Assembly: GCA_021234155.1 (NCBI GenBank)
Contig: JAJEKV010000035.1
Location: 7,499,891-7,563,890 of the forward strand
Direction: 5' to 3'
Length of the DNA stretch: 64,000 nucleotides
DNA from: Isoetes taiwanensis
Taxonomy: Eukaryota > Streptophyta > Lycopodiopsida > Isoetales > Isoetaceae
Under the pieces are notes generated by a model, which saw only the letters and a program-made list of their open reading frames with translations, had not been told where the DNA came from and did not search any database. The translations under genes were made by a program, and so were the position numbers. The first letter of the stretch is position 1, and each line of letters starts with the position of its first letter. Below are positions 1 to 64,000 of the stretch, piece after piece.

Positions 1-1376
1 CATTGCATCCAATCTGTCTAATTCCCTGGATGCTACTGCATCGTCCCAAAAACGTCTTCGCCTCTTTCCAATTCTCTCAATTGGATCTTCGCCAGCTGGC
101 AAACCATAGATGACACACCTCATGTCCTTCATGGACGCATGCATTGGATCCAATGCAAGACGCCATGCCACCTGTCCGAAGCATTCTAGCAAGTGTATAA
201 CATAGGCTAGCAGTTCTTTGCTTCCTGCCATGATAGAGTACGAAATGCCATGCACGAGCGAGAATGTTTCGATTGTCTGGAACTACACAGTTCTTTATCT
301 CCCCCACCCCGTAAAGAGCGTAAAGATTCTTGCCTCGTTCTAACTGCTCGGAAGTAACTGCTTTCATATGGTTCTTGAAGTGCGTCTTGCCTATATCTTT
401 GAGGCAGTAACCTAGCATGCCTTCAAAGCAGTGCAGGCAGGTGTCTTTAAGAGCTTTGCAAAGAATCACACCTCCAGGCGGTCTGTGATCCACCCAGTTC
501 AAAGCATGCTTTGAGGCGAATATTCACAGTTGTCGGGGTCATCATAGGCATCCTGAAGACACATTGCAGGTGCAAATGATCCAATTCTGAACCACGCTCA
601 ATGGAGACCATCCCAGCCAAGCACTCAGCCTCAAGAAACTTCCTCACATACAAATCCTCCCACACATCAGCTCCCCCAATGCTCACTGTGACGCTCAGGT
701 CAATCACAGTGGACTTCTCAGTAGTGTCATGCTTCTGTCCTGCAGACTTCCCCCTTTTTACCAAATTTGCCTCTCTCTTTTCCTCCCTCTGTCTTCTCTC
801 CCTCTCACATTTTTCTGATCTCTCCTTCTCTTTTCTCTGCTTTAATTCCTCCTTCTCCCTCTGCCTCTGCATCCTCTTCTCCGTATTCTCATCCTCTTCT
901 CTGATTTTTAAAGCAAGGTCCTTCCTAGGCCTGCCTCTCTTCTTAGGAGCGTAATCACTGGCATCACACACATCAGCAAGAACATGAAGGCTATTGTCCT
1001 GACAAACTTCCAAAGGCTCAGATGCCACCTCAACGAAGCTGCTTCTGTGGAAGACTTTGTCGCACTCAAGCCTAATTGAATCCCTGACACACCTAGATGC
1101 AGCGGCTGAGCTACTCTCAGGCGGGCGCCCTTCCTCGTCTAGACACAAACTTGATGCAGGCATTCTAGCTAAACGCTTCAACATGATGAAAAGGATTAAA
1201 GTGTACCTACAGCAGGCCGGCTTGATGAGGCGCTCTCTGCCATCGCTGCCCTCCTGCTCTGGAACTAGAAGCACCCATCTGCAAATCCCAAGCTGCCATC
1301 CTGCTCGACCAAAACCGAAAACCATCTGGAGATCACCTGCAGATCTCCATGCACTGGTCGACTGCACAGTCGCCAT
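1..1376 (-). pseudogene. Replitron-like HUH endonuclease gene, frameshifted, cut by window edge
   Basis: Minus-strand reading from an ATG at 1376. The order is a Cys/Ser-rich N-terminal part, an AT-hook-like KKRGRPRK (about codons 920-944), a long Lys/Glu/Arg coiled-coil-like stretch, then an HUH nuclease core. The HUH motif reads HLHLQ (His codons at 576-578 and 570-572), preceded by an SxERG segment. The catalytic motif reads GYCLKDxG, with Tyr at 407-409 and Lys at 398-400. This order (HUH, then one Tyr in YxxKDxG) is what I know from Replitrons, single-tyrosine HUH transposons of green plants and algae. Such proteins would nick and join single-stranded DNA during transposition. The frame shifts twice: near 505-515, just after the HUH motif, and near 215-230. 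The third frame is open to base 1 and reads a basic region ending near DRLDAM. Either the copy is decayed or the assembly has indels. A viral-type Rep is the main alternative; the YxxKDxG context favours Replitron. Confidence 0.72.
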
Positions 1377-1728
1377 CCCTCCGTCGCCCAAAATCGCGTG
1401 AGAATTCGGCCCCTGCCAAGCCCTCAACAACTGTAAGGTCAGGGAAAATCGTGCAGACAGAGGTCGCCAAAAATGGATGGCCACACCCTTTTTGAATTCC
1501 CACAATAAAACCAGGGTTTCCAAAACAATTGCAAAACACTAATGACTAATCCCACCAGAGCAAAAATTGAGACACAAATAAATATAGTACACTATATCAA
1601 AAGGAATTTTTCATGCAAGCGAGACTTTAAATAAGTAGTGTCTTATTTATGGTGCGGTATAAAAAATCTCCAAAATATGCATCATGGGTTCCGATTTTTA
1701 GGTCAGGATCAATCTTGAGAATATGCAA

Positions 1729-1869
1729 ATCTTGAATACATAATGGTGTTGTCTAATATGATTTTCACATGAATAGTACATGTCCAGCAGCCTATTTAAT
1801 TTGCATCTTGAATACATAATGGTGTTGCCTAATATGATTTTCACATGAATAGTACATGTCCAGCAGCCT
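1729..1869. repeat. Direct duplication, 65-bp units 76 bp apart
   Basis: Bases 1729-1793 recur at 1805-1869 with one or two differences. The surrounding 1377-3785 interval is AT-rich. I see no gene in it, only short reading frames without family signal and a small repeat of a 'gtgatggtgtcatcacctcgc' type phrase near 2200 and 2246. Confidence 0.8.
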
Positions 1870-3785
1870 GTTTTCAATCAATGAGTCAATTATAAGCACA
1901 CTAGTGAATAGCACCTGGTTTCAATCAATGATAATGGCACCTGTTTTCAATCAATTATAAGCACACTAGAGATTGGAGGAGGAAATTAAACCCAAGCATG
2001 GCCATAGAGTTGGAAATTTGATATCATACTTGAGCTCTATGCATGATGCTCCAAGAACTCGCCAATTCAGTATCCAATGCCACCTATGAGTCCCAAAACT
2101 TAACACATAGTCCACATCTTATTCCCATTCCCTTCTCCAAGAAACTTTATTTTGTCAATAATAACACATATAAGTTCTCTCATATCACAACACACGTGTG
2201 TGATGGTGTCATCACCTCGCCATTACACTAAAAAAGCAACACATGATTGTGATGGTGTCATCACCTCGCCATCACAATAGATAAAAAAAAAAAACAACGT
2301 AAATAAGACTTAAACATAAAAGAGTGCACAACTCTGGGTCAGTGATTTAAATGACCATTCATCCATAATCGCCAAAGTATATCATACCACAGCATATTCC
2401 TATGCATAACAACCCTTGCTCTGCTAAGGGCGGCCCTCTTGCTTGGCTTACGGATGATCTTCGGCCACCAACATTCATGTAGATCAACCATAGATCGATG
2501 CAACAATTGATGTTACTCATGGTATCCGATAGATGCTCTACAAATGCAAAAAGCCTGCCAGATTCAATTTTAAGAATACAAACATCTGGCTCAAGAGTGA
2601 TGTGCATAGGGAAGTTGGGGTTATGATTGAGAGGGCTAGAAGAATCATGGGGATCAGGAGAAGAAATAACAAAATCAAGGATGATCCTACACGAGATAGA
2701 CTTCGATTGCCTATGAAAGATATATAGATTATATGTAGCTTAGAATGCAAATAGGTGGTATAAAAATTAGCCTTTGATTAGTAACATGTGTCGACTATCT
2801 AAATTCGGGAACAGTTTGCGGCTGAGAGTCGGGAAAGAGAAATGTTTGTGGCGACTTTGAGAAATTTTGATAGAAATATGCTTTTAAAAATATTGTAACT
2901 TGATTCTTCCATCTAAACACGACGCATAGGTTTCTAAGGAAAAAATAGGCCGATCGAAAAAGAAAGGGAAAAATTTTCCTCCATCACTGCATTCTGGCGA
3001 TGCTGGATCCACCGCAATCTCGTAGCCAGCGAATCCCCATCTGTCTGAGGAGGCTCCTTGTCCTGCCGTGCTACCAAAAGAGAGATAGGTCGCAGGTGCA
3101 GAGGCATAGGCAGGAGGTATGAGTTGTGGATAAGCAGGGTGAAAGGTAAGTAGATTATGTATGTGTTCGGGACAGATTGAATAGAGCAGAAATCATAATC
3201 TGAGCCCATTAAATATAGGTTATTATTACATAGAAGGTCTTAGGCAAGACGCTGAAATACCCACATGATTTTCAAAAGACATCTTACTTCTGCTACATCC
3301 GCTATTATGGTTAAAACTGAGGTAAATCTTCTTTGAATTAGGTCTAGATGGTTAAGATGTAGTGTAATCTTTTGTTATAATGTGTTAATTATTTTGTTTG
3401 GTATTTAGGGAGGGTATCTCACCGATGGTTGGGCCCAGCTTTTGGGGGTGTATGTATGCGGAATCGTATCTGTGTGGTATTTTTTGGAGGTGTTCGAGCT
3501 GCTTGCCGGGAGGAATTGGTTTGAGCTGCTTGCTGGGACCTGGATTTTTGAGTGTATGGTTTAGAAATAGAAGGAAGGAAGGATTGGAGAAAGGCATGCC
3601 GCAAGAGAGGTCCAGGAAGGCATGCCCCAATAGAGACTTGAGGCGGGATGAGAAGCGCAAAGCAGGATTCTGATGAGGCTGATTGATGAAGCTCCCTTTT
3701 GACAATGCCTTTTGACAAAGGCCGCTCCCCTGCTCCATCAGAGCAGTCCTGGAGCCTTTTGACAGGGCTAGGCTGCTTCCATTGG

Positions 3786-4082
3786 AGGTGAGCGCCCCTG
3801 CTGCAACTCTATCCTCAGTTTTGAATATCAATAAGCGACTTAAGCTTGCGTCTTTTGGAGAGAATCTTTAGGTAGCTTGCTGAAGAGTATCCTAATTGAC
3901 AAATTCTGAAATTAGGCATTAATGATGTATGTTGTTTTACATTATTTGTTATTTCATTCAGAGAGGATGATTACCTTGTAAGCATGCAACATACAGTGAT
4001 TCCATCATGGTATCGTCGTGGGTGTGTAAATTCAATGTTTATGCTTATTGAATATGAAATTGTGTTCAAAATCCCAACTGAG
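3786..4082 (+). pseudogene. Ferrochelatase pseudogene, upstream exons
   Basis: Two exon-like blocks. The first (about 3786-3871) translates to a LYPQF...SLRLLERIF segment and ends at a GT donor. The second (3962-4082) follows an AG acceptor and reads through a QHTVIPSWY segment. Together they match the middle of plant ferrochelatase, the plastid enzyme that inserts Fe2+ into protoporphyrin IX in haem synthesis. The 90-bp intron between them is GT-AG and keeps the frame. An in-frame TGA replaces the expected Ser after LYPQF. More upstream exons were not found before 3786. Coding resumes at 24513, beyond a 20-kb LINE insertion. Introns are kept, so this is a DNA-level gene copy and not a retrocopy. 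Family assignment rests on remembered motifs but both blocks fit in the right order. Confidence 0.82.
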
Positions 4083-4085
4083 GTG
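4069..4085. repeat. Target-site duplication of LINE, left copy
   Basis: Seventeen bases ending ...gaggtg at 4085 recur at 24095-24111 with one change (t at 4079, c at 24105). The right copy follows directly after a poly(A) tract, as expected for target-primed reverse transcription. The sequence lies on the 3' end of a ferrochelatase exon. Confidence 0.9.
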
Positions 4086-4683
4086 ACTCTTCATATCTTA
4101 GGAACGATGGCGGCGGAACTAAGGCGGCAGCTTCAGGCGGTCTGAGCGGAGTCGGATCCGGCAGCCATAGCAGGTGATGGCAACGGTAGGGTTGAATCTC
4201 TGGCGATTCATCTAGCTCCGCCTAAGCGGATTCCAAAGGTGATCGAGGCGCCCGGCTGGTAATCGATCTGGCTGGGTCTTCGATTGGCAGCCTTCATCCG
4301 CCTTCATCGGATCATCATCGGAGGCGAGCTCGGCGACCCTCCGGGCGGCGGCTTCGGGCCAAGGTGGAGACCAATCTGGTAGTCTCAGGGAGGTGATGAA
4401 TCCGGCTGCCTCTGGGCAGCAGCCTCAAGGTAGAGGCCAATCCGGCAGCCTCAGGGTGGAGTCGAATTCGACAGCCTCAGAGCTGCAACTCCGGCCAGCT
4501 GGGATGGTGTCTGTGCACTCTACAAAGCCAGGCCCAAGTGGCTCTCTAGTTGTCGGATTTGAACGGAGCTGTAGGGAGCTGCTTCAGCCGGTTGCCCAAT
4601 CGACAGGGTTAAAAGGGGTTTTGGGGAGCAGAGGGATGGGACGAACTGGTTTAAGTCCCCTCCGTGGTCAGGCGGCTGACTAG
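4086..4683 (+). other. LINE 5' region, left of chromovirus insertion
   Basis: GC-rich 598 bp with repeated phrases of the type ggcagcctcagg, unlike the AT-rich flanks. A 96-codon frame at 4393-4683 (Gly/Ser/Gln-rich) may be the start of ORF1 or 5' UTR; I cannot assign a domain. It continues after 18035 on the other side of the chromovirus. Confidence 0.6.
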
Positions 4684-6171
4684 TGTGGCGTCCCCTACTG
4701 CGATATCGATGATGCTTGACCGTATACAAACAGGAGTTCATCCCCCATACCAGCTCCATTGCTGATACAGGGCCCTCCACATTTCACTGTGACCGTCTGA
4801 AGTCCCCAGTGGGAAGAATGAAGGGGTCATTTTACCCCGTCTCCCTCAGGGCCTACCTAGCTGCGGAAGCGTAAACATACACGTCAGTAACATACATCAC
4901 ATAGCCACCTCGAAGGGTGGTATATCAACATCTGCATACACAAAGATCAGCACAATACAAGTGGGATCCTACCCAAGGCTCATAACGGGGATGGGACCGA
5001 CAAGCTTGGGTCTCGAGAGTTCGATTGAGGCGAGTCATGACAATGGGATTGGGTGGCATAAGAACATAGCATTGGGTTGTCCACACCATCCGCCCCTCCC
5101 GTGCACACTGCGAGTAGGTTGAAAAGTGTTGGAACCCGATCGTAGCCAGCGTAGGGTGCATAGCCAAAGGGGCTACTCTGGGTTGCCCGATGGGGCGGTA
5201 GGGATCACTCCCACCCGAGGTCTACATGTGACCCAAGTCACTAGAAGGCCACACGCCCTTATTCGACTTAACCCCCGGAAGGTGAACCCACCCCCCTGGT
5301 GTCGAGCCCATGCCTTGCCCACACTTTCGGTGGCAAGCCATTAGACCTAGTCACTGATCCCCGGTAGGCCCTTACACACACGGAGGGATCGGTCAAGGGT
5401 CGAGAACACCGAACCTCGTTCGAGCGGTCCTGTCCCTTCACCCACAACCAGGTGTGGTTCTTGTACACATGCCGAATTCTAGTAATGCACTAAGAGGGAC
5501 TAACTAGGAGCATCATCTACTAAGCTTTAAGTCTCTACCCCCCTTCCCAATACAATGAGTTCACAGAATCCATCCGTCCATCATATCAACATAATAAATA
5601 ATAAAGAACTAATCTATCTCATAGAGTTAGGTTCTTTAGTTAAGTCAATCTCGGGATCTACTTGGCTGCTAGGGGTGATCTAATAGGCTAAACCTACTGA
5701 TTCGAAGGCTGGGGTGAGGTTTATGCTATTTGATCGACCAAATACCTGATCCCTGGTTCACTCCTCTTGATCCGAAGGCGTCCATGTCCTTGTTCTGCTT
5801 CGGGGTGCGGTCGGAGGGATGATCTGACTAGCTGGGGCGCACAGGCAGATCGTGGGAGTTGGAATTGATTCCTCAGGCGCGCGAATCGGAGCTCGGAAGG
5901 TCTGTGGCCGAAAAGGGAATGTTAGGGTTTGATGCCTTACGTAGGCTATCAGTTAGGTTTTAGGGTTTCCATGACCCTTGGTCTACCTTTAATGGGTTAA
6001 AGGTCTAAAGGTGCGCGCATTGCTAAGTGTGCGCACCATTGCAAGTTGCCCCCTAGGGCGTCCTTGCTTAGGTATGTGTCGGCGTACACATTGACTAGGC
6101 GCGTGGTAATGTGGCGTGTGGCCTTGATGACGGTATCGTCTTGAGACCGTATATCGTACTGGAACGTCACA
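4684..6171 (-). repeat. 3' LTR of chromovirus
   Basis: 1488 bp, TGTGGCGT...ACGTCACA. It matches 16602-18035 over its whole length with scattered changes and a roughly 50-bp stretch (around 5062-5115) missing from the other LTR. The divergence points to an old insertion. Short frames inside it are not genes. Confidence 0.93.
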
Positions 6172-6185
6172 TTCTCCCCACCTTG
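6172..6185 (-). promoter_or_regulatory. Polypurine tract of chromovirus
   Basis: On the minus strand this reads aaggtggggagaat directly before the 3' LTR, the expected site for plus-strand cDNA priming. A near copy lies at about 6213-6226. Confidence 0.8.
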
Positions 6186-7003
6186 AATTGATGCTGTCCC
6201 CAGCATCGTGGTTCTCCCCACCTTGAGATCTGCTTATCCTACAATCAACCTCATGCATACAATATACTTATTATTACATTCATACATTTAATAGAATTAC
6301 CTTAAGGTAATTTTTACAGGACATTATTGAACTATTATTCAATCAAATGCTTAATTATTCGCATGTTATTACAACGATTACTCAAATTTTATTATATATA
6401 CTATTATTCTTCGAGGTACTTCTTTATTCCTTGCAACACTTTAGACAAAATTGTGTTGCAAGTCTTCGTAGTCCGACCTCCTAGCCCTCCGGAGCGCTCT
6501 ATTGGCCTGCAGGTCACACTACGTTAGTACCATATATTTAATTATTTATAAAGTTTTGGTTATATGGTGACCACCCCACCTATCTACATGGATGCATGGC
6601 TAATCTCCCGACGTAGGAAGAGGGTGATTCTTCCATTATGGCCGTGGAGACAGCGTCTATATGCCTATGTGCCACTCATGCCTACACCTTTAGTTGCCCA
6701 GCGTGGAGGATAGGTCCTTCCCGTATATGTGGCGTGAAGGCCAGATTCCTCCTATCAAAACATATATGGGGCTAGAGGTGCTTTTCCTATCAATGCATTC
6801 CTTAATGACCTCCTTTCTCTCGAGGTCGTCTACTTCCGTGGGACAGAAGTAGACTTTCCAAGCGGCACCGCGGTCATGCCTACATTGACATTACACCACG
6901 TCCTAGAGATCACCGTAGTAATCTCATCATCGGTTACAACGCATGCAACCCTTACCTCATAGGTTGCATGCGTAGATTATACCTAACTAGGCAAGCTGTT
7001 AAT
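6186..7003 (-). other. Chromovirus 3' untranslated region
   Basis: About 820 bp between the end of the integrase frame and the purine tract. The part nearest the LTR is AT-rich. I see no reading frame with family signal and no further insertion. Confidence 0.6.
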
Positions 7004-8102
7004 CTACACAAATCGACATGCGAGCCGATTTCTTGGGAGATGATTTTGCCATCCCATTGCTCGTGAAAGTGGGTACTTGTTTTCCAGATCTCTTTTAAGT
7101 ACCCATGTTGTGTCTTCTACCGGCAAGTGCTTCCACTTGACCAAGTATTGGAGGAACTCCGATCTCCTTGTTTTCTTGAATGCTTTATCAAGAATTATCT
7201 CTGGAACTATTTCCAACTGCTCCTCTGTCATTTCCAACATCGTTGGGGTGTCCAGGATTTCATCTGGGTTGGGAGTGTGCTTCTTCAGCAAACTCACGTG
7301 GAAGACTTTGTGGATCTTTAAGTGTGCTGGCAAGTCTAATCTGTAGGATTGGTTACCCACTCTCTTGACTATTTTGAATGGTCCAGCCCACCTTGGAGCA
7401 AGTTTCTTGCAATTCCCGATGCGGAGCTTCGCCTGCTTCACCTTGATCTTGAGCCACACATTGTCGCCAACTTCAAACTGCCTGACTGTTCGATGCTTGT
7501 CGGCGATGCTCTTTTGACGACTCCTTGCTGCTAGGAGATATCCATGTACTTCTTCTACGAGCTGCTTGCATGATAATTTCGGCATTTGTTGGGAGACTTC
7601 CACTTTTGACACGGGATTGTGCCAAGTGTCTGGAGTTAGGCATTGGTAGCCGTAGTTGATCATGAACGGCGACATTTGGGATGATTCCTGCTTGGTGCTA
7701 TTGTACGCAAACTCCACTAAGTGAATAAATTCCTCCCACATACTTGCTTGTTCCGGACATAGTTTGAACATGTCTTCGAATTCTATTGACACGCTCTGTT
7801 TGCCCATCCGTGCGTGGATGATAGGCCGTGCTCATGGATAACCGTTCCAATCGTTGTGAAGAGATCTTGCCGGAAGGCTGATGAACCGGATCTCGGGCCG
7901 GAGATAATTTCCCTTGGCATGCCATGAAGTCTGAAAATCTCTTTGGTGAAGAGTTTTTGCCGTGTCCATAGCCGTGTCCGTGGTCATGCAAGGCACAAAA
8001 TGGGCCATCTTCGACAACTTTGCGACCCACGACCATCAAAGCATCCTTACCTCTTCTTGTTCTTGGCGGTCTGTTATAAAATCCATACCGACGACCTCCC
8101 AC
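7004..8102 (-). pseudogene. Chromovirus integrase with C-terminal chromodomain
   Basis: Minus-strand remains of the integrase, which joins the cDNA ends to host chromatin. The core segment STAYHPRTDGQTERVNR carries the catalytic Glu. The earlier Asp region (8102-7830) is scrambled by two or more frameshifts. The frame starting near 7807 reads on through the GPF/Y module (RWAGPFKIVKRVG, then HKVFHVSLLKK). It ends in a chromodomain: ILDKAFKKTRR...QYLVKWKHLP...TTWV, with the two conserved Trp. The chromodomain marks this as a chromovirus; in the family it reads methylated H3 tails such as K9me. The first aromatic cage position is not obviously aromatic here. The chain ends at about 7004. Confidence 0.9.
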
Positions 8103-9794
8103 TTAGCGTTTGGTACCACTAATGGTTCCAAAGCTTTGGAATCGAAGTTGTTCGCCGCCTTCGTTTGCCGGCATACGACACTCCTTGATGTGGCGAGCTA
8201 TCTGTTTCTTCATTCCTGGCCAATAGTAGCTGCTACGCACTTTGAAATATGTCTTCATGAATCCTGCGTGGCCAGCTATTGGGCTGTTGTGGGTGTCGTG
8301 GAGGATGAACTTTCTTACTCCAGATGATTCCGGCACGCACAACTTGTTCTTATGGTATAGGAGGTTACCTTCCTTTTTAAAGTTTTTGAAGGTTTCCCTC
8401 TCCTTGTCTGTTCTCGCTTCCTTGGACAAGTTTGCCCATACTTCTTTGAAGTCTTCATCCGTTGGCAAGGTTTCTTCTATCTTTTTCCCGAAATCGCTGA
8501 AGAGCGTCGAGATTGCATTGCAGTGCACTCTGGTTGTCAGTGGATGTCTTGAAAGCGCATCTGCTACCACATTAAGCTTCCCGGGTTTGTAGACTATCTC
8601 AAAGTCGTACTCCTCAAGAAATTCCATCCACCTTCTCTGCCTCAGATTGAGATGCGGTTGCGTGAATACATATTGGAGGCTCTGGTGATCAGTGTCCAAC
8701 TGGAATTTCCTCCCTAAGAGGTAATGCCTCCAGATTCTCAATGCCCTGACAACTGCTAGCAGCTCTTGATCATGCGTCGGGTAACGCGCGTTTGCGTCGT
8801 TCATTTTCCTTGAGTAAATGCGCTATTACCCGCTCTTCTTGCATCAACTTTGCGCACTGTGGCTATCTTGCTTGCATCCGTTGCCACTAACTTATCTTTC
8901 TCCGGGTCTGGCAGGGTCAAGACGGGGGCGGTTGTCAAGGCTTCCTTCAACAACTCAAATCCTGCTTGGGCCTTCTTGAGCCAATGGTCTGCCCAATTTT
9001 TTACTTTCTCCACCTTTGTTAAGTCCGTCAGTGGGGCTGCTATCTTTGCGAAGTTCTTCACGAACTTCCTGTAATACCCTGCTAGGCCAAGGAAACTTCT
9101 GACCTCGTGGACGTTCTTTGGTGCCGGCCATTGGATTACTGCTTCAATCTTGGCGGGAGTGCCGGAGATTCCTTCGCTGAAATCACATGACCAGGGTATT
9201 CCACCTTTCTCGTTTCGCAGTGACACGCCCGACAACTTGGCATACAACCGATGCCTCCTTAACTTCTCGAGCACCTTCGGCGTCTTTGAGCATGCTCTTG
9301 AATGGATTTCTTATACAGACACCGTATGTCGTCGAAGAATACTATGACAAAGGTGTCTAAGTATTCTCGGAAGATGTCGTTCATGAGTCTCATAAACGTA
9401 GCTGGGGCGTTGGATAGCCCAAATGGCATTACGGTGAACTCATAATGCCCATACCTGGTCCTGAAAGCCGTTTTGTGGATGTCCTCCTCTTTTATTCTGA
9501 TCTGGTGATAACCTGACCTTAGGTCGATTTTGGAGAAGACCTTTGCCCCTTGGAGCTGATCCATCAAGTCGTCTGATCTGGGAAGTGCGTACTTGTTCTT
9601 GATGGTGTGCTTGTTCAACTGTCTGTAATCTATGCACATCCTCAAGCTTCCATCCTTCTTCTTGACAAAGAGGATGGGTGCCCCAAATGGTGAGACACTA
9701 GGCCTGATGAAGCCTAGATTGAGCAATTCTTGTAGCTGCTTCTTCAGCTCTGTGAGTTCATGTGTGGTCATTCTATATGGGGCCTTGCTTGTCG
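8103..9794 (-). pseudogene. Chromovirus reverse transcriptase-RNase H and integrase zinc finger
   Basis: Three minus-strand frames cover this part of pol. Frame 9794-9259 has [37 protein letters not shown] and [12 protein letters not shown], all RT landmarks. The active site reads VFFDDI where most relatives have an aliphatic residue before DD. A shift near 9265 leads to the thumb and connection region (SFLGLAGYYRKFV), and another near 8804 leads to RNase H (TDHQSLQYV, DALSRHP). The integrase HHCC finger follows (GHAGFMKT..., YYWPGM), with its second Cys lost to a shift at about 8110. The protein copies genomic RNA into cDNA; this copy cannot. Confidence 0.92.
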
Positions 9795-10349
9795 CATTAG
9801 AGGAAATTTGAGATCTCATTTCATCCCCATAAGAATCCTCCAATGGAATGGCTACCCTCTATTAACTGCAATTAATGCAGCACCAACAACTTCATTGTTG
9901 TTGTTTTTCCCCCATAACTTTTGATTCACTTGTCAAAATGTTGCGGCGTTTGTTGCATTAGATGCGGAATGAAAAGATCTTTCCAATGATATATGGTTAT
10001 GATGTATTTCAATATGGTCATATGCGTTAACGTTAAAAAAATATGATTTTTTGCTTATTTCTTATATACTTATATCATAAAAGATATATAAATGGATTAT
10101 CACTAGATAGATCTTGTGAAGACGAACCCATTGCTACAAAAAGTTTTTGAATCGGAGTTCTGGATCAAAAGTTATAATGAAAAAATGATACTACAGAAGT
10201 TAGTTGCAACTGCATTAATTACAGGCTGCCACATAATACTGGAATGAGATATACTGGAGCTCTTCTCTTATTGGACAATTTAAAAAACTGACGTTGCATT
10301 TTAAGCATCCCTTAATGGGACAAAATGTGATCTCATTTTTCCTCTAATG
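9795..10349. mobile_element. MITE with about 33-bp terminal inverted repeats, inside chromovirus pol
   Basis: A 555-bp AT-rich block separates protease from RT. Its ends are inverted copies of attagaggaaa...gagatc...cattt..tccc (about 27 of 32 bases match). Removing the block restores the pol frame exactly, so it is an insertion. No clear target duplication is seen. It carries no gene. Internally it has a 'ttttgatccagaactccgatt'-like phrase on the minus strand, related to one at 35946. Confidence 0.85.
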
Positions 10350-12204
10350 GCTTGGTCCCTGGCTCGAGTGCTATCTCACACTCTACTCCCCTGTAAGGAG
10401 GAAGTTTCTTGATCTCATCTGGAAAGATATCATGGAACTCCGTAATCAAGTTGGCGATTGGCTTGGGTAACTCGCCGAGCGCCTTGTCTTCCTTGCTTTC
10501 TTCCGACTCTTGTTCCTCAATCTCGAGTTTGAAGATGTATGCTACCTTCTCGCTCCTTATAGATTTGAGCAGCTTCTTAACGGACATACATTGCATGATG
10601 GGGCTAACTTCTTTACCTGTGATCCCAATGGCTTTTCCGTCGGGCGTTGGGAAGGTCACCTTCCGCTTCCCACAATCGATGATGGCGCTTGCTGGCCCAA
10701 GGTACTCCATTCCAACAATCAAGTCGTATTTGCCAATGCCCATTACTTCTGCCCCCATCTGGATATTAATCCCTGGCAAGTCAATGTCGAAGTTGATTCT
10801 CTTCCCAGCTGTATGTCTTACCGCTCCGCTTGCCAAGATTACGGGTCTTGGTTTGGACTTTAGGGGTTTCAGTTTCATCATTTCAACCATCCTTGGGGAT
10901 GCGAAGTTATGGCTACTTCCGGAGTCTATCAAGACTATGAAGGATTTGGCCTTTGCCTTCCCTACTGTGGTGATTACCTTATACTGGGCCTCTGCCTGTT
11001 CTGTATCTATAGCAGCGAAGATGTGGCACCATGCCCCCAACTCTGCTAGCGCTGAGCTCATAACAAATGGGCAATTTGCTGTTCGGTGGCCCGGCTGGAA
11101 ACATCTGAAGCAGAGCTGCTTCTCCATGCATTCCTGTCTTTTCTCCTTGGGCAACGCCTGTAGGAAGGACCGTACTGCTTTCGAGTAATTGGATCCTTCC
11201 TGTTTGTCCTTGAAGGACACCTGCTTTCTTTCCTGTTGTTTCCCCTGGTTGCTATTGTATGGGGATTTTGCTGGGCTTGGGCTGGCTGCCCTAGGACTGT
11301 AGCTTCCTGTTGCTTTCCCTTTATCCTGATAGTATGGCTGCCTCTGTGTGCTGCTCTGCGGCCCCGATCCTTGCAAACTAATTGCCTTGGACTCCGCTTC
11401 AGACACTGTTCTGGGGTCTATTGCCCGTACGAGTTTCCTTAGTTCTTCGTTCAGCCCTTCTATGTAGCTTTCTACTGCGTGTTTCTCGCTCAGCTTCGGC
11501 ACATATAGCCTTAGTCTCATAAACTCTTCGGTGTACTTCTGCACCGTTTTGTACCCCTGCTGCAATCTGTAAAACTGCTGCATCATATTCGACTTGTGTT
11601 CCCGAGGGACATAGTGTTTCTTGAAAGCTTTTGAGAACTTCTTGAAGCGGCATGCGTCTCTGCTCAACCCATGGGCTTTGGCATAGCCTTTCCACCATAT
11701 GCGTGCGGCTCCTTTCAGGTTGGCTGTCGCCACCCTGCCTTTGTCTTTGTCCTTCATGCCGTAGGCATTGCCGTACTCACTCATTTCGTCCAGCCATGCC
11801 TCTGCCTCTAAGCCGGATCTGTTCTCGCCCGAGAACTGTTCGAGTTTCCGGGCTTTCCACACATTACCCAGTGCTGAGTCCACCTTCTTCTGGTAATCGA
11901 GGGTCTTAGTGTCCTTCTGCCTGCCGTCTCTACGGTCCGGCGCCTGCTCGGGCTCTTTTTCGGACTCAGAGTCCGAGGTCGAGCTTGATTCGGAGGTCTC
12001 TGTGCTGGGGGACCTCCTTCTCTTATTCCTTCTCTGACTTTCGGGGTGTCGTTTGTGGTCCGGCTGATGCTTGGGCTGCGAATAGGGCCTTTATTGGTCC
12101 AGCTCCGTTCGCATCTGCGACATCTCCTCTTCTGGGGTCATGGGCCCATATCCTTCGAAGAGGTTCCTGGGGATGGGTTGCCTGTCAGGAGTCTCTTCGT
12201 CCAT
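10350..12204 (-). pseudogene. Chromovirus gag-protease
   Basis: Frame from ATG 12204, with an in-frame TAA at 12093-12091, then open to the MITE. The N-terminal part is Ser/Glu/Arg-rich. The retrotransposon gag capsid domain follows (ARIWWKGYAK, FSKAFKKHYVP, QGYKTVQKYTEEFMRLR). A CCHC zinc knuckle, CFRCFQPGHRTANC, sits at about 11112-11071. The protease Asp lies in LIDSGSSHNF at about 10926. Gag forms the particle and packages RNA; the protease processes the polyprotein. The frame continues in phase with the RT after the MITE, so gag and pol were one polyprotein. The TAA is the only stop in gag. Confidence 0.92.
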
Positions 12205-12440
12205 GTTGGGCCTCCTGTTTTGTTCTACCGTTCGTTGTTCCCTATCTGCACACACAGTTGGTTATGGCTGTCGGGTTAGTTTTATTTGTTCTCTTTGCTT
12301 TATATGTGATGTTGGTATACTTGTGGGGGAAAGAAATTACATCAACAAACATTCCAAGTGCAAAAAAGGACAAAGAAGTTATATTCATATTTTATAATAT
12401 GCTAATACAAAATTAAAACTTCCGGGATCAAGATTGCTAA

Positions 12441-13583
12441 CTACTCTTGATGTCGCCGGTAGGATGGATTGTCCTCTAGGAACTTCTTCACTTGGGCTGT
12501 TCCCACTGAATGACCCAAGTTCCTAAGGACGTTGACTGAAGATCCCCCCTGCAAGGCTCTCGCCAGTTCTTCTACTCTGCGCTCGGAGGTGTAGGCTGCT
12601 GTTACTACTAGCCTTCCTTGCCGCCTGTAGGGTATGGCGAAGTCAAAAACATCGAGTGCTACTGCTCTCTTCACCAGGATGGCATACTCGGTGTTGAGGG
12701 GCAACCGCGCATGCCGGCCAAATCCTGAGAGCGCAATTAGCATTGATACTCCTTCCTCGCCTCTGGGGGTGAACTTGCGGTGAATTACCGCTATTCTTCC
12801 ATCCATCAGCAGGGGGAGGTAATATCGCAACGACCTGTCATTGCGAGATGGGTCCTCGGCCGCTCGGTATCCGGCTCTGTGTCTTCCCGCAAAATCATCA
12901 ACCTCTACCGTGGTGAGTTCCCTGTAGTCCCTAACTGTTGCTGAAGCTCTCCTGAGGTCGAATTCACCTCTTCTTTCCCGGGGAGGCGTTGCCGAAGAGC
13001 TTGTCGTTAAGATGTTCGATGTCGCGTGGCGAATCCCCATCTATTCCTGAAGAGCGAGGAACTCTTCCTCCGTCGGTAGTCTATTTGCGGCGTTATCTGC
13101 CTCCATCATTTGCCTGATGCCGCTGTAGGCTTGAATGTCGGAAGTCGACTCTCCTGTGTAAGTGTCGGCTTCCCTTATTTGGAGCGGAAAGTCAGATGCT
13201 CCTCGGACGATGAAGTCGTCCAGGTCCATTCTTCGGAGTTGGTGCAGCAATTCTTCAGGTCGGTACTCCCTTTCCCTGCACTCCGGGAGGTTTTGGATGT
13301 CGCTTAAAAGCAAAAACTCCTCTCCCTCGACAATAATGGGGGCTAGGCTTGTAATGCCTAGCCCAAGGGGGGGCGCGACTCTAGGAGTTTGCCGGCTTCT
13401 TTCGAAGTCCTGCCATTCTTGTTCTGCTTGTCGCCGCTCCTCTGCTGGGTCGAGCTCGACATAGTCTTCCTCTTCTTCTGATTCTTGTTCTTCTGAGTCC
13501 TCCTCTTCTTTTCCTTCCTGCTCCTGTTCATATTGCGTAAGGAGCCGTTGTTCTGCTGCTATGGCTATTGGGTCGACGTCCAT
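12441..13583 (-). pseudogene. Accessory ORF with acidic N-terminal region, one in-frame TAG, function unknown
   Basis: Between the H3-like gene and gag. The frame runs from ATG 13583 to a stop at 12441, about 380 codons, interrupted once by TAG at 13043-13041. The codon after the TAG is ATG, so two proteins or readthrough are also possible. Residues about 20-55 are almost all Glu/Asp/Gln. The middle has hydrophobic strands (PLGLGITSLAPIIVEGEEFLL). The second half is mixed, Arg-rich, with AILVKRAVALDVFDFAIPYR and a C-terminal ARALQGGSSVNVLRNLGHS. I recognise no family. Acidic tracts occur in histone chaperones, which is suggestive next to a histone-like gene but is not proof. A further frame upstream (13783-13565) may be an N-terminal extension lost by frameshift. 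Confidence 0.6.
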
Positions 13584-14646
13584 GGGGGGAATGGAGGTTT
13601 CTCCCACAATGTTCTCGGCACGATGGGTAAGAAAAATTGCCAAGGCAGTGTTGAAAGAGAAATATTTGGTCCTATTACTTGATTAGGACCATTGGCTCCA
13701 GTGTCTTGCGCCTTGTTTATCAAGTATTTGGCAATGTTTGGAACATCACCTAAAAAGCTTGCTAGGGGATTGCCTAGGAACAAAGTACCCTATGCAAGGT
13801 GGGAGCTGCACTAGTCTTTGGTTCTACCCTAGCTTGGAATTCAGACGGGACTCTCTCTTGTAAGCTGGGGTTGCGCGGCGAGAGTTGCTTGGACATCTAC
13901 CTCCTTGGGAAGGCGTGGAAAATTTGGTCGATGTCGGCTCGGCAGCATGATGAGCCGACCACCACCATCTGGAAATCGAGAGGTTGCCATTGGTCAAATG
14001 CGAAGGAGGGTCTCAAACGGTTGCAAGAGCGCCTCAAGAGCTGGAAAATCGGCTAAGAAGGCAGGAGCAAACTTGTAGGGTGTTGTGTATGGAATGAGGG
14101 ACCTATTTATAGAAAAGGGGAAAACCCTAATTTTTGGATGACTTGGAAAATTCCTGGGGTTGGCCAATTCTAGTCTATACTAAGGTCAAAATGGGAATTT
14201 GAAGACTAGTTCAAGTGTTTGGGCGTGGCTGGATTACCTAAAAGATGCTATACAACAGGTTGGGAATCCTTCGGGCAAGTTCTGGTGAAGAAATGGTAGG
14301 AGGTCTCATTTCGATCAAAACATGTCCGATTTGGATAAACTAAGGGTATAAGGATGATGGGTTCATCAAATCGGGTAGAATCGACCCTTTATTTGGTCGA
14401 TTTGGAACTGTTTTGGGCGAGTTTTGGGCAAGGTCTCACAGCTTGCGCCTCGCTCAAAAACTAAAGTTTAGTTTTTAGTCCAGGCGCGAGCTGTGAGACA
14501 TCACGTCTTTCTATCTGCAATTGTCCTATTTTCCCAAAATAAAAGCTAAAACTTGCTAACTTATCCTAATTGAGCAAGTTCAGACAATTAAAGTACTCAA
14601 AATTGTTCTATTATCACAAAAATTTCTCAATTATTTACAAAAAAGT
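13584..14646 (-). other. Inter-ORF spacer with one palindrome
   Basis: About 1.06 kb between the stop of the H3-like gene and the acidic ORF. I see no convincing coding. It contains one of the three 67-bp palindromes (14433-14499). A plus-strand frame at 13799-14056 has no family signal. Confidence 0.5.
14433..14499. repeat. 67-bp near-perfect palindrome, copy a
   Basis: Reads gtctcacagcttgcgcc... to ...ggcgcgagctgtgagac, and is almost its own reverse complement, with a central aaactaaagtttagttt core. It can form a long hairpin in DNA or RNA. Copies b and c lie at 16139 and 16329. Confidence 0.93.
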
Positions 14647-15925
14647 TTAGGGGCGTTCTCCCTTGATGCGAGTAGCAAGTTGCATATCTTGCCTCATCAA
14701 AGTCACTCGCTTCGCATGGACAGTGCAAGCTGTTGAGTCTTCAAAATGCTGCACTATCTTCTGCTCAGCTGCTTCCTGGAGTGCGAGCAGCATCTCATCT
14801 GTGACCCTGTAGTCCGTCCTGAAATCCTGCATTACTTCTCTAACTAGCCGAGCAAAGGGGGCGCGGGGAATCAGGAGGCCGTAGCTGCGTTGGAAGTGCC
14901 GAATCTCCCGTAGTGCTCTTTGCTCGAGCTGCTTCTTTGTGAGCTTCTTCTGTGCAGGCTTTTTCGGGACCTTGGGTCTTGGTGGTGGCGGTCTTAGGGT
15001 CTGCTGCTTGGTTGGGTGTCCTCCTTCGATGGCCACGACCACATTCTCTCCCCGTAGTACTTGTCATATGCCTCCCACTCCTTCATAAAGGCATTGTGCT
15101 CCGCATCTTTCGTTCGTAGATTTTTATTGGGTCCGTAACATAGGACTCTCAGGCAGGCAGGGGTTGCTTTTCCTGTCCCATTTACCGGGTAAGGAGGGGC
15201 TTCTTCCTTTGTGTCCTCTGCTGCTCTTCCTCGGCGCTACACCTTTCGGTTACCACACTGCTCAATGGGGGGGTTTGGAAGAACTTGCCCCTACGTGTTG
15301 GGGTTAGGCTCTCTTCGTCGAGAACCCCTCGAGGGGTTGGGGATGATCGGGTGACCGCTTCGGTAATGGTGATCTTCGGGTTGGGCTTTTTCACCATGGG
15401 GACATCCTTGAACTTCCTGGGGCTCCGCACCCATTTCCCTTTCTTCTTCCTGAGCTCCTCGGACGATTTCTGCTCTTCTTCTTCCCTCCTCCTCTTCTTT
15501 TGCTCCCTTTTTCTTTCACGCCGTTCGTACTTCCTGATAAAAGCAGCGAGGTCTGCTTCCTCTTCCGGCTGAAGTCTCGGCTCCATCTGCTCCTGTTGCT
15601 CCTCCGCTTCCTTTTCTCGGACCCAGGCTTCGACTTGTTCTTCGATGGTCGGCTCTGGAGTCGGCACCCTCCTTTCCTCTCGGGCTTTGGTTCTCCTTTC
15701 CCGCTGCACTTCCTCCTCCTCCTCCTCGATTACTTCCGTCCCTGCTTCCGAGTGTACTTCATCTTTTTCATTGTGCTCGTTCGAAGGTTCTCCCTCACTC
15801 GAGGAAGTTGGATCGTTAGGGTTAAGGAGGCGCTCCTGTAGCATGCGCCGAATTGTGCTGCCATCGACGGCACCGGTCGCTTCGCCTGGGCGGGCTTTCC
15901 TCGCAGTCTGCTTGGTCCGTGCCAT
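14647..15925 (-). pseudogene. Histone H3-like protein gene inside a retrotransposon (tail, long linker, histone fold)
   Basis: ATG at 15925 starts MARTKQTARK, identical to the histone H3 tail through Lys9. Next comes ARPGEATG where H3 has STGGKAP, so Ser10 is Ala. About 235 residues of Glu/Arg/Lys-rich linker follow to a TAA at 15184-15182. A second frame (15185 to about 15050) is open and coding-like ([18 protein letters not shown]). The third frame, to the stop at 14647, is Pro/Lys-rich and then an H3 fold: [51 protein letters not shown]. By eye about 50 of 88 core positions equal canonical H3. Loop 1 has the canonical length, not the longer CENP-A one. DNA-contact Arg (R69, R72, R83, R116) and H3-H3' contact residues (C110, H113, D123 equivalents) are kept. 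Two frameshifts separate the parts, or the tail and core are separate products. It probably acts in chromatin or cDNA packaging; that is inference. Confidence 0.88.
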
Positions 15926-16138
15926 GTTTGACGGATCGTCAGTCGGATCTCGGGCGCCAAAGATCGCCTTAGGGAGCGAGAGCTGGTTTCTAAGGCGGGA
16001 ATGTTCAAATGAGGGGGGTCTACTTCTATTTATAGCTTGGCAAATTTTTAGGTCAAACTTCAAGTTGCTCTATTTAACATGCCAAGACACCTATTTAGTT
16101 TAAAACTTACATTTATTTCAGACTTTTCCTACTTATTG

Positions 16139-16204
16139 GTCTCACAGGTCGCGCCTCGCTCAAAAACTAAAGTTTAGTTTTTAGTCCAGGCGCGAGCTGT
16201 GAGA
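16139..16204. repeat. 67-bp-type palindrome, copy b
   Basis: Same palindrome as at 14433, in the leader between the primer site and the H3-like ATG. The centre is identical to copy a. Confidence 0.92.
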
Positions 16205-16328
16205 TCTCACACATTTTTAAGCAATTTAAGTAATCAAATCATGCTATTCTTACTAATTCCTATCTTAGAATTAGCTTTACCATATTCGTTTTCTCAAATT
16301 CATCATGTTTAAGTGATCTTGGCTCGAT

Positions 16329-16395
16329 GTCTCACAGCTTGCACCTCGCTCAAAAACTAAAGTTTAGTTCTTCGACCAGGCGCGAGCTGTGAGAC
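16329..16395. repeat. 67-bp-type palindrome, copy c
   Basis: Third copy, also in the leader. It differs from copies a and b at a few bases (gcacctc; ttcttcgacc) but still folds on itself. Confidence 0.92.
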
Positions 16396-16588
16396 CACCT
16401 CACTTTGGCAAAATTTTTGGCTCATTCTTTTTAATTTTATTAAGTTCCAATTTACTTAATTGTTACTAGCTTAGCATAACTACAAAAATGAGAAAAAAAA
16501 AATCCCACTTTTCGAAGCTTAAGGATCCTACCAAGTTAGTACTACTGGGAGCATGGCCAGTGCTTTGCTCTTGGTCTCCAAGAACATT

Positions 16589-16600
16589 GCTCTGATACCA
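16589..16600 (-). promoter_or_regulatory. Primer-binding site, initiator tRNA-Met
   Basis: The minus strand reads TGGTATCAGAGC one base after the 5' LTR end, complementary to the 3' end of plant initiator tRNA-Met. The TRIM at 20489 and the Copia at 49.1 kb use the same primer. Confidence 0.92.
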
Positions 16601-16601
16601 T

Positions 16602-18035
16602 TGTGACGTCCCCTACTCGTATACGATGCCCGCACCGTATACAAACAGGAGTTCATCCCCCATACCAGCTCCATTGCTGATACAGGGCCCTCCACATTTC
16701 ACTGTGACCGTCTGAAGTCCCCAGTAGGAAGAATGAAGAGGTCATTTTACCCCGTCTCCCTCAGGGCCTACCTAGCTGCGGAAGCGTAAACATACACGTC
16801 AGTAACATACATCACATAGCCACCTCGAAGGGTGGTATATCAACATCTGCATACACAAAGATCAGCACAATACAAGTGGGATCCTACCCAAGGCTCAGAC
16901 ACAGGGATGGACTGACAAGCTTGGGTCTCCAGAGTTCGTTGCAGACGGAGTCATGACAATGGGATTGGCTGGCATAAGAACATAGCTTGAAAAGTGTTGG
17001 AACCCGACTGTAGCCCGCCGGGTGCATAGCCAAAGGGGCTACTCCTGGGTTGCCCGATGGGGCAGGTAGGGATCACTCCCACCCGAGGTCTACATGCTGA
17101 CCCAAGTGACTAGAAGGCCACTGCCCTTATTCGACTTAACCCACTGGAAGGTGAACCCCACCCCACGGGTGTCGAGCCCATGCCTTGCCCACACTCAGTG
17201 GCAAGCCATTAGACCTAGTCACCCTGATCCCCGGTAGACCTTACACACCAGAGGGATCGGTCAAGGGTCAGAACACGAACCTCGTTCTGAGCCAGTCTGG
17301 TCCCTTCACCCACAACCAGGTGTGGTTCTTGTACACATGCCGAATTCTAGTAATGCACTAAGAGGGACTAACTAGGAGCATCATCTACTAAGCTTTAAGT
17401 CTCTACCCCCCTTCCCAATACAATGAGTTCACAGAATCCATCCGTCCATCATATCAACATAATAAATAATAAAGAACTAATCTATCTCATAGAGTTAGGT
17501 TCTTTAGTTAAGTCAATCTCGGGATCTACTTGGCTGCTAGGGGTGATCTAATAGGCTAAACCTACTGATTCGAAGGCTGGAGTAAGGTTTATGCTATTTG
17601 ATCGACCAAATACCTGATCCCTGGTTCACTCCTCTTGATCCGAAGGCGTCCATGTCCTTGTTCTGCTTCGGAATGCGGTCGGAGGGATGATCTGACTAGC
17701 TGGGGCGCACAGGCAGATCGTGGGAGTTGGAATTGACTCCTCAGGCATGCGAATCGGAGCTCGGAAGGTCTGTGGCCGAAAAGGGAATGTTAGGGTTTGA
17801 TGCCTTATGTAGGCTATCAGTTAGGTTTTAGGGTTTCCATGACCCTTGGTCTACCTTTAATGGGTTAAAGGTCTAAAGGTGCGCGCATTGCTAAGTGTGC
17901 GCACCATTGCAAGTTGCCCCCTAGGGCGTCCTTGCTTAGGTATGTGTCGGCAAACACGTCGACTAGACGGCGTGTACGCGTGACGACGCAGTACGGTATA
18001 CGTCTTGAGACCGTATATCGTACTGGAACGTCACA
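16602..18035 (-). repeat. 5' LTR of chromovirus
   Basis: 1434 bp, TGTGACGT...ACGTCACA, same order as 4684-6171. It would carry the promoter and the transcript start. Confidence 0.93.
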
Positions 18036-19529
18036 AGCTAGGGTCTGGACAAGACCCTATGGAGGTTGGTGAGCTGGGAAGATGTGAAGAGGGACGGCTT
18101 AGGGAGACCAGTGCAGGTAGGAAGGAGGGGGCCGACCCTCTCTTGGTCTGTCAGCAAGTATCCGCAGTGGATAGCCTGCAGGACGATGCTTGTGTGAGGA
18201 GCCCTCGAGCAGTGGTTGCACAAGGGTCAGGGGAGGCGGAACCGGAAGTCCCAAGCAGTATGCCTCTGTTGGAGACAGCAACCCCGTTCAGAAGTCTGAG
18301 TTTGCCTGCTCCTACACTGTCAGAGGACCCCTTCGCAGTGGCAGAGCCGGTATGCAGTCTGTCTCCGGGAGAGGCATGTGGTGGTGCTTCGCAGCATCTA
18401 GATAAGCCTTCAGGGCGCAAGATCCCGACTCTGGCAGGCGGTAGAGGGGCATGGAGTTGGCGCGGCAGGGCCTGCCTGGCGAACGAATGATACGGTGAGC
18501 AGGCTCTTACGTCCATGGTTTTTGGAATGGATTCGACACACAGTGGCGCCGTCTGACACCTGCAGAATGGAGGAGGCTTTGGCCTTTCTGAATCAGCACA
18601 ATAGGAGAGAGTTACAGGTTGACCCCACTGGTCCTCCTGCTAATATAATCGAGGTAGATCTCCAGCAGCACCTCAAGTCTATTTCCAATCTAGTCTCATG
18701 CGCAGTGCTGGTGTATTATACTGGAGTGCTGGACACAAGGAGAGTCGGTGGGTGGCTGCAAGCTCACTTTAAGCAGCTGGGAATCTCGCCGTTTCAGTCC
18801 ATGAAGTTCCTGGGTAATAACTTCTCCCTCCTCATGTTCGACGCGCCTATGGTGGTGGAGAGGATAGTAGCGAGAGGGATGGACCTCACGTGGGAAAATT
18901 ACTTGATTTATCAGCATTACACCCCTAGTGTGAGTGCTCGATCCCTGTCGGCTTTGAAGATCCCGTGTTGGTTTGAGGTGGTGGATCTTCCCGCAGATAT
19001 GCTTTTGCCAGAGTTCATGATTGTGATCGCGAATGGGCTCGGAGGGCATATCTCCCATTCCATTATTCGGGCGCCAAAGATTTGTGTGGCTTTACCCGCA
19101 GATAGCCCATTGCCTCCTTCGGTGGCTGTTCGGAGCGGTGATTGGTATTTTCGGTTTCCCCTCAGATTGCTGAATGGGGGTTCCCCGCCCTCCGAGGCTC
19201 GCTTCCTGAGCACAGGCCCGCCCCCTAGTGCCAGGGGTGCCACGGGAGGCAAGGCAAGAGGTTTTACGGGACGGGGCTCACGCCCGGTGCCAGGGGTGCC
19301 ACGGGAGGCAAGGCATGAGCTTTTACAGGACAGGGCTCAGGCCTCGTTGCAAGCTTTGCCGGTGGAGAAGGCGCCTCCGGTCAGGTCCCAGACGGCAGCT
19401 GGGTCCGTGCCGAGTAGGCCTCTCCGATCTACTGCGGATAACGTGCCAATGGTCGTTCCGGAGGGGCAAGGCGGCATGGTCCCATCCGTGCCCCCACAGA
19501 CGGCGGCCCAGCGATTGCTCCACATTTAG
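18036..19529 (+). pseudogene. LINE ORF1 (DUF4283-like), frameshifted
   Basis: Two frames, 18038-18490 and 18495-19529. The second holds a domain with IPCWFEVVDLPADMLLPEFM and LGGHISHSI, like the DUF4283 region common in plant LINE ORF1 proteins that bind element RNA. It is followed by a Gly/Arg/Pro-rich tail. The tail has a tandem duplication of about 57 bp (near 19228-19342, gtgccaggggtgccacggga twice). The chromovirus cut the 5' part away at 18035. A stop at 18490 and a frame change at 18495 break it further. Confidence 0.75.
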
Positions 19530-19782
19530 CAGCTTTAGGAGCTGGCGGAGCGGCGACAGTCCCAACATGTGTGCACAGGGCTGGAGGAGGATCGGCTGTT
19601 GCAACCGTTGGACTCTGATGCAGTTTCTACCCAAGCCTCGTCAGAGGGGATGGAACTTGACAAGGTGGCTCGGGTACGCTCTTGGGCGGACGAGGTAGAT
19701 TTGGATGCTGAGGTCTCCCTTACAGATAACCCGCTCGCTGTAAAAAGAAGCAACATAAGAATCCTTCTTCCCAGTAATATTT

Positions 19783-22700
19783 ATGGATAAGAAGATCTTG
19801 AGCTGGAATGTCCGTGGGGTGCGCTCGTCACCCAGTAAGAGAACGAGAGTGGCGTTGGCAGTTCGCAAGATGGACCCAGATATCTTGTGCCTTCAGGAAC
19901 ATAAGTGTCACAGGGGGGACGCACGGGCACTGTTGGACATGTTTGGGCCGCAATACACTGCTGCCATTGCCACCTCTGGGGCCTCTAAAGGTGGGACTGC
20001 CGTGGCATGGAAGATGCATGTGCAGGTCACTTTTACTCTGGCCAACCGTTGGGGTAGGTGGGTCATTATCAAGTGGCGAGAGGGATCACATGAGTGGGAG
20101 CTTGTGAATGTCTACGCCCATAACAGTGCGCGGCAAAGAGGGGCGTTGTGGATGTCGCTGAGGCATAAGGTCACATCCTTCGGGGCTGGTGTGGCTTGGC
20201 TGCTGGTAGGTGATTTCAACATGGTCGAGACTGCGCAGGATAGGTGTGGCAGGGGCGCCGAAGTGGTACAGGGGTTTGAGCGGCAGCAATGGGTGCAGTT
20301 GTTGGACTCCTCGCAGTTGGCAGAGGCATCGGGCGACTCCACATTTACCTGGTGTAATCAATGGATGGGGGCTGGAACGGGCGTATGCTCGACATGAAGA
20401 TGTTATGCTAATACCCTAGCATCGGATCGGGTGCCTTTGCTCAAGCGTAAGAATATTTTGTCCACCGCGGTCTCTGATCATTATCCACTGTAACGTTCCT
20501 AACCGACATGCCCTTAGCCAACTGGGCAAAACCGTCAAGACATAAATATGAGTAGTCACTTCTACCCATTTATGCCGGTGTCTCGGGAACGCCCCACAAG
20601 TACATTCAAGGTTCGAATACTCGAGCGGTCTACCATGGTCCCGTTACAGTCTCTCCCACTAGAACTATGCTCGTCCTCGAGCATCCAAGGCTATACCATG
20701 TCACAATGATTACCAAGTCTTTGCAAATTACCCATGCATATAGGCACCCATGGAGACTCGAACTCGAGGCCTGCTCTGATACCAACTGTAACGTTCCTAA
20801 CCGACATGCCCTTAACCAACTGGGCAAAACCGTCTAGACGTTTATGAGTAGTCGCTTCTACCCATTTATGCCGGTGTCTCGGGAACGCCCCACAAGTACA
20901 TTCAAGGTTCGAATACTCGAGCGGTCTACCATGGGCCCGTTACATCTTCAGTTAATTTCTCAGGACTCGAGTGCAATACGGCCAGCACGCACAGTGTTCA
21001 AACTGAACACCGCATACTTAAAGGATGCTGATTTCTCCTGGGGATGCCAGCAGATTTAGTTCCGTACTTTTCGAGATCACTTCGGGATGTTTGGAATGGT
21101 AAAGGCCCTGGCTGAGGTCAAGGCATTCGCCAAGTCGTGGGGGAATCGAAGAGCACGGCAGGAGTGCGAGGTGCTAGAGGCATTGTATCGCGAATTGGAA
21201 ACCCTCAGATCTCAGCCGTCTGATGGTGTGCGGGAGAAGGAGATATTGCGCCACATTGCAGCAGACGAGTCTAGGAGGGCTGCTCAGGCAAGGGTGAAGG
21301 CGGGGCACCTGGCTGCGGGAAGGGGACACTAATTCTCGAATGTTTTTCAGAGCTGCACGGCAAAAGAAGTATGTGGCCTCAATGTCGTCTCTGGCATTGC
21401 TCGATGGCCGCATTCTGCAGTCACCGGTGGACATTAAGCAGGCTACTTTTCAGCACTTCTCTCAGTTCTTTCAGGAGAAGAGGTATCCCTACACTGACGT
21501 CATGGAGGAGATCGTGCTCAGTAAGGTGTCATGCAAGGTGTCGGCGGATAGAAGGCAGGCGCTAGAGCGTCCGCTTACAAAGCAAGAGCTTGAGAAGGCT
21601 TGCCGCGCCTTGGCCCCTCATAAGTGCCCTGGTTTGGACGGCATTCCGGTCGAGTTCTTCCAAGAATATTGGGAATGGGTGGGAGACTCAGTGATACAGA
21701 CCTATCAAGATCTTTTTCAGGCAGAGGCGCTTGGTTATAGGCTCAACACTGGCTGCATCTCGTTAATACCGAAGGTAAATGAGCCATCTGTCATTGCGGA
21801 TTGGCATCCGATTACGCTTCTGTCGGCAGTATACAAGATAATTACGAAGGCCCTCTCGCTTAGACTGCAAGTTGTCCTGAAGGAGGTTACTAGTCCCATG
21901 TAGTCTGGCTTCATTCCGGGCAGGCATATTCTTAACAATGTGGCGGCGGCATTCGAGGGCATTCACTGGGCGCGCAGAACAGGTCAGCAGATAGTGTACT
22001 TGAAGCTGGACTTCGCGAAGGCCTATGATAGTGTTCGTTGGGATTTTCTGAGGAGGATGATGCTAGCCTTTGGATGTGGTGAGAACTTTACAGCAGTGGC
22101 TCTGAAGCTCTTAACGTCTGCCAGAGCCACCATCCTATGTCACGGCGAGTCATCGCCGATCTTTACTGTGGAGTGTGGAGTTCGCCAAGGATGCCCTTTG
22201 GCGCCCTTTCTGTTTACCATCGTTGCAGAGGCCCTTTCGCAGTTACTGACCTCAGAAGTGGAGGTGGGGGTTATGGAGGGGCTGAGGATGGCAGACGGGT
22301 CGCAGCAGATTGGAAGCCAGTACGCTGATGACTCGTTTCTCTTCCTACAAGCTGATGAGAGGAATCTTTAAACACGAAGGAGCTTCTGGACACATTTTCT
22401 CTGGCGTCCGGCTACCTCATGAATTGGACGAAGTGCTCGGCATTATGGCCTGTAGCAAAGCCCATGCCTGTGGTTGTGTCCCAATTTCCTTGGCGAATGC
22501 AGCCGCAGGGCAGCAAGTATTTGGGAGGACATTCTGGTGGGACTGCGTCGGCACCTTAATTGGTCGAAGGGGGGGAAACTTTCCATGGCCGGCAGAGTCA
22601 CAGTGGCAAAATCCGTTTTATGCTCAACTCATATTTATATGGCCTCCATCATCCTGGCGCCAAAAAGCAAGGTTCGGGAAATCTCCTCTATGGTTCGTAA

Positions 22701-23967
22701 CTTTGTTTGGGGAGGCAATGAGGAAGGGGCGGTCGTCAAGGTAGCCTGGTAGAAGTACGTGCACCCCAAAGCTGCAGGTGGCCTCAGCTTTCTGGACCTC
22801 TCGCTCCATAGTAAGGTCCTTTTATCCAAGTTCATCTTTGGGATTCTCGAGAATCGGCTTGACTTCCCGGGCATGGTCCTGCTTCATCAGTTGCTGACTC
22901 ATTCGATAGTTTTCCATAAGCCGTCCGTGCCTGCGCGGCTTCCATGGGCGTTATTTGCAGAAATCCGGCCATATGTTAATGCCTCCCCCTTTCTGAAGGG
23001 GCTCCTGCGAGCCTGGGAGCAGGTCCGCCCGCTGTTTGCGATTGATGCTTCCAGTTGTATTCAGTTAGAGGCATCGCCATGGTAGATTCCGCTCGGCCCA
23101 GGTGCTTCACCTTTGGTGCTGGCGGCAACCGTCAATCCCCGAGTCTAGCGCAGGTGGGCGCAGCGTGGGGTCTTGACGGTGGGGGAGTGGTATATTGACG
23201 GGCAGCTGGCGCTTTGGCAGCTTTTCCGTCACAGGTTTCGACTTAAAAAGCGGGATTGTGCTATCTGGGCGCAGCTGGCTAATGCGCTGCTGTTGAACCC
23301 CCCAGTAGCGTCATGGCGTGTGTGGAGTTGTCATCCAAAAGTCGAATCCTCAAACTTCGTAAAGTCCTGTTATGAGCTTTTGGCAACTCAGGATGAGCTG
23401 CCTCCCTCGGACGGCTGGAGTCTCCAGGTGCCGGGAGATGACTGGGGTAACATCTGGAGATGGGTGTGGAACCCAATCTCGCCCCCTAAGATTCGGGTGT
23501 TACTGTGGCAGATAGTGCATCGGTCCCTGAGAGTGAATACGTGGGTACACAGGATCAATCCCCTGATCAGTGATCGCTGTCCGATGTGTGGTGCTTGTGT
23601 TGAGACTCTGGAGCACTGTATGTTTCTTTGCACAGAGATCCAGCGGGCATGGCAGTGGGTCCAACGCCTCTTTCACATCTCGCTCCGTAGTCAAGAGGTT
23701 CTTTTGGGGGTGTATCCTACTGGGTGGTCTCAGCATCAGCGTCTGGCCTTCCATTTGTGTAAGGCTTGGTTACTGTGGCTCATTTGGAAGCGGCGACGCC
23801 TGAAGATGTTCAGGAATGAGGAAGTGCAGCCTGGGGTGTTGATCCCGCAATTGAGGTACAAGTTATATCTTTCTTACATGGCGTGCCCTCGTAAGGAGCA
23901 GTTCAAGGCAGCCATATGGGAGAGGACCCTTCTCATTGTAGACAGCTTTGGCAGGTTTGTTACATGA
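19783..23967 (+). pseudogene. LINE ORF2: endonuclease, reverse transcriptase, zf-RVT
   Basis: ATG 19783 begins an AP-type endonuclease: SWNVRG, LQEHK, VNVYAHN, GDFN and FTWCN in order. It frameshifts near 20380 and is then split by the TRIM (20489-20944); the coding phrase TAVSDHYP ends at the TRIM. The RT has KCPGLDGIP, LDFAKAYDSV, VRQGCPLAPFLF and YADD at 22321-22332. The C-terminal zf-RVT zinc domain is at about 23480-23640 (PPKIRVLLW, RCPMCGACVETLEHC). In-frame TAGs at 21901, 22750, 23083 and 23146 lie where relatives have sense codons, often CAG. The protein would nick target DNA and prime cDNA there; this copy is dead. Confidence 0.92.
20489..20944 (-). mobile_element. TRIM (miniature LTR retrotransposon) inside LINE ORF2
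   Basis: Two terminal repeats of 160 bp (20489-20648) and 158 bp (20787-20944) begin TGTAACG and end CGTTACA. The 138-bp interior has a minus-strand primer site TGGTATCAGAGCAGG beside the right repeat and a purine tract AGTGGGAGAGAC beside the left one. That is the full cis-set of an LTR element with no gene, as in TRIM/SMART elements. The flanks (tccac and tcttc) match at three of five bases only. Confidence 0.92.
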
Positions 23968-24077
23968 GTCGTAGGTAGGTATGCGTGCCATTTGGGTGCT
24001 CGCCCAAGTGTGGGCAGGGGCACCCTAGTATCGCTCTTCTTGTACTTATTATTATATATTAATTAACTTGATCCTTC

Positions 24078-24111
24078 AAAAAAAAAAAAAAAACAAATCC
24101 CAACCGAGGTG
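24078..24111 (+). repeat. LINE poly(A) tail and right target-site duplication
   Basis: Sixteen A at 24078-24093, one c, then the 17-bp duplication 24095-24111. Confidence 0.9.
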
Positions 24112-24512
24112 TATATATAACCAAAGGGGGGTTCATTTTTTCACGTATAAACTATGTGCATTCATAGGAGGGGGGTTTTTTCGACCCATTTTTGTACATA
24201 TACGATCGGTAGGAGGTCCCTTTTTTTTGTAGTTTTTGTACTAGCCTAGGTAAATCTTATACGGAAGGGGTCAAAATTGGCTTTTAAAAATCCATATACG
24301 AGGGGGGGGGGGTGTTGCCACCCCTTGAACGCAGATGGCATGCCCCGCCTATACATGAGTGAATCCCCTTGATCTAAACTTGAGCTGTCTCATGTGATTT
24401 TTACATCTTTAGTGTCCCCAAAATAAATTCCAAATGATTATAATCATTGAAATCATATGCTTTATATGTGTAATTTTAACTAGCAAACTACCTCTACATA
24501 TGGTTTTTCCAG
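24112..24512 (+). other. Ferrochelatase intron remainder
   Basis: Between the duplicated exon end and the next exon. It contains G-runs (up to 11) and AT-rich parts, and ends in a pyrimidine tract and AG at 24511-24512. No other feature seen. Confidence 0.55.
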
Positions 24513-25204
24513 TGCATATCTTTCTTAGTGCGCATGGGGTTCCAGTTGCATATATTGAAGAAGCTGGCAACCCCTACAAAGTTGAAATGGAGGTGTCAAT
24601 TTAATTATGGATGAGTTGGTCAAGAGGAATAGAAAATGATCACACATTTGCATAGCAGGTGCCTAGATCAGCCCATTATGGTTGTGAACGATGGCCACTT
24701 CTTTGTTTATGATATCTTTTTCTAAATTTGTAGAGTCGCGTTGGACCAGTTGAATGGTTGAAACCATACACTGATGAAAAGATTAAGGAGCTTGGAAAGA
24801 TGGGTTCAAAGGTCTTCTAGCAGTTCCAATCAGGTTAATGTTTTGCATGCATTATATTCTGCATGTCTCCTTATACTAGAGGTTGATGTCATTTCAGAAC
24901 ATCTGATGTTTACTGCCGCATTTTATTCTCTAGTTCCAGTCCCTTTTCTCATTCTATTCAATTTGTCATATCTGTTGGATCTAGAAGATCAATGCAATGT
25001 CTGAAATTATACAGCTTTTTTAGTGAGCACATTGAAACTCTAGAAGAAATTGATGTAGAATATAAGGAACTTGCTTAAGAGTCTGGAATCCATAACTGGG
25101 GGCATCTTCCTGCATTAGGATATGATCCAACATTTACATTAAACTTGGCAGAAGCTCTTCCTTATGTCGGAGCTATGGATGTTTCAAACATAGAAGCTAG
25201 GCAG
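24513..25204 (+). pseudogene. Ferrochelatase pseudogene, downstream exons
   Basis: Three exons with GT-AG introns: 24513-24658, 24734-24833 and 25015-25204. They read LSAHGVPVAYIEEAGNPYK, then VNLIMDELVKRN in a shifted frame, SRVGPVEWLKPYTDEKI, LLAVPI in a shifted frame, SEHIETLEEIDVEYKELA, and LPYVGAMDVSNIEARQ. This is the C-terminal half of plant ferrochelatase, in continuation of the exons at 3786-4082. Disabling changes: a frameshift near 24592, TAG for a Tyr at 24654, a frameshift near 24803, and TAA within KELA*ESG near 25076. The last exon was not found. The gene was probably broken by the LINE and then decayed, but a captured fragment is possible. Confidence 0.88.
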
Positions 25205-25760
25205 GTAGGTATGCAGATATTGCCTTCAAACCACCCTTTTTCCTTCTTCCACAAACATATGTATTCTAGCTATCAAGACCATAAGGGGCAATGAGGATTA
25301 AAATAAAAATCCTCTTATTTCATCATGCAAATTGTTGTTCAAGATAAATAAGTGCAGATTTAAAATATAAAAACTTTTTACTGTTTTAAATTGTCAGCTA
25401 TACATTGTATCTTTTTTTGCACACAGTATCATGATTCCTGCGTAATGAATCTAGAACTTTTATCGTGGGAGACATGTAGCGATCTTTAGCTACCTACAAC
25501 AGCATTGTTGTCGTGTTTCTCCATAGATATTATGAGTATCATGGTTTCCTATTTTTCTAGCACCGTATCCAGAAGAAGCGCAGGAGCTTTGCATTTTAAG
25601 TTCAAATTTGATATAATAAGTTCGGATTCTAGTTGAATCTGTATCACAATGTAAATGAATTACATATTTCATTAAAGGAAATTCCAATAGTATTGTTCTA
25701 AACATCTTATTTATCCAGGATGTATGCTCCAAGACCAGAGAAGGTTTTCTAAATGTTCTT
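25205..25760. other. AT-rich interval after ferrochelatase
   Basis: No coding signal on either strand. It begins with a splice donor (gtaggt), so it starts as intron. Confidence 0.4.
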
Positions 25761-25773
25761 TTTCAGGAAGCAG

Positions 25774-26278
25774 TATCTTGTCAGGCTAGGTTAGACCCAA
25801 GAACATCCCAGGATACACAAAATTGTTTTGAGTCTTATAAGTTTGATTGGGAAGTGTAATCAAAATCCTTAGGAGTTGTCTTCATGGACGGGATTCATCA
25901 TTGAAGTATAGAATCAAGAGAAGCTTGATAGGCAATGGTGCACACCGTATGCTGAAGTCCTCAATTACATGGCAGTCTAACAATCAATCTTGCTTGGAGA
26001 GTGCATATGAAGGTTGTAAGTTTATTGTATTACAACAGCTCCTTCGAAATGTTTTCGTGGACCCTTATGAGATGCATCGTTCCCAAGGTTAGGTCTGGCT
26101 TATCATTACTTTCTTTGACATTATATTGACTAAGCATGTATCTTAATGTTTTCCAGATAGCTCCACAATTGCAGATTTCCATATTTATGGTCACACAAAT
26201 TTAGAACACCCAGCTACTCATTCTTGCAGCTCACTTGTCGAATTGCATATGCATTTCTTACGTTCAATGCAAATATGA
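25774..26278 (+). pseudogene. PIG-X-like gene fragment (GPI mannosyltransferase I partner)
   Basis: Exon block ending at 26087 reads SLIGNGAHRMLKSSI... and CKFIVLQQLLRNVFVDPYEMHRSQ. After a GT-AG intron (26088-26156) the frame resumes with DSSTIADFHIYGHTNLEHPA and SLVELHM. The order fits plant PIG-X/PBN1 proteins, ER membrane partners of the first mannosyltransferase in GPI-anchor synthesis. Upstream, 25774-25859 is open in another frame (CQARLDPRTSQ...), perhaps the same exon after a frameshift. The segment ends in TGA at 26276-26278. The membrane-anchor part was not found, so the gene is incomplete. Confidence 0.68.
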
Positions 26279-26325
26279 AGACGCAACAACAATTTGGGGT
26301 ATTCCGTGATTGTTACTTATTCCAC

Positions 26326-26501
26326 ACCCGACAGAAAACAGCGAAACAGAAACCATAAAAACACACTTTCGCGCCCCAAGAGGGCAGCCCTTCATGCAAA
26401 ACATTTTGTTAGAACCCGACAGAAAACAGCGAAACAGAAACCATAAAAACACACTTTCGCGCCCCAAGAGGGCAACCCTCCATGCACAACATTTTGTTAG
26501 A
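26326..26501. repeat. Tandem duplication, 88-bp unit, two copies
   Basis: Units 26326-26413 and 26414-26501 differ at about four bases. The unit contains acagaaaacagcgaaacag and ends ttttgttaga. Confidence 0.92.
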
Positions 26502-26594
26502 GTTTGTTCCATGCTGATGAAATCTAAAATTTCATAGGCCTCTTCCGACTAGCTTGGGAAATATATACTTCTTAAGTTTTTAGAGTTTGTCCCA

Positions 26595-28612
26595 CACCCG
26601 GTTACCTTACGCCCACTTTATTGGCTCCCGAAACTAACTTGTCAGACCAAGCGGGTTCGCCCAGGCGAACCCCAAATATTTGCCAGGCGGGGTCGGATTC
26701 CGCCTTCAGCGAACCCGCGCAGATGACGTGGCGGGGGTGAGTCCATGGGCGGGATGCGCGTGGCATTGCACCGGGGTTCGCAAGCTTAACCCAAACTTGG
26801 GTCACTCAGGCGTGTGGCAGGCGTGTGGCCTGGCCGATGGCTATGGCGGGCTCTTGTCCTCATCCTTGCCGGACTTAGACATAGCCAAGCTCCAGCCATG
26901 CCGCCGGACCCTTCTCTGTTTATTTTCTTTTGAGCCCCTTGCCCCGAAGCATGCTTCCTACAATTTAATGCGGTCCCTAGCCTGCCCCTGTCCTTTCTGC
27001 CTTGATCTTTGATCTCCATAGCCATAGCCACAATACCCAATGTGATTCAGGGAATAAATTACTAATCGCATATTTCTTATTAGCCAGAATGACTTTAGCT
27101 AAACTTGCTCGATATTAATCCCAAAACTTTCTGTGGTTTAGCTAAACTTTACACATTTTTTCTCTCATACTTTCTAGCGTTTAGCTAAACTAACCCAAAC
27201 ATCAACTCAAAAATTTCTATGGTGTGGCCAACAAAAAATATTAAGCCAAATTACTATACTATTTTTCAATATATTCCACTTATTTTAGTCATTTTCTTTG
27301 TGAAAACATTCTAAAATAATGCTAGCAAAGTCTAGGACTCGAATTAATTCATAATGCTAGAAACTAAAATACTAGTCATATATTTCATATAAACTAGAAT
27401 GATGTTAGCTAAACTAGCCCAAAATTCATTCTAAAAGTTTCTATATTTTAGCTAGTCAGTACAAAATTCCACTCTCTTACTTTCTAGCGTTTGGCTAAAG
27501 AGCTCCAGGGTTGGCGCAGTCCCGAAAAAAGTTAAGCTAAAATTATTAATTTTTTCTCAATTTTTTCCATTTACTTTAGCCATTTTTTTTTTTGAAAATG
27601 TGCTAAAAAATCGCCAAATAGCTAAGTTTAGCCCTTAAATTATTCCATGATGTGATTGATTGCAAAGAAGAGGCTTCTAACATACTGATAAAACGTTTCC
27701 TTTTGCAGATTTGGTTATTCTGGCAAGATCAGGGGTTTCTGAATGCTTAAAACTTGATCTGGTTAAGAGCTTGGCGTTACTAGAGGCCCAAATGTGGGCA
27801 ATTACTGAGATTTATCAGGCCTAGTCATTACTTCGACTATTCCAGATCCATATTTCTTCTCTAAGATGAATAGAAAGGGTTCAAGCGTAAAATGCCCCTC
27901 TGGGGGAGAGGGATTTGCCCACGAGGTGTAACAGAATCTGGCGTTTGTTGGACTGGATGATACTCCAATCCCGGAAGATCCTTATCGATCGAAAAGCTTC
28001 TCGATGGTAAGTTTTTGCTCATAAATTTATGGTTTGGGGCCTCCAAATCTCATTTTGCCTAATTCCACGGATTATGCATTGGGCGTTGGCTTACGTGCTT
28101 TCTTTGGATTGTTATGTTCAGTCCGAAGCTCCAAGGAACAAATTTTTAGACATAACAAGTTGCACTTATGAATTTCCTCGTTATCGAAATGACAGATATG
28201 AAGCCGGCCTCAAACAGGACGACATTCCGGTGCGTTCAAGAGGACATTCAGGACGATTTCCGGTGCGTTCCGGTGCTCTGCCATAATGCTCACGCCATTA
28301 CTCCAAGACGCGCCCATGTGGCCCCCGCTGGGTTCGCTCGGGCGAATCCTAGGCGGCGATCACGCCAGTTTGCCATCTGCCAAAGATAGATCCGCCATAC
28401 GCCGAGTAACCCGGGTTTGGGTTCGCTGGCGAACCCGTGAGTAATGCCACGCAGCATCCCGCCAGCGGCGCCCGCCACGCCATTTATGGGTGTTCGCTGG
28501 GCGAATCCGACGGGTTCGCCTGGGCAAATTTTTGGGGTTCGCTTGGGCGAACCCGGTTGGCGCCTCAAGTTACTTTCGGGAGCCGATCGAAGCACCGGTT
28601 ACCTTACCCCCG
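26595..28612. repeat. GC-rich inverted-repeat region with repeated GGGTTCGC/GCGAACCC palindromes
   Basis: 26610-26800 and 28330-28585 are inverted relatives (ggctcccgaaa, gggttcgcc..ggcgaacccc, atttggggttcgc). The palindromic phrase gggttcgc-nn-gcgaaccc occurs at least six times (26660, 28332, 28417, 28490, 28518, 28540 areas). Outside the inverted arms a direct phrase, ccggttaccttac, sits at both edges (26599 and 28592), possibly a target duplication. The middle (27040-27640) is AT-rich. An exon-like block at 27708-27823 is open (DLVILARSGVSECLKLDLVK...) but unassigned. It may be a large non-autonomous DNA element. Confidence 0.55.
27081..27600. repeat. Degenerate direct repeat with ttagctaaact motifs
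   Basis: 27081-27250 and 27400-27580 share the order of ttagctaaact, aaaa.tttctat.t and actttctagcgttt.gctaaa. It is an AT-rich old duplication, with no gene. Confidence 0.5.
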
Positions 28613-28710
28613 GGATGAAAAGTCAACGCGTCTAACCGTTGACCCGGTCAAACACATATCAGAAACGCGCATTGGACGGGCAGAGCACGTCGCTTTTGTT
28701 CATTTTCTCA

Positions 28711-30158
28711 ATGTCCAAGAATACTCACATTCCCTTCGCCAAGCTCGCCGGAATGGATGAAGAGGATATGGCGATCAATCATATGAGAAGAAGGGCCGAT
28801 TTATGCATAAAAATTTCTATGAAGGAGCTGCATGCGGCAACCAAGGGTTTTAGCTCCAAACAGCTGTTAGAAAAGGGGGAACTGGCCGCTACTTACAGAG
28901 GAATCTTGCTTGATGGCCGATCCGTTGTCGTGAAGCTTTTTGCAAGCTCGAGTAAGGATCATTTCTTGACGGAACTTCATGTTCTTGGCCAGATTTTCCA
29001 TCATAATGTTATTAGGGTTCTTGGGTTTTCTTCGGAAGAAGAGCATATGGCGCTTGTATTCCCAATGATGTGCGGAAGCTTGAAAGAGCATCTTTCTGGA
29101 AACAAAAATTGTGCCCTAAATTGGGACCGCCGTATGAAGATTGCCGTCGGAGTTGCCCAATCTCTTGTTTATTTGCACCACGATCGAATCGAACAGATTG
29201 TTCACTGTGATTTAAAACCTAGCAGCATACTCTTGGATGAAGAATTTGAGCCTCATTTGGCTGGATTCGAAAGGGCGAGAATATTAGGAGCTCAACAAGA
29301 TCCTATTCCTCCTCTATCAGAAGAAATATTTGGATATACTGCTCCAGGTTCGGCTCTTTCTCCTTTTTTGTTTAGAAAGGTTGCCTCTTTCATGTCCAAC
29401 AAAGTGAATTTCTTAAAGCTCTGTTTCTGCATTTTTCTGTTCAAACCCTTTTCTCCCCTGTTTCTTCTTTATTATTTACTTTTGTCATTTATCAGCATTA
29501 ACTAGCACCATTTCATACTTCTAACCTGTTGCTAGCACATTCTCAATAATTCTCATGGAGAATTTTTGCTCCCTGCGAAATCTTCAAAAAAGTTTGCCAA
29601 ACTTTAACATATTTTTTTAAACAAGCATCACCTTCCCAGAATTTTTTCTTCTTCTGCAAACTTAGCATGAGGTGCACATAGAAATTCTCTTTTGTTTTGT
29701 AAACCACATAACATTAATAGGGAAAAGTCCTCATCCTTGCAGAGATAACTTCCAGATCAGAGGTCTCCACAAAGGCAGACGTTTTCAGCTTTGGCATATT
29801 GCTGCTTCATCTAGTCACCGGAGAATCCCCCACAAACTCCAAATTTCAAAATGGATCTACCATAACCAGATGGGTTCGGCAGGCACTGAGAACCTTCACA
29901 ATTGAGGATATTGTAGATTCGAGAATTGTCACAAATTCACCAGCACTTTTGCAGGAGATTGGTTTGGTGGCCAAATTGGGCATTTTCTGCGCCCAAAGAT
30001 CTCCAATGTCCAGGCCAAATATGAAGGCGGCCATAGCTATGCTCTTAGATTGCCGACATGATTCTAAGCTGCAGGATTGGCAAGCCATATCTATGCAAGT
30101 GCTGGCTGACGAAAAAAGTGGTTCCAGAATTTGTGCTAGACGGCCCTCTCCAACCTAG
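28711..30158 (+). CDS. Receptor-like-kinase-derived cytoplasmic pseudokinase, two exons
   Basis: Exons 28711-29347 and 29743-30158 joined by a GT-AG intron give an uninterrupted 350-residue protein. An ATG at 28753 is an alternative start. There is no signal peptide or membrane segment, only a kinase domain of the plant LRR-receptor type. Kept: the ATP-binding Lys (VVVKLF), the helix C Glu (FLTELHVL), HCDLKPSS, APE formed exactly across the splice, DVFSFGILLLHLVTG and SRPNM. Changed: the Gly-rich loop reads LEKGELAATY without the usual glycines, the catalytic-loop Asn is Ser, and DFG reads GFE after Ala. These losses predict little or no phosphotransfer, so a scaffold or decoy role is possible. 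It is the only intact-looking host gene in the window. A retained promoter cannot be judged. Confidence 0.82.
29348..29742 (+). other. Intron of the pseudokinase gene
   Basis: 395 bp, gttcgg...ccttgcag. The first 160 bp are open in frame with exon 1, so an unspliced transcript would give a hydrophobic tail that ends at 29505. Confidence 0.75.
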
Positions 30159-30300
30159 AAAATGCAAATACACATGGACAAACCTTTTTCTAATCAATAT
30201 AACTTTTGGAACTTTCTATTCTTAAAGAATGTTTTAATGATTTTTTGCCATAATCGCCAGACTATGCCATAACATAATCGCAAAGATGATGCATTGGAGC

Positions 30301-30510
30301 ATTGTTGGGCAAACTTTTAGGTTCCATCGGAAAATTTCCCATGCTTACTTTGGCCAGTTGGATATCTTGTGTCTAGAGCCGGAACTTTCTACTATCTTAA
30401 TAGAAAACCACAAGAATTGTCGAAAAAATTCTTGTGATACACTAACTTGACCGGAAAATTTCCAGCTCTAGCCGTTGGTTTATAGTATTCTCTGAAATTT
30501 GCCCAACATT
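30301..30510. mobile_element. MITE with exact 10-bp target duplication (Mutator-like)
   Basis: 210 bp with ends attgttgggcaaac... and the inverse of aatgttgggcaaat. Flanked on both sides by gcattggagc (30291-30300 and 30511-30520). A 10-bp duplication fits the Mutator superfamily range (9-11 bp). No coding. Confidence 0.85.
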
Positions 30511-30809
30511 GCATTGGAGCTGGATGAAGATTCTACAGAGGTGTTTTGTTTTAAAATGGCTTAGGATGCGAAAGAAAACAGGCTTTCCTTACCTGTAAGT
30601 CAAACCAAAGTTGAGCATCCCAGACTTCTAAAAACTAAACAGAATCACTACGTCGGGGCCCTTAGATCCGAGCGAACTTGTATGAAAAAACCGATTTTAT
30701 CTGCTTAAAGTGCAGTAAACTAAATTGTTTGAGATTTAAAAAGAAAAAAAGAACCAGTTACGAAAAGCCAATAGCTAAGTTCATGCAACTTGCTTGGGCT
30801 TGTGGTCAA

Positions 30810-30913
30810 GGGAGGTCAACCTCTTCCTCTTGGGAATCACGCAAAATAACCCTCTCGGCCAGTCGGCCTCGAGGGTTATTTTGCGTAACCCCTTTGAGGA
30901 GGTTAACCACCTT
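30810..30913. repeat. Long hairpin, about 104 bp
   Basis: The inner stem acgcaaaataaccctc pairs perfectly with gagggttattttgcgt across a 14-base loop; the outer arms (ggaggtcaacctc and gaggaggttaacc) also pair. It is probably a small foldback element. Confidence 0.85.
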
Positions 30914-32297
30914 TTAACTTTGGCGACGTGGCTTACATATCAATTGAAAAAGCTAGGGTTGTTCATAGTAATCTTTAAAGGGCATTAGAGAACAGATTTT
31001 TCCTCATTAAATGTTTCACAATTAATGCATTGGATAGATTAGTGAATCAATTTGTGATTAGATTCATTAGTATCAAATCTACACCCCAGGGATTCACTAG
31101 ATTGGACATTGAACACATGTTACTCTGGTATCTTAAAGCAATCCCCTTCAAAGATGCATTCTCCATCTCTCAGATAAATGTATTTTCTTCCCCATCTAAG
31201 GGGTGGGGCTCTTTCACCCTCATCAGCATCTTTCTCACTATAAGATCCATATCCTCGCTCCTTCCCTCTGAATGTATTCAACAGAGTCTAATCCAAAGAG
31301 AACCTTAGGCGCATCCTTGCAAATGGCTTGCATATCATCCTCCACATCTGCCAAAATGTAACTTGACCCTTAGCATTTAGCTTGTGAAGAACTTGGGCGT
31401 GAGATGAAATATAGGGTATGGCAAAGCATTGCCTGATATAACTCTTTCTACTAGCTCATCTAGGTATGGCTCTTTTTCCTCAAGGGATCTACTCAAGGAC
31501 ATCCCCATGAGACCAAGTAGTTATGAAATGCTACAGATACATTGATCTGTTTGATGCGCCCATGATAGCGGAGAGAGAAATTATTTAGGGTTCTTGGATG
31601 TCAGCTATGGCCGAAGTACAGTCAGACTATAGCGGAGCTCAAAGACAAACAGGCAAGAAGGAAAAGAAGTAACCCTAAAATTTGGCAAGTTGAAGTTAAA
31701 TAAATTTTAGGGTATACATATGAAAGATACAAGCTACATTTGTATACAGTGGTGTGTAACAGAATATAGAAATCGTTTTCGATTTAAAACTCGGTTTTCG
31801 TCCTACATGCCACCTTTTTTCTCACTCTAAAAATCTTTTAGCTGGAGAATCTTCCAATGGGGCTTTTTGAGGGTTTTGATATGTCTAATTATGCTCTATC
31901 CAAATGTTCAAAAATTGCCTTGATTCGAGCTCTTCCCAAAAAGTTATGGTCGATTTGAGCAAGAGACCTTTTTTGCTCGGTTCTCCCACTCCTATTTCTT
32001 CTCTGTCTTTTTTTTTCTGAACATTCTCATAATTTGGACATTGTCTGACATTCCACCATCATCACAATTTAATTTATATACACTGAATTTTCTACATTCA
32101 ACTCCCTAATGGACATTTCTTCAAATTAGGAACCCTTAACGAGGTTATAGTATTATCAACAAGATAATCATATTCTACTCGCAGGCAAAGTTCTAGAACT
32201 TGTTATTCCCATACTTCCTATAATTGATCAACTCAACTGAATAGGGCATGGGCAATGCTACAATTCAGTCTACCGAGGATCATCACTCTCATACAAT
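30914..32297. other. No gene seen
   Basis: AT-rich interval. Short frames at 31030-31308 and on its minus strand show no family match that I can name. Confidence 0.4.
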
Positions 32298-33590
32298 TGT
32301 GACCCTGCCCAAACCTATACAATGGTCCCATCGTATAAATATGGAAAATCCTCTTTCCTAGTGACTATGTTCAGTAAGAAAGACCCCTCCATCTAACTTG
32401 GACCAGTTGTGATGGCCAAGTGTCCAAGAAAAAATACAGAGATGTCGTTGGTCCGTTCCTCCTCTGAGACATCCTATATCATGGAAGCGTACATACATGT
32501 TAGTACACATCAATAATACATATAAATAATCTACCATCACGAAGGGTGACTTACCTATCATCATCAGAGCATAATCATAAACATGCATAATGCTCAGAAA
32601 CAAGAGTTCCTAACCCGGGTTTAGACTCAGGGGATTGACTTATGGTCAAGCCCTCCAGATAACAACAGACGAAATAATAACAATGGCATTGGTTGGCATA
32701 GAACATTGACTAAGTCAATCCACTCCATCCCCCCCTCCTATGCACACTTTGTATATAGGCTGAAACATGTTGTGTCGTGATTGTAGTCTTTCAGAGGTGT
32801 AATTCTATGGAGTCACCCTATGGAACTACTCCAAGTTGCATCTCCCCAGCCCAACGAGGCAGCAATGGGACAAGTCTCTTCACCTAGCACAATGAATCTG
32901 GATGGCTGAAGAATCATGGCAAAACATGTTTGTTCCTGATTTAACCCTCCAAATGCCAATAAGTCAACTGACACCCTAACCTAGGGGGTGTCAGACCCAT
33001 ACCAGGCCTACACAATTGTGATCGGCTATAAGCCTAGCCCACTATAAGGACTCCAATAGCCACGCTCAGCAGGGTCCTACCTCCACATCTCCATTGTTCC
33101 CCTTGTCTGGTGCTCAATCACAACATAACATTTATAGCCAGATGGTCTCTATACAGAGGCCGAATCTTATGGGATACATGGCAATTCCAGCTAGAATCAT
33201 TCATAGATCTACGGGCCTCTAGGTCTCTATCCCCTTTCCCTCAAGCACAAGAGGTGCAAAATTGAAGGATCATACAACCATCCAGTACCAAGTCCAATAC
33301 ATCATAACTGAGAATTAACAAGAGATTTAACATCCATCTCATCATAGAAGAGCCACTTTCTAGCTAATAATCCATCTAGCAAGCTATCATACTGGTTTTA
33401 TGGCTTGATCCATTGTCTCGAGGCATCTCCATCTCCCTGAATTGTTAGAAGCTGTTGCTTACCCTTGAAAATCCTAAATTGATTTAGGAATTAGGCTAAC
33501 CTAGATAGAGTTTATCCTGTTATGGAAGATTCTACTTAGGTCCATAGATTTAGGCCAAATGGCATTTCTATAAGGATAAAAGTACGTTGT
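32298..33590 (-). repeat. Degenerate solo LTR related to the chromovirus LTR
   Basis: Starts TGTGAC like 4684 and 16602. It follows the same order of phrases: gaagcgta.acatacatgt.agtacacat, cacgaagggtga, aatggcattggttggcatagaacat, ccccctcctatgcacact, ggctgaaacatgtt. It is more diverged than the two LTRs are from each other. No internal region is beside it. The right edge is not sharp. Confidence 0.55.
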
Positions 33591-34657
33591 AGTGGATCAC
33601 TTGGCATATCCACCTTGCCTTCCCTCTACCAGAATAATTGTCAAAAATATAGTAACTGCCAAAAATATTAACTACCAAATTTTCAGTGATCCAATTCAAA
33701 TTCCTAACAAACCGATGAGAATGCATTTACTTCGGTTCCATCGGTTGATTCAAATGTACCAGAGTTCGTTTCCTGCCCAAAGATATTTGATGATGCTGAA
33801 GAAAATCAATCAGGCAAGGTTTCTCGTGAACGCGAGCCGCTTATTTCAAGTTTCTTCATACCGATTTCGTGAGTCGCAGGATATCTCTGCTTGGAATAAT
33901 ACGGCAAGGAATCCCCTGATTGGCCGATGAAGCGTTATTGAATTCTTTGATGCTCCTTAGCCAGTTTTACCATGCATTAAAAGAAAATGCGCGATTTCTT
34001 GGGGTTGGTAAGACTGGCTGGGGAACATCAAAGGATTTCAATACTTATCTCCATTTCTCCATGATTTTTTCTGGGAAAAATTATCTAAATGCCCTTATAT
34101 TTTGCATATTTTATTAGACTAAAAGCTTCCCCTTTTTTTCGTTTTGCTATTGGGAATAATATTCAAAAAGACGTTCAGAATGTCTTGAAGTATCTGGAAC
34201 ATTGTTTCCAATAGACAATAGTTTCGGAACAAGGATAAACGTTCCCGGAATGTGCCACCTCTGCGAACGTGTTCAAAAAATGGAACAACATTCGAAATGT
34301 CATTCCAGGTAGCCATGACTCAAAATCTAGAGTTTTAAAAGCTGTCTGCTTCTTGAACAATAATTAGAAAATGGTTCAAAATTGTTGCTCGACCAACTGA
34401 AAGGTTTTCACTCTTTGTTTCTTCGTTGTAGGTTGGCCTACAATCCAATTTCATTCTTTCAATTTTGTTCAAGCAGAATAGAAATAGAAGGAAGGGATCG
34501 GAAGAGCCAATTTGGAAGGATACTCATGGATCTCAATTATGGTCTCTTTGAAGCATGTTTTCATCGTGAATCGCTGAACAGAAAGGAATCAAATGTTTTT
34601 TTGTTATATGAAACGCTTTTTATCTGTAGTCTTCACCTAATCTTCTATGCAAAGAGA
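33591..34657. other. No gene seen
   Basis: Short frames (33592-33930, 34382-34666) have no recognisable domain. Near 34170-34400 there is a set of repeated ttcggaac/gttcaaaa phrases, weakly palindromic. Confidence 0.4.
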
Positions 34658-35178
34658 ATAGAATAGAATAGAATAGAATAGATTTTTTAGTGTCCACGGA
34701 GACCGATTGGCCTATGGGACCCAAACAAAAAAGAGAGCAGCAAGCGTATTACTGACAGGATTAAAAAACCCCCGCCCCGAAGGGTTTTCGAGGGAAAAAC
34801 CTTAGCAGTAATAAGTATGCTGGCACGCTGTACAATTGTATAGGACAATTTAATACCGTCCCGGAGGACACAACTGAGTCCGTGCATCCATAATCTCCTG
34901 GAGATATGACCCCAACAAACCCACTGACGCCGTAGTCAATAACTGATGGAACGACTGGCTAGGCACTAGTAATCAAACATATCACTCTCGGATATGGGCA
35001 AACACTGGGCAGATTTGGAGGGCATGACATTCATCCTCAATGCCGCCCTGATGACAACACTGGCAAAGCCTTTACTCTCGTGCTTCCCGAGCCCAACGTC
35101 ATGTTTCAATGCGGAGGCGATGTGCACCCGTGCGAATGGAAGCTATAAGTCTGCGCTTCTTCATGGGCAGCTGAGAGG
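34658..35178 (-). mobile_element. 3' fragment of RTE-like LINE, minus strand, with (GAATA)n tail
   Basis: The tail is a GAATA array at 34658-34682. Reading leftward on the minus strand, its 3' UTR and the end of ORF2 match 48560-49079 of the plus-strand copy (the LPMK.RLIASIRTGAH segment and the accccgcccc/gaaggg...ttttc stem). It is 5'-truncated at about 35178. Confidence 0.85.
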
Positions 35179-35288
35179 CCAGGTATATTGAGTAGGATAA
35201 AATGCTGAATGATTGATAAATGCATTATCTGCCTTATATTCTATACATAAGACTTATTAAGTGCTCCACATTTGATTTGGAAGTCAAA

Positions 35289-35547
35289 TCAAATGCCAAT
35301 AAGGACAAGGTACATAATGAAGTGTAGTCCATTGACAATCTTAGAATGGCTACTTAAAGGCTGCACGTGAAATATTCTATAGAATGTGTGCATATAACAT
35401 GTTGAATTGGATTCTATTGATTACTAGATATGCACAATATGGACTCCAGCAGCTATGCAATGCCAATAAGGACAAGGTACATAATGAAGTGTAGTCCATT
35501 GACAATCTTAGAATGACTACTTAAATGCTGCACGTGAATATGTAGCA
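35289..35547. repeat. Tandem duplication, period about 170-180 bp
   Basis: The block beginning tgccaataaggacaagg at 35293 recurs at 35461. The next part of the unit (aatattctatagaatgtg, 35369) recurs only at 37148, because a 1.6-kb element sits in between. Confidence 0.75.
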
Positions 35548-37148
35548 TAATAACATGGGGTTTTCTTTGTGTTTTTGTACGCTTTTCACTAAGGTTTTCC
35601 TATGATTTCGTGATGTATTCAAATGGATGTACTAATGCGTACATCTAGAGTGCACCATTTCTGAGCCATTGATTTTAACCCCTTTTTTTTTTCAATGGTC
35701 AACAACCAATGGCTCACAACAAAAGCCCTTTTTTTGTGCGTGTGGTGCATAATGGTCAACAACCAATGGCTCACAACAAAAGCCCTTTTTTGTGCGTGTG
35801 GTGCATAATGGTCAACAACCAATGGCTCACAACAAAAGCCCTCTTTTTGTGCATGTGGTGCATAATGGGCACATGAAGGGCTTGAAGGGCGCATGTAGTG
35901 CATTTTCCCCATGGCAACACATTTCTTATCATAACTTTTGATCCAGAGCTCTGTTTCAGATGATTTTTATTGCGTTGGAAAGCTCTTTCCGAGATCTTTT
36001 TGATAGTGTATGATATGGATATGTTTGGTTAAGTTATCTATGCTAAAACAGCAATTTTTCGACCGGGTTTGGTAGGCTTTCACATCCTACCGGTGATTAA
36101 TCTGAGATTGCGCTTATTGGATATTGTTTTATGGCTCATTCGAATGAAGCTTGCGAAAAATTACCATGCATTTTTAGATTTTGAGGCAGTTATTAAGCAA
36201 ATTCCAAGGCTTCTAGATCATTGTGCTAACAAGCAGAAAAGTTTCCCACTTTGGTTTCTCACCACAAGAATCCATGGAGGCCAAAGGCTGCTGTTAAATT
36301 CCAGTTGAAAAATGTTTGTGTATGGGTGTTGCAAACTTTATGACTTTCAGAATAATGGGATCAATCTGCTCTATCTTTATGGTAACTCTTACTTATGTTC
36401 TATTTGTTTTATTGTGATGAAATTCAAATTCTATTGGTGAATTCTAGTTTTTTTTTCTGGTTTGAATTCTAAATTTTTTGTCACACGGGGGGGGGGGAGG
36501 GGGGGACGTCCCTAAGGCCCCGAAGGGGCCAAAATTTTTTTTTTGCAACACAAACCATTAACATCTAACATATAAAAATTAAATCCCCCAACACATAACA
36601 ACCAACACATAACAACCATTGACATTAACAACCAACACATAACTACCATTGACATTAATTAACACAACCATTGGGTCCAACACATTTAAATTAAAATCTC
36701 CCTTAAACCCCCTTTGGTTTGAGTGCATATTCACAGGGGGGGTGACGTAGGGCAGCGAGAGCCCTCATAATTGTATTTTGCACGTACGAAATCAACACCA
36801 TATAGTATTCCGCTTGAAATCTTATAGTATTTTGCGAATCTTGTTATACAGTATAGCAAATTTTGTACTTGCATACCCCACAAACGAGGAACTTTACGTA
36901 CAGTGTAGATTAAGGAATAAGGGGTGAATATGCCTATCCAACAGCTCTCGTTGCCCGGAGTCACCCCCCGTGTGAATATGCACTCAAACCAAAGGGGGTT
37001 TAAGGGGGATTTTAATTTAAATGTGTTGGACCCAATGGTTGTGTTAATTAATGTCAATGGTAGTTATGTGTTGGTTGTTAATGTCAATGGTTGTTATGTG
37101 TTGGTTGTTATGTGTTCGGGGATTTAATTTTTATATGTTAGATGTTAA
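35548..37148. mobile_element. 1.6-kb non-autonomous insertion with foldback right end
   Basis: The insertion interrupts the second unit of a tandem duplication, which resumes at 37149, so both edges are seen. A near-identical copy of the left 1.3 kb is at 60246-61557. It contains three tandem units of about 60 bp (35695-35865, aacaaccaatggctcacaac). An AT-rich middle follows with 'cataacttttgatccagagc' phrases, and the right third is a long inverted repeat. No coding is convincing; one 79-codon frame at 36069-36308 is shared by both copies. Confidence 0.72.
36558..37148. repeat. Foldback inverted repeat, arms about 230 bp
   Basis: Left arm ttaacatctaacatataaa... (from 36558) and right arm ending ...tttatatgttagatgttaa (to 37148) are inverse copies, rich in aacacataacaacc/ggttgttatgtgtt repeats. 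The loop is about 120-170 bp. A diverged relative is at 57699-58147. Confidence 0.88.
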
Positions 37149-38156
37149 ATATTATATAGAATATGTGCATATAACATGTTGAATTGGATTCTATTGATTA
37201 CTGGACATGCACACTATGGAGGAGGTAATGAGGTTGTACAACTTTATTGCAAATGCAATAGTTACGGATTGGGCCAAACAAGGTTCCATTGTTTATAGTC
37301 ATGTAAGTGTATGTGCTCTGCTTGAAAGTTCAACAATTAAAAACTAATACATTTCAACATTTTAAAATGCAAAAATATCATATAATCCTTTAATGAAAGT
37401 GTTTATTGTTATTTTAGATGTGTGAATATATAAGATGCTCGTTATTTGTCCAATTTGATACTTGCCCGTGATGTCATATGATGTCATATCATGGAGACTT
37501 TGATAACATGATATGCCCAGTATGGACAAGGTAGAGAAGCACTCTAATATATATGCAATACAAAAATATCAAGATGAACAACTTTATATTATGTGTGGGT
37601 TGTTGATTGCCATCGCATCCTGCTCATGCAGTAAATGGTTATATTGTCACATCTTACAAAGTGGATCCAAAACTAAATATATTCTGTCTAATGGCCTGGG
37701 GGTGGCCCCGGGGGGGGGGGGAGAGGAGGTTAAAATAGCCCCATTTTTATCTAAGACCTGCTTATTAGAGTAGATATGTCAGGTGCAAAATGTTGGAACA
37801 TACAATACAAGGATCACAATTTATTTAAATTGCTTTTGCAATGTGATTATATAATATTAGGTTATTTAAATCTTGAGATTTTGTATCCTCTTCTTAACAA
37901 ATGCAATCGGACTATGATCATTTTGAGATTCGAGATAGACTTATGTTCTGCAATGGACTTGTGTATATGCCTAATGGTGCTTCTAGGTTTGAGTTCTTCA
38001 GATTTGTCATAATTCGCTTATGGCCAGACATTTTGGAGTAGCCAAAGCTTTTAAATTTATTATTTAAGAGTAATAGTGGTCTGGGCTCCATCGCTCTATC
38101 AAAAATTTTATTTGATCTTGTGATATTTATTATTGAATGAAGGCTCTGAGACATCT
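37149..38156. other. No gene seen
   Basis: AT-rich, with a G-run at 37710-37720. No domain recognised. Confidence 0.4.
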
Positions 38157-38800
38157 TCCTTATGGTTTTCTTCAGCCATTGCCTGTTCCAGATGGAGTTT
38201 GAGAGAGTATTGCAGTGGATTTTATTCCAGAGCTGCCACTCTCTTGAGGTCATGATGCCATCATAGTCGCACCATCACCAGAAAAAGAACAATTGGAGGC
38301 TTTATGGATTGCTAGACACCTCAGTTTATTGCAGGTTTTGAGAAGCGACTTTTAAAACTATTACATGCCAGTCGCTCGTTGACTTTCTATCATCATCCTT
38401 GAGTAATGGGCAACCAATGCACACTAATCAAACTCTGGAAGAATATTTGAGATGCTACCTTACATTAACTGAGTTTGCCTATAATAGCCCAGTACATGCT
38501 TCCATCGGTCAGATTCTGTTCTTCCTAAAATCTGGCCAACGTCCTCATTGGTCTCTTAGTGTTTCTAGATACGACTCTGTCAATCCTAATATCGAGTCTC
38601 GGCTTGAAAAAAACTCCAGGCTCTTCAATAAGATCTCCTGCACCATCTTCTCCAGGTGCAAGAATGATATCAGCATTATGTTATTTTACGTCATCAGAAA
38701 GCTCCTACATTTCATGCTGGTGAACTTTCTGGCCGTTGCGTGAGGACCTCATATCCCTATAATAAGCTGAACTATTATGGCTTCTGTCCTTACCGAATTA
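38157..38800 (+). pseudogene. Gypsy integrase remnant
   Basis: Plus-strand fragments read a VDFIPELPLS..GHDAIIV segment (first Asp region) and, from 38399, NQTLEEYLRCY and LTEFAYNSPVHASIG, typical of plant Gypsy integrase cores. TGA/TAG and frameshifts are frequent. It is a remnant of an older element, not of the chromovirus at 4.7 kb. Confidence 0.75.
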
Positions 38801-39029
38801 TCACTAGTCTGATCAAGCTTCAAATTAGCAATGATGTATTTCGGCTCTAGCTCCTTCTAGCTGTTTGACTACATCGAGTCTTTCATGTTTCATATTATTG
38901 GAGCCGTACACATCTAATTCCTATGGGAATTGATGATTATAAGGAGTTCAAAGTTCAATAGATTTTTGGCTCTAAGTGAGGTTCTAGGGATTTTGGATTC
39001 TAAGTTTTTTTGGCAAAATTTGTATCACT

Positions 39030-39290
39030 TTATCGAAAAATTTAATCTATATATGCTGTGTTAAAATGAATGGAGCTGGGCAATGCAATTCTGATCCAAA
39101 GAATTGCTTAGGCTCTCGGGGTAAATGTGATGGGATGCTATAGTGCCTAATTCATTCCAAAATGAACGATAAATCCTGATGGTCAAATGAATAGTGCGAT
39201 ATGATTATTACAATGGTTATGAGTTAAGCTAAAGCCATTAAAGTGAACTAGTGCATTTTTAATTTTATTTCTATTGAATATTTTCTAACA
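39030..39290 (+). repeat. LTR 3'-end fragment related to the Copia LTR
   Basis: Matches 50105-50366 (aaatgaatggagct, gggatgctat, ggtcaaatgaatagtgc, gaatattttctaaca) with many changes. It ends in the same ctaaca, followed by gtaccagcc, a possible eroded tRNA-Met primer site. Confidence 0.65.
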
Positions 39291-39307
39291 GTACCAGCCT
39301 TGTTATG

Positions 39308-41760
39308 CAGGCCCAGCTACTTGTTCAAGCATATCAGCAGTTGCAGTTAGATAATAAGGAGTTCGGGGAATGGGTAGCTTTTCATGAGCTCCTAGCTCTA
39401 GATTGAGGCCATAAGATCCTCAGATTAGCTTGGACAAGAAATTTGATAGCATTTGATCTAAACTTCACGATTTTTAAATCAGATTCGGCCATGTTTCAAC
39501 TTCACCCTTATAGATATCCCACCAGTCAGGAATAGGTTGGGCTGGTGGGTTTCTTTCATCACAAGGCCAGCTCTAAGTGGGTTTGCTTCTTTGCTAGAGA
39601 CGGGAGCCCCAAAGTTGTAGGATTTTGTTGTTTTCCACTGTTGAGCTTGAGATGTGTTTTAGAGACACCGATCGGTAGCACACAATAGTTATCAATTTTG
39701 GTAACCTCAGGCAAGGTTCTCACCCGACTTCAGTTTATGCTTCAAACTTGCCATAGACATGGCTTGGTATGATGCAGCCCTTTGAGATTGTTCTCAAAGG
39801 GGGCTTCGTGAGGATGTAAAGGATACATTGATGACTATGGAGGATTCCGTAACTTTCAATGAAGCTAGAAATTTTGCAGTTCGTTGGGATAATTGGCGTT
39901 TTGAACTTAACCAAGAAAGACTTACGCATGTCTTCCTAGTGCTGTGAGGACTTGTAGGTATGCTTGACTTGGTTCCATCTATAAAGTTCAGTGGGCCCAG
40001 ACCTAAGCCTATGCATATTGATCACGCTGGCGTTCGAATCCCTTGTCTGTAGCAAAAAAACAACGACAAAGGAAAGCTAATTTATGTTTGTATTGTGGTG
40101 GGGTTTGATACATTGCTTGCGGATCTCCCGATAAGCACCTAATAAGCATCTAAATCAGTCGAAAACTCCAAGGGTCGGTCCAAATAGTAGGAGTCTCTCG
40201 GTGGCTGACCGATATTTATAAGCATCCATCCACATCTAATGAAGGGTTTATTTCTCCTGATAAGGTCAGTAAGGAATTTTTAATCTCAATATCATTGGAA
40301 TTAGAGGTCAAGAAGTTGGATGCCTTGCTGCAACTCCATAGTGGTGCAAATTCTTGCTTTATAGAAAGTGCATTTGCTTCTAAGTATGCCATCCCTAGAA
40401 TCAGGTTTGTGCATCATGCTTCTGTTGCTGTGATTGATGGGCGCAACATCTCCTCAGACGCTGTCATAAAATATAGAGAAAATTCTAAAAATGCCCTTGT
40501 ATTTTTTTATAATTGTGAAAATGCCCCTATATTTTTTGTATTTGTTGACATGCCCCTGTATGTGAAATCATTCATCGCTGCAGAGCCACCATAAGTCAGA
40601 AAATGGATATGAATTGGGCTAGAACCTCCTCGTGGATCTAGCAAGAACCATCTCATGGATCAGGCATTTTATAGATCCAAGCCTAAGGATTGATTTAAGC
40701 CCGCCACGCAAAACAAAGGGGAAAAAGAAGTGGAAACAACAAACCTTGTTCTCCTTCAAAGCTGTTGTATGTGAATTTGGTTGTAGGACCGTCAGAATGC
40801 TTGAGCTGAGTAGATTGCCACAATACTTTATCATAGCCAATAAGTCTGCCTTCTCAAAGGATGGGAAGCTGTTATTAGAAGCCAAAGATAGGGGATCTAA
40901 ACCATACTCTGTTTTTTGTTTCTTTTGTAGAAACATACTCTGCTTTTTGTTTCCTTTGTTTCTAAAACATACTCTATCTTTTGTTTCTTCTTTTTGCAGC
41001 TTATAGACTTTGTCGTTCAAAGCGAAAGAAGTGCCTCCAATACTGTCTACAACTCAGGCTACAATTGCCCCATTGTGCACTCATTCTGCTTTCGATTCTG
41101 CATTCAAACGCATCGGATCCAACATGCAATTGAAAAAAGATAGATTCGTAATTAAAGACCACAGAATTGTGTAACCTATTTCAAGTGGATCTACATATGG
41201 AATCAAGTGGAAACCTAGTGATGGCATCGATGTAATGGTGTGAGCATGGATTATATGTTAGATATCCTACCATTATACCATAATTTTACAAAGATGCAGC
41301 CAACTTTGGACAGGTGGAGTAAAAGCTCGGCTCCATAAAGAAGGTCTGTATAGCTACAACAACAGCTAAGGCAAGCCGGGCAGGAATGGGAAACAGAACA
41401 GAATTTGATAGATTTTGAGAAAATAGAATGGGACATATCCGGCATCAAAATCACATGAACAAATCCGGCATCAAGTAAAAATAACTAGTACAAAAATGTA
41501 AGACTTGAGGTCTGCTACTGCGACAACTCACGGTCGACCTTCTAGTATAAGAATTAAGGGCATTACAACAAATACAAAAATTGTAAGGGCATTTTTGCAA
41601 TTATAAGAAAATATAGGGGCACTTCTAGAATTTTTCCTAAAATATACTGCACCCCTTCGTGTTCTGCATAAGGGAATTTCTTGTAGCATTTCCTTCAATA
41701 TCATTGCTAGTCTATATGCGCCTATTGATAGTCCACATATAACACTCTAGATTGTTCCTA
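39308..41760 (+). pseudogene. Gypsy gag-protease remnant, split by hAT-like insertion
   Basis: Decayed plus-strand frames with a gag-like part (QLLVQAYQQLQLDNKEFGEW...), half of a zinc knuckle (LCLYCGG, about 40085), and a protease-like part from 40295 (LHSGANSCFI, where relatives have Asp-Ser-Gly; Asp is His here). The protease-side frame stops at 40475 and resumes after 41638 (KYTAPLRVLHKG...), which proves that the block between is an insertion. Confidence 0.68.
40476..41638. mobile_element. Non-autonomous DNA transposon with 8-bp target duplication (hAT-like)
   Basis: 1163 bp bounded by aaaatata at 40468-40475 and again at 41639-41646. The ends are inverted over about 85 bp (gagaaaattct.aaa.tgccc... 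repeated with ttataattg and tttttgtatttgttg). An exact 8-bp duplication suggests hAT. The interior frames (40619-41020, both strands) show no transposase. Confidence 0.88.
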
Positions 41761-41776
41761 TTTACTAGTTCTAATT

Positions 41777-41862
41777 CTAGCTCTAGCTCTAGCTCTAGCT
41801 CTAGCTCTAGCTCTAGCTCTAGCTCTAGCTCTAGCTCTAGCTCTAGCTCTAGCTCTAGTTCC
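41777..41862. repeat. Hexanucleotide microsatellite (CTCTAG)n
   Basis: About 14 perfect CTCTAG units. The minus strand is open as Glu-Leu repeats, which is a by-product of the array. Confidence 0.95.
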
Positions 41863-42670
41863 AGTTCGTCTCCAGTTCTTGCCTCTACGCGCATACCTAC
41901 TCCAATCCATGCAGTATTATAGTTTCCTGATTCTGCTCTTATCCATGTTCAAGTTCCTATTTCTGCCAGGTTTTGATCCTATTCATATCTCTGCTTTAGT
42001 TTATATCCCAGATTCTGCCCATATCCGAGATGCTATCCTGGTCCCTGCACATGACTTAGTTCATGTTCTTGTTCTCGTTCTGTATTTCAAAGTTATTTGA
42101 CGAGTTTATAAGAACAAGAAGGCAAGACTTCAGTTCAACATTTGCAAATCAAGTTCCATACCATCCCCCTCCTACGACAACGATGAGCCTTTGAAGCTAT
42201 ATATCACCCTCTTCCCTCCTACGACAACGATGAGCCTTTGGAGCTATCCCTTTCTGGGGTCGGAGTGCTTGGACTTGGCTTATCTGGCTAACATCAGTGG
42301 AAGTCCACAATTTTGGCAGGCACATTAGTCAGATTCTTTTCAGCTGGAGCCGGAGTGTTTGGATTTGTCTTATCTGGGTAGCGTTGGAGGAACTCTGCAA
42401 TTTTGTCATGCGCATTCTTTGTAGGCTTCCAAGTTTGATCACTTTGGAGATAAAGCAAAATAAACAAGTGTCATTTTTGACAATCTACGAATGATATTTA
42501 AAGCTAACATTAGGAAGCTTGGATACTGATTAACAGGTCATCTTCAAAGAATTGGACTTCCTGGTATTGCACATAGAAAATGTTTGATAAAAACGTTTTC
42601 TTGATTGTTTTTTATGACGTTGCTGTAGCAAACCAGTTGGTGGCATGAGGGGTGGATCCTATGTAGAGCA
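41863..42670. other. No gene seen; short duplications
   Basis: Contains a 2-copy repeat of cctacgacaacgatgagcct (42170 and 42218) and a ttgg.ggcaca/gatt phrase repeated at about 42300-42400. Confidence 0.4.
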
Positions 42671-45600
42671 ATTACATACTGTACAACTTATTACCCAAGT
42701 TTTAATCCCAACATGCTCAATACTTCGAAAATACCTTGCTGGTTCTTCCCAATCTCCAATCTTCCTCCTGCTAATGGTTTGGGCACTCATTTGACCCACT
42801 CCATTGTTGATAGGGCAAAGATCTGCATATGACTTCCCTTGGTCATGCTTTGCCAAAGTCTATTGTGATTAAAAGTGGCCCTATGTTTCTTAAGTCTGAC
42901 TTCAAATTGCTTAATGGTCCTCAGCTTGCTCTCTTATTAGCTAGCAATGTTTGCAAACTTTTGAGCTAAGAGGGATCGTCATGTCGCTGTCCCCCACATC
43001 CCCATACCCTCTACTGCCGCACCTCCTACTTCTGTTCCCAATACTTCTACACTGCCTGCTCCTTCTCAGCCCCTGTCTTGCGCAAATATAACAAATGTGG
43101 CTTCTGGTGCTCCTTCCCCTTCTACAGAGACCCATGACACTCTTTTTGATGATGCTATTACAGCTAAATTGCAAGTGATTCAAATAGAAGAAGAGCGGCA
43201 AGAAAGGGCTCAGACAGGACGGACTAAAATCAGTTTGAAAAAAGCTGCAAGAAACAAATATGCTCACTATGCAAATCAGGCTGTCACTTCCACGGAAGAG
43301 GCAAATGAGAGGGTGGAGCGGAGCGGAGGCTCTTCCTCACCAGTAAAGAATCATGGTGGAACTGCACAATATATTGGAAGGATGGAGCAGAGAGGAGGCT
43401 CTCCTCTGCCAAGAATTGCAGTGCACAATGGAGGGTCGAATAGAGAGAAGGATCCCCCTTATCACTTTCTAGGCCTTGTTGGGCAGATCTTCCAGGAGAA
43501 TATTATGGGGCTGATGTGACACGCAGGTCATGAGTATGGAAGTGGAACATCCAAATTCAGTATTATGAATATTGTGTCATAGAATATTCTAGGCATTGCT
43601 TCTCCCTCAAGTAAAAGAAGCAGATTGTCTCTTTATTTATCCAATCTTTCTATGGGTTTTTGTTGCCTTCAAGAACACAAATTTAAGAGAGGTGATGTAT
43701 ACAAGTTGGCCTCCATTATGGGTCATGAATACAATGTTCTTATTGCGGCAACTGATTCATCTAAAGCCGGGGTCCTCACTGCTTAGAGGTCTTCTATTGA
43801 TGTTACATTTGCTCAGATTGATAAATTTTGGTCATTGGATTATTGTTAAATGGCAAGACAAGGGTCAGGAATGGGGTATTATAAGTGTTTATGCTTATAA
43901 TCGACCAGGTCAAAGGGGTTCTCTATGGGCTTCTTTGGTGCTTAGACTTGGAAGTAATGTTGCTTGATTTATGGTTGGTGACTTTAATATGGTAGAAACA
44001 GAACCTGATAGATGTGATAGAGGACCACAACGGCAACGTTTCTTGCTGGACTGTGGATGGGCAAAAATTGATGGGGACCAGTCATATACATGGTGTAATG
44101 ATTGGATGGGTTATGGTAGAGCCTATGCTCGCCATGATCGTGGCTATTCTAATGTTATTGCTGCTAGCTTGGTACTTGTTATCACAGGACTACTCTTTTG
44201 GAGCTTCGTTTCAGATCACAATTCACAATGGTTTTCTTCTTTGTTGTCAAATAATAGGAGACCTACTAAAATATTTTTCAAGCTCAATATCAGTTACTTG
44301 AAGAATGAAGAGTTTAAAACTGGTTGTAAAGATGTGTGGCCATATGCATTTTCTCCATCCAGTGGGATGTCAGGAGTAGTAGCTGCTATGGTGGTAGTCA
44401 AATCTTTTGCTAAGGGATGGGGTCATTGCAAAGTGCTCGAGGCTAGAGGTCAATTGACAGCCTTATATCAACAGTTACAAATATGCAGAGCTTAAGTTCC
44501 TTCTTCTGGCATTAGAGAGAAACATATCTTAACAGAAGTTACGGAGATTGAGACTTAGCTGGTGACTAGAGCCAAGTTGAAGGCTGGTTTATAATGGTTC
44601 AAGTCTGGTGATAGGTATTCGCAATTCCTTTTTAGGGCGGATAAAAGAAGGAGGATGGAAACTTCTGTTTATTCTCTCATTCTCCCAGATGGCTCGGAGG
44701 TCTCTAACCTGGTGCAACTAAAGCAACACCTTCAAAATCATTTTGCAGCATTCTTTGCTTGACAGCACTTACCTTTTCAGGAGGACATGCAATGTATTGT
44801 GTTGATTAAAGTGTGTTCTATTGTTTCAGGAGAGCAACGTTCACTTTTAGAGACAAATATCACTAGGGATGACCTAGGTGTAGTGGCCCACATATTGGAG
44901 AAAGCAAATTATCCAGGTTTTGATGGTTTTTCAATAGAATTTTTTCAAGAATATTGAAAGTGGATTGGAGATGATATATAGAATGCATTTTGTGAATTTA
45001 GAAGATACAAAAGTTTGGACAAAATTCTTAATACAAGTACCATTTTTCTTATCCCCAAGTGTAAAGAACCCAAGACTATTTCGATTGGCATCCTATAACA
45101 TTGCTCTCTACGATGTATAAGATTTTGAAAGCTCTGGCTGAAAAGCTTTGTGTTGTTCTTGCTGAGTCGATATCTTCAACCCAAACAGGATTCTTGCCTA
45201 GAAGGTGTATTCTTGATAATGTTGCCGCGGCATATGAAGGCATATATTAGGCAAGGCTAAATGCCCATCGTATTGTATATCTCAAACTTGATTTTCCAAG
45301 TTGTATGACAGCGTGGATTGGGGTTTTTAAAGAAGTGCTTATTGGCTTTAGGGTTTGGCATCTCATTCACAAGAGATGTGATGAAGCTGCATACTTCTGC
45401 AAGATCTACAACACTCTTCCAGGGAGAGCCCTCTGCAGTCCTTTTTGTTGGTAGAGGAGTTCATCAAGGTTGCCCCTTGGCTCCATTGCTTTTTACAATA
45501 GTGGCAGAGGTGCTCTCACAATTGTTCTCTAGTGCTTCTGAGGATGAGGTGATTAGGGGCCTACCTATCGAGAATGGCTCTCAAGGACTATTAATCAATA

Positions 45601-47340
45601 TGCAAATATGATAACCTTCTATTCTTAATAGCAGGTGAGAATCTTCAAAATGCAAAGCTTGTGCTTGGTGCATTTTCCTTAGTCTTTGGAGTTTTGGTCG
45701 GTTGGCAAAAGTGTTATGCATTGTGGACTTTAGATCATGAAGTTCCACCATGTGTTCTTGCCTATCCCTGGAAGGTGTTGCCTCATGGGAAGGCAACCAA
45801 ACTTCTTAGTATCCTGTAGGTATTCATGTCTCGACTTCTGATGCTTGGGATGTTATAATAGGGGGGTTGCGAACGCATCTTTTTTGGTGGGATGCTGCTA
45901 AACTCTCTATGTCTAGAAGGGTAATAGTTGCTAAGCATGTCTTAAGCAACATGCATGTCTATATGGCTTATGTCGTTCTTGCTTCCCAATCAAAGTTTCA
46001 GGAGATTGTGGGTGTTATCACAAACTTTATTTGGGGAGGAAATGAAGCAGGGATTGTGGTAAAGATTGCATGGTCTAAGTGTATAAAACCTAAGTTTGTT
46101 GGAGGTTTGGGCATGATAGATATCCATTTGCAGAGTAAGTTTATCATCTCAAATTTCATTTGGAGGCTTCTCGTGGGTATGGATGATTCTCCTGGGTTAT
46201 TACCTATTGCACAGGCTCTTACTCACTGTATTCCTTTTGGTAAAATCATACTTAAATCTGTTCTTCCATGGGGTCTATTCTATGAGTTGCGGCCTTATCA
46301 TAATGTTTCTCCATTTTTAAAGGGGTTGTTAGATTCCTGGCACATAGTTTACATCAGTCCAACTGCTTGTGCTCAACTGAATGCACCTTGTTGGTGGATC
46401 CCCATGGCAGACAATGCACCACTTTGCTTTACAGTGCACCCATTGACTCAACGTCGTTGGAAAGTGGCAGGAATCTTAACAATTGCAACATGGTATGACT
46501 CAGACTAGCTGTTGTCATGGGAGGCAATTCAGTTAAAGTTATTATTCGGGCAATGGGACAGAGCTCTTTGGCAAAAACTTGTTCACTATGATTATTCTAC
46601 CATAGTAAAAGGTATTTTGGTATGAGTTTGTCATGAGGAGGTTAAAGAGTGCAAACTTGCGAACTCTATGTATAAGTTGTTGCTTGATATTGATATACTT
46701 CCTCCTTCTAATAAGTGGCCCCTTCAACTCCTTCATCTTCAATGGCAGCAGATGTAGCCTTGGGCATGGGATAAGCTACTTCATCCTAAAGTGGCAGATT
46801 CTTCATAGATGTCTTCGGGTTAACATGCTTGTCCACAAGTTTAACTCTAGAATATCAGATTGGTGTCCAGTATGCAAGCATGAATCTGAGGCCATTGAGC
46901 ATTGCTTTGTTATGTGTGACCACCCTATATAGGTATGGGATTGGTGGTTCTCTCTTTTTCAAGTTTCACTAACAAGTCAACAAGTGCTTTTGGCAATTTA
47001 TCCAAGTACTTGGACGGAATTAAAAGCCAGGCATTTCATCTTGCAGTAGGATGGTTGCTTTGGACTATCTGAAAAAAGACGAAGACTGGTAATCTCTTCA
47101 AAGGTTTGGATGTGGTAGATAATCGTGTTCTCCAAGAAGCTCAACGTCACATTGCTAAGTCGTACCATTGTCCTTCAGGTGCCCCTCATAAGAGGCGATT
47201 GATCTTTGAGGAGCATTTGAATGTGCATTCTTATGCTTAGGCAGGTTGCTTCACTCGGTAGGTCTCTGCTTATCCACTTAGATTTTGTTCCTGTCTTTGC
47301 ACTATCCTTATATTTGATTGTTTGATTAAATAAAGTATGA
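42671..47340 (+). mobile_element. Decayed L1-type LINE, same family as the 4.1-24.1 kb LINE
   Basis: 5'-truncated copy. ORF1 relics at 42700-42960 (KIPCWF, NGLGTHLTHSI) match the other LINE's ORF1. A Pro/Ser-rich frame at 43097-43519 follows. ORF2 relics: HWIIVKWQDKGQEWGIISVYAYN, GDFNMVE (about 43970), YTWCNDWM, then RT (GFDGFSIEFFQEY, VHQGCPLAPLLFTIVAE at about 45460). YADD is damaged to YANM near 45595. WGGNEAGIVVKIAW is at about 46040 and zf-RVT at 46760-46930 (CPVCKHESEAIEHC). More than ten stops or frameshifts. A polyadenylation-like aataaa lies at about 47329. Confidence 0.87.
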
Positions 47341-49079
47341 TGTCCTTCTCTTCACGTTGCGAACTCTGATTGAAGACAGCAGGAACTGCCGTCAGGATCT
47401 ATATTGTTGCTTTGTGGATTTTGCGAAGGCGTTTGACACTGTGCCTCGGGGAAAACTATGGGCAAGGCGCAGCGGATAGGGGTTCTGTGAGATTTGCAGA
47501 ATGCGATTAATGCGAGGAGCTATATGAAAGATGCTCGGGTCGGTTGCAGCAGACAAGCCAACCATTTGATAGTAGTATCAGGGTTCGTCAGGGATGCCCT
47601 CTCTCCCCAACATTGTTTGGGCTTTACATTGATCAATTGGAGAGCTGGCTTTGGCGATAATGGGGCGATGGAGCTCACCTTCTCTATCGAGATCATCGGG
47701 ACGGTTAATATATGCCGATGATGTGGACCTCTAGCTTACACACCAGCGGACATGCAACGACATCTCGATGCCCGGACACGATACATGGTTTACGATATCT
47801 TGGCGTCAACCCGGCCAAGACTAAGGTGGTTTTCATATCATCTTCCGTCGGAGGGTCCCCTCCTTCAGTTACCAAGGCCATAATGTGGAAGTTGCATCCA
47901 CATACAAGTATTTGGGAGTGGAGTTTCCTTCTACTATGTACTGGGACACATCCATACGGCTACGAGTGACGGCAGACTGGAAGGCACTATATGCAATGCA
48001 AAACAATAGTCATAGAGCGGAGTTGTATGATTGGGCCCATCAGTCACACCTGTTCAAGGTCTTAGTAGAGCCTGTCCTTTTTTACAGGGTGGAAGTATGG
48101 GGCACAGTAGTATCACTTGCTACTTGGAATGACTTGGAGCAGGTCCAGAAAGCCTTCTTAGTACGAGCACTAGGGGTGAAGTCCACAGTCTCATATCAAA
48201 TTCTACTGCAGGAGACAGGATTCTTGCCTCTTCAGAGGGCGGCCCTTGATCGCCACATTGTCTATTTTCAGAAGGTGGTCATTATGGACGATGCTCGTCT
48301 CCCTAAGCTAGCTTATATCATGGCAATGGAAGGCCTGCTGGAGGGAAAAGAGAGCTCAATGGTTGGCTAGATGGAATGTGCAGGAGCACAGGTGCATACA
48401 TGTGCAAACAGAGCAGATCGCCATAGCTTAAGGCAATATCTTGACGCTTGCTTCCTCAGCAAGCTTTGGGATGCCAATGCCCTTGAACATGTCAAGACAG
48501 CACACTACCAGCGCCACATAAATCCCACATTGGAATGAGGCCCGCAATGCTACCTGCGTACCCACTTGCCCATGAAAAGGCATAGACTCATTGCCTCCAT
48601 TCGCACAGGGGCACATCATTTCGAATTGAGACGGGCAGATGGATTGGTGAGCCACGCCAGGACAGGCTCTGTCAATGCTGCCAAATGGGAGTCATTGAGG
48701 ATGAATCTCATACCCTTCAAAGTTGCCCAGCATATGATCAAATTCGGACGCGCTATGTTGAGTTGGTCAAGCCTGGCCAGCCGTTACATGTGACATTGAG
48801 CACAGCATCCGTACGGGTGCTGGGATCATACCTTCAAAAGGTTATGGACATGCGAGATCAGCTATGTCCTCGGGCACACACTTGACATGTATATATACAT
48901 TGATGTATACTTGTACAGTTTGACAGCATTCTTATTACTGCCACGGTTTTTCCCTCGAAAACCCTTCGGGGCGGGGGTTTTTTAACCCGGACAGTAATAA
49001 GTTTGCTGCGCTCCTTATGGGTCCCATAGGCCGTTGGCCTCAGTGGACGATAAAAAATCATTCTCATTCTCATTCTTCA
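47341..49079 (+). mobile_element. RTE-like LINE 3' part with (TTCTCA)n tail
   Basis: A second LINE type. RT landmarks are FVDFAKAFDTVPRG (47415), VRQGCPLSPTLF (47585) and YADDVD (about 47713), then KYLGVEF, and a long post-RT frame 47885-48370. The 3' UTR has a 14-base-stem hairpin (ttttccctcgaaaacccttcggggcgggggtt area, 48945-48980) and ends in short tandem TTCTCA units rather than poly(A), as RTE-type elements do. Its 5' part is missing. Fragments of the same family lie at 34658, 50775, 52321 and 53355. Confidence 0.8.
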
Positions 49080-49103
49080 ACAAAGAAAAAAAAAAGCAAT
49101 ATC

Positions 49104-50366
49104 ACATGAAGGGAGGATAAAATTATTTAGTCATGTATATTTCTATGTTGCAGATGAGCAGATTGTGTTGAAGATACCTATAATTGTATAGGGATTGAAG
49201 GAAGTAACTAGCTAATTTATTAGCTAGGAAGCTCAGTATAATGTGGTTACAGTGGTTTGATAAGTTAAAAGACAAGAATAGTGCATCAAGTTCTAGGTTA
49301 TATGAAGGGTAAGATGCAAGGGTTTTGTTTGGGGTCTGGGTTCGGGAACTCCTGGAAGACAGCCCTCTGTGAGGACCCGTGGATCTAACAGGAGAGTCCG
49401 GGGGACTATGTCACGCGGGATTTGCAAGAAGAGAAGAAGAAGAAGAAAACAGAACAAATGAGAGGAAAATGATAAGCTTCCTTGATATCAATGATGAACA
49501 TACATGAGCTCTCGCAATAGAGAGAAGAACTGAAAGGAGACAAGACTCAAAACTCATCTAGAACTCATGTGCGAGCTCTAGTCATATATATAGTACAATG
49601 GCCTTGGGCCCAATATAGACACTTTGACTGATCTCGGTGCCGACTCCTGGAAGGAGGCCTGATTTGCAGGAATGTGGGCGGTGCCTCTTGAAGTGCCTAG
49701 AATCATGCTGACGCTGACGCGGGCGGTGACGGGCCGTCACTTGTCTGAGCGGCGCCTCTTGATAGGCTTTGACTGCGTGGTCTGCTGCTTGGTCTTCTGC
49801 TGAGCCTTTGATGGCTGACCCGTGGCTGACTGAGGATCCTTGAGCTTGACCTGGTCTGTCGTATGCATGAATAGTCCTGTACCAGGAGGCACAGGACTAA
49901 CAGGTTTATAAGCAGCGAAACATTAAATCCAATGGTTGAGTAATGCATGTGAATTCAATGGTCGATTGTTTATTATCTTATAAAGTAGAAGGCGGTTACA
50001 ATAGAATCTCGATCGAATTACATGCAAACAGATACATCACATAGAGAGCAATCGAATCAAGCTTCATCATCTTGGAAACCTAAAACGGAAAAATGTAATC
50101 TATATATGGCGTGTGAAAATGAATGGAGCTAGGCCAGATGCAATGTAGTTGTGATACGAATAGTTGCTTGAGCTCTCCCGGGGGCTGTCGAAGTGAATAT
50201 AATGGGATGCTACAATATCTAGTTCATTCCAAATTAAATATGTAGTAAATCCCGACGGTCAAATGAATAGTGCTATATGATTATTGCAATGGTTATGAGT
50301 AAAGTTAAAGCCATAAAGTGTACTGGTGGATTGCTTAATATTATTTATATTGAATATTTTCTAACA
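49104..50366 (+). repeat. 5' LTR of Copia element, interrupted
   Basis: Similar to 55990-56280 over catgtatatttc, gatgttgcagatgagca, acctataattgta and gcaa.g.tttataagcagc. It ends ttctaaca directly before the primer site. Confidence 0.75.
49326..49902. mobile_element. Solo LTR with exact 5-bp target duplication
   Basis: 577 bp beginning TGTTTGGGG and ending GACTAACA (TGTT...AACA inverted ends). Flanked by ggttt at 49321-49325 and 49903-49907. It is inserted in the Copia 5' LTR and is a different LTR family from any other in this window. A GAA-rich patch is near 49430. Confidence 0.9.
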
Positions 50367-50367
50367 A

Positions 50368-50379
50368 TGGTATCAGAGC
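50368..50379 (+). promoter_or_regulatory. Copia primer-binding site, initiator tRNA-Met
   Basis: TGGTATCAGAGC, one base after the LTR. Confidence 0.9.
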
Positions 50380-50774
50380 AGGATAATGGCTAGCAGTCTA
50401 AGAGCATTATTGCTTAGTGCAATTGATGTATTTGAAGGCGAGTCAGGCTTTAAAGTATATTGTTGCCTCTGTTAACAGCTCAAATAACACAATGGCAAGT
50501 GAATCCAGTCCAACTGAGAGCAGTGAGGAGGTAGTATCTGGAGCAGATGATCCAGGTGAATTAATTGAAGCTAGAAACAGTATAACTGGCAAAGTTAGTT
50601 CTTCTATTCTACTTAAGATTAATGAACTCAATCCAAGTCATATGTGGACGTATATGTTAAAAATATATGAATCTAAAAGTTCCTCTTAGTTAGATGTTCT
50701 AGATGAAGAACTTAGACGGATGAAGTACCATGAAAAAGACAACTTGAACTTCCATAAATACGATAATGTTGTAG

Positions 50775-51296
50775 GAATAGAATAGAATAGTTTTTTTAAC
50801 GTTCACGGAGACCAATAGGTCATGGGACCCATACAATGGGCTAGTACAATCATTACTACTAGGATTAAAAAACCCCTGCCTCGAAAGGTTTTCAAGGGAA
50901 AAACCTTTGCAGTAATGATGATACTAGACAAGCGGAGATAATGACTACTGAGGGCTCAGTAATTGCAGACGTTTATCTAGAACCTCAAGTATGTATAATG
51001 CCAAGTCATGCACAGATGGTGCTCTGAGAAGTTGTGGAAGCGTGGAATGGAATGCTAAGGTCAAAAAATGATTCCGGACTATCTCAAAAGCAGGGCAACT
51101 CAGAAGAGTATGGCTTTCATCTTCAATAACCTGTAACTAGCAACAGGCACATAGTCTCGCTTCTCGCGGCAATTGCGGCCGCTCCCATCTACCTGTCTCA
51201 ATCCGTAGCCTGTGGGACCCCGTGCGAATTTGTGAGATTTAGAAGGAGCGGGAGTGTGCTCACAAATGGATATCAAATATTGCCAATTTGTAGAAC
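50775..51296 (-). mobile_element. RTE-like LINE 3' fragment, minus strand, (GAATA)n tail
   Basis: Starts with GAATA units at 50775-50790 and continues with the minus-strand 3' UTR seen at 34690 (ccacggagacc, gggaccca, ggattaaaaaaccc hairpin). It sits within Copia gag. The right edge is judged from the return of Copia-like coding. Confidence 0.75.
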
Positions 51297-52320
51297 ATTT
51301 TCTAACTACACCATCTAGCAACACTTGTAAGGAATGTTTTGAAGAGCAGGAAGGAAGCTAAACGCATGATCCGCATAAAGCTTGAGCAAAAGAAAGTTCT
51401 TAGAGAGGAGGAGCAACCAAAAATTTTATATGCTAGGAGAGGATGAGGGGAAGAATATAAGAGAGGTAAGGTTTTTGCTATCACTGTAATTCTTATGGAC
51501 ACATGAAGTCAGAACGTCTGAAGTTAGAAAAGGAGTTGAGATGCTACAATTGTGAAGGATATGGGCATATAGCATCTAAATGTCCTAGCCCTAAAGGTAG
51601 AAACAGAAATGTGAAAAATGTAAGAGATAACAACACAGAGGAAGAGGAGCAAGTGGGAGTGGCAAAGATGACTTTTAAAATGGGGTAGAGGCAGTTAATA
51701 ATGCACAAGAGGTCAATGCAAATTATGAAGAGAAAGACCATGATGACAATGAAAAGGTAAATGTGTTTCAAAACCTTTCAGTTTGTGTAAAAATATTGAA
51801 GACTGATGATGAGTTGTATCTTAAAGATGGTGGAGCTGAGAGGGCCGGAGTTTAAAATGCAAGGAGGCTTAAGGAAAAATTGAATAGAAGGACCAACTTT
51901 ATTCAAATGGGACATGTAGCTGTACAACAAGTAGAAGTTGATGGATTTCTAGAATTATTTGATTTAGATGGGAATGCAGTTGTTCTTAATGATGCACTTT
52001 GTGTTTCAAACAATAAAAAATTTAATATCAGTCAGCCAGCTAGCACACTTGGGCTATAAAGCCTGTTTTGATAGATATAATTGTAAAGTGCTACTTGGAG
52101 ATGAAATGAAACTTTTGGCCAAGAGAGTTGGCAAAACATGCGGGTTTCATAATGATGTTAATATTATAAATGTTGTCATGACATCTGCTGTTAGAACATG
52201 GCATGACAGATTGGGCCATACAAATGTTAAGAATGTTGAATAGATGATTAAACAAGGTTGGATTTTAGCTGCAAATAAAGAGGAAGGACCATTTATTTGT
52301 TTGGGTTGCATAATGGGGAA

Positions 52321-53206
52321 CTATGTCAGACTTCCTTACTGGTCCACCCACAGCATCAAACACGCCCGTACACATACCACAAGCAGATGCCATGGTACAG
52401 ACTGAGGCCATAGTTGAGGATATTCCAATGCAAGAGGCGGCCAAAGAGCATATGCAGGAGCCAGTAGTGGCAGCTTCTGATAACACACAGGCTTTAGATG
52501 GTGCAGGTAGTCCGACAGCTTCAGATAGCACACAGGCTTCAGATGGCGCATGTAGTTCGGGTTCGGACCCGCTCGGGCAAGATCGGCATTTCAACCTGCG
52601 CCTCGTTGGGGTCCAGGAGACAGCATTTGGTTCAGATACCGAGGTAGCTGCACACTTCTTTACAGACACCATGCATATCCAGAGCCCAGGAACTTTTACT
52701 GCCTAAAGAGTGGGTGCCCAACGGCCTGACAGGCCACGCCATCTTCTGGTACATTTTTCAACATCCTGGGATAGGTTGTATGTGTTACAACATGGGAGCC
52801 ACTTGAAGGGCACTCTCTTTTCAGTGCAAGAGGACCTCTCTGCAGTTCAGTTAACTCGACGGTGTGATGAGCTATGCAAGGTTCGAGAGGCGAGGCTCCA
52901 GCGAAAATGGGCAGTTTATCGGGGAGGCTCAGCACTTATTTTCGACCAGTGGCCTTCCAACCCCTGGTTGGGGTACTCTTAGTTGCCTACCCACGTCTTG
53001 CTTTTGTTATATTTGGTTTTGCTTCAGTTGCTATGTTCTGTAAGGGGTTTAGTCCCCATGTCTTCTTCTGTCTGGGCTTATGCCCTTTCTTTGCTTTTGG
53101 GTTGAGGTTTGAGTTCTAGTCTGGGCTTACGCCCTTTGTACTGTTCCGTCCCATAAGCTCGGAGAGCTTCCAGTGGACGTTAAAATTTTTATCTTATCTT
53201 ATCTTT
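52321..53206 (+). mobile_element. Half-LINE: ORF1 joined to LINE 3' end, (TCTTA)n tail
   Basis: Contains an ORF1-like protein gene: a Gln/Ala/Ser-rich part, then FNLRLVGVQETAFGSDTEVAAHFF, an in-frame TAA near 52704, and RPRHLLVHFSTSWDRLYVL with KGTLFSVQEDLSAVQ, resembling the RNA-binding domain of LINE ORF1 proteins (Transposase_22 type). Endonuclease and RT are absent. Directly after comes the RTE-like 3' end (cataagctcggagagcttccagtggacgtt) and TCTTA units. It interrupts Copia pol, which resumes at about 53207 in frame (after IMG). Confidence 0.72.
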
Positions 53207-53354
53207 TAAAATGTCTACAAAAAGAAGCACATGTGCATTAGATCTTGTGCACAGTGATTTGTATAGACCACTCAACAATTAGAAGCATTCGAGAAAAAAA
53301 GTACTTTATAACCTTCATTGATGATTTTTCAATAAGAACAAAATGTTATTCTTT

Positions 53355-53450
53355 AACCTGGACAGTAATAAGTTTGGTGTGCTCCTTCTGGGTCTCATAG
53401 GCCGATTGGTCTCAGCGGACGATAAAAAACTATTCTTATTCTTATTCTTT
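53355..53450 (+). mobile_element. 95-bp RTE-like LINE tail, (TTCTTA)n
   Basis: Matches 48982-49079 (cagtaataagttt, gggtc.cataggcc, ctcag.ggacgataaaaaa). It ends in TTCTTA units. A severely 5'-truncated insertion in Copia integrase; a phrase like ttattcttt is on both sides. Confidence 0.85.
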
Positions 53451-55902
53451 AAGTTATAGAGACCAATCCTTTCATAAATAATTTCAAGCTGATGTAGAAA
53501 GGGAAACTAATAAAAAAATTGATTGCTTAAGAACAGACAGAGGAAACCAATTTATGAGATATTGTGCAAAGCTAGGGGTTAAAAGACATATTACATGTGG
53601 CCACTCTCCTCAGTAGGACAGAGTAGCTGAAAGGAAGAATATGACTATTGTAAATGCAGTACATGTTATGCTAAAAAACTCAGGCCTACCTAACTTCCCA
53701 TGTGAAGAGGAAGTGGAAACAACAATATCCATTTAGGACAAACTGCCATCCAAGAGTATAGGAGGAAAGACACCTCATGAGCTCAGGTATAGATCAGACC
53801 CTCATATGAAATGTTTAAAGCATACGGTGAGATATTTATACAAAGAAGAATAGAAAAAGCATGATGATATATCATACAAAGCATATTTGATTGGTTATGA
53901 TTCACTCTCAAAAGGGTTCAGAATTTATGTACCAGAAAAAAGGGCATCATATTTATTAGAGATGTCTACTTTATTGAAAGATGCCTTTATAAAGATAGAG
54001 TAAAGAAGACTGTCACATGGTCTAAAACAAGCAAACAGGTCAGAATACTTGCTGATGTGGATCAGCATGATGATGATGATCTTGAGGAGAAATTAAGAGA
54101 TGCGAATGCAAAGGAAACAAGTGAGCCACATGATAATACACTTGAGATGAATGTTGATGTGAACAAGCATCTGACCAGAGAGATGGTACATATAAAGATG
54201 AGCAGGTCATGAAAATAACCCCAAGAAGAGAAAAACTGAGGCACAACGATTGGTGGAGGAAGCATAAATTGACATCAACCATTATGGAAGAGACAAAACA
54301 GGTAGAAGCAAAAGAGTAAATGATGACGAGTGTTGACATCAATTTGTATCTTGCAGGATTAGAGCCTGAGACTCCTAAAGCATTTGAAGTAGTCAACTCG
54401 GATGAATTTAAAATATGAAAGCGGGTCATATAAGAGGAGATGGAATCATTTGAAAGGGCATGTATGTTTGAGATTGTTAAGAGACCTGAAAATAAAAGTA
54501 TAGTTGGAATAAATGGTTGTTTAAGATCAAAATTAGAATAAATGGAAAAAATCAGAAATACAAGGCAAGATTTATTGCCCAAGTTTTTCTTAGAAAAGAG
54601 GAGTAGATTATGAGGAGACATTCTCTCCAATTGTTAAAGTAACTAGCCTAAGAGCATTGTTAACATTTGCAAATGCATATGATCTTGAACTCCACCAAAT
54701 GGATGTGAAAACTACATTTTTGAATGATAAATTGGATGAAGAGATATATATGCAACAGGTTCCTGGAATTGAGGAGGGAGAAAATGTGGTGTGGAGGCTT
54801 AAACGAGTCATATACAGTCTTAAGCAATCATCAAAAAATGGTATACGTGCATGGATACCTTTCTAAGAGAACATCATTTTGAAAAATTGCAAAGCGATGG
54901 AAACCTATACTTGGTCAGACATGAAGATCAATTTTGCAGTATTGCACTCTAGGTAGATGATCGTATAATTGATGCCTCTCACATTGATTGCATGAAATAG
55001 TGTAAACAAACATTGCATGACAGATTTGAGATGTCAGATCTTGAAGAACTTAGAAAGTTTCTAGGTATAGAGGAAAAACAAGAGTCTGCCACTGACACAA
55101 ACAAGAAATATACAGGTTGTTCTCAATAGGTTTGGAATGAAAGATTGTAATCCAGTCACCTTGCCCTTAGCAGTAGATCAAAAAATTTCAAAGAGTATGA
55201 GTCCTAAAGATGATGTTGAACGAGAAGCAATGGCGGAAACCTCTTATAGAGAACTCATTGGATGTTTATTGTATATAAGCAACTCAATAAGACCAGATAT
55301 TTCCTATGTTGTAAGTACTTTAAGTAGATATAATAATGATCCAGGGAAGTTACATTGGTTGGCAGCTAAAAGAGTATTAAGATATCTAAACAAAACTATT
55401 AATGAAGGTCTCCAATATTCAAATGAAATCCTGGAATTGGCAGCCTATGCTAATGCTGACTGGGCCAGTGATTGGAACACAAGAAAATCCACTTCTAGAT
55501 TTGTTGTTATGATTGGAGATGCAGCTATAGTTTGGAAGAGCAAGAAGCAATCTAGCATTGCTATGTCTTCTGCAAAAGCAGAATATTCTGCAACTACTCT
55601 TGCAGTCAAAGATATGGTCTGATTAAAAAGGCTGTTTAGTGCCATGGGATCTACTCAGAACAATGCCACTAAACTATATAGTGATAGTCAAAGCTGCATT
55701 GTAATCACAAAAAATCATCACAAGAAAAATAAGTACATTGAACTGTATCTGCACTTTATTCGTGACGTGGTTACAAAAGAAGAGATTATAATTGTATATA
55801 TCAATATTGCCAAATTGCAAATATATTTACAAAAGCTCTAGTTGGTACAAAATTTAGTATGTTTAAACATCAACTAGGAGTTACAGCTAAAGAATTATAA
55901 CA

Positions 55903-55913
55903 TGAAGGGAGGA
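55903..55913 (+). promoter_or_regulatory. Copia polypurine tract
   Basis: gaagggaggat directly before tgtagctac, the likely start of the 3' LTR. Confidence 0.65.
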
Positions 55914-56290
55914 TGTAGCTACATGATCATGTTATGATTGTGAAGTTACATATGATATATTTTAGTACTCAATGAAAATTTACATGAAGGAAGGATGAAG
56001 TTATTTAATCATGTATATTTCGATGTTGCAGATGAGCAAATCATGTTGAAGATAGACCTATAATTGTACAAGGACTGAAGGAAGTAATTAACCAATTTAT
56101 TATCTAGGAACCCCCGTGTATTATGGCCACAATGGTTTGATAACTTAGAAGACAAGAACCGTGTATAGACTTTTACATTCTATGAATGGTGAGTTGCAAG
56201 GATTTATAAGCAGCAAAATATACAGATACAACACATAGAGAGCGGTCGAATCAAACTTCGCCATCTTTGGGAACCTGAAATGATAAAAAA
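55914..56290 (+). repeat. 3' LTR of Copia element, probably truncated
   Basis: Same order as 49104-50080 without the solo LTR. Similarity fades after gggaacctgaaatgataaaa. Confidence 0.65.
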
Positions 56291-57698
56291 ATTGTCAATT
56301 TCAGATATCGTTCATAGATTGTCGTTGTTCTAATAAGTATTTCAAGGGAAAGTGCATGTATAGACTTTGACATTAAGTATTAGCATATGCATCTTTGTCT
56401 TGGTAACTAAGAGGTACTTTCAAGAGCTTATCATAGAGGCCATGGCATGCACGAAGATGACATTCCCAACTGGGATGCCAAATAGCATTCTAATCTATTT
56501 TGCAAGCCCAATTTCAAAACCTAGATCATTCTGCCGAATATTCATGATAACCATCATTAACCACCCATCCGTTCAACACCATCTCTAATTAATAATAAGT
56601 TAGTCTCGAGCTTGCCAAACCTTTGCTCACGGACAATGAATTTAGCAAAAAAATTATTTTGTTTCCTCAACACTAATATTTTCAATTTGATGGAACCAAT
56701 CTCAAATTAATATAGGCAGGTAAGAGAGTATTAGAGGATATAGCTCAGGATAGAGGGATGATCAGACACACAATTCCTCCATCCCATAAGAGACGAATTA
56801 GCTACTGACAGACAAAAAACATGAATTAGACCAAGATGTGATTATAGTCCTAGACTTTTTTTTTCTTCCAGATTGAGGCAATATTTTTTCCAGTGTATAT
56901 ATTATTGTAACTGGGATTTTCGAAGGCCAATACATGACAACAACTAGAACAATAAGAGACTTGCTATCTGCTACTCAACCCCTGTTAATGCTATTAATAT
57001 CAAATCGAAATTTTTGTGCAAAGCGAGCATTCATGCATTGCATGCATCACATGCAACTAATTTGTTTGAGAAACATGGTTATTCATCGACTTCTCATTGA
57101 CACTTTCTCGTCTCTCAACAATACCCTTGATTCCTTACTTTTATCTCATGCATGGGGAGGAGCTTTTCCCTGCATGGGTTGACCTTTCTTGGCATTCATA
57201 TACCTATTTTTTAACCTCTTCTATCTTAGCCTTATTTGTCCCACATGGGACAATCCTTTGACCTTCGTCTTGAATCTAGTTTTATAATCTAAAGTTCTTT
57301 GGTTGCCATGATGTTGTTGTATTTTGTGAGCCGAAGCACAAGAATGCTATCGATTCAAGTATTGGATTGGGATTCTCGTGCAAAGTGAGCATCCATGCTT
57401 GTATGCAATTTCAGATGGCAAATTTATCTGGAAGATCATTACTTATTGCAAGGTTCTTCATCGGTGCTTTCTCATATCTCAGCAGCAGCCTTGATTCTGA
57501 CCCACGCTCCCTCTCTTAAATTTTGTAGAATCATGTAAATGTTTTTTTTCAATTGTTGTCATTTGGCCTGCATGACCATCCCCTCCATTTTGAAAACGCT
57601 TTGTGGCATGGCATGCATGGACAACCCCTCCCTTTTGCGGGTTTTTATTTTCTTATCATTATGTTCCAGTGTTGGTGTTGGTGATGTGTTGTTTTTTT
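56291..57698. other. No gene seen
   Basis: AT-rich. A phrase with catgcatgg, acttctcattgacactttctc and cttgattc recurs twice in diverged form (about 57010-57180 and 57390-57620). Confidence 0.4.
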
Positions 57699-58147
57699 CA
57701 TATAACAACCAACATATAACTACCATTAATATTGATTAATACAAACCATTACATCTAAAACTTTTAAATTAATATTCCCCTGATATCCCTTTTGGTTTGG
57801 GTGCATATTCACACGGAGGGTGACTCCGGGCATCCAGAGCTATCGGATGGGCATATATGCCCTTTATTCCTTGATCTAGACCGTAGATAGCAATTCTCAT
57901 TTGTGGGCTATGCCAGTTTTGGTATATCGTATAATGAGGTTTGCAAAATACTATAAAATGTACTATATGGTGTTGATTTTGTACATGTATTATATGATTT
58001 TAGGGGCTCTCACTGCTTTACGTCAACCACCGTGTGAATATGCACCCAAACCAAAAGGGGTTTCAGGGGGATTTTAATTTAGAAGTTTTAGATGTAATGG
58101 TTTGTGTTGATTAATATTAATGGTAGTTATATGTTGGTTGTTATATG
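57699..58147. mobile_element. Foldback element, arms about 160 bp
   Basis: Left end catataacaaccaacatat and right end atatgttggttgttatatg are inverse. The arms also share attaatattgattaa and ttggtttgggtgcatattcacac. It is a diverged relative of 36558-37148, with an oligo-T/oligo-A at the outer edges. Confidence 0.87.
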
Positions 58148-60245
58148 AAAAAAAAAATTGGCTGAAACATTTGGAAGTGCCATCTTATCAGAAACATCCA
58201 CAGCTTCTGCTAAAGAGCCATATTTAGTATACACATGAATAAGAGTGTTGCGCACAAAAAAGATCATCGTCAACTCACAATTTACAAGTTTAGACTGTAT
58301 CTCTGTCCTTCGATTTTTCAATTGGCAGTTAAGAACAAGCCTTTTACCATGGCAAGCATTCATAACCATATGGGACATATGTAGAACATGTTTAATTTCA
58401 TAAATAGGAAGCAACAATGCAAAAATAATGGCAACAACAAATGAGATCATAACTAGCACTGGCATCTGCGGAGACCAAAAATATTCATAGGATCAAAGAG
58501 GAAATATGATTTAAAATCATAATGTGTCTCTTTTTGAGGTGCCAAGATTGCAAATTTTTCCATCTAAAGAATTATGCCATGGCAGTCTTACATCAGTGTT
58601 ACACCAATCTTGGCCAATTCCTAATGTTGTAAACAACGAAATAAGACATGGAGTAAAGAGAATACAAACAAGGTTCGTATATGTGTTGCTTTTGTGGAAG
58701 CTTTACCGATTGCAAATTAAAATGGAATTGCTTACTCACATATGATTATAGTGGATGAAATTTGAAAACCCTGCTTTGCCATAGTGGACAAATTTGAAAA
58801 CTCTTGCTCTGCTATAAGATCATATAAGAAACAAACTGGATTATACTTCGCCATATGCAACAGACACTGACCTGCACAAATCGGCCTATTTGCAAAGAAG
58901 ATTGGCCCTATTTGCAGAAAAGGTATCAACCCATCTTGGACAACTGGACTGCAGAAATCGCCTAGCTCTTTGCTGTTTTGTAAATCCTAATTTGCAGATG
59001 ATCAAATACAACTGAAAAAACCAGATCTGAGAAAAGCACTAGAAGCAGAAGAAAGATCGGACCTATTTGCAGAAAAGATAGCCCAATCAACCCATCTTGA
59101 ACAACCGGACTGCAGAAATCGCATAGCTTTTTGCTGTTTTGTAAATCTAGTTTGCAGATGATCAGATACAACTGAAAAAACTAGATCTGAGAAAAGCGCC
59201 AGAAGCAGAAGAGCAGTTTGCGAATTGGATCTGGCAAGCAAAAAGTGGATCGAACACAAAACATTCTACTGTCATACTTGGGTTACAATGGCATAGCCAG
59301 ATTATACAGAAGCATATTCTTCCTCTAAGCTTGATCATCCAATTGGGGATCAGTCTTAAGCTGTGAAATTTATTGTTTGCCCTAGCAATCCGCCATAGCT
59401 ACCAGTTTCGGAATGGGGGCCTCTCGTCGTCACCCTACACATCAGAAACTAAAGGGCCAAATATCTAACATAATAAAATTAGAAAAAACACTATGGTCCA
59501 GCCTGTGAACATATAGATAAATTAATCACGACCATACTATTCTGCCTCTCATAAAAAATCAATGGCTAAGAAATGGAGCACTCTAGAAATGCTATTTAGT
59601 AGACCTAGTAAATACGACAACAAAATCATAGAAAAACCTTAGTAGATATTAGTGACTCGCGACGTCAACTTCTTCTTTTACCGTGGGATATTTTTATGGG
59701 AGTAATTTTAAAAGCCTTTTGTTTTGTCCACGCCCCTTGTCGAGGGCTTATCACTAAATTTTTCTTTGAAACTCTAAAGGGCAAGATTTTCTAATCCCGA
59801 CAATAAGCTCTCGGCAGGTACACTACCTAACATCTGTAGAAATTCCATTTTGGGGATTCAGGTTGATATAACTAGATATTATTTGTAGTTTTTTTTTTTT
59901 TTTTTTTTAATATATGTGGGTAGCTTGCAAAGTGCAGGTATCCTCTCTAAACCATTGTAGAAAAAAACTGATGGGATGAATGAAAACCCTATTTGATAGG
60001 ATGTGTTATATATATCTTGTGAGCCGAAGCACAAGAATGCATACTTAAGGGCTTCTTTGAATGTTTTCTCTCTGGACCAATTCATGTCTCACATAGACTA
60101 TATAGATAGCATCTGCGTTCACAAGCCTCATTGATATTGCTCCCTTTTTTGAGGAAATGCTCTGCTTGTAAGGAAAGAAATGCATAACCACATAGCTGCA
60201 TGTAGCTTGGCTAATAATTTATTTCTATCATTTTCAGCTGACTTA
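58148..60245. other. No gene seen; one tandem duplication
   Basis: A 161-bp tandem duplication covers about 58928-59235 (aacccatcttg.acaac.gg, gcagatgatca.atacaactg). A run of about 20 T at 59886-59909 could be a minus-strand retro tail but no retro sequence is recognised beside it. Confidence 0.5.
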
Positions 60246-61557
60246 AATATGTAGCATAATAACATGGGGTTTTCTTTGTGTTTTTGTACGCTTTTCACTA
60301 AGGTTTTCCTATGATTTCGTGATGTATTCAAATGGATGTACTAATGCGTACATCTAGAGTGCACCATTTCTGAGCCATTGATTTTAACCCCTTTTTTTTT
60401 TCAATGGTCAACAACCAATGGCTCACAACAAAAGCCCTTTTTTTGTGCGTGTGGTGCATAATGGTCAACAACCAATGGCTCACAACAAAAGCCCTTTTTT
60501 GTGCGTGTGGTGCATAATGGTCAACAACCAATGGCTCACAACAAAAGCCCTCTTTTTGTGCATGTGGTGCATAATGGGCACATGAAGGGCTTGAAGGGCG
60601 CATGTAGTGCAGTTTCCCCGCCGGCAACACATTTCTTATCATAACTTTTGATCCAGAGCTCTGTTTCAGATGATTTTTATTGCGTTGGAAAGCTCTTTCC
60701 GAGATCTTTTTGATAGTGTATGATATGGATATGTTTGGTTAAGTTATCTATGCTAAAACAGCAATTTTTCGACCGGGTTTGGTAGGCTTTCACATCCTAC
60801 CAGCTGATTAATACAGGATTGCGCTATTGGATATTGTTTTATGGCTCATTCCGAATGAAGCTTGCGAAAAATTACCATGCATTTTTAGATTTTGAGGCAG
60901 TTATTAAGCAAATTCCAAGGCTTCTAGATCCTTGTGCTAACAAGCAGAAAAGTTTCCCACTTTGGTTTCTCACCACAAGAATCCATGGAGGCCAAAGGCT
61001 GCTGTTAAATTCCAGTTGAAAAATGTTTGTGTATGGGTGTTGCAAACTTTATGACTTTCAGAATAATGGGATCAATCTGCTCTATCTTTATGGTAACTCT
61101 TACTTATGTTCTATTTGTTTTATTGTGATGAAATTCAAATTCTATTGGTGAATTCTAGTTTTTTTTCTGGTTTGAATTCTAAAATTTTTGTCACACGGGG
61201 GGGGGGGGGGGGGACGTCCCTAAGGCCCCGAAGGGGCCAAAAATTTTTTTTTGCAACACAAACCATTAACATCTAACATATAAAAATTAAATCCCCCAAC
61301 ACATAACAACCATTGACATTAACAACCAACACATAACTACCATTGACATTAATTAACACAACCATTGGGTCCAACACATTTAAATTAAAATCTCCCTTAA
61401 ACCCCCTTTGGTTTGAGTGCATATTCACACGGGGGGTGACTCCGGGCAACGAGAGCTGTTGGATAGGCATATTCACCCCTTATTCCTTAATCTACACTGT
61501 ACGTAAAGTTCCTCGTTTGTGGGGTATGCAAGTACAAAATTTGCTATACTGTATAAC
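60246..61557. mobile_element. Partial second copy of the 35.5-37.1 kb element, loop inverted
   Basis: Near-identical to 35549-36730. After the left foldback arm (at about 61430) the sequence matches the reverse complement of 36831-36965, so the central loop is flipped relative to the first copy. The match stops at about 61557 and the right arm is missing. It includes the same three 60-bp tandem units and the same G-run. Confidence 0.88.
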
Positions 61558-62902
61558 ACATACCATAACACAAACAATACCAAAAGGCGGATTCCTCACT
61601 AACGATGCTGCAATGACTTATCTAATGCTTAGAACTGCTAGCGAGCAAAGAAGCCATAATTGACATTACAAAAACCATGAGGAGCACAAAATAGAGAGGA
61701 TGATTTCGTTATTTTGTCATTGTTTTTAAAAATGTTTATAACTTTTCGGTCACTTTTTGGCATTTGTTTTGCATTTTAATGGGCATTTTCTTATTTTCCG
61801 GTCATTTTTGGGTTTGGGGGAGAGGGGGAAGGGGCAAATAAGAAAGGGTCTCATTGCTTCACTATCTACGAACATATTGGGAGTAAAGACTGGAATGCCC
61901 ATCTAGTGACAACTCATCTAATTCTATTAAGTTAACCACCTGAAAGATGCTCAAGTTTAATAGTCATGAGATTAACTAGAATATATATGGTTCTAATAAA
62001 AAACAATTATATAGAATCAACCTACCTCAACCATTAGATCTAAACCTACTGATGCAGCAATTTTGACTAGTGAACTTGTTCTTGTATTATTAATGTCAAT
62101 TGTTTGATTAATCACAGAAATAATATAATGTATATAACTACCTTTCTTGAGCACAATATGGACTAATGTGATGGCAAAAGCACCAGTTTTCCTTGTTTCT
62201 GCAATTTTAAAGATGTGACTGACAAGTAAGATAAAAATTTAGTTGGGACATTGCCTTTTAAGATAACGCTCTATCATCTACCTGCCTAGGATGGATGATC
62301 CAGTCTTTCTAAAGAACATGCACATCTACACACGTGTAACATTAACTTTTAAAATTAGCACAGCTCCATGGTCAGGGGCAAACAGATTCTAGCATTTTGA
62401 TAGATTGCCATCTTCTCTGTTTGGTCCACAGTAGCCTCTTTGGATCGGCACAAGCAGATCTAGTACATTTATCTTCCAAGACTAGGAGGATCTCCAAAGT
62501 GCCCTAGACCTGCAAGTTTAATGGTTCCCACCTACACTTCTTGACCAGGTGCAAACTATGCATTTTGAGGGGGATGATGGCCACATCTATGACTGCATCT
62601 ATGGTGAGATGGACACAATTGTTATAGTTAATATAGGCCTTGTTTCCAGACTCTGATGGCCAGTATATGGGAACAAGTGATGCTTTAGCCAGACATTAGA
62701 ATCAGAGTTACAGCCACAGAAGCAGCATTTTATTGAGGTGGGAGTGCAAACATTGGAAAGGGCACTGAGTCAGAGATGGTGGAGATAATCCGACGATGGT
62801 GTAGATGCTTCAAGCTTCGAGGCTCAAGTTTTGAGCTATGGCGGTTTCGAGCTTCAGGTTTCAACTATGGCGATTCTTCAGTTATGGCCGATGACACTTC
62901 AA
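61558..62902. other. No gene seen
   Basis: AT-rich first half. Near 62770-62900 there are repeated gctatggcg/gagcttcagg phrases. No domain recognised. Confidence 0.4.
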
Positions 62903-64000
62903 CCATGTGTTCTTGCCTATCCCTGGAAGGTGTTGCCTCATGGGAAGGCAAGCAAACTTCTTAGTATCCTGTAGGTATTCATGTCTCGACTTCTGATGCT
63001 TGGGATGTTATAATAGGGGGGTTGCGAACGCATCTTTTTTGGTGGGATGCTGCTAAACTCTCTATGTCTAGAAGGGTAATAGTTGCTAAGCATGTCTTAA
63101 GCAACATGCATGTCTATATGGCTTATGTCGTTCTTGCTTTCCAATCAAAGTTTCAGGAGATTGTGGGTGTTATCACAAACTTTATTTGGGGAGGAAATGA
63201 AGCAGGGATTGTGGTAAAGATTGCATGGTCTAAGTATATAAAACCTAAGTTTGTTGGAGGTTTGGGCATGATAGATATCCATTTGCAGAGTAAGTTTATC
63301 ATCTCAAATTTCATTTGGAGGCTTCTCGTGGGTATGGATGATTCTCCTGGGTTATTACCTATTGCACAGGCTCTTACTCACTGTATTCCTTTTGGTAAAA
63401 TCATACTTAAATCTGTTCTTCCATGGGGTCTATTCTATGAGTTGCGGCCTTATCATAATGTTTCTCCATTTTTAAAGGGATTGTTAGATTCCTGGCACAT
63501 AGTTAAAATGTTACTTTACATCAGTCCAACTGCTTGTGCTCAACTGAATGCACCTTGTTGGTGGATCCCCATGGCAGACAATGCACCACTTTGCTTTACA
63601 GTGCACCCATTGACTCAACGGCGTTGGAAAGTGGCAGGAATCTTAACAATTGCAACATGGTATGACTCAGACTAGATGTTGTCATGGGAGGCAATTCAGT
63701 TAAAGTTATTATTCGGGCAGTGGGACAGAGCTCTTTGGCAAAAAGTTGTTCACTATGATTATTCTACCATAGTAAAAGGTATTTTGGTATGAGTTTGTCA
63801 TGAGGAGGTTAAAGAGTGCAAACTTGTGAACTCTATGTATAAGTTGTTGCTTGATATTGATATACTTCCTCCTTCTAATAAGTGGCCCCTTCAACTCCTT
63901 CATCTTCAATGGCAGCAGATGTAGCCTTGGGCATGGGATAAGCTACTTCATCCTAAAGTGGCAGATTCTTCATAGATGTCTTCGGGTTAACATGCTTGTC
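62903..64000 (+). mobile_element. Second copy of the LINE 3' part at 45.75-46.87 kb, runs off the window
   Basis: Starts abruptly at accatgtgttcttgcc and is about 98-99 % identical by eye to 45748-46840. It reads the post-RT segment (WGGNEAGIVVKIAW). It shares disabling TAGs with the other copy (63672-63675, 63922-63924 and 63974-63976 regions), but has 12 bases near 63505 that the other copy lacks. Hence both descend from an already dead copy. Confidence 0.9.

Follow-up and report, generated by a model that had tools for sequence, protein, structure and literature searches.

A Chromovirus Lineage of Isoetes taiwanensis Whose First Gene Encodes a Histone H3 Variant

A stretch of 64,000 nucleotides from the genome of Isoetes taiwanensis (hereafter the window) contains an LTR retrotransposon of the chromovirus group, the first gene of which encodes an element-specific variant of histone H3. 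The gene is resident in many copies and in three element types of the same genome, the histone fold of its product is conserved by selection, and the K4–K9 tail is kept in the type to which the window copy belongs (type A). In our opinion, the balance of the data leans to a protein that would form pairs with host H4, become part of nucleosomes and so attach the element to chromatin.

The H3-like Gene in the Window

The whole gene (ORF1) lies on the minus strand at 15925–14647, with its start codon at 15925–15923. The N-terminal frame, MARTKQTARKARPGEATG..., matches H3 exactly (ARTKQTARK) through K9, and translation from 15925 onward gives MARTKQTARK, just as the initial annotation had described the tail. 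This frame opens with MARTKQTARKARPGE and continues as a charged linker up to the stop at 15182 (first part, 15182–15925). It is followed by a middle stretch of linker in another frame (14994–15236), resembling by eye the linker of copies with a single frame, and by the part comprising a basic segment and the H3 histone fold (14647–15063), which ends with GERP and the stop codon of the fold frame at 14649–14647. The tail and fold frames of the window copy differ and a third frame lies between them, making two breaks, so the earlier assignment of both to the same gene region had been inferred. The window copy is frame-broken; copies of 424–425 aa in one frame exist. Among the first 20 family copies fetched, three have the tail and the fold in one open frame, with 425 aa in L030, 424 aa in L046 and 407 aa in L035, where part of the fold is garbled. 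Intact open reading frames, which the initial annotation had proposed to look for, do occur.

Out of 39 family loci, including the window, 20 yielded a start within 12 mismatches, and MARTKQTARK was exact in 17 of these 20 starts, again including the window. Four of the ten codons of this motif show synonymous variation among the 17 exact tails.

The window fold (15063–14647) matched PF00125 with E = 2.8e-29 (102 bits, Pfam cut-off 26.4). In a phmmer search against PDB chains, the top match was Histone H3.3 (E = 1.6e-28), without gaps across the fold, and the H3.3 and H3.1 chains were matched at E ~1e-28. This similarity to H3 far exceeds chance. Loop 1, DFRTDYRV, has the length canonical for H3, so that both the fold and its loop were correctly recognised at the outset. 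The alignment with PDB chains, read with the usual H3 numbering, indicated that R49, R52, R69, R72, R83, K115, R116 and R129 are kept. On the same basis, R53 is changed to H, K56 to R, R63 to P, K64 to R, K79 to R, K122 to Q, R128 to T and R131 to K. Type A thus departs from canonical H3 at R63, K64 and K122, a point against the nucleosome reading, as its DNA may be wrapped differently. The H3–H3′ interface residues C110, H113, A114, R116, D123, L126 and I130 are present, in agreement with the initial annotation. When the best 150 of 10,237 first-look candidates of a genome search with the window fold were scored, 32 of these 150 matches were located in stop-free frames of at least 400 aa.

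The Carrier Element

The element is 13.4 kb long and is bounded by two LTRs (18035–16602 and 6171–4684), which were established by self-BLAST and LTR alignment, have TG...CA ends and are 91.0% identical across 1,507 aligned columns. All its features are read on the minus strand. The 5′ LTR (16602–18035; TGTGACG...GACGTCACA, ends read from the sequence) is directly followed by the primer binding site TGGTATCAGAGC (16589–16600, by eye), which is of the initiator-Met type, and the polypurine tract AAGGTGGGGAGAA (6172–6184, by eye) precedes the 3′ LTR (4684–6171).

Of the genes, ORF1 comes first behind the 5′ LTR; ORF2 (13682–12444, in two frames) is situated between ORF1 and gag. Part a of ORF2 (13044–13682) has no Pfam family and resembles by eye ORF2 of other element types; part b (12444–13040) has nothing above the Pfam cut-off and gave 31–32% tblastn matches between H3 and gag in the loci L018 and L026. 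Further along, Pfam identified gag (Retrotrans_gag, Ty3_capsid) with an aspartic protease (10333–12090), the zinc knuckle of this gag being below its cut-off, then reverse transcriptase (RVT_1, 9262–9858), the frame-broken RT/RNase H junction (8801–9310), RNase H with the integrase zinc-binding domain (8106–8822) and the integrase C-terminus (SH3_Tf2-1) with a chromodomain (7007–7831; PF00385, E = 1.4e-8, 34.9 bits, cut-off 25.1). Thus, the order gag, protease, RT, RNase H, integrase is present, in broken frames. The integrase core stretch 8102–7701 had no Pfam match, and the rve match of another locus, L013, was slightly below the cut-off of 32.6 (31.2 bits, E = 2.8e-7). A clean target-site duplication was not seen when the flanks, TAGCT and CTAGT, were compared by eye. 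By its defining features, the carrier is a chromovirus (Ty3/Gypsy LTR retrotransposon), and its early description as a two-LTR chromovirus is borne out by the LTR pair, primer site, polypurine tract, gag-pol domains and chromodomain.

The differences between the two LTRs (4684–6171 and 16602–18035) are clustered in short blocks, and the rest is near-identical. Such clustering could reflect age, but errors of assembly or sequencing could equally produce it, and the frame breaks of the window copy may partly have the same cause.

Other repeats were also observed in the window. A LINE-like element (18400–23970, plus strand), with endonuclease- and RT-like frames recognised by eye, adjoins the chromovirus and holds a duplicated stretch (20482–20648 and 20780–20944, 94% identity by self-BLAST). 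There is also a repeat pair of 1.2 kb (35527–36762 and 60237–61456, 96.8% identity) and an inverted repeat of 0.6 kb (36558–37148, 82%).

Plant chromoviruses (clades such as Tcn1, Galadriel and CRM; PMC6317226) share with this element the LTRs, the TGGTATCAGAGC primer site, the domain order and the integrase C-terminal chromodomain. Unlike them, the window element begins its coding part with an H3-like gene, and another ORF, without a known family, precedes gag. The main text of the same survey uses the word "histone" a single time, where chromodomains binding H3K9 are discussed; the proteins of extra ORFs are characterised there as highly heterogeneous, 21.4% of them being similar to CDD domains.

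Distribution of the Gene within the Family

The genome containing the window comprises 1.658 Gb in 1,110 contigs. In a DNA search with the H3 gene, the best 40 of 2,225 first-look candidates were scored, and among these, besides the window, 27 copies span at least 1,275 of the 1,279 gene bases with 82–94% identity. A similar search was performed with gag, where the best 40 of 5,581 first-look candidates were scored and the 40 places were compared with 41 of the 47 H3-gene matches and the first 89 of the 150 fold matches. An H3 match was found within 12 kb upstream in 24 of the 40 gag copies, on the same strand in all 24. The spacing from H3 to gag was 2,537–2,644 bp in 22 of the 40 copies; the remaining two listed upstream matches were 4,420 bp and 11,732 bp from gag. 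Shifted coordinates, used as a control, gave 0.04 H3 matches per 40 gag places. For the other 18 gag copies the expected spot was fetched and read directly: seven have the H3 gene there, whole or in part and on the gag strand, and 11 are without it. In total, all or part of the H3 gene is located upstream on the same strand in 30 of 40 gag copies (counting the case at 4,420 bp); in one copy the nearest H3 is 11.7 kb off, and nine have none among the listed matches or at the examined spot. Truncation or insertion could be the cause of the ten gag copies without H3 in place. In the locus L056 (C1089:22844020-22846020), the H3 gene is about 4.3–4.4 kb upstream of gag and the hairpins that follow the gene are inside L056, where extra DNA seems to be present between the hairpin and gag.

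The central claim of the initial annotation, that the family carries its own H3-like gene, is supported by the many copies with this gene in the same place. The two further element types, the fern relatives and the flanking hairpins described below were out of its reach. Neither a feature unique to the window nor a single pasted host pseudogene is compatible with 27 near-full copies and with 30 of 40 gag copies having the gene. A host pseudogene, an insertion beside host genes and a chance motif were all ruled out by the PDB match, the copy number and the linkage to gag.

Two Further Element Types

A genome search with PF00125 gave 8,705 loose first-look candidates, of which the best 150 were scored, all above the cut-off. 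Twenty loci were fetched from these 150 matches, chosen mainly for long open frames and not at random. In all 20, the H3 fold is located behind a long N-terminal part, and they represent type B (18 loci) and type C (two loci, L018 and L026). An uninterrupted frame from an MPRFKLT-type start was found in 11 of the 18 type B loci. The N-terminal part of types B and C is about 340 aa long, differs from that of type A and is devoid of the ARTKQTARK tail, whereas type A has a free H3 tail on a charged linker of about 325 aa. By eye, an STGGK-like stretch can be recognised in type B, with R in place of K36. One-frame H3 proteins of the element types contain 407–459 aa.

In 18 of the 20 type B/C loci (all except L016 and L025), gag is downstream on the same strand, and the distance from fold match to gag match is 2,776–3,005 bp in 14 of these 18. 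RT was found beyond gag in nine of the 18 gag-bearing loci within the 10 kb fetched. The primer site TGGTATCAGAGC precedes the fold in 15 of the 20 loci, with CGTCACA just before it in 14 of the 15. L013 (type B) is the sole one of the 20 stretches with a chromodomain seen, 74% identical to that of the window. The stretch between H3 and gag contains ORF2, which reaches 462 aa when counted from its Met, and ORF3, of about 170 aa, situated, for example, at 5135–6520 and 6715–7221 in L019; two ORF2 copies and one ORF3 copy, when tested, matched no Pfam family. In RT matches of at least 80 residues, other loci are 71–85% identical to the window, versus 53–56% in the H3 fold, and hence either the H3 part diverged faster than pol between types or more than one capture took place.

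Residues 1–345 of type B, searched against 5.8 billion proteins, gave 5,692 candidates and no relative at E ≤ 0.001, which gives no clue to a partner of this part and weakens the nucleosome reading. An AlphaFold model of type B ORF1 (12 sequences) had a mean pLDDT of 54, most of the fold falling below 50; the best PDB match of this model in Foldseek had E = 1.8; it therefore gives no structural support. The model of ORF2 (mean pLDDT 33) was not usable.

Selection

The dN/dS values were calculated by the Nei–Gojobori method for folds in natural open frames. Low values are favoured by this sampling, which was confined to open copies and excluded saturated pairs. With this in mind, the medians were 0.082 for the type A fold (nine copies, 33 of 36 pairs usable) and 0.025 for the type B fold (12 copies, 66 pairs), i.e., well below 1, the threshold that the initial annotation had proposed as a check; neither of the two type C loci passed the filter, and this type is outside the set. 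Analysis of 11 type B ORFs by parts (36 to 54 of 55 pairs usable) gave 0.11 for the N-domain, 0.24 for the Q-rich stretch, 0.14 for the basic stretch and 0.03 for the fold, and type B ORF2 gave 0.08 (six copies). In six type A ORFs, dN/dS was 0.17 for residues 1–200 and 0.21 for the linker; residues 1–40 alone gave 0.56, and residues 1–15 were identical in all six. The type A fold in this analysis by parts gave 0.14 (three copies, one garbled). Two open RT stretches passed the filter, and their dS was undefined. Summarizing these values, the H3 folds are under strong purifying selection, and ORF2 of type B is under purifying selection.

Hairpins Flanking the Gene

A hairpin is located downstream of the H3 stop codon (14432–14502, minus strand), about 140–145 bp past it. 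It is a 68-bp imperfect palindrome with a folding energy of −42.9 kcal/mol and z of −8.8 (RNA fold). Two more copies, detected by self-BLAST on the same strand, are upstream of the gene (copy 1, 16137–16207; copy 2, 16329–16396). From a genome search with this downstream hairpin, the best 40 of 1,985 first-look candidates were taken and paired with 37 matches of the H3-gene search and six of the fold search. Twenty-six of these 40 hairpin matches follow a listed H3 gene at 102–139 bp, 25 of them at 136–139 bp from the query segment.

At 19 loci, the mean identity was 98.4% for the hairpin vs 87.2% for the H3 gene, a comparison in which the hairpin is favoured, as the loci were ranked by hairpin match. 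In loci picked by gag, the corresponding values were 94 vs 85% (L052), 94 vs 82% (L054), 90 vs 81% (L059), 86 vs 78% (L057, best piece 86%) and 85 vs 75% (L065). L061 showed the reverse (90% for the hairpin vs 96% over the remaining 320 gene bases), and L062 was mixed (96% vs 85 and 98%). These data suggest constraint on the hairpin at the nucleotide level. No clear compensatory changes were seen by eye in the hairpin alignment, and Rfam gave no match on the window. The hairpin is possibly a processing or termination signal, and the hairpins beside the H3 gene might allow expression or processing of this gene separately from gag-pol.

Relatives and Origin of the Fold

Three ENA proteins (P0018, P0121 and P0122) begin with MARTKQTARK, followed by a charged linker and a diverged H3 fold, i.e., they have the whole type A architecture; the motif APFARLV is common to them and to type A folds. 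Five hypothetical proteins of the fern Adiantum nelumboides (P0124–P0128) have the linker and fold in common with these ENA proteins, their models beginning after the tail or elsewhere. Another ENA protein, P0129, belongs with these H3-like proteins. The Adiantum genes concerned are L7F22_064055, L7F22_065911, L7F22_044355, L7F22_003857 and L7F22_014145. P0124–P0128 form a diverged H3-like family within one fern, and such fern annotation may hide more histone-bearing retrotransposons. In a search with the joined window protein, the top matches opened were mostly tandem or fused host H3, and one of the ten proteins opened, P0018, had the tail–linker–fold architecture. Phage records gave no match to the window fold and three viral-contig scans no confirmed relative, in sets that may omit records close to the window's genome.

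A tree of H3 folds was constructed from 88 columns, with a bootstrap that had not settled. On this basis, each of the types A, B and C forms one clade, as does the fern/ENA set; types B and C are joined at 99/90 and placed among canonical H3. Two constraints were not rejected, namely a clade of type A with the fern/ENA sequences (p-AU 0.097) and a clade uniting every type found in this genome (p-AU 0.112). In the same 88-column tree, type A groups at 98/91 with one Arabidopsis CENH3, represented by a provisional sequence.

The histone fold is common to the element proteins, host H3/H3.3 and CENH3; type A has, in addition, the exact tail through K9, and the folds of types B and C are close to canonical H3. 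Unlike host H3, the element proteins consist of 407–459 aa, the additional length being either a charged linker or an N-terminal part of a new kind, and exist in many retrotransposon copies.

Possible Roles of the Protein

An H3 fold with intact H4-facing and H3–H3′ surfaces assembles with H4. The ORF1 protein would accordingly dimerise with host H4 via its intact fold and would then enter (H3–H4)2 or nucleosomes. Its extension, which is the tail with the linker of about 325 aa in type A and the N-terminal part of about 340 aa in types B and C, might join element proteins or cDNA to chromatin. As a result, the element could mark, protect or re-target the chromatin holding its own copies. Judging from sequence, we infer that the protein would enter nucleosomes and there serve the element as its anchor or mark. 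The initial annotation had proposed that the H3 might chromatinise the cDNA, enter nucleosomes at the target or hide the element from silencing, each of which would be a candidate function.

A more elaborate version, in our opinion rather improbable, is that the element writes a private nucleosome mark in the form of the H3 variant with its own N-terminal part or H3 tail, a mark which is read by the integrase chromodomain or ORF2, so that a self-marked safe haven arises. In the window chromodomain, only one of three cage residues appears to be kept when they are located by eye against HP1, and this argues against a simple reading of the element's own H3K9me. With two of the three aromatic cage residues apparently absent, it is like type-II domains, whose partner in plants is given as not identified (PMC6317226). 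The chromodomain of MAGGY binds H3K9me2/3 and can target heterochromatin (PMC3350952). If the element did mark its own haven, this would help to explain the many copies, the partner of a type-II-like chromodomain would here be an element-encoded H3, and the related fern architecture would make self-marking a long-lived strategy of non-flowering plants.

Among the rival explanations, there is some minor chance that the protein is an anti-silencing decoy. Mimicking a histone, it would sequester or divert the writers, readers or chaperones of host H3, or would replace H3 on the element by a variant lacking the K27/K36 region, so that silencing marks could not be set. Type A keeps K4 and K9 with the rest of the tail swapped for a charged linker, an exact tail was found at 17 of the 20 starts recovered, and type B, by eye, keeps the STGGK-like stretch with R at the place of K36. 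However, types B and C are without the ARTKQTARK tail and yet the type B fold is more strongly conserved, and a decoy tail would not require a fold held at a dN/dS of 0.03.

A slightly smaller chance may be given to packaging, in which the H3-like protein would condense cDNA or RNA in virus-like particles or the pre-integration complex, as a nucleocapsid helper outside host nucleosomes. The basic segments ahead of the fold, the first position after the 5′ LTR and the weak zinc-knuckle match of the window gag are consistent with this role, but the kept H3–H3′ and many DNA-contact residues suit assembly with H4 and go beyond the needs of a general condenser.

It is unlikely that the captured gene came from CENH3 and directs the element to centromeric chromatin or helps it live there. 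The grouping of type A with CENH3 at 98/91 and the motifs EIRHFQ, LLIP and TLMR, common to both by eye, point in this direction. This grouping, however, involves a very long CENH3 branch, 88 columns, an unsettled bootstrap and a provisional CENH3 sequence, and types B and C stand beside canonical H3 in the tree. Plant CENH3 has a longer loop 1, while loop 1 of the window fold has the length of canonical H3.

Retroelements transduce host sequences, and many copies of this gene have decayed, as would be expected of a host H3 captured and passively amplified without any role for the element; nevertheless, a fold dN/dS of 0.025–0.08, three diverged element types and a conserved position next to a conserved ORF2 make such a passenger very improbable. 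Ordinary canonical H3 genes do occur in this genome (seven loci were read), but a host multi-copy H3 family with retrotransposons inserted by chance is practically negligible against the constant gag spacing in 22 of 40 copies, the same strand in 24 of 24, the shifted control of 0.04 per 40 and the primer site found ahead of the fold in 15 of the 20 type B/C loci.

Conclusions

Marseilleviridae are DNA viruses with core histones. In other viral histones (Medusavirus, bracovirus CpBV-H4), a core histone is likewise found in a genetic parasite, and CpBV-H4 is reported to become part of host nucleosomes and to act via its N-terminal tail. The carriers of viral histones are DNA viruses, whereas the carrier here is an LTR retrotransposon. 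To our knowledge, no other retroelement encodes a core histone. No retroelement-encoded histone was found in the open-licence literature searched, and the 2022 review of viral histones (PMC9145170) contains no word beginning with retrotranspos, retrovir or retroelement. Within the same literature, no other retrotransposon family has been found described with its own selected H3 as the first gene after its start.

The data also contain a warning for genome annotation, as at least 18 of the 20 loci examined from the best 150 histone matches sit in retrotransposons. The natural long-tailed H3 variants are material for dissecting the roles of the H3 tail.

Core histones are usually regarded as products of the host, with which retrotransposons are packaged and silenced, and here a lineage of retroelements encodes its own H3 under selection. 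This opens a direct test of whether transposons author chromatin and do not only read it, and possession of its own H3 may bear on how the lineage became so numerous.
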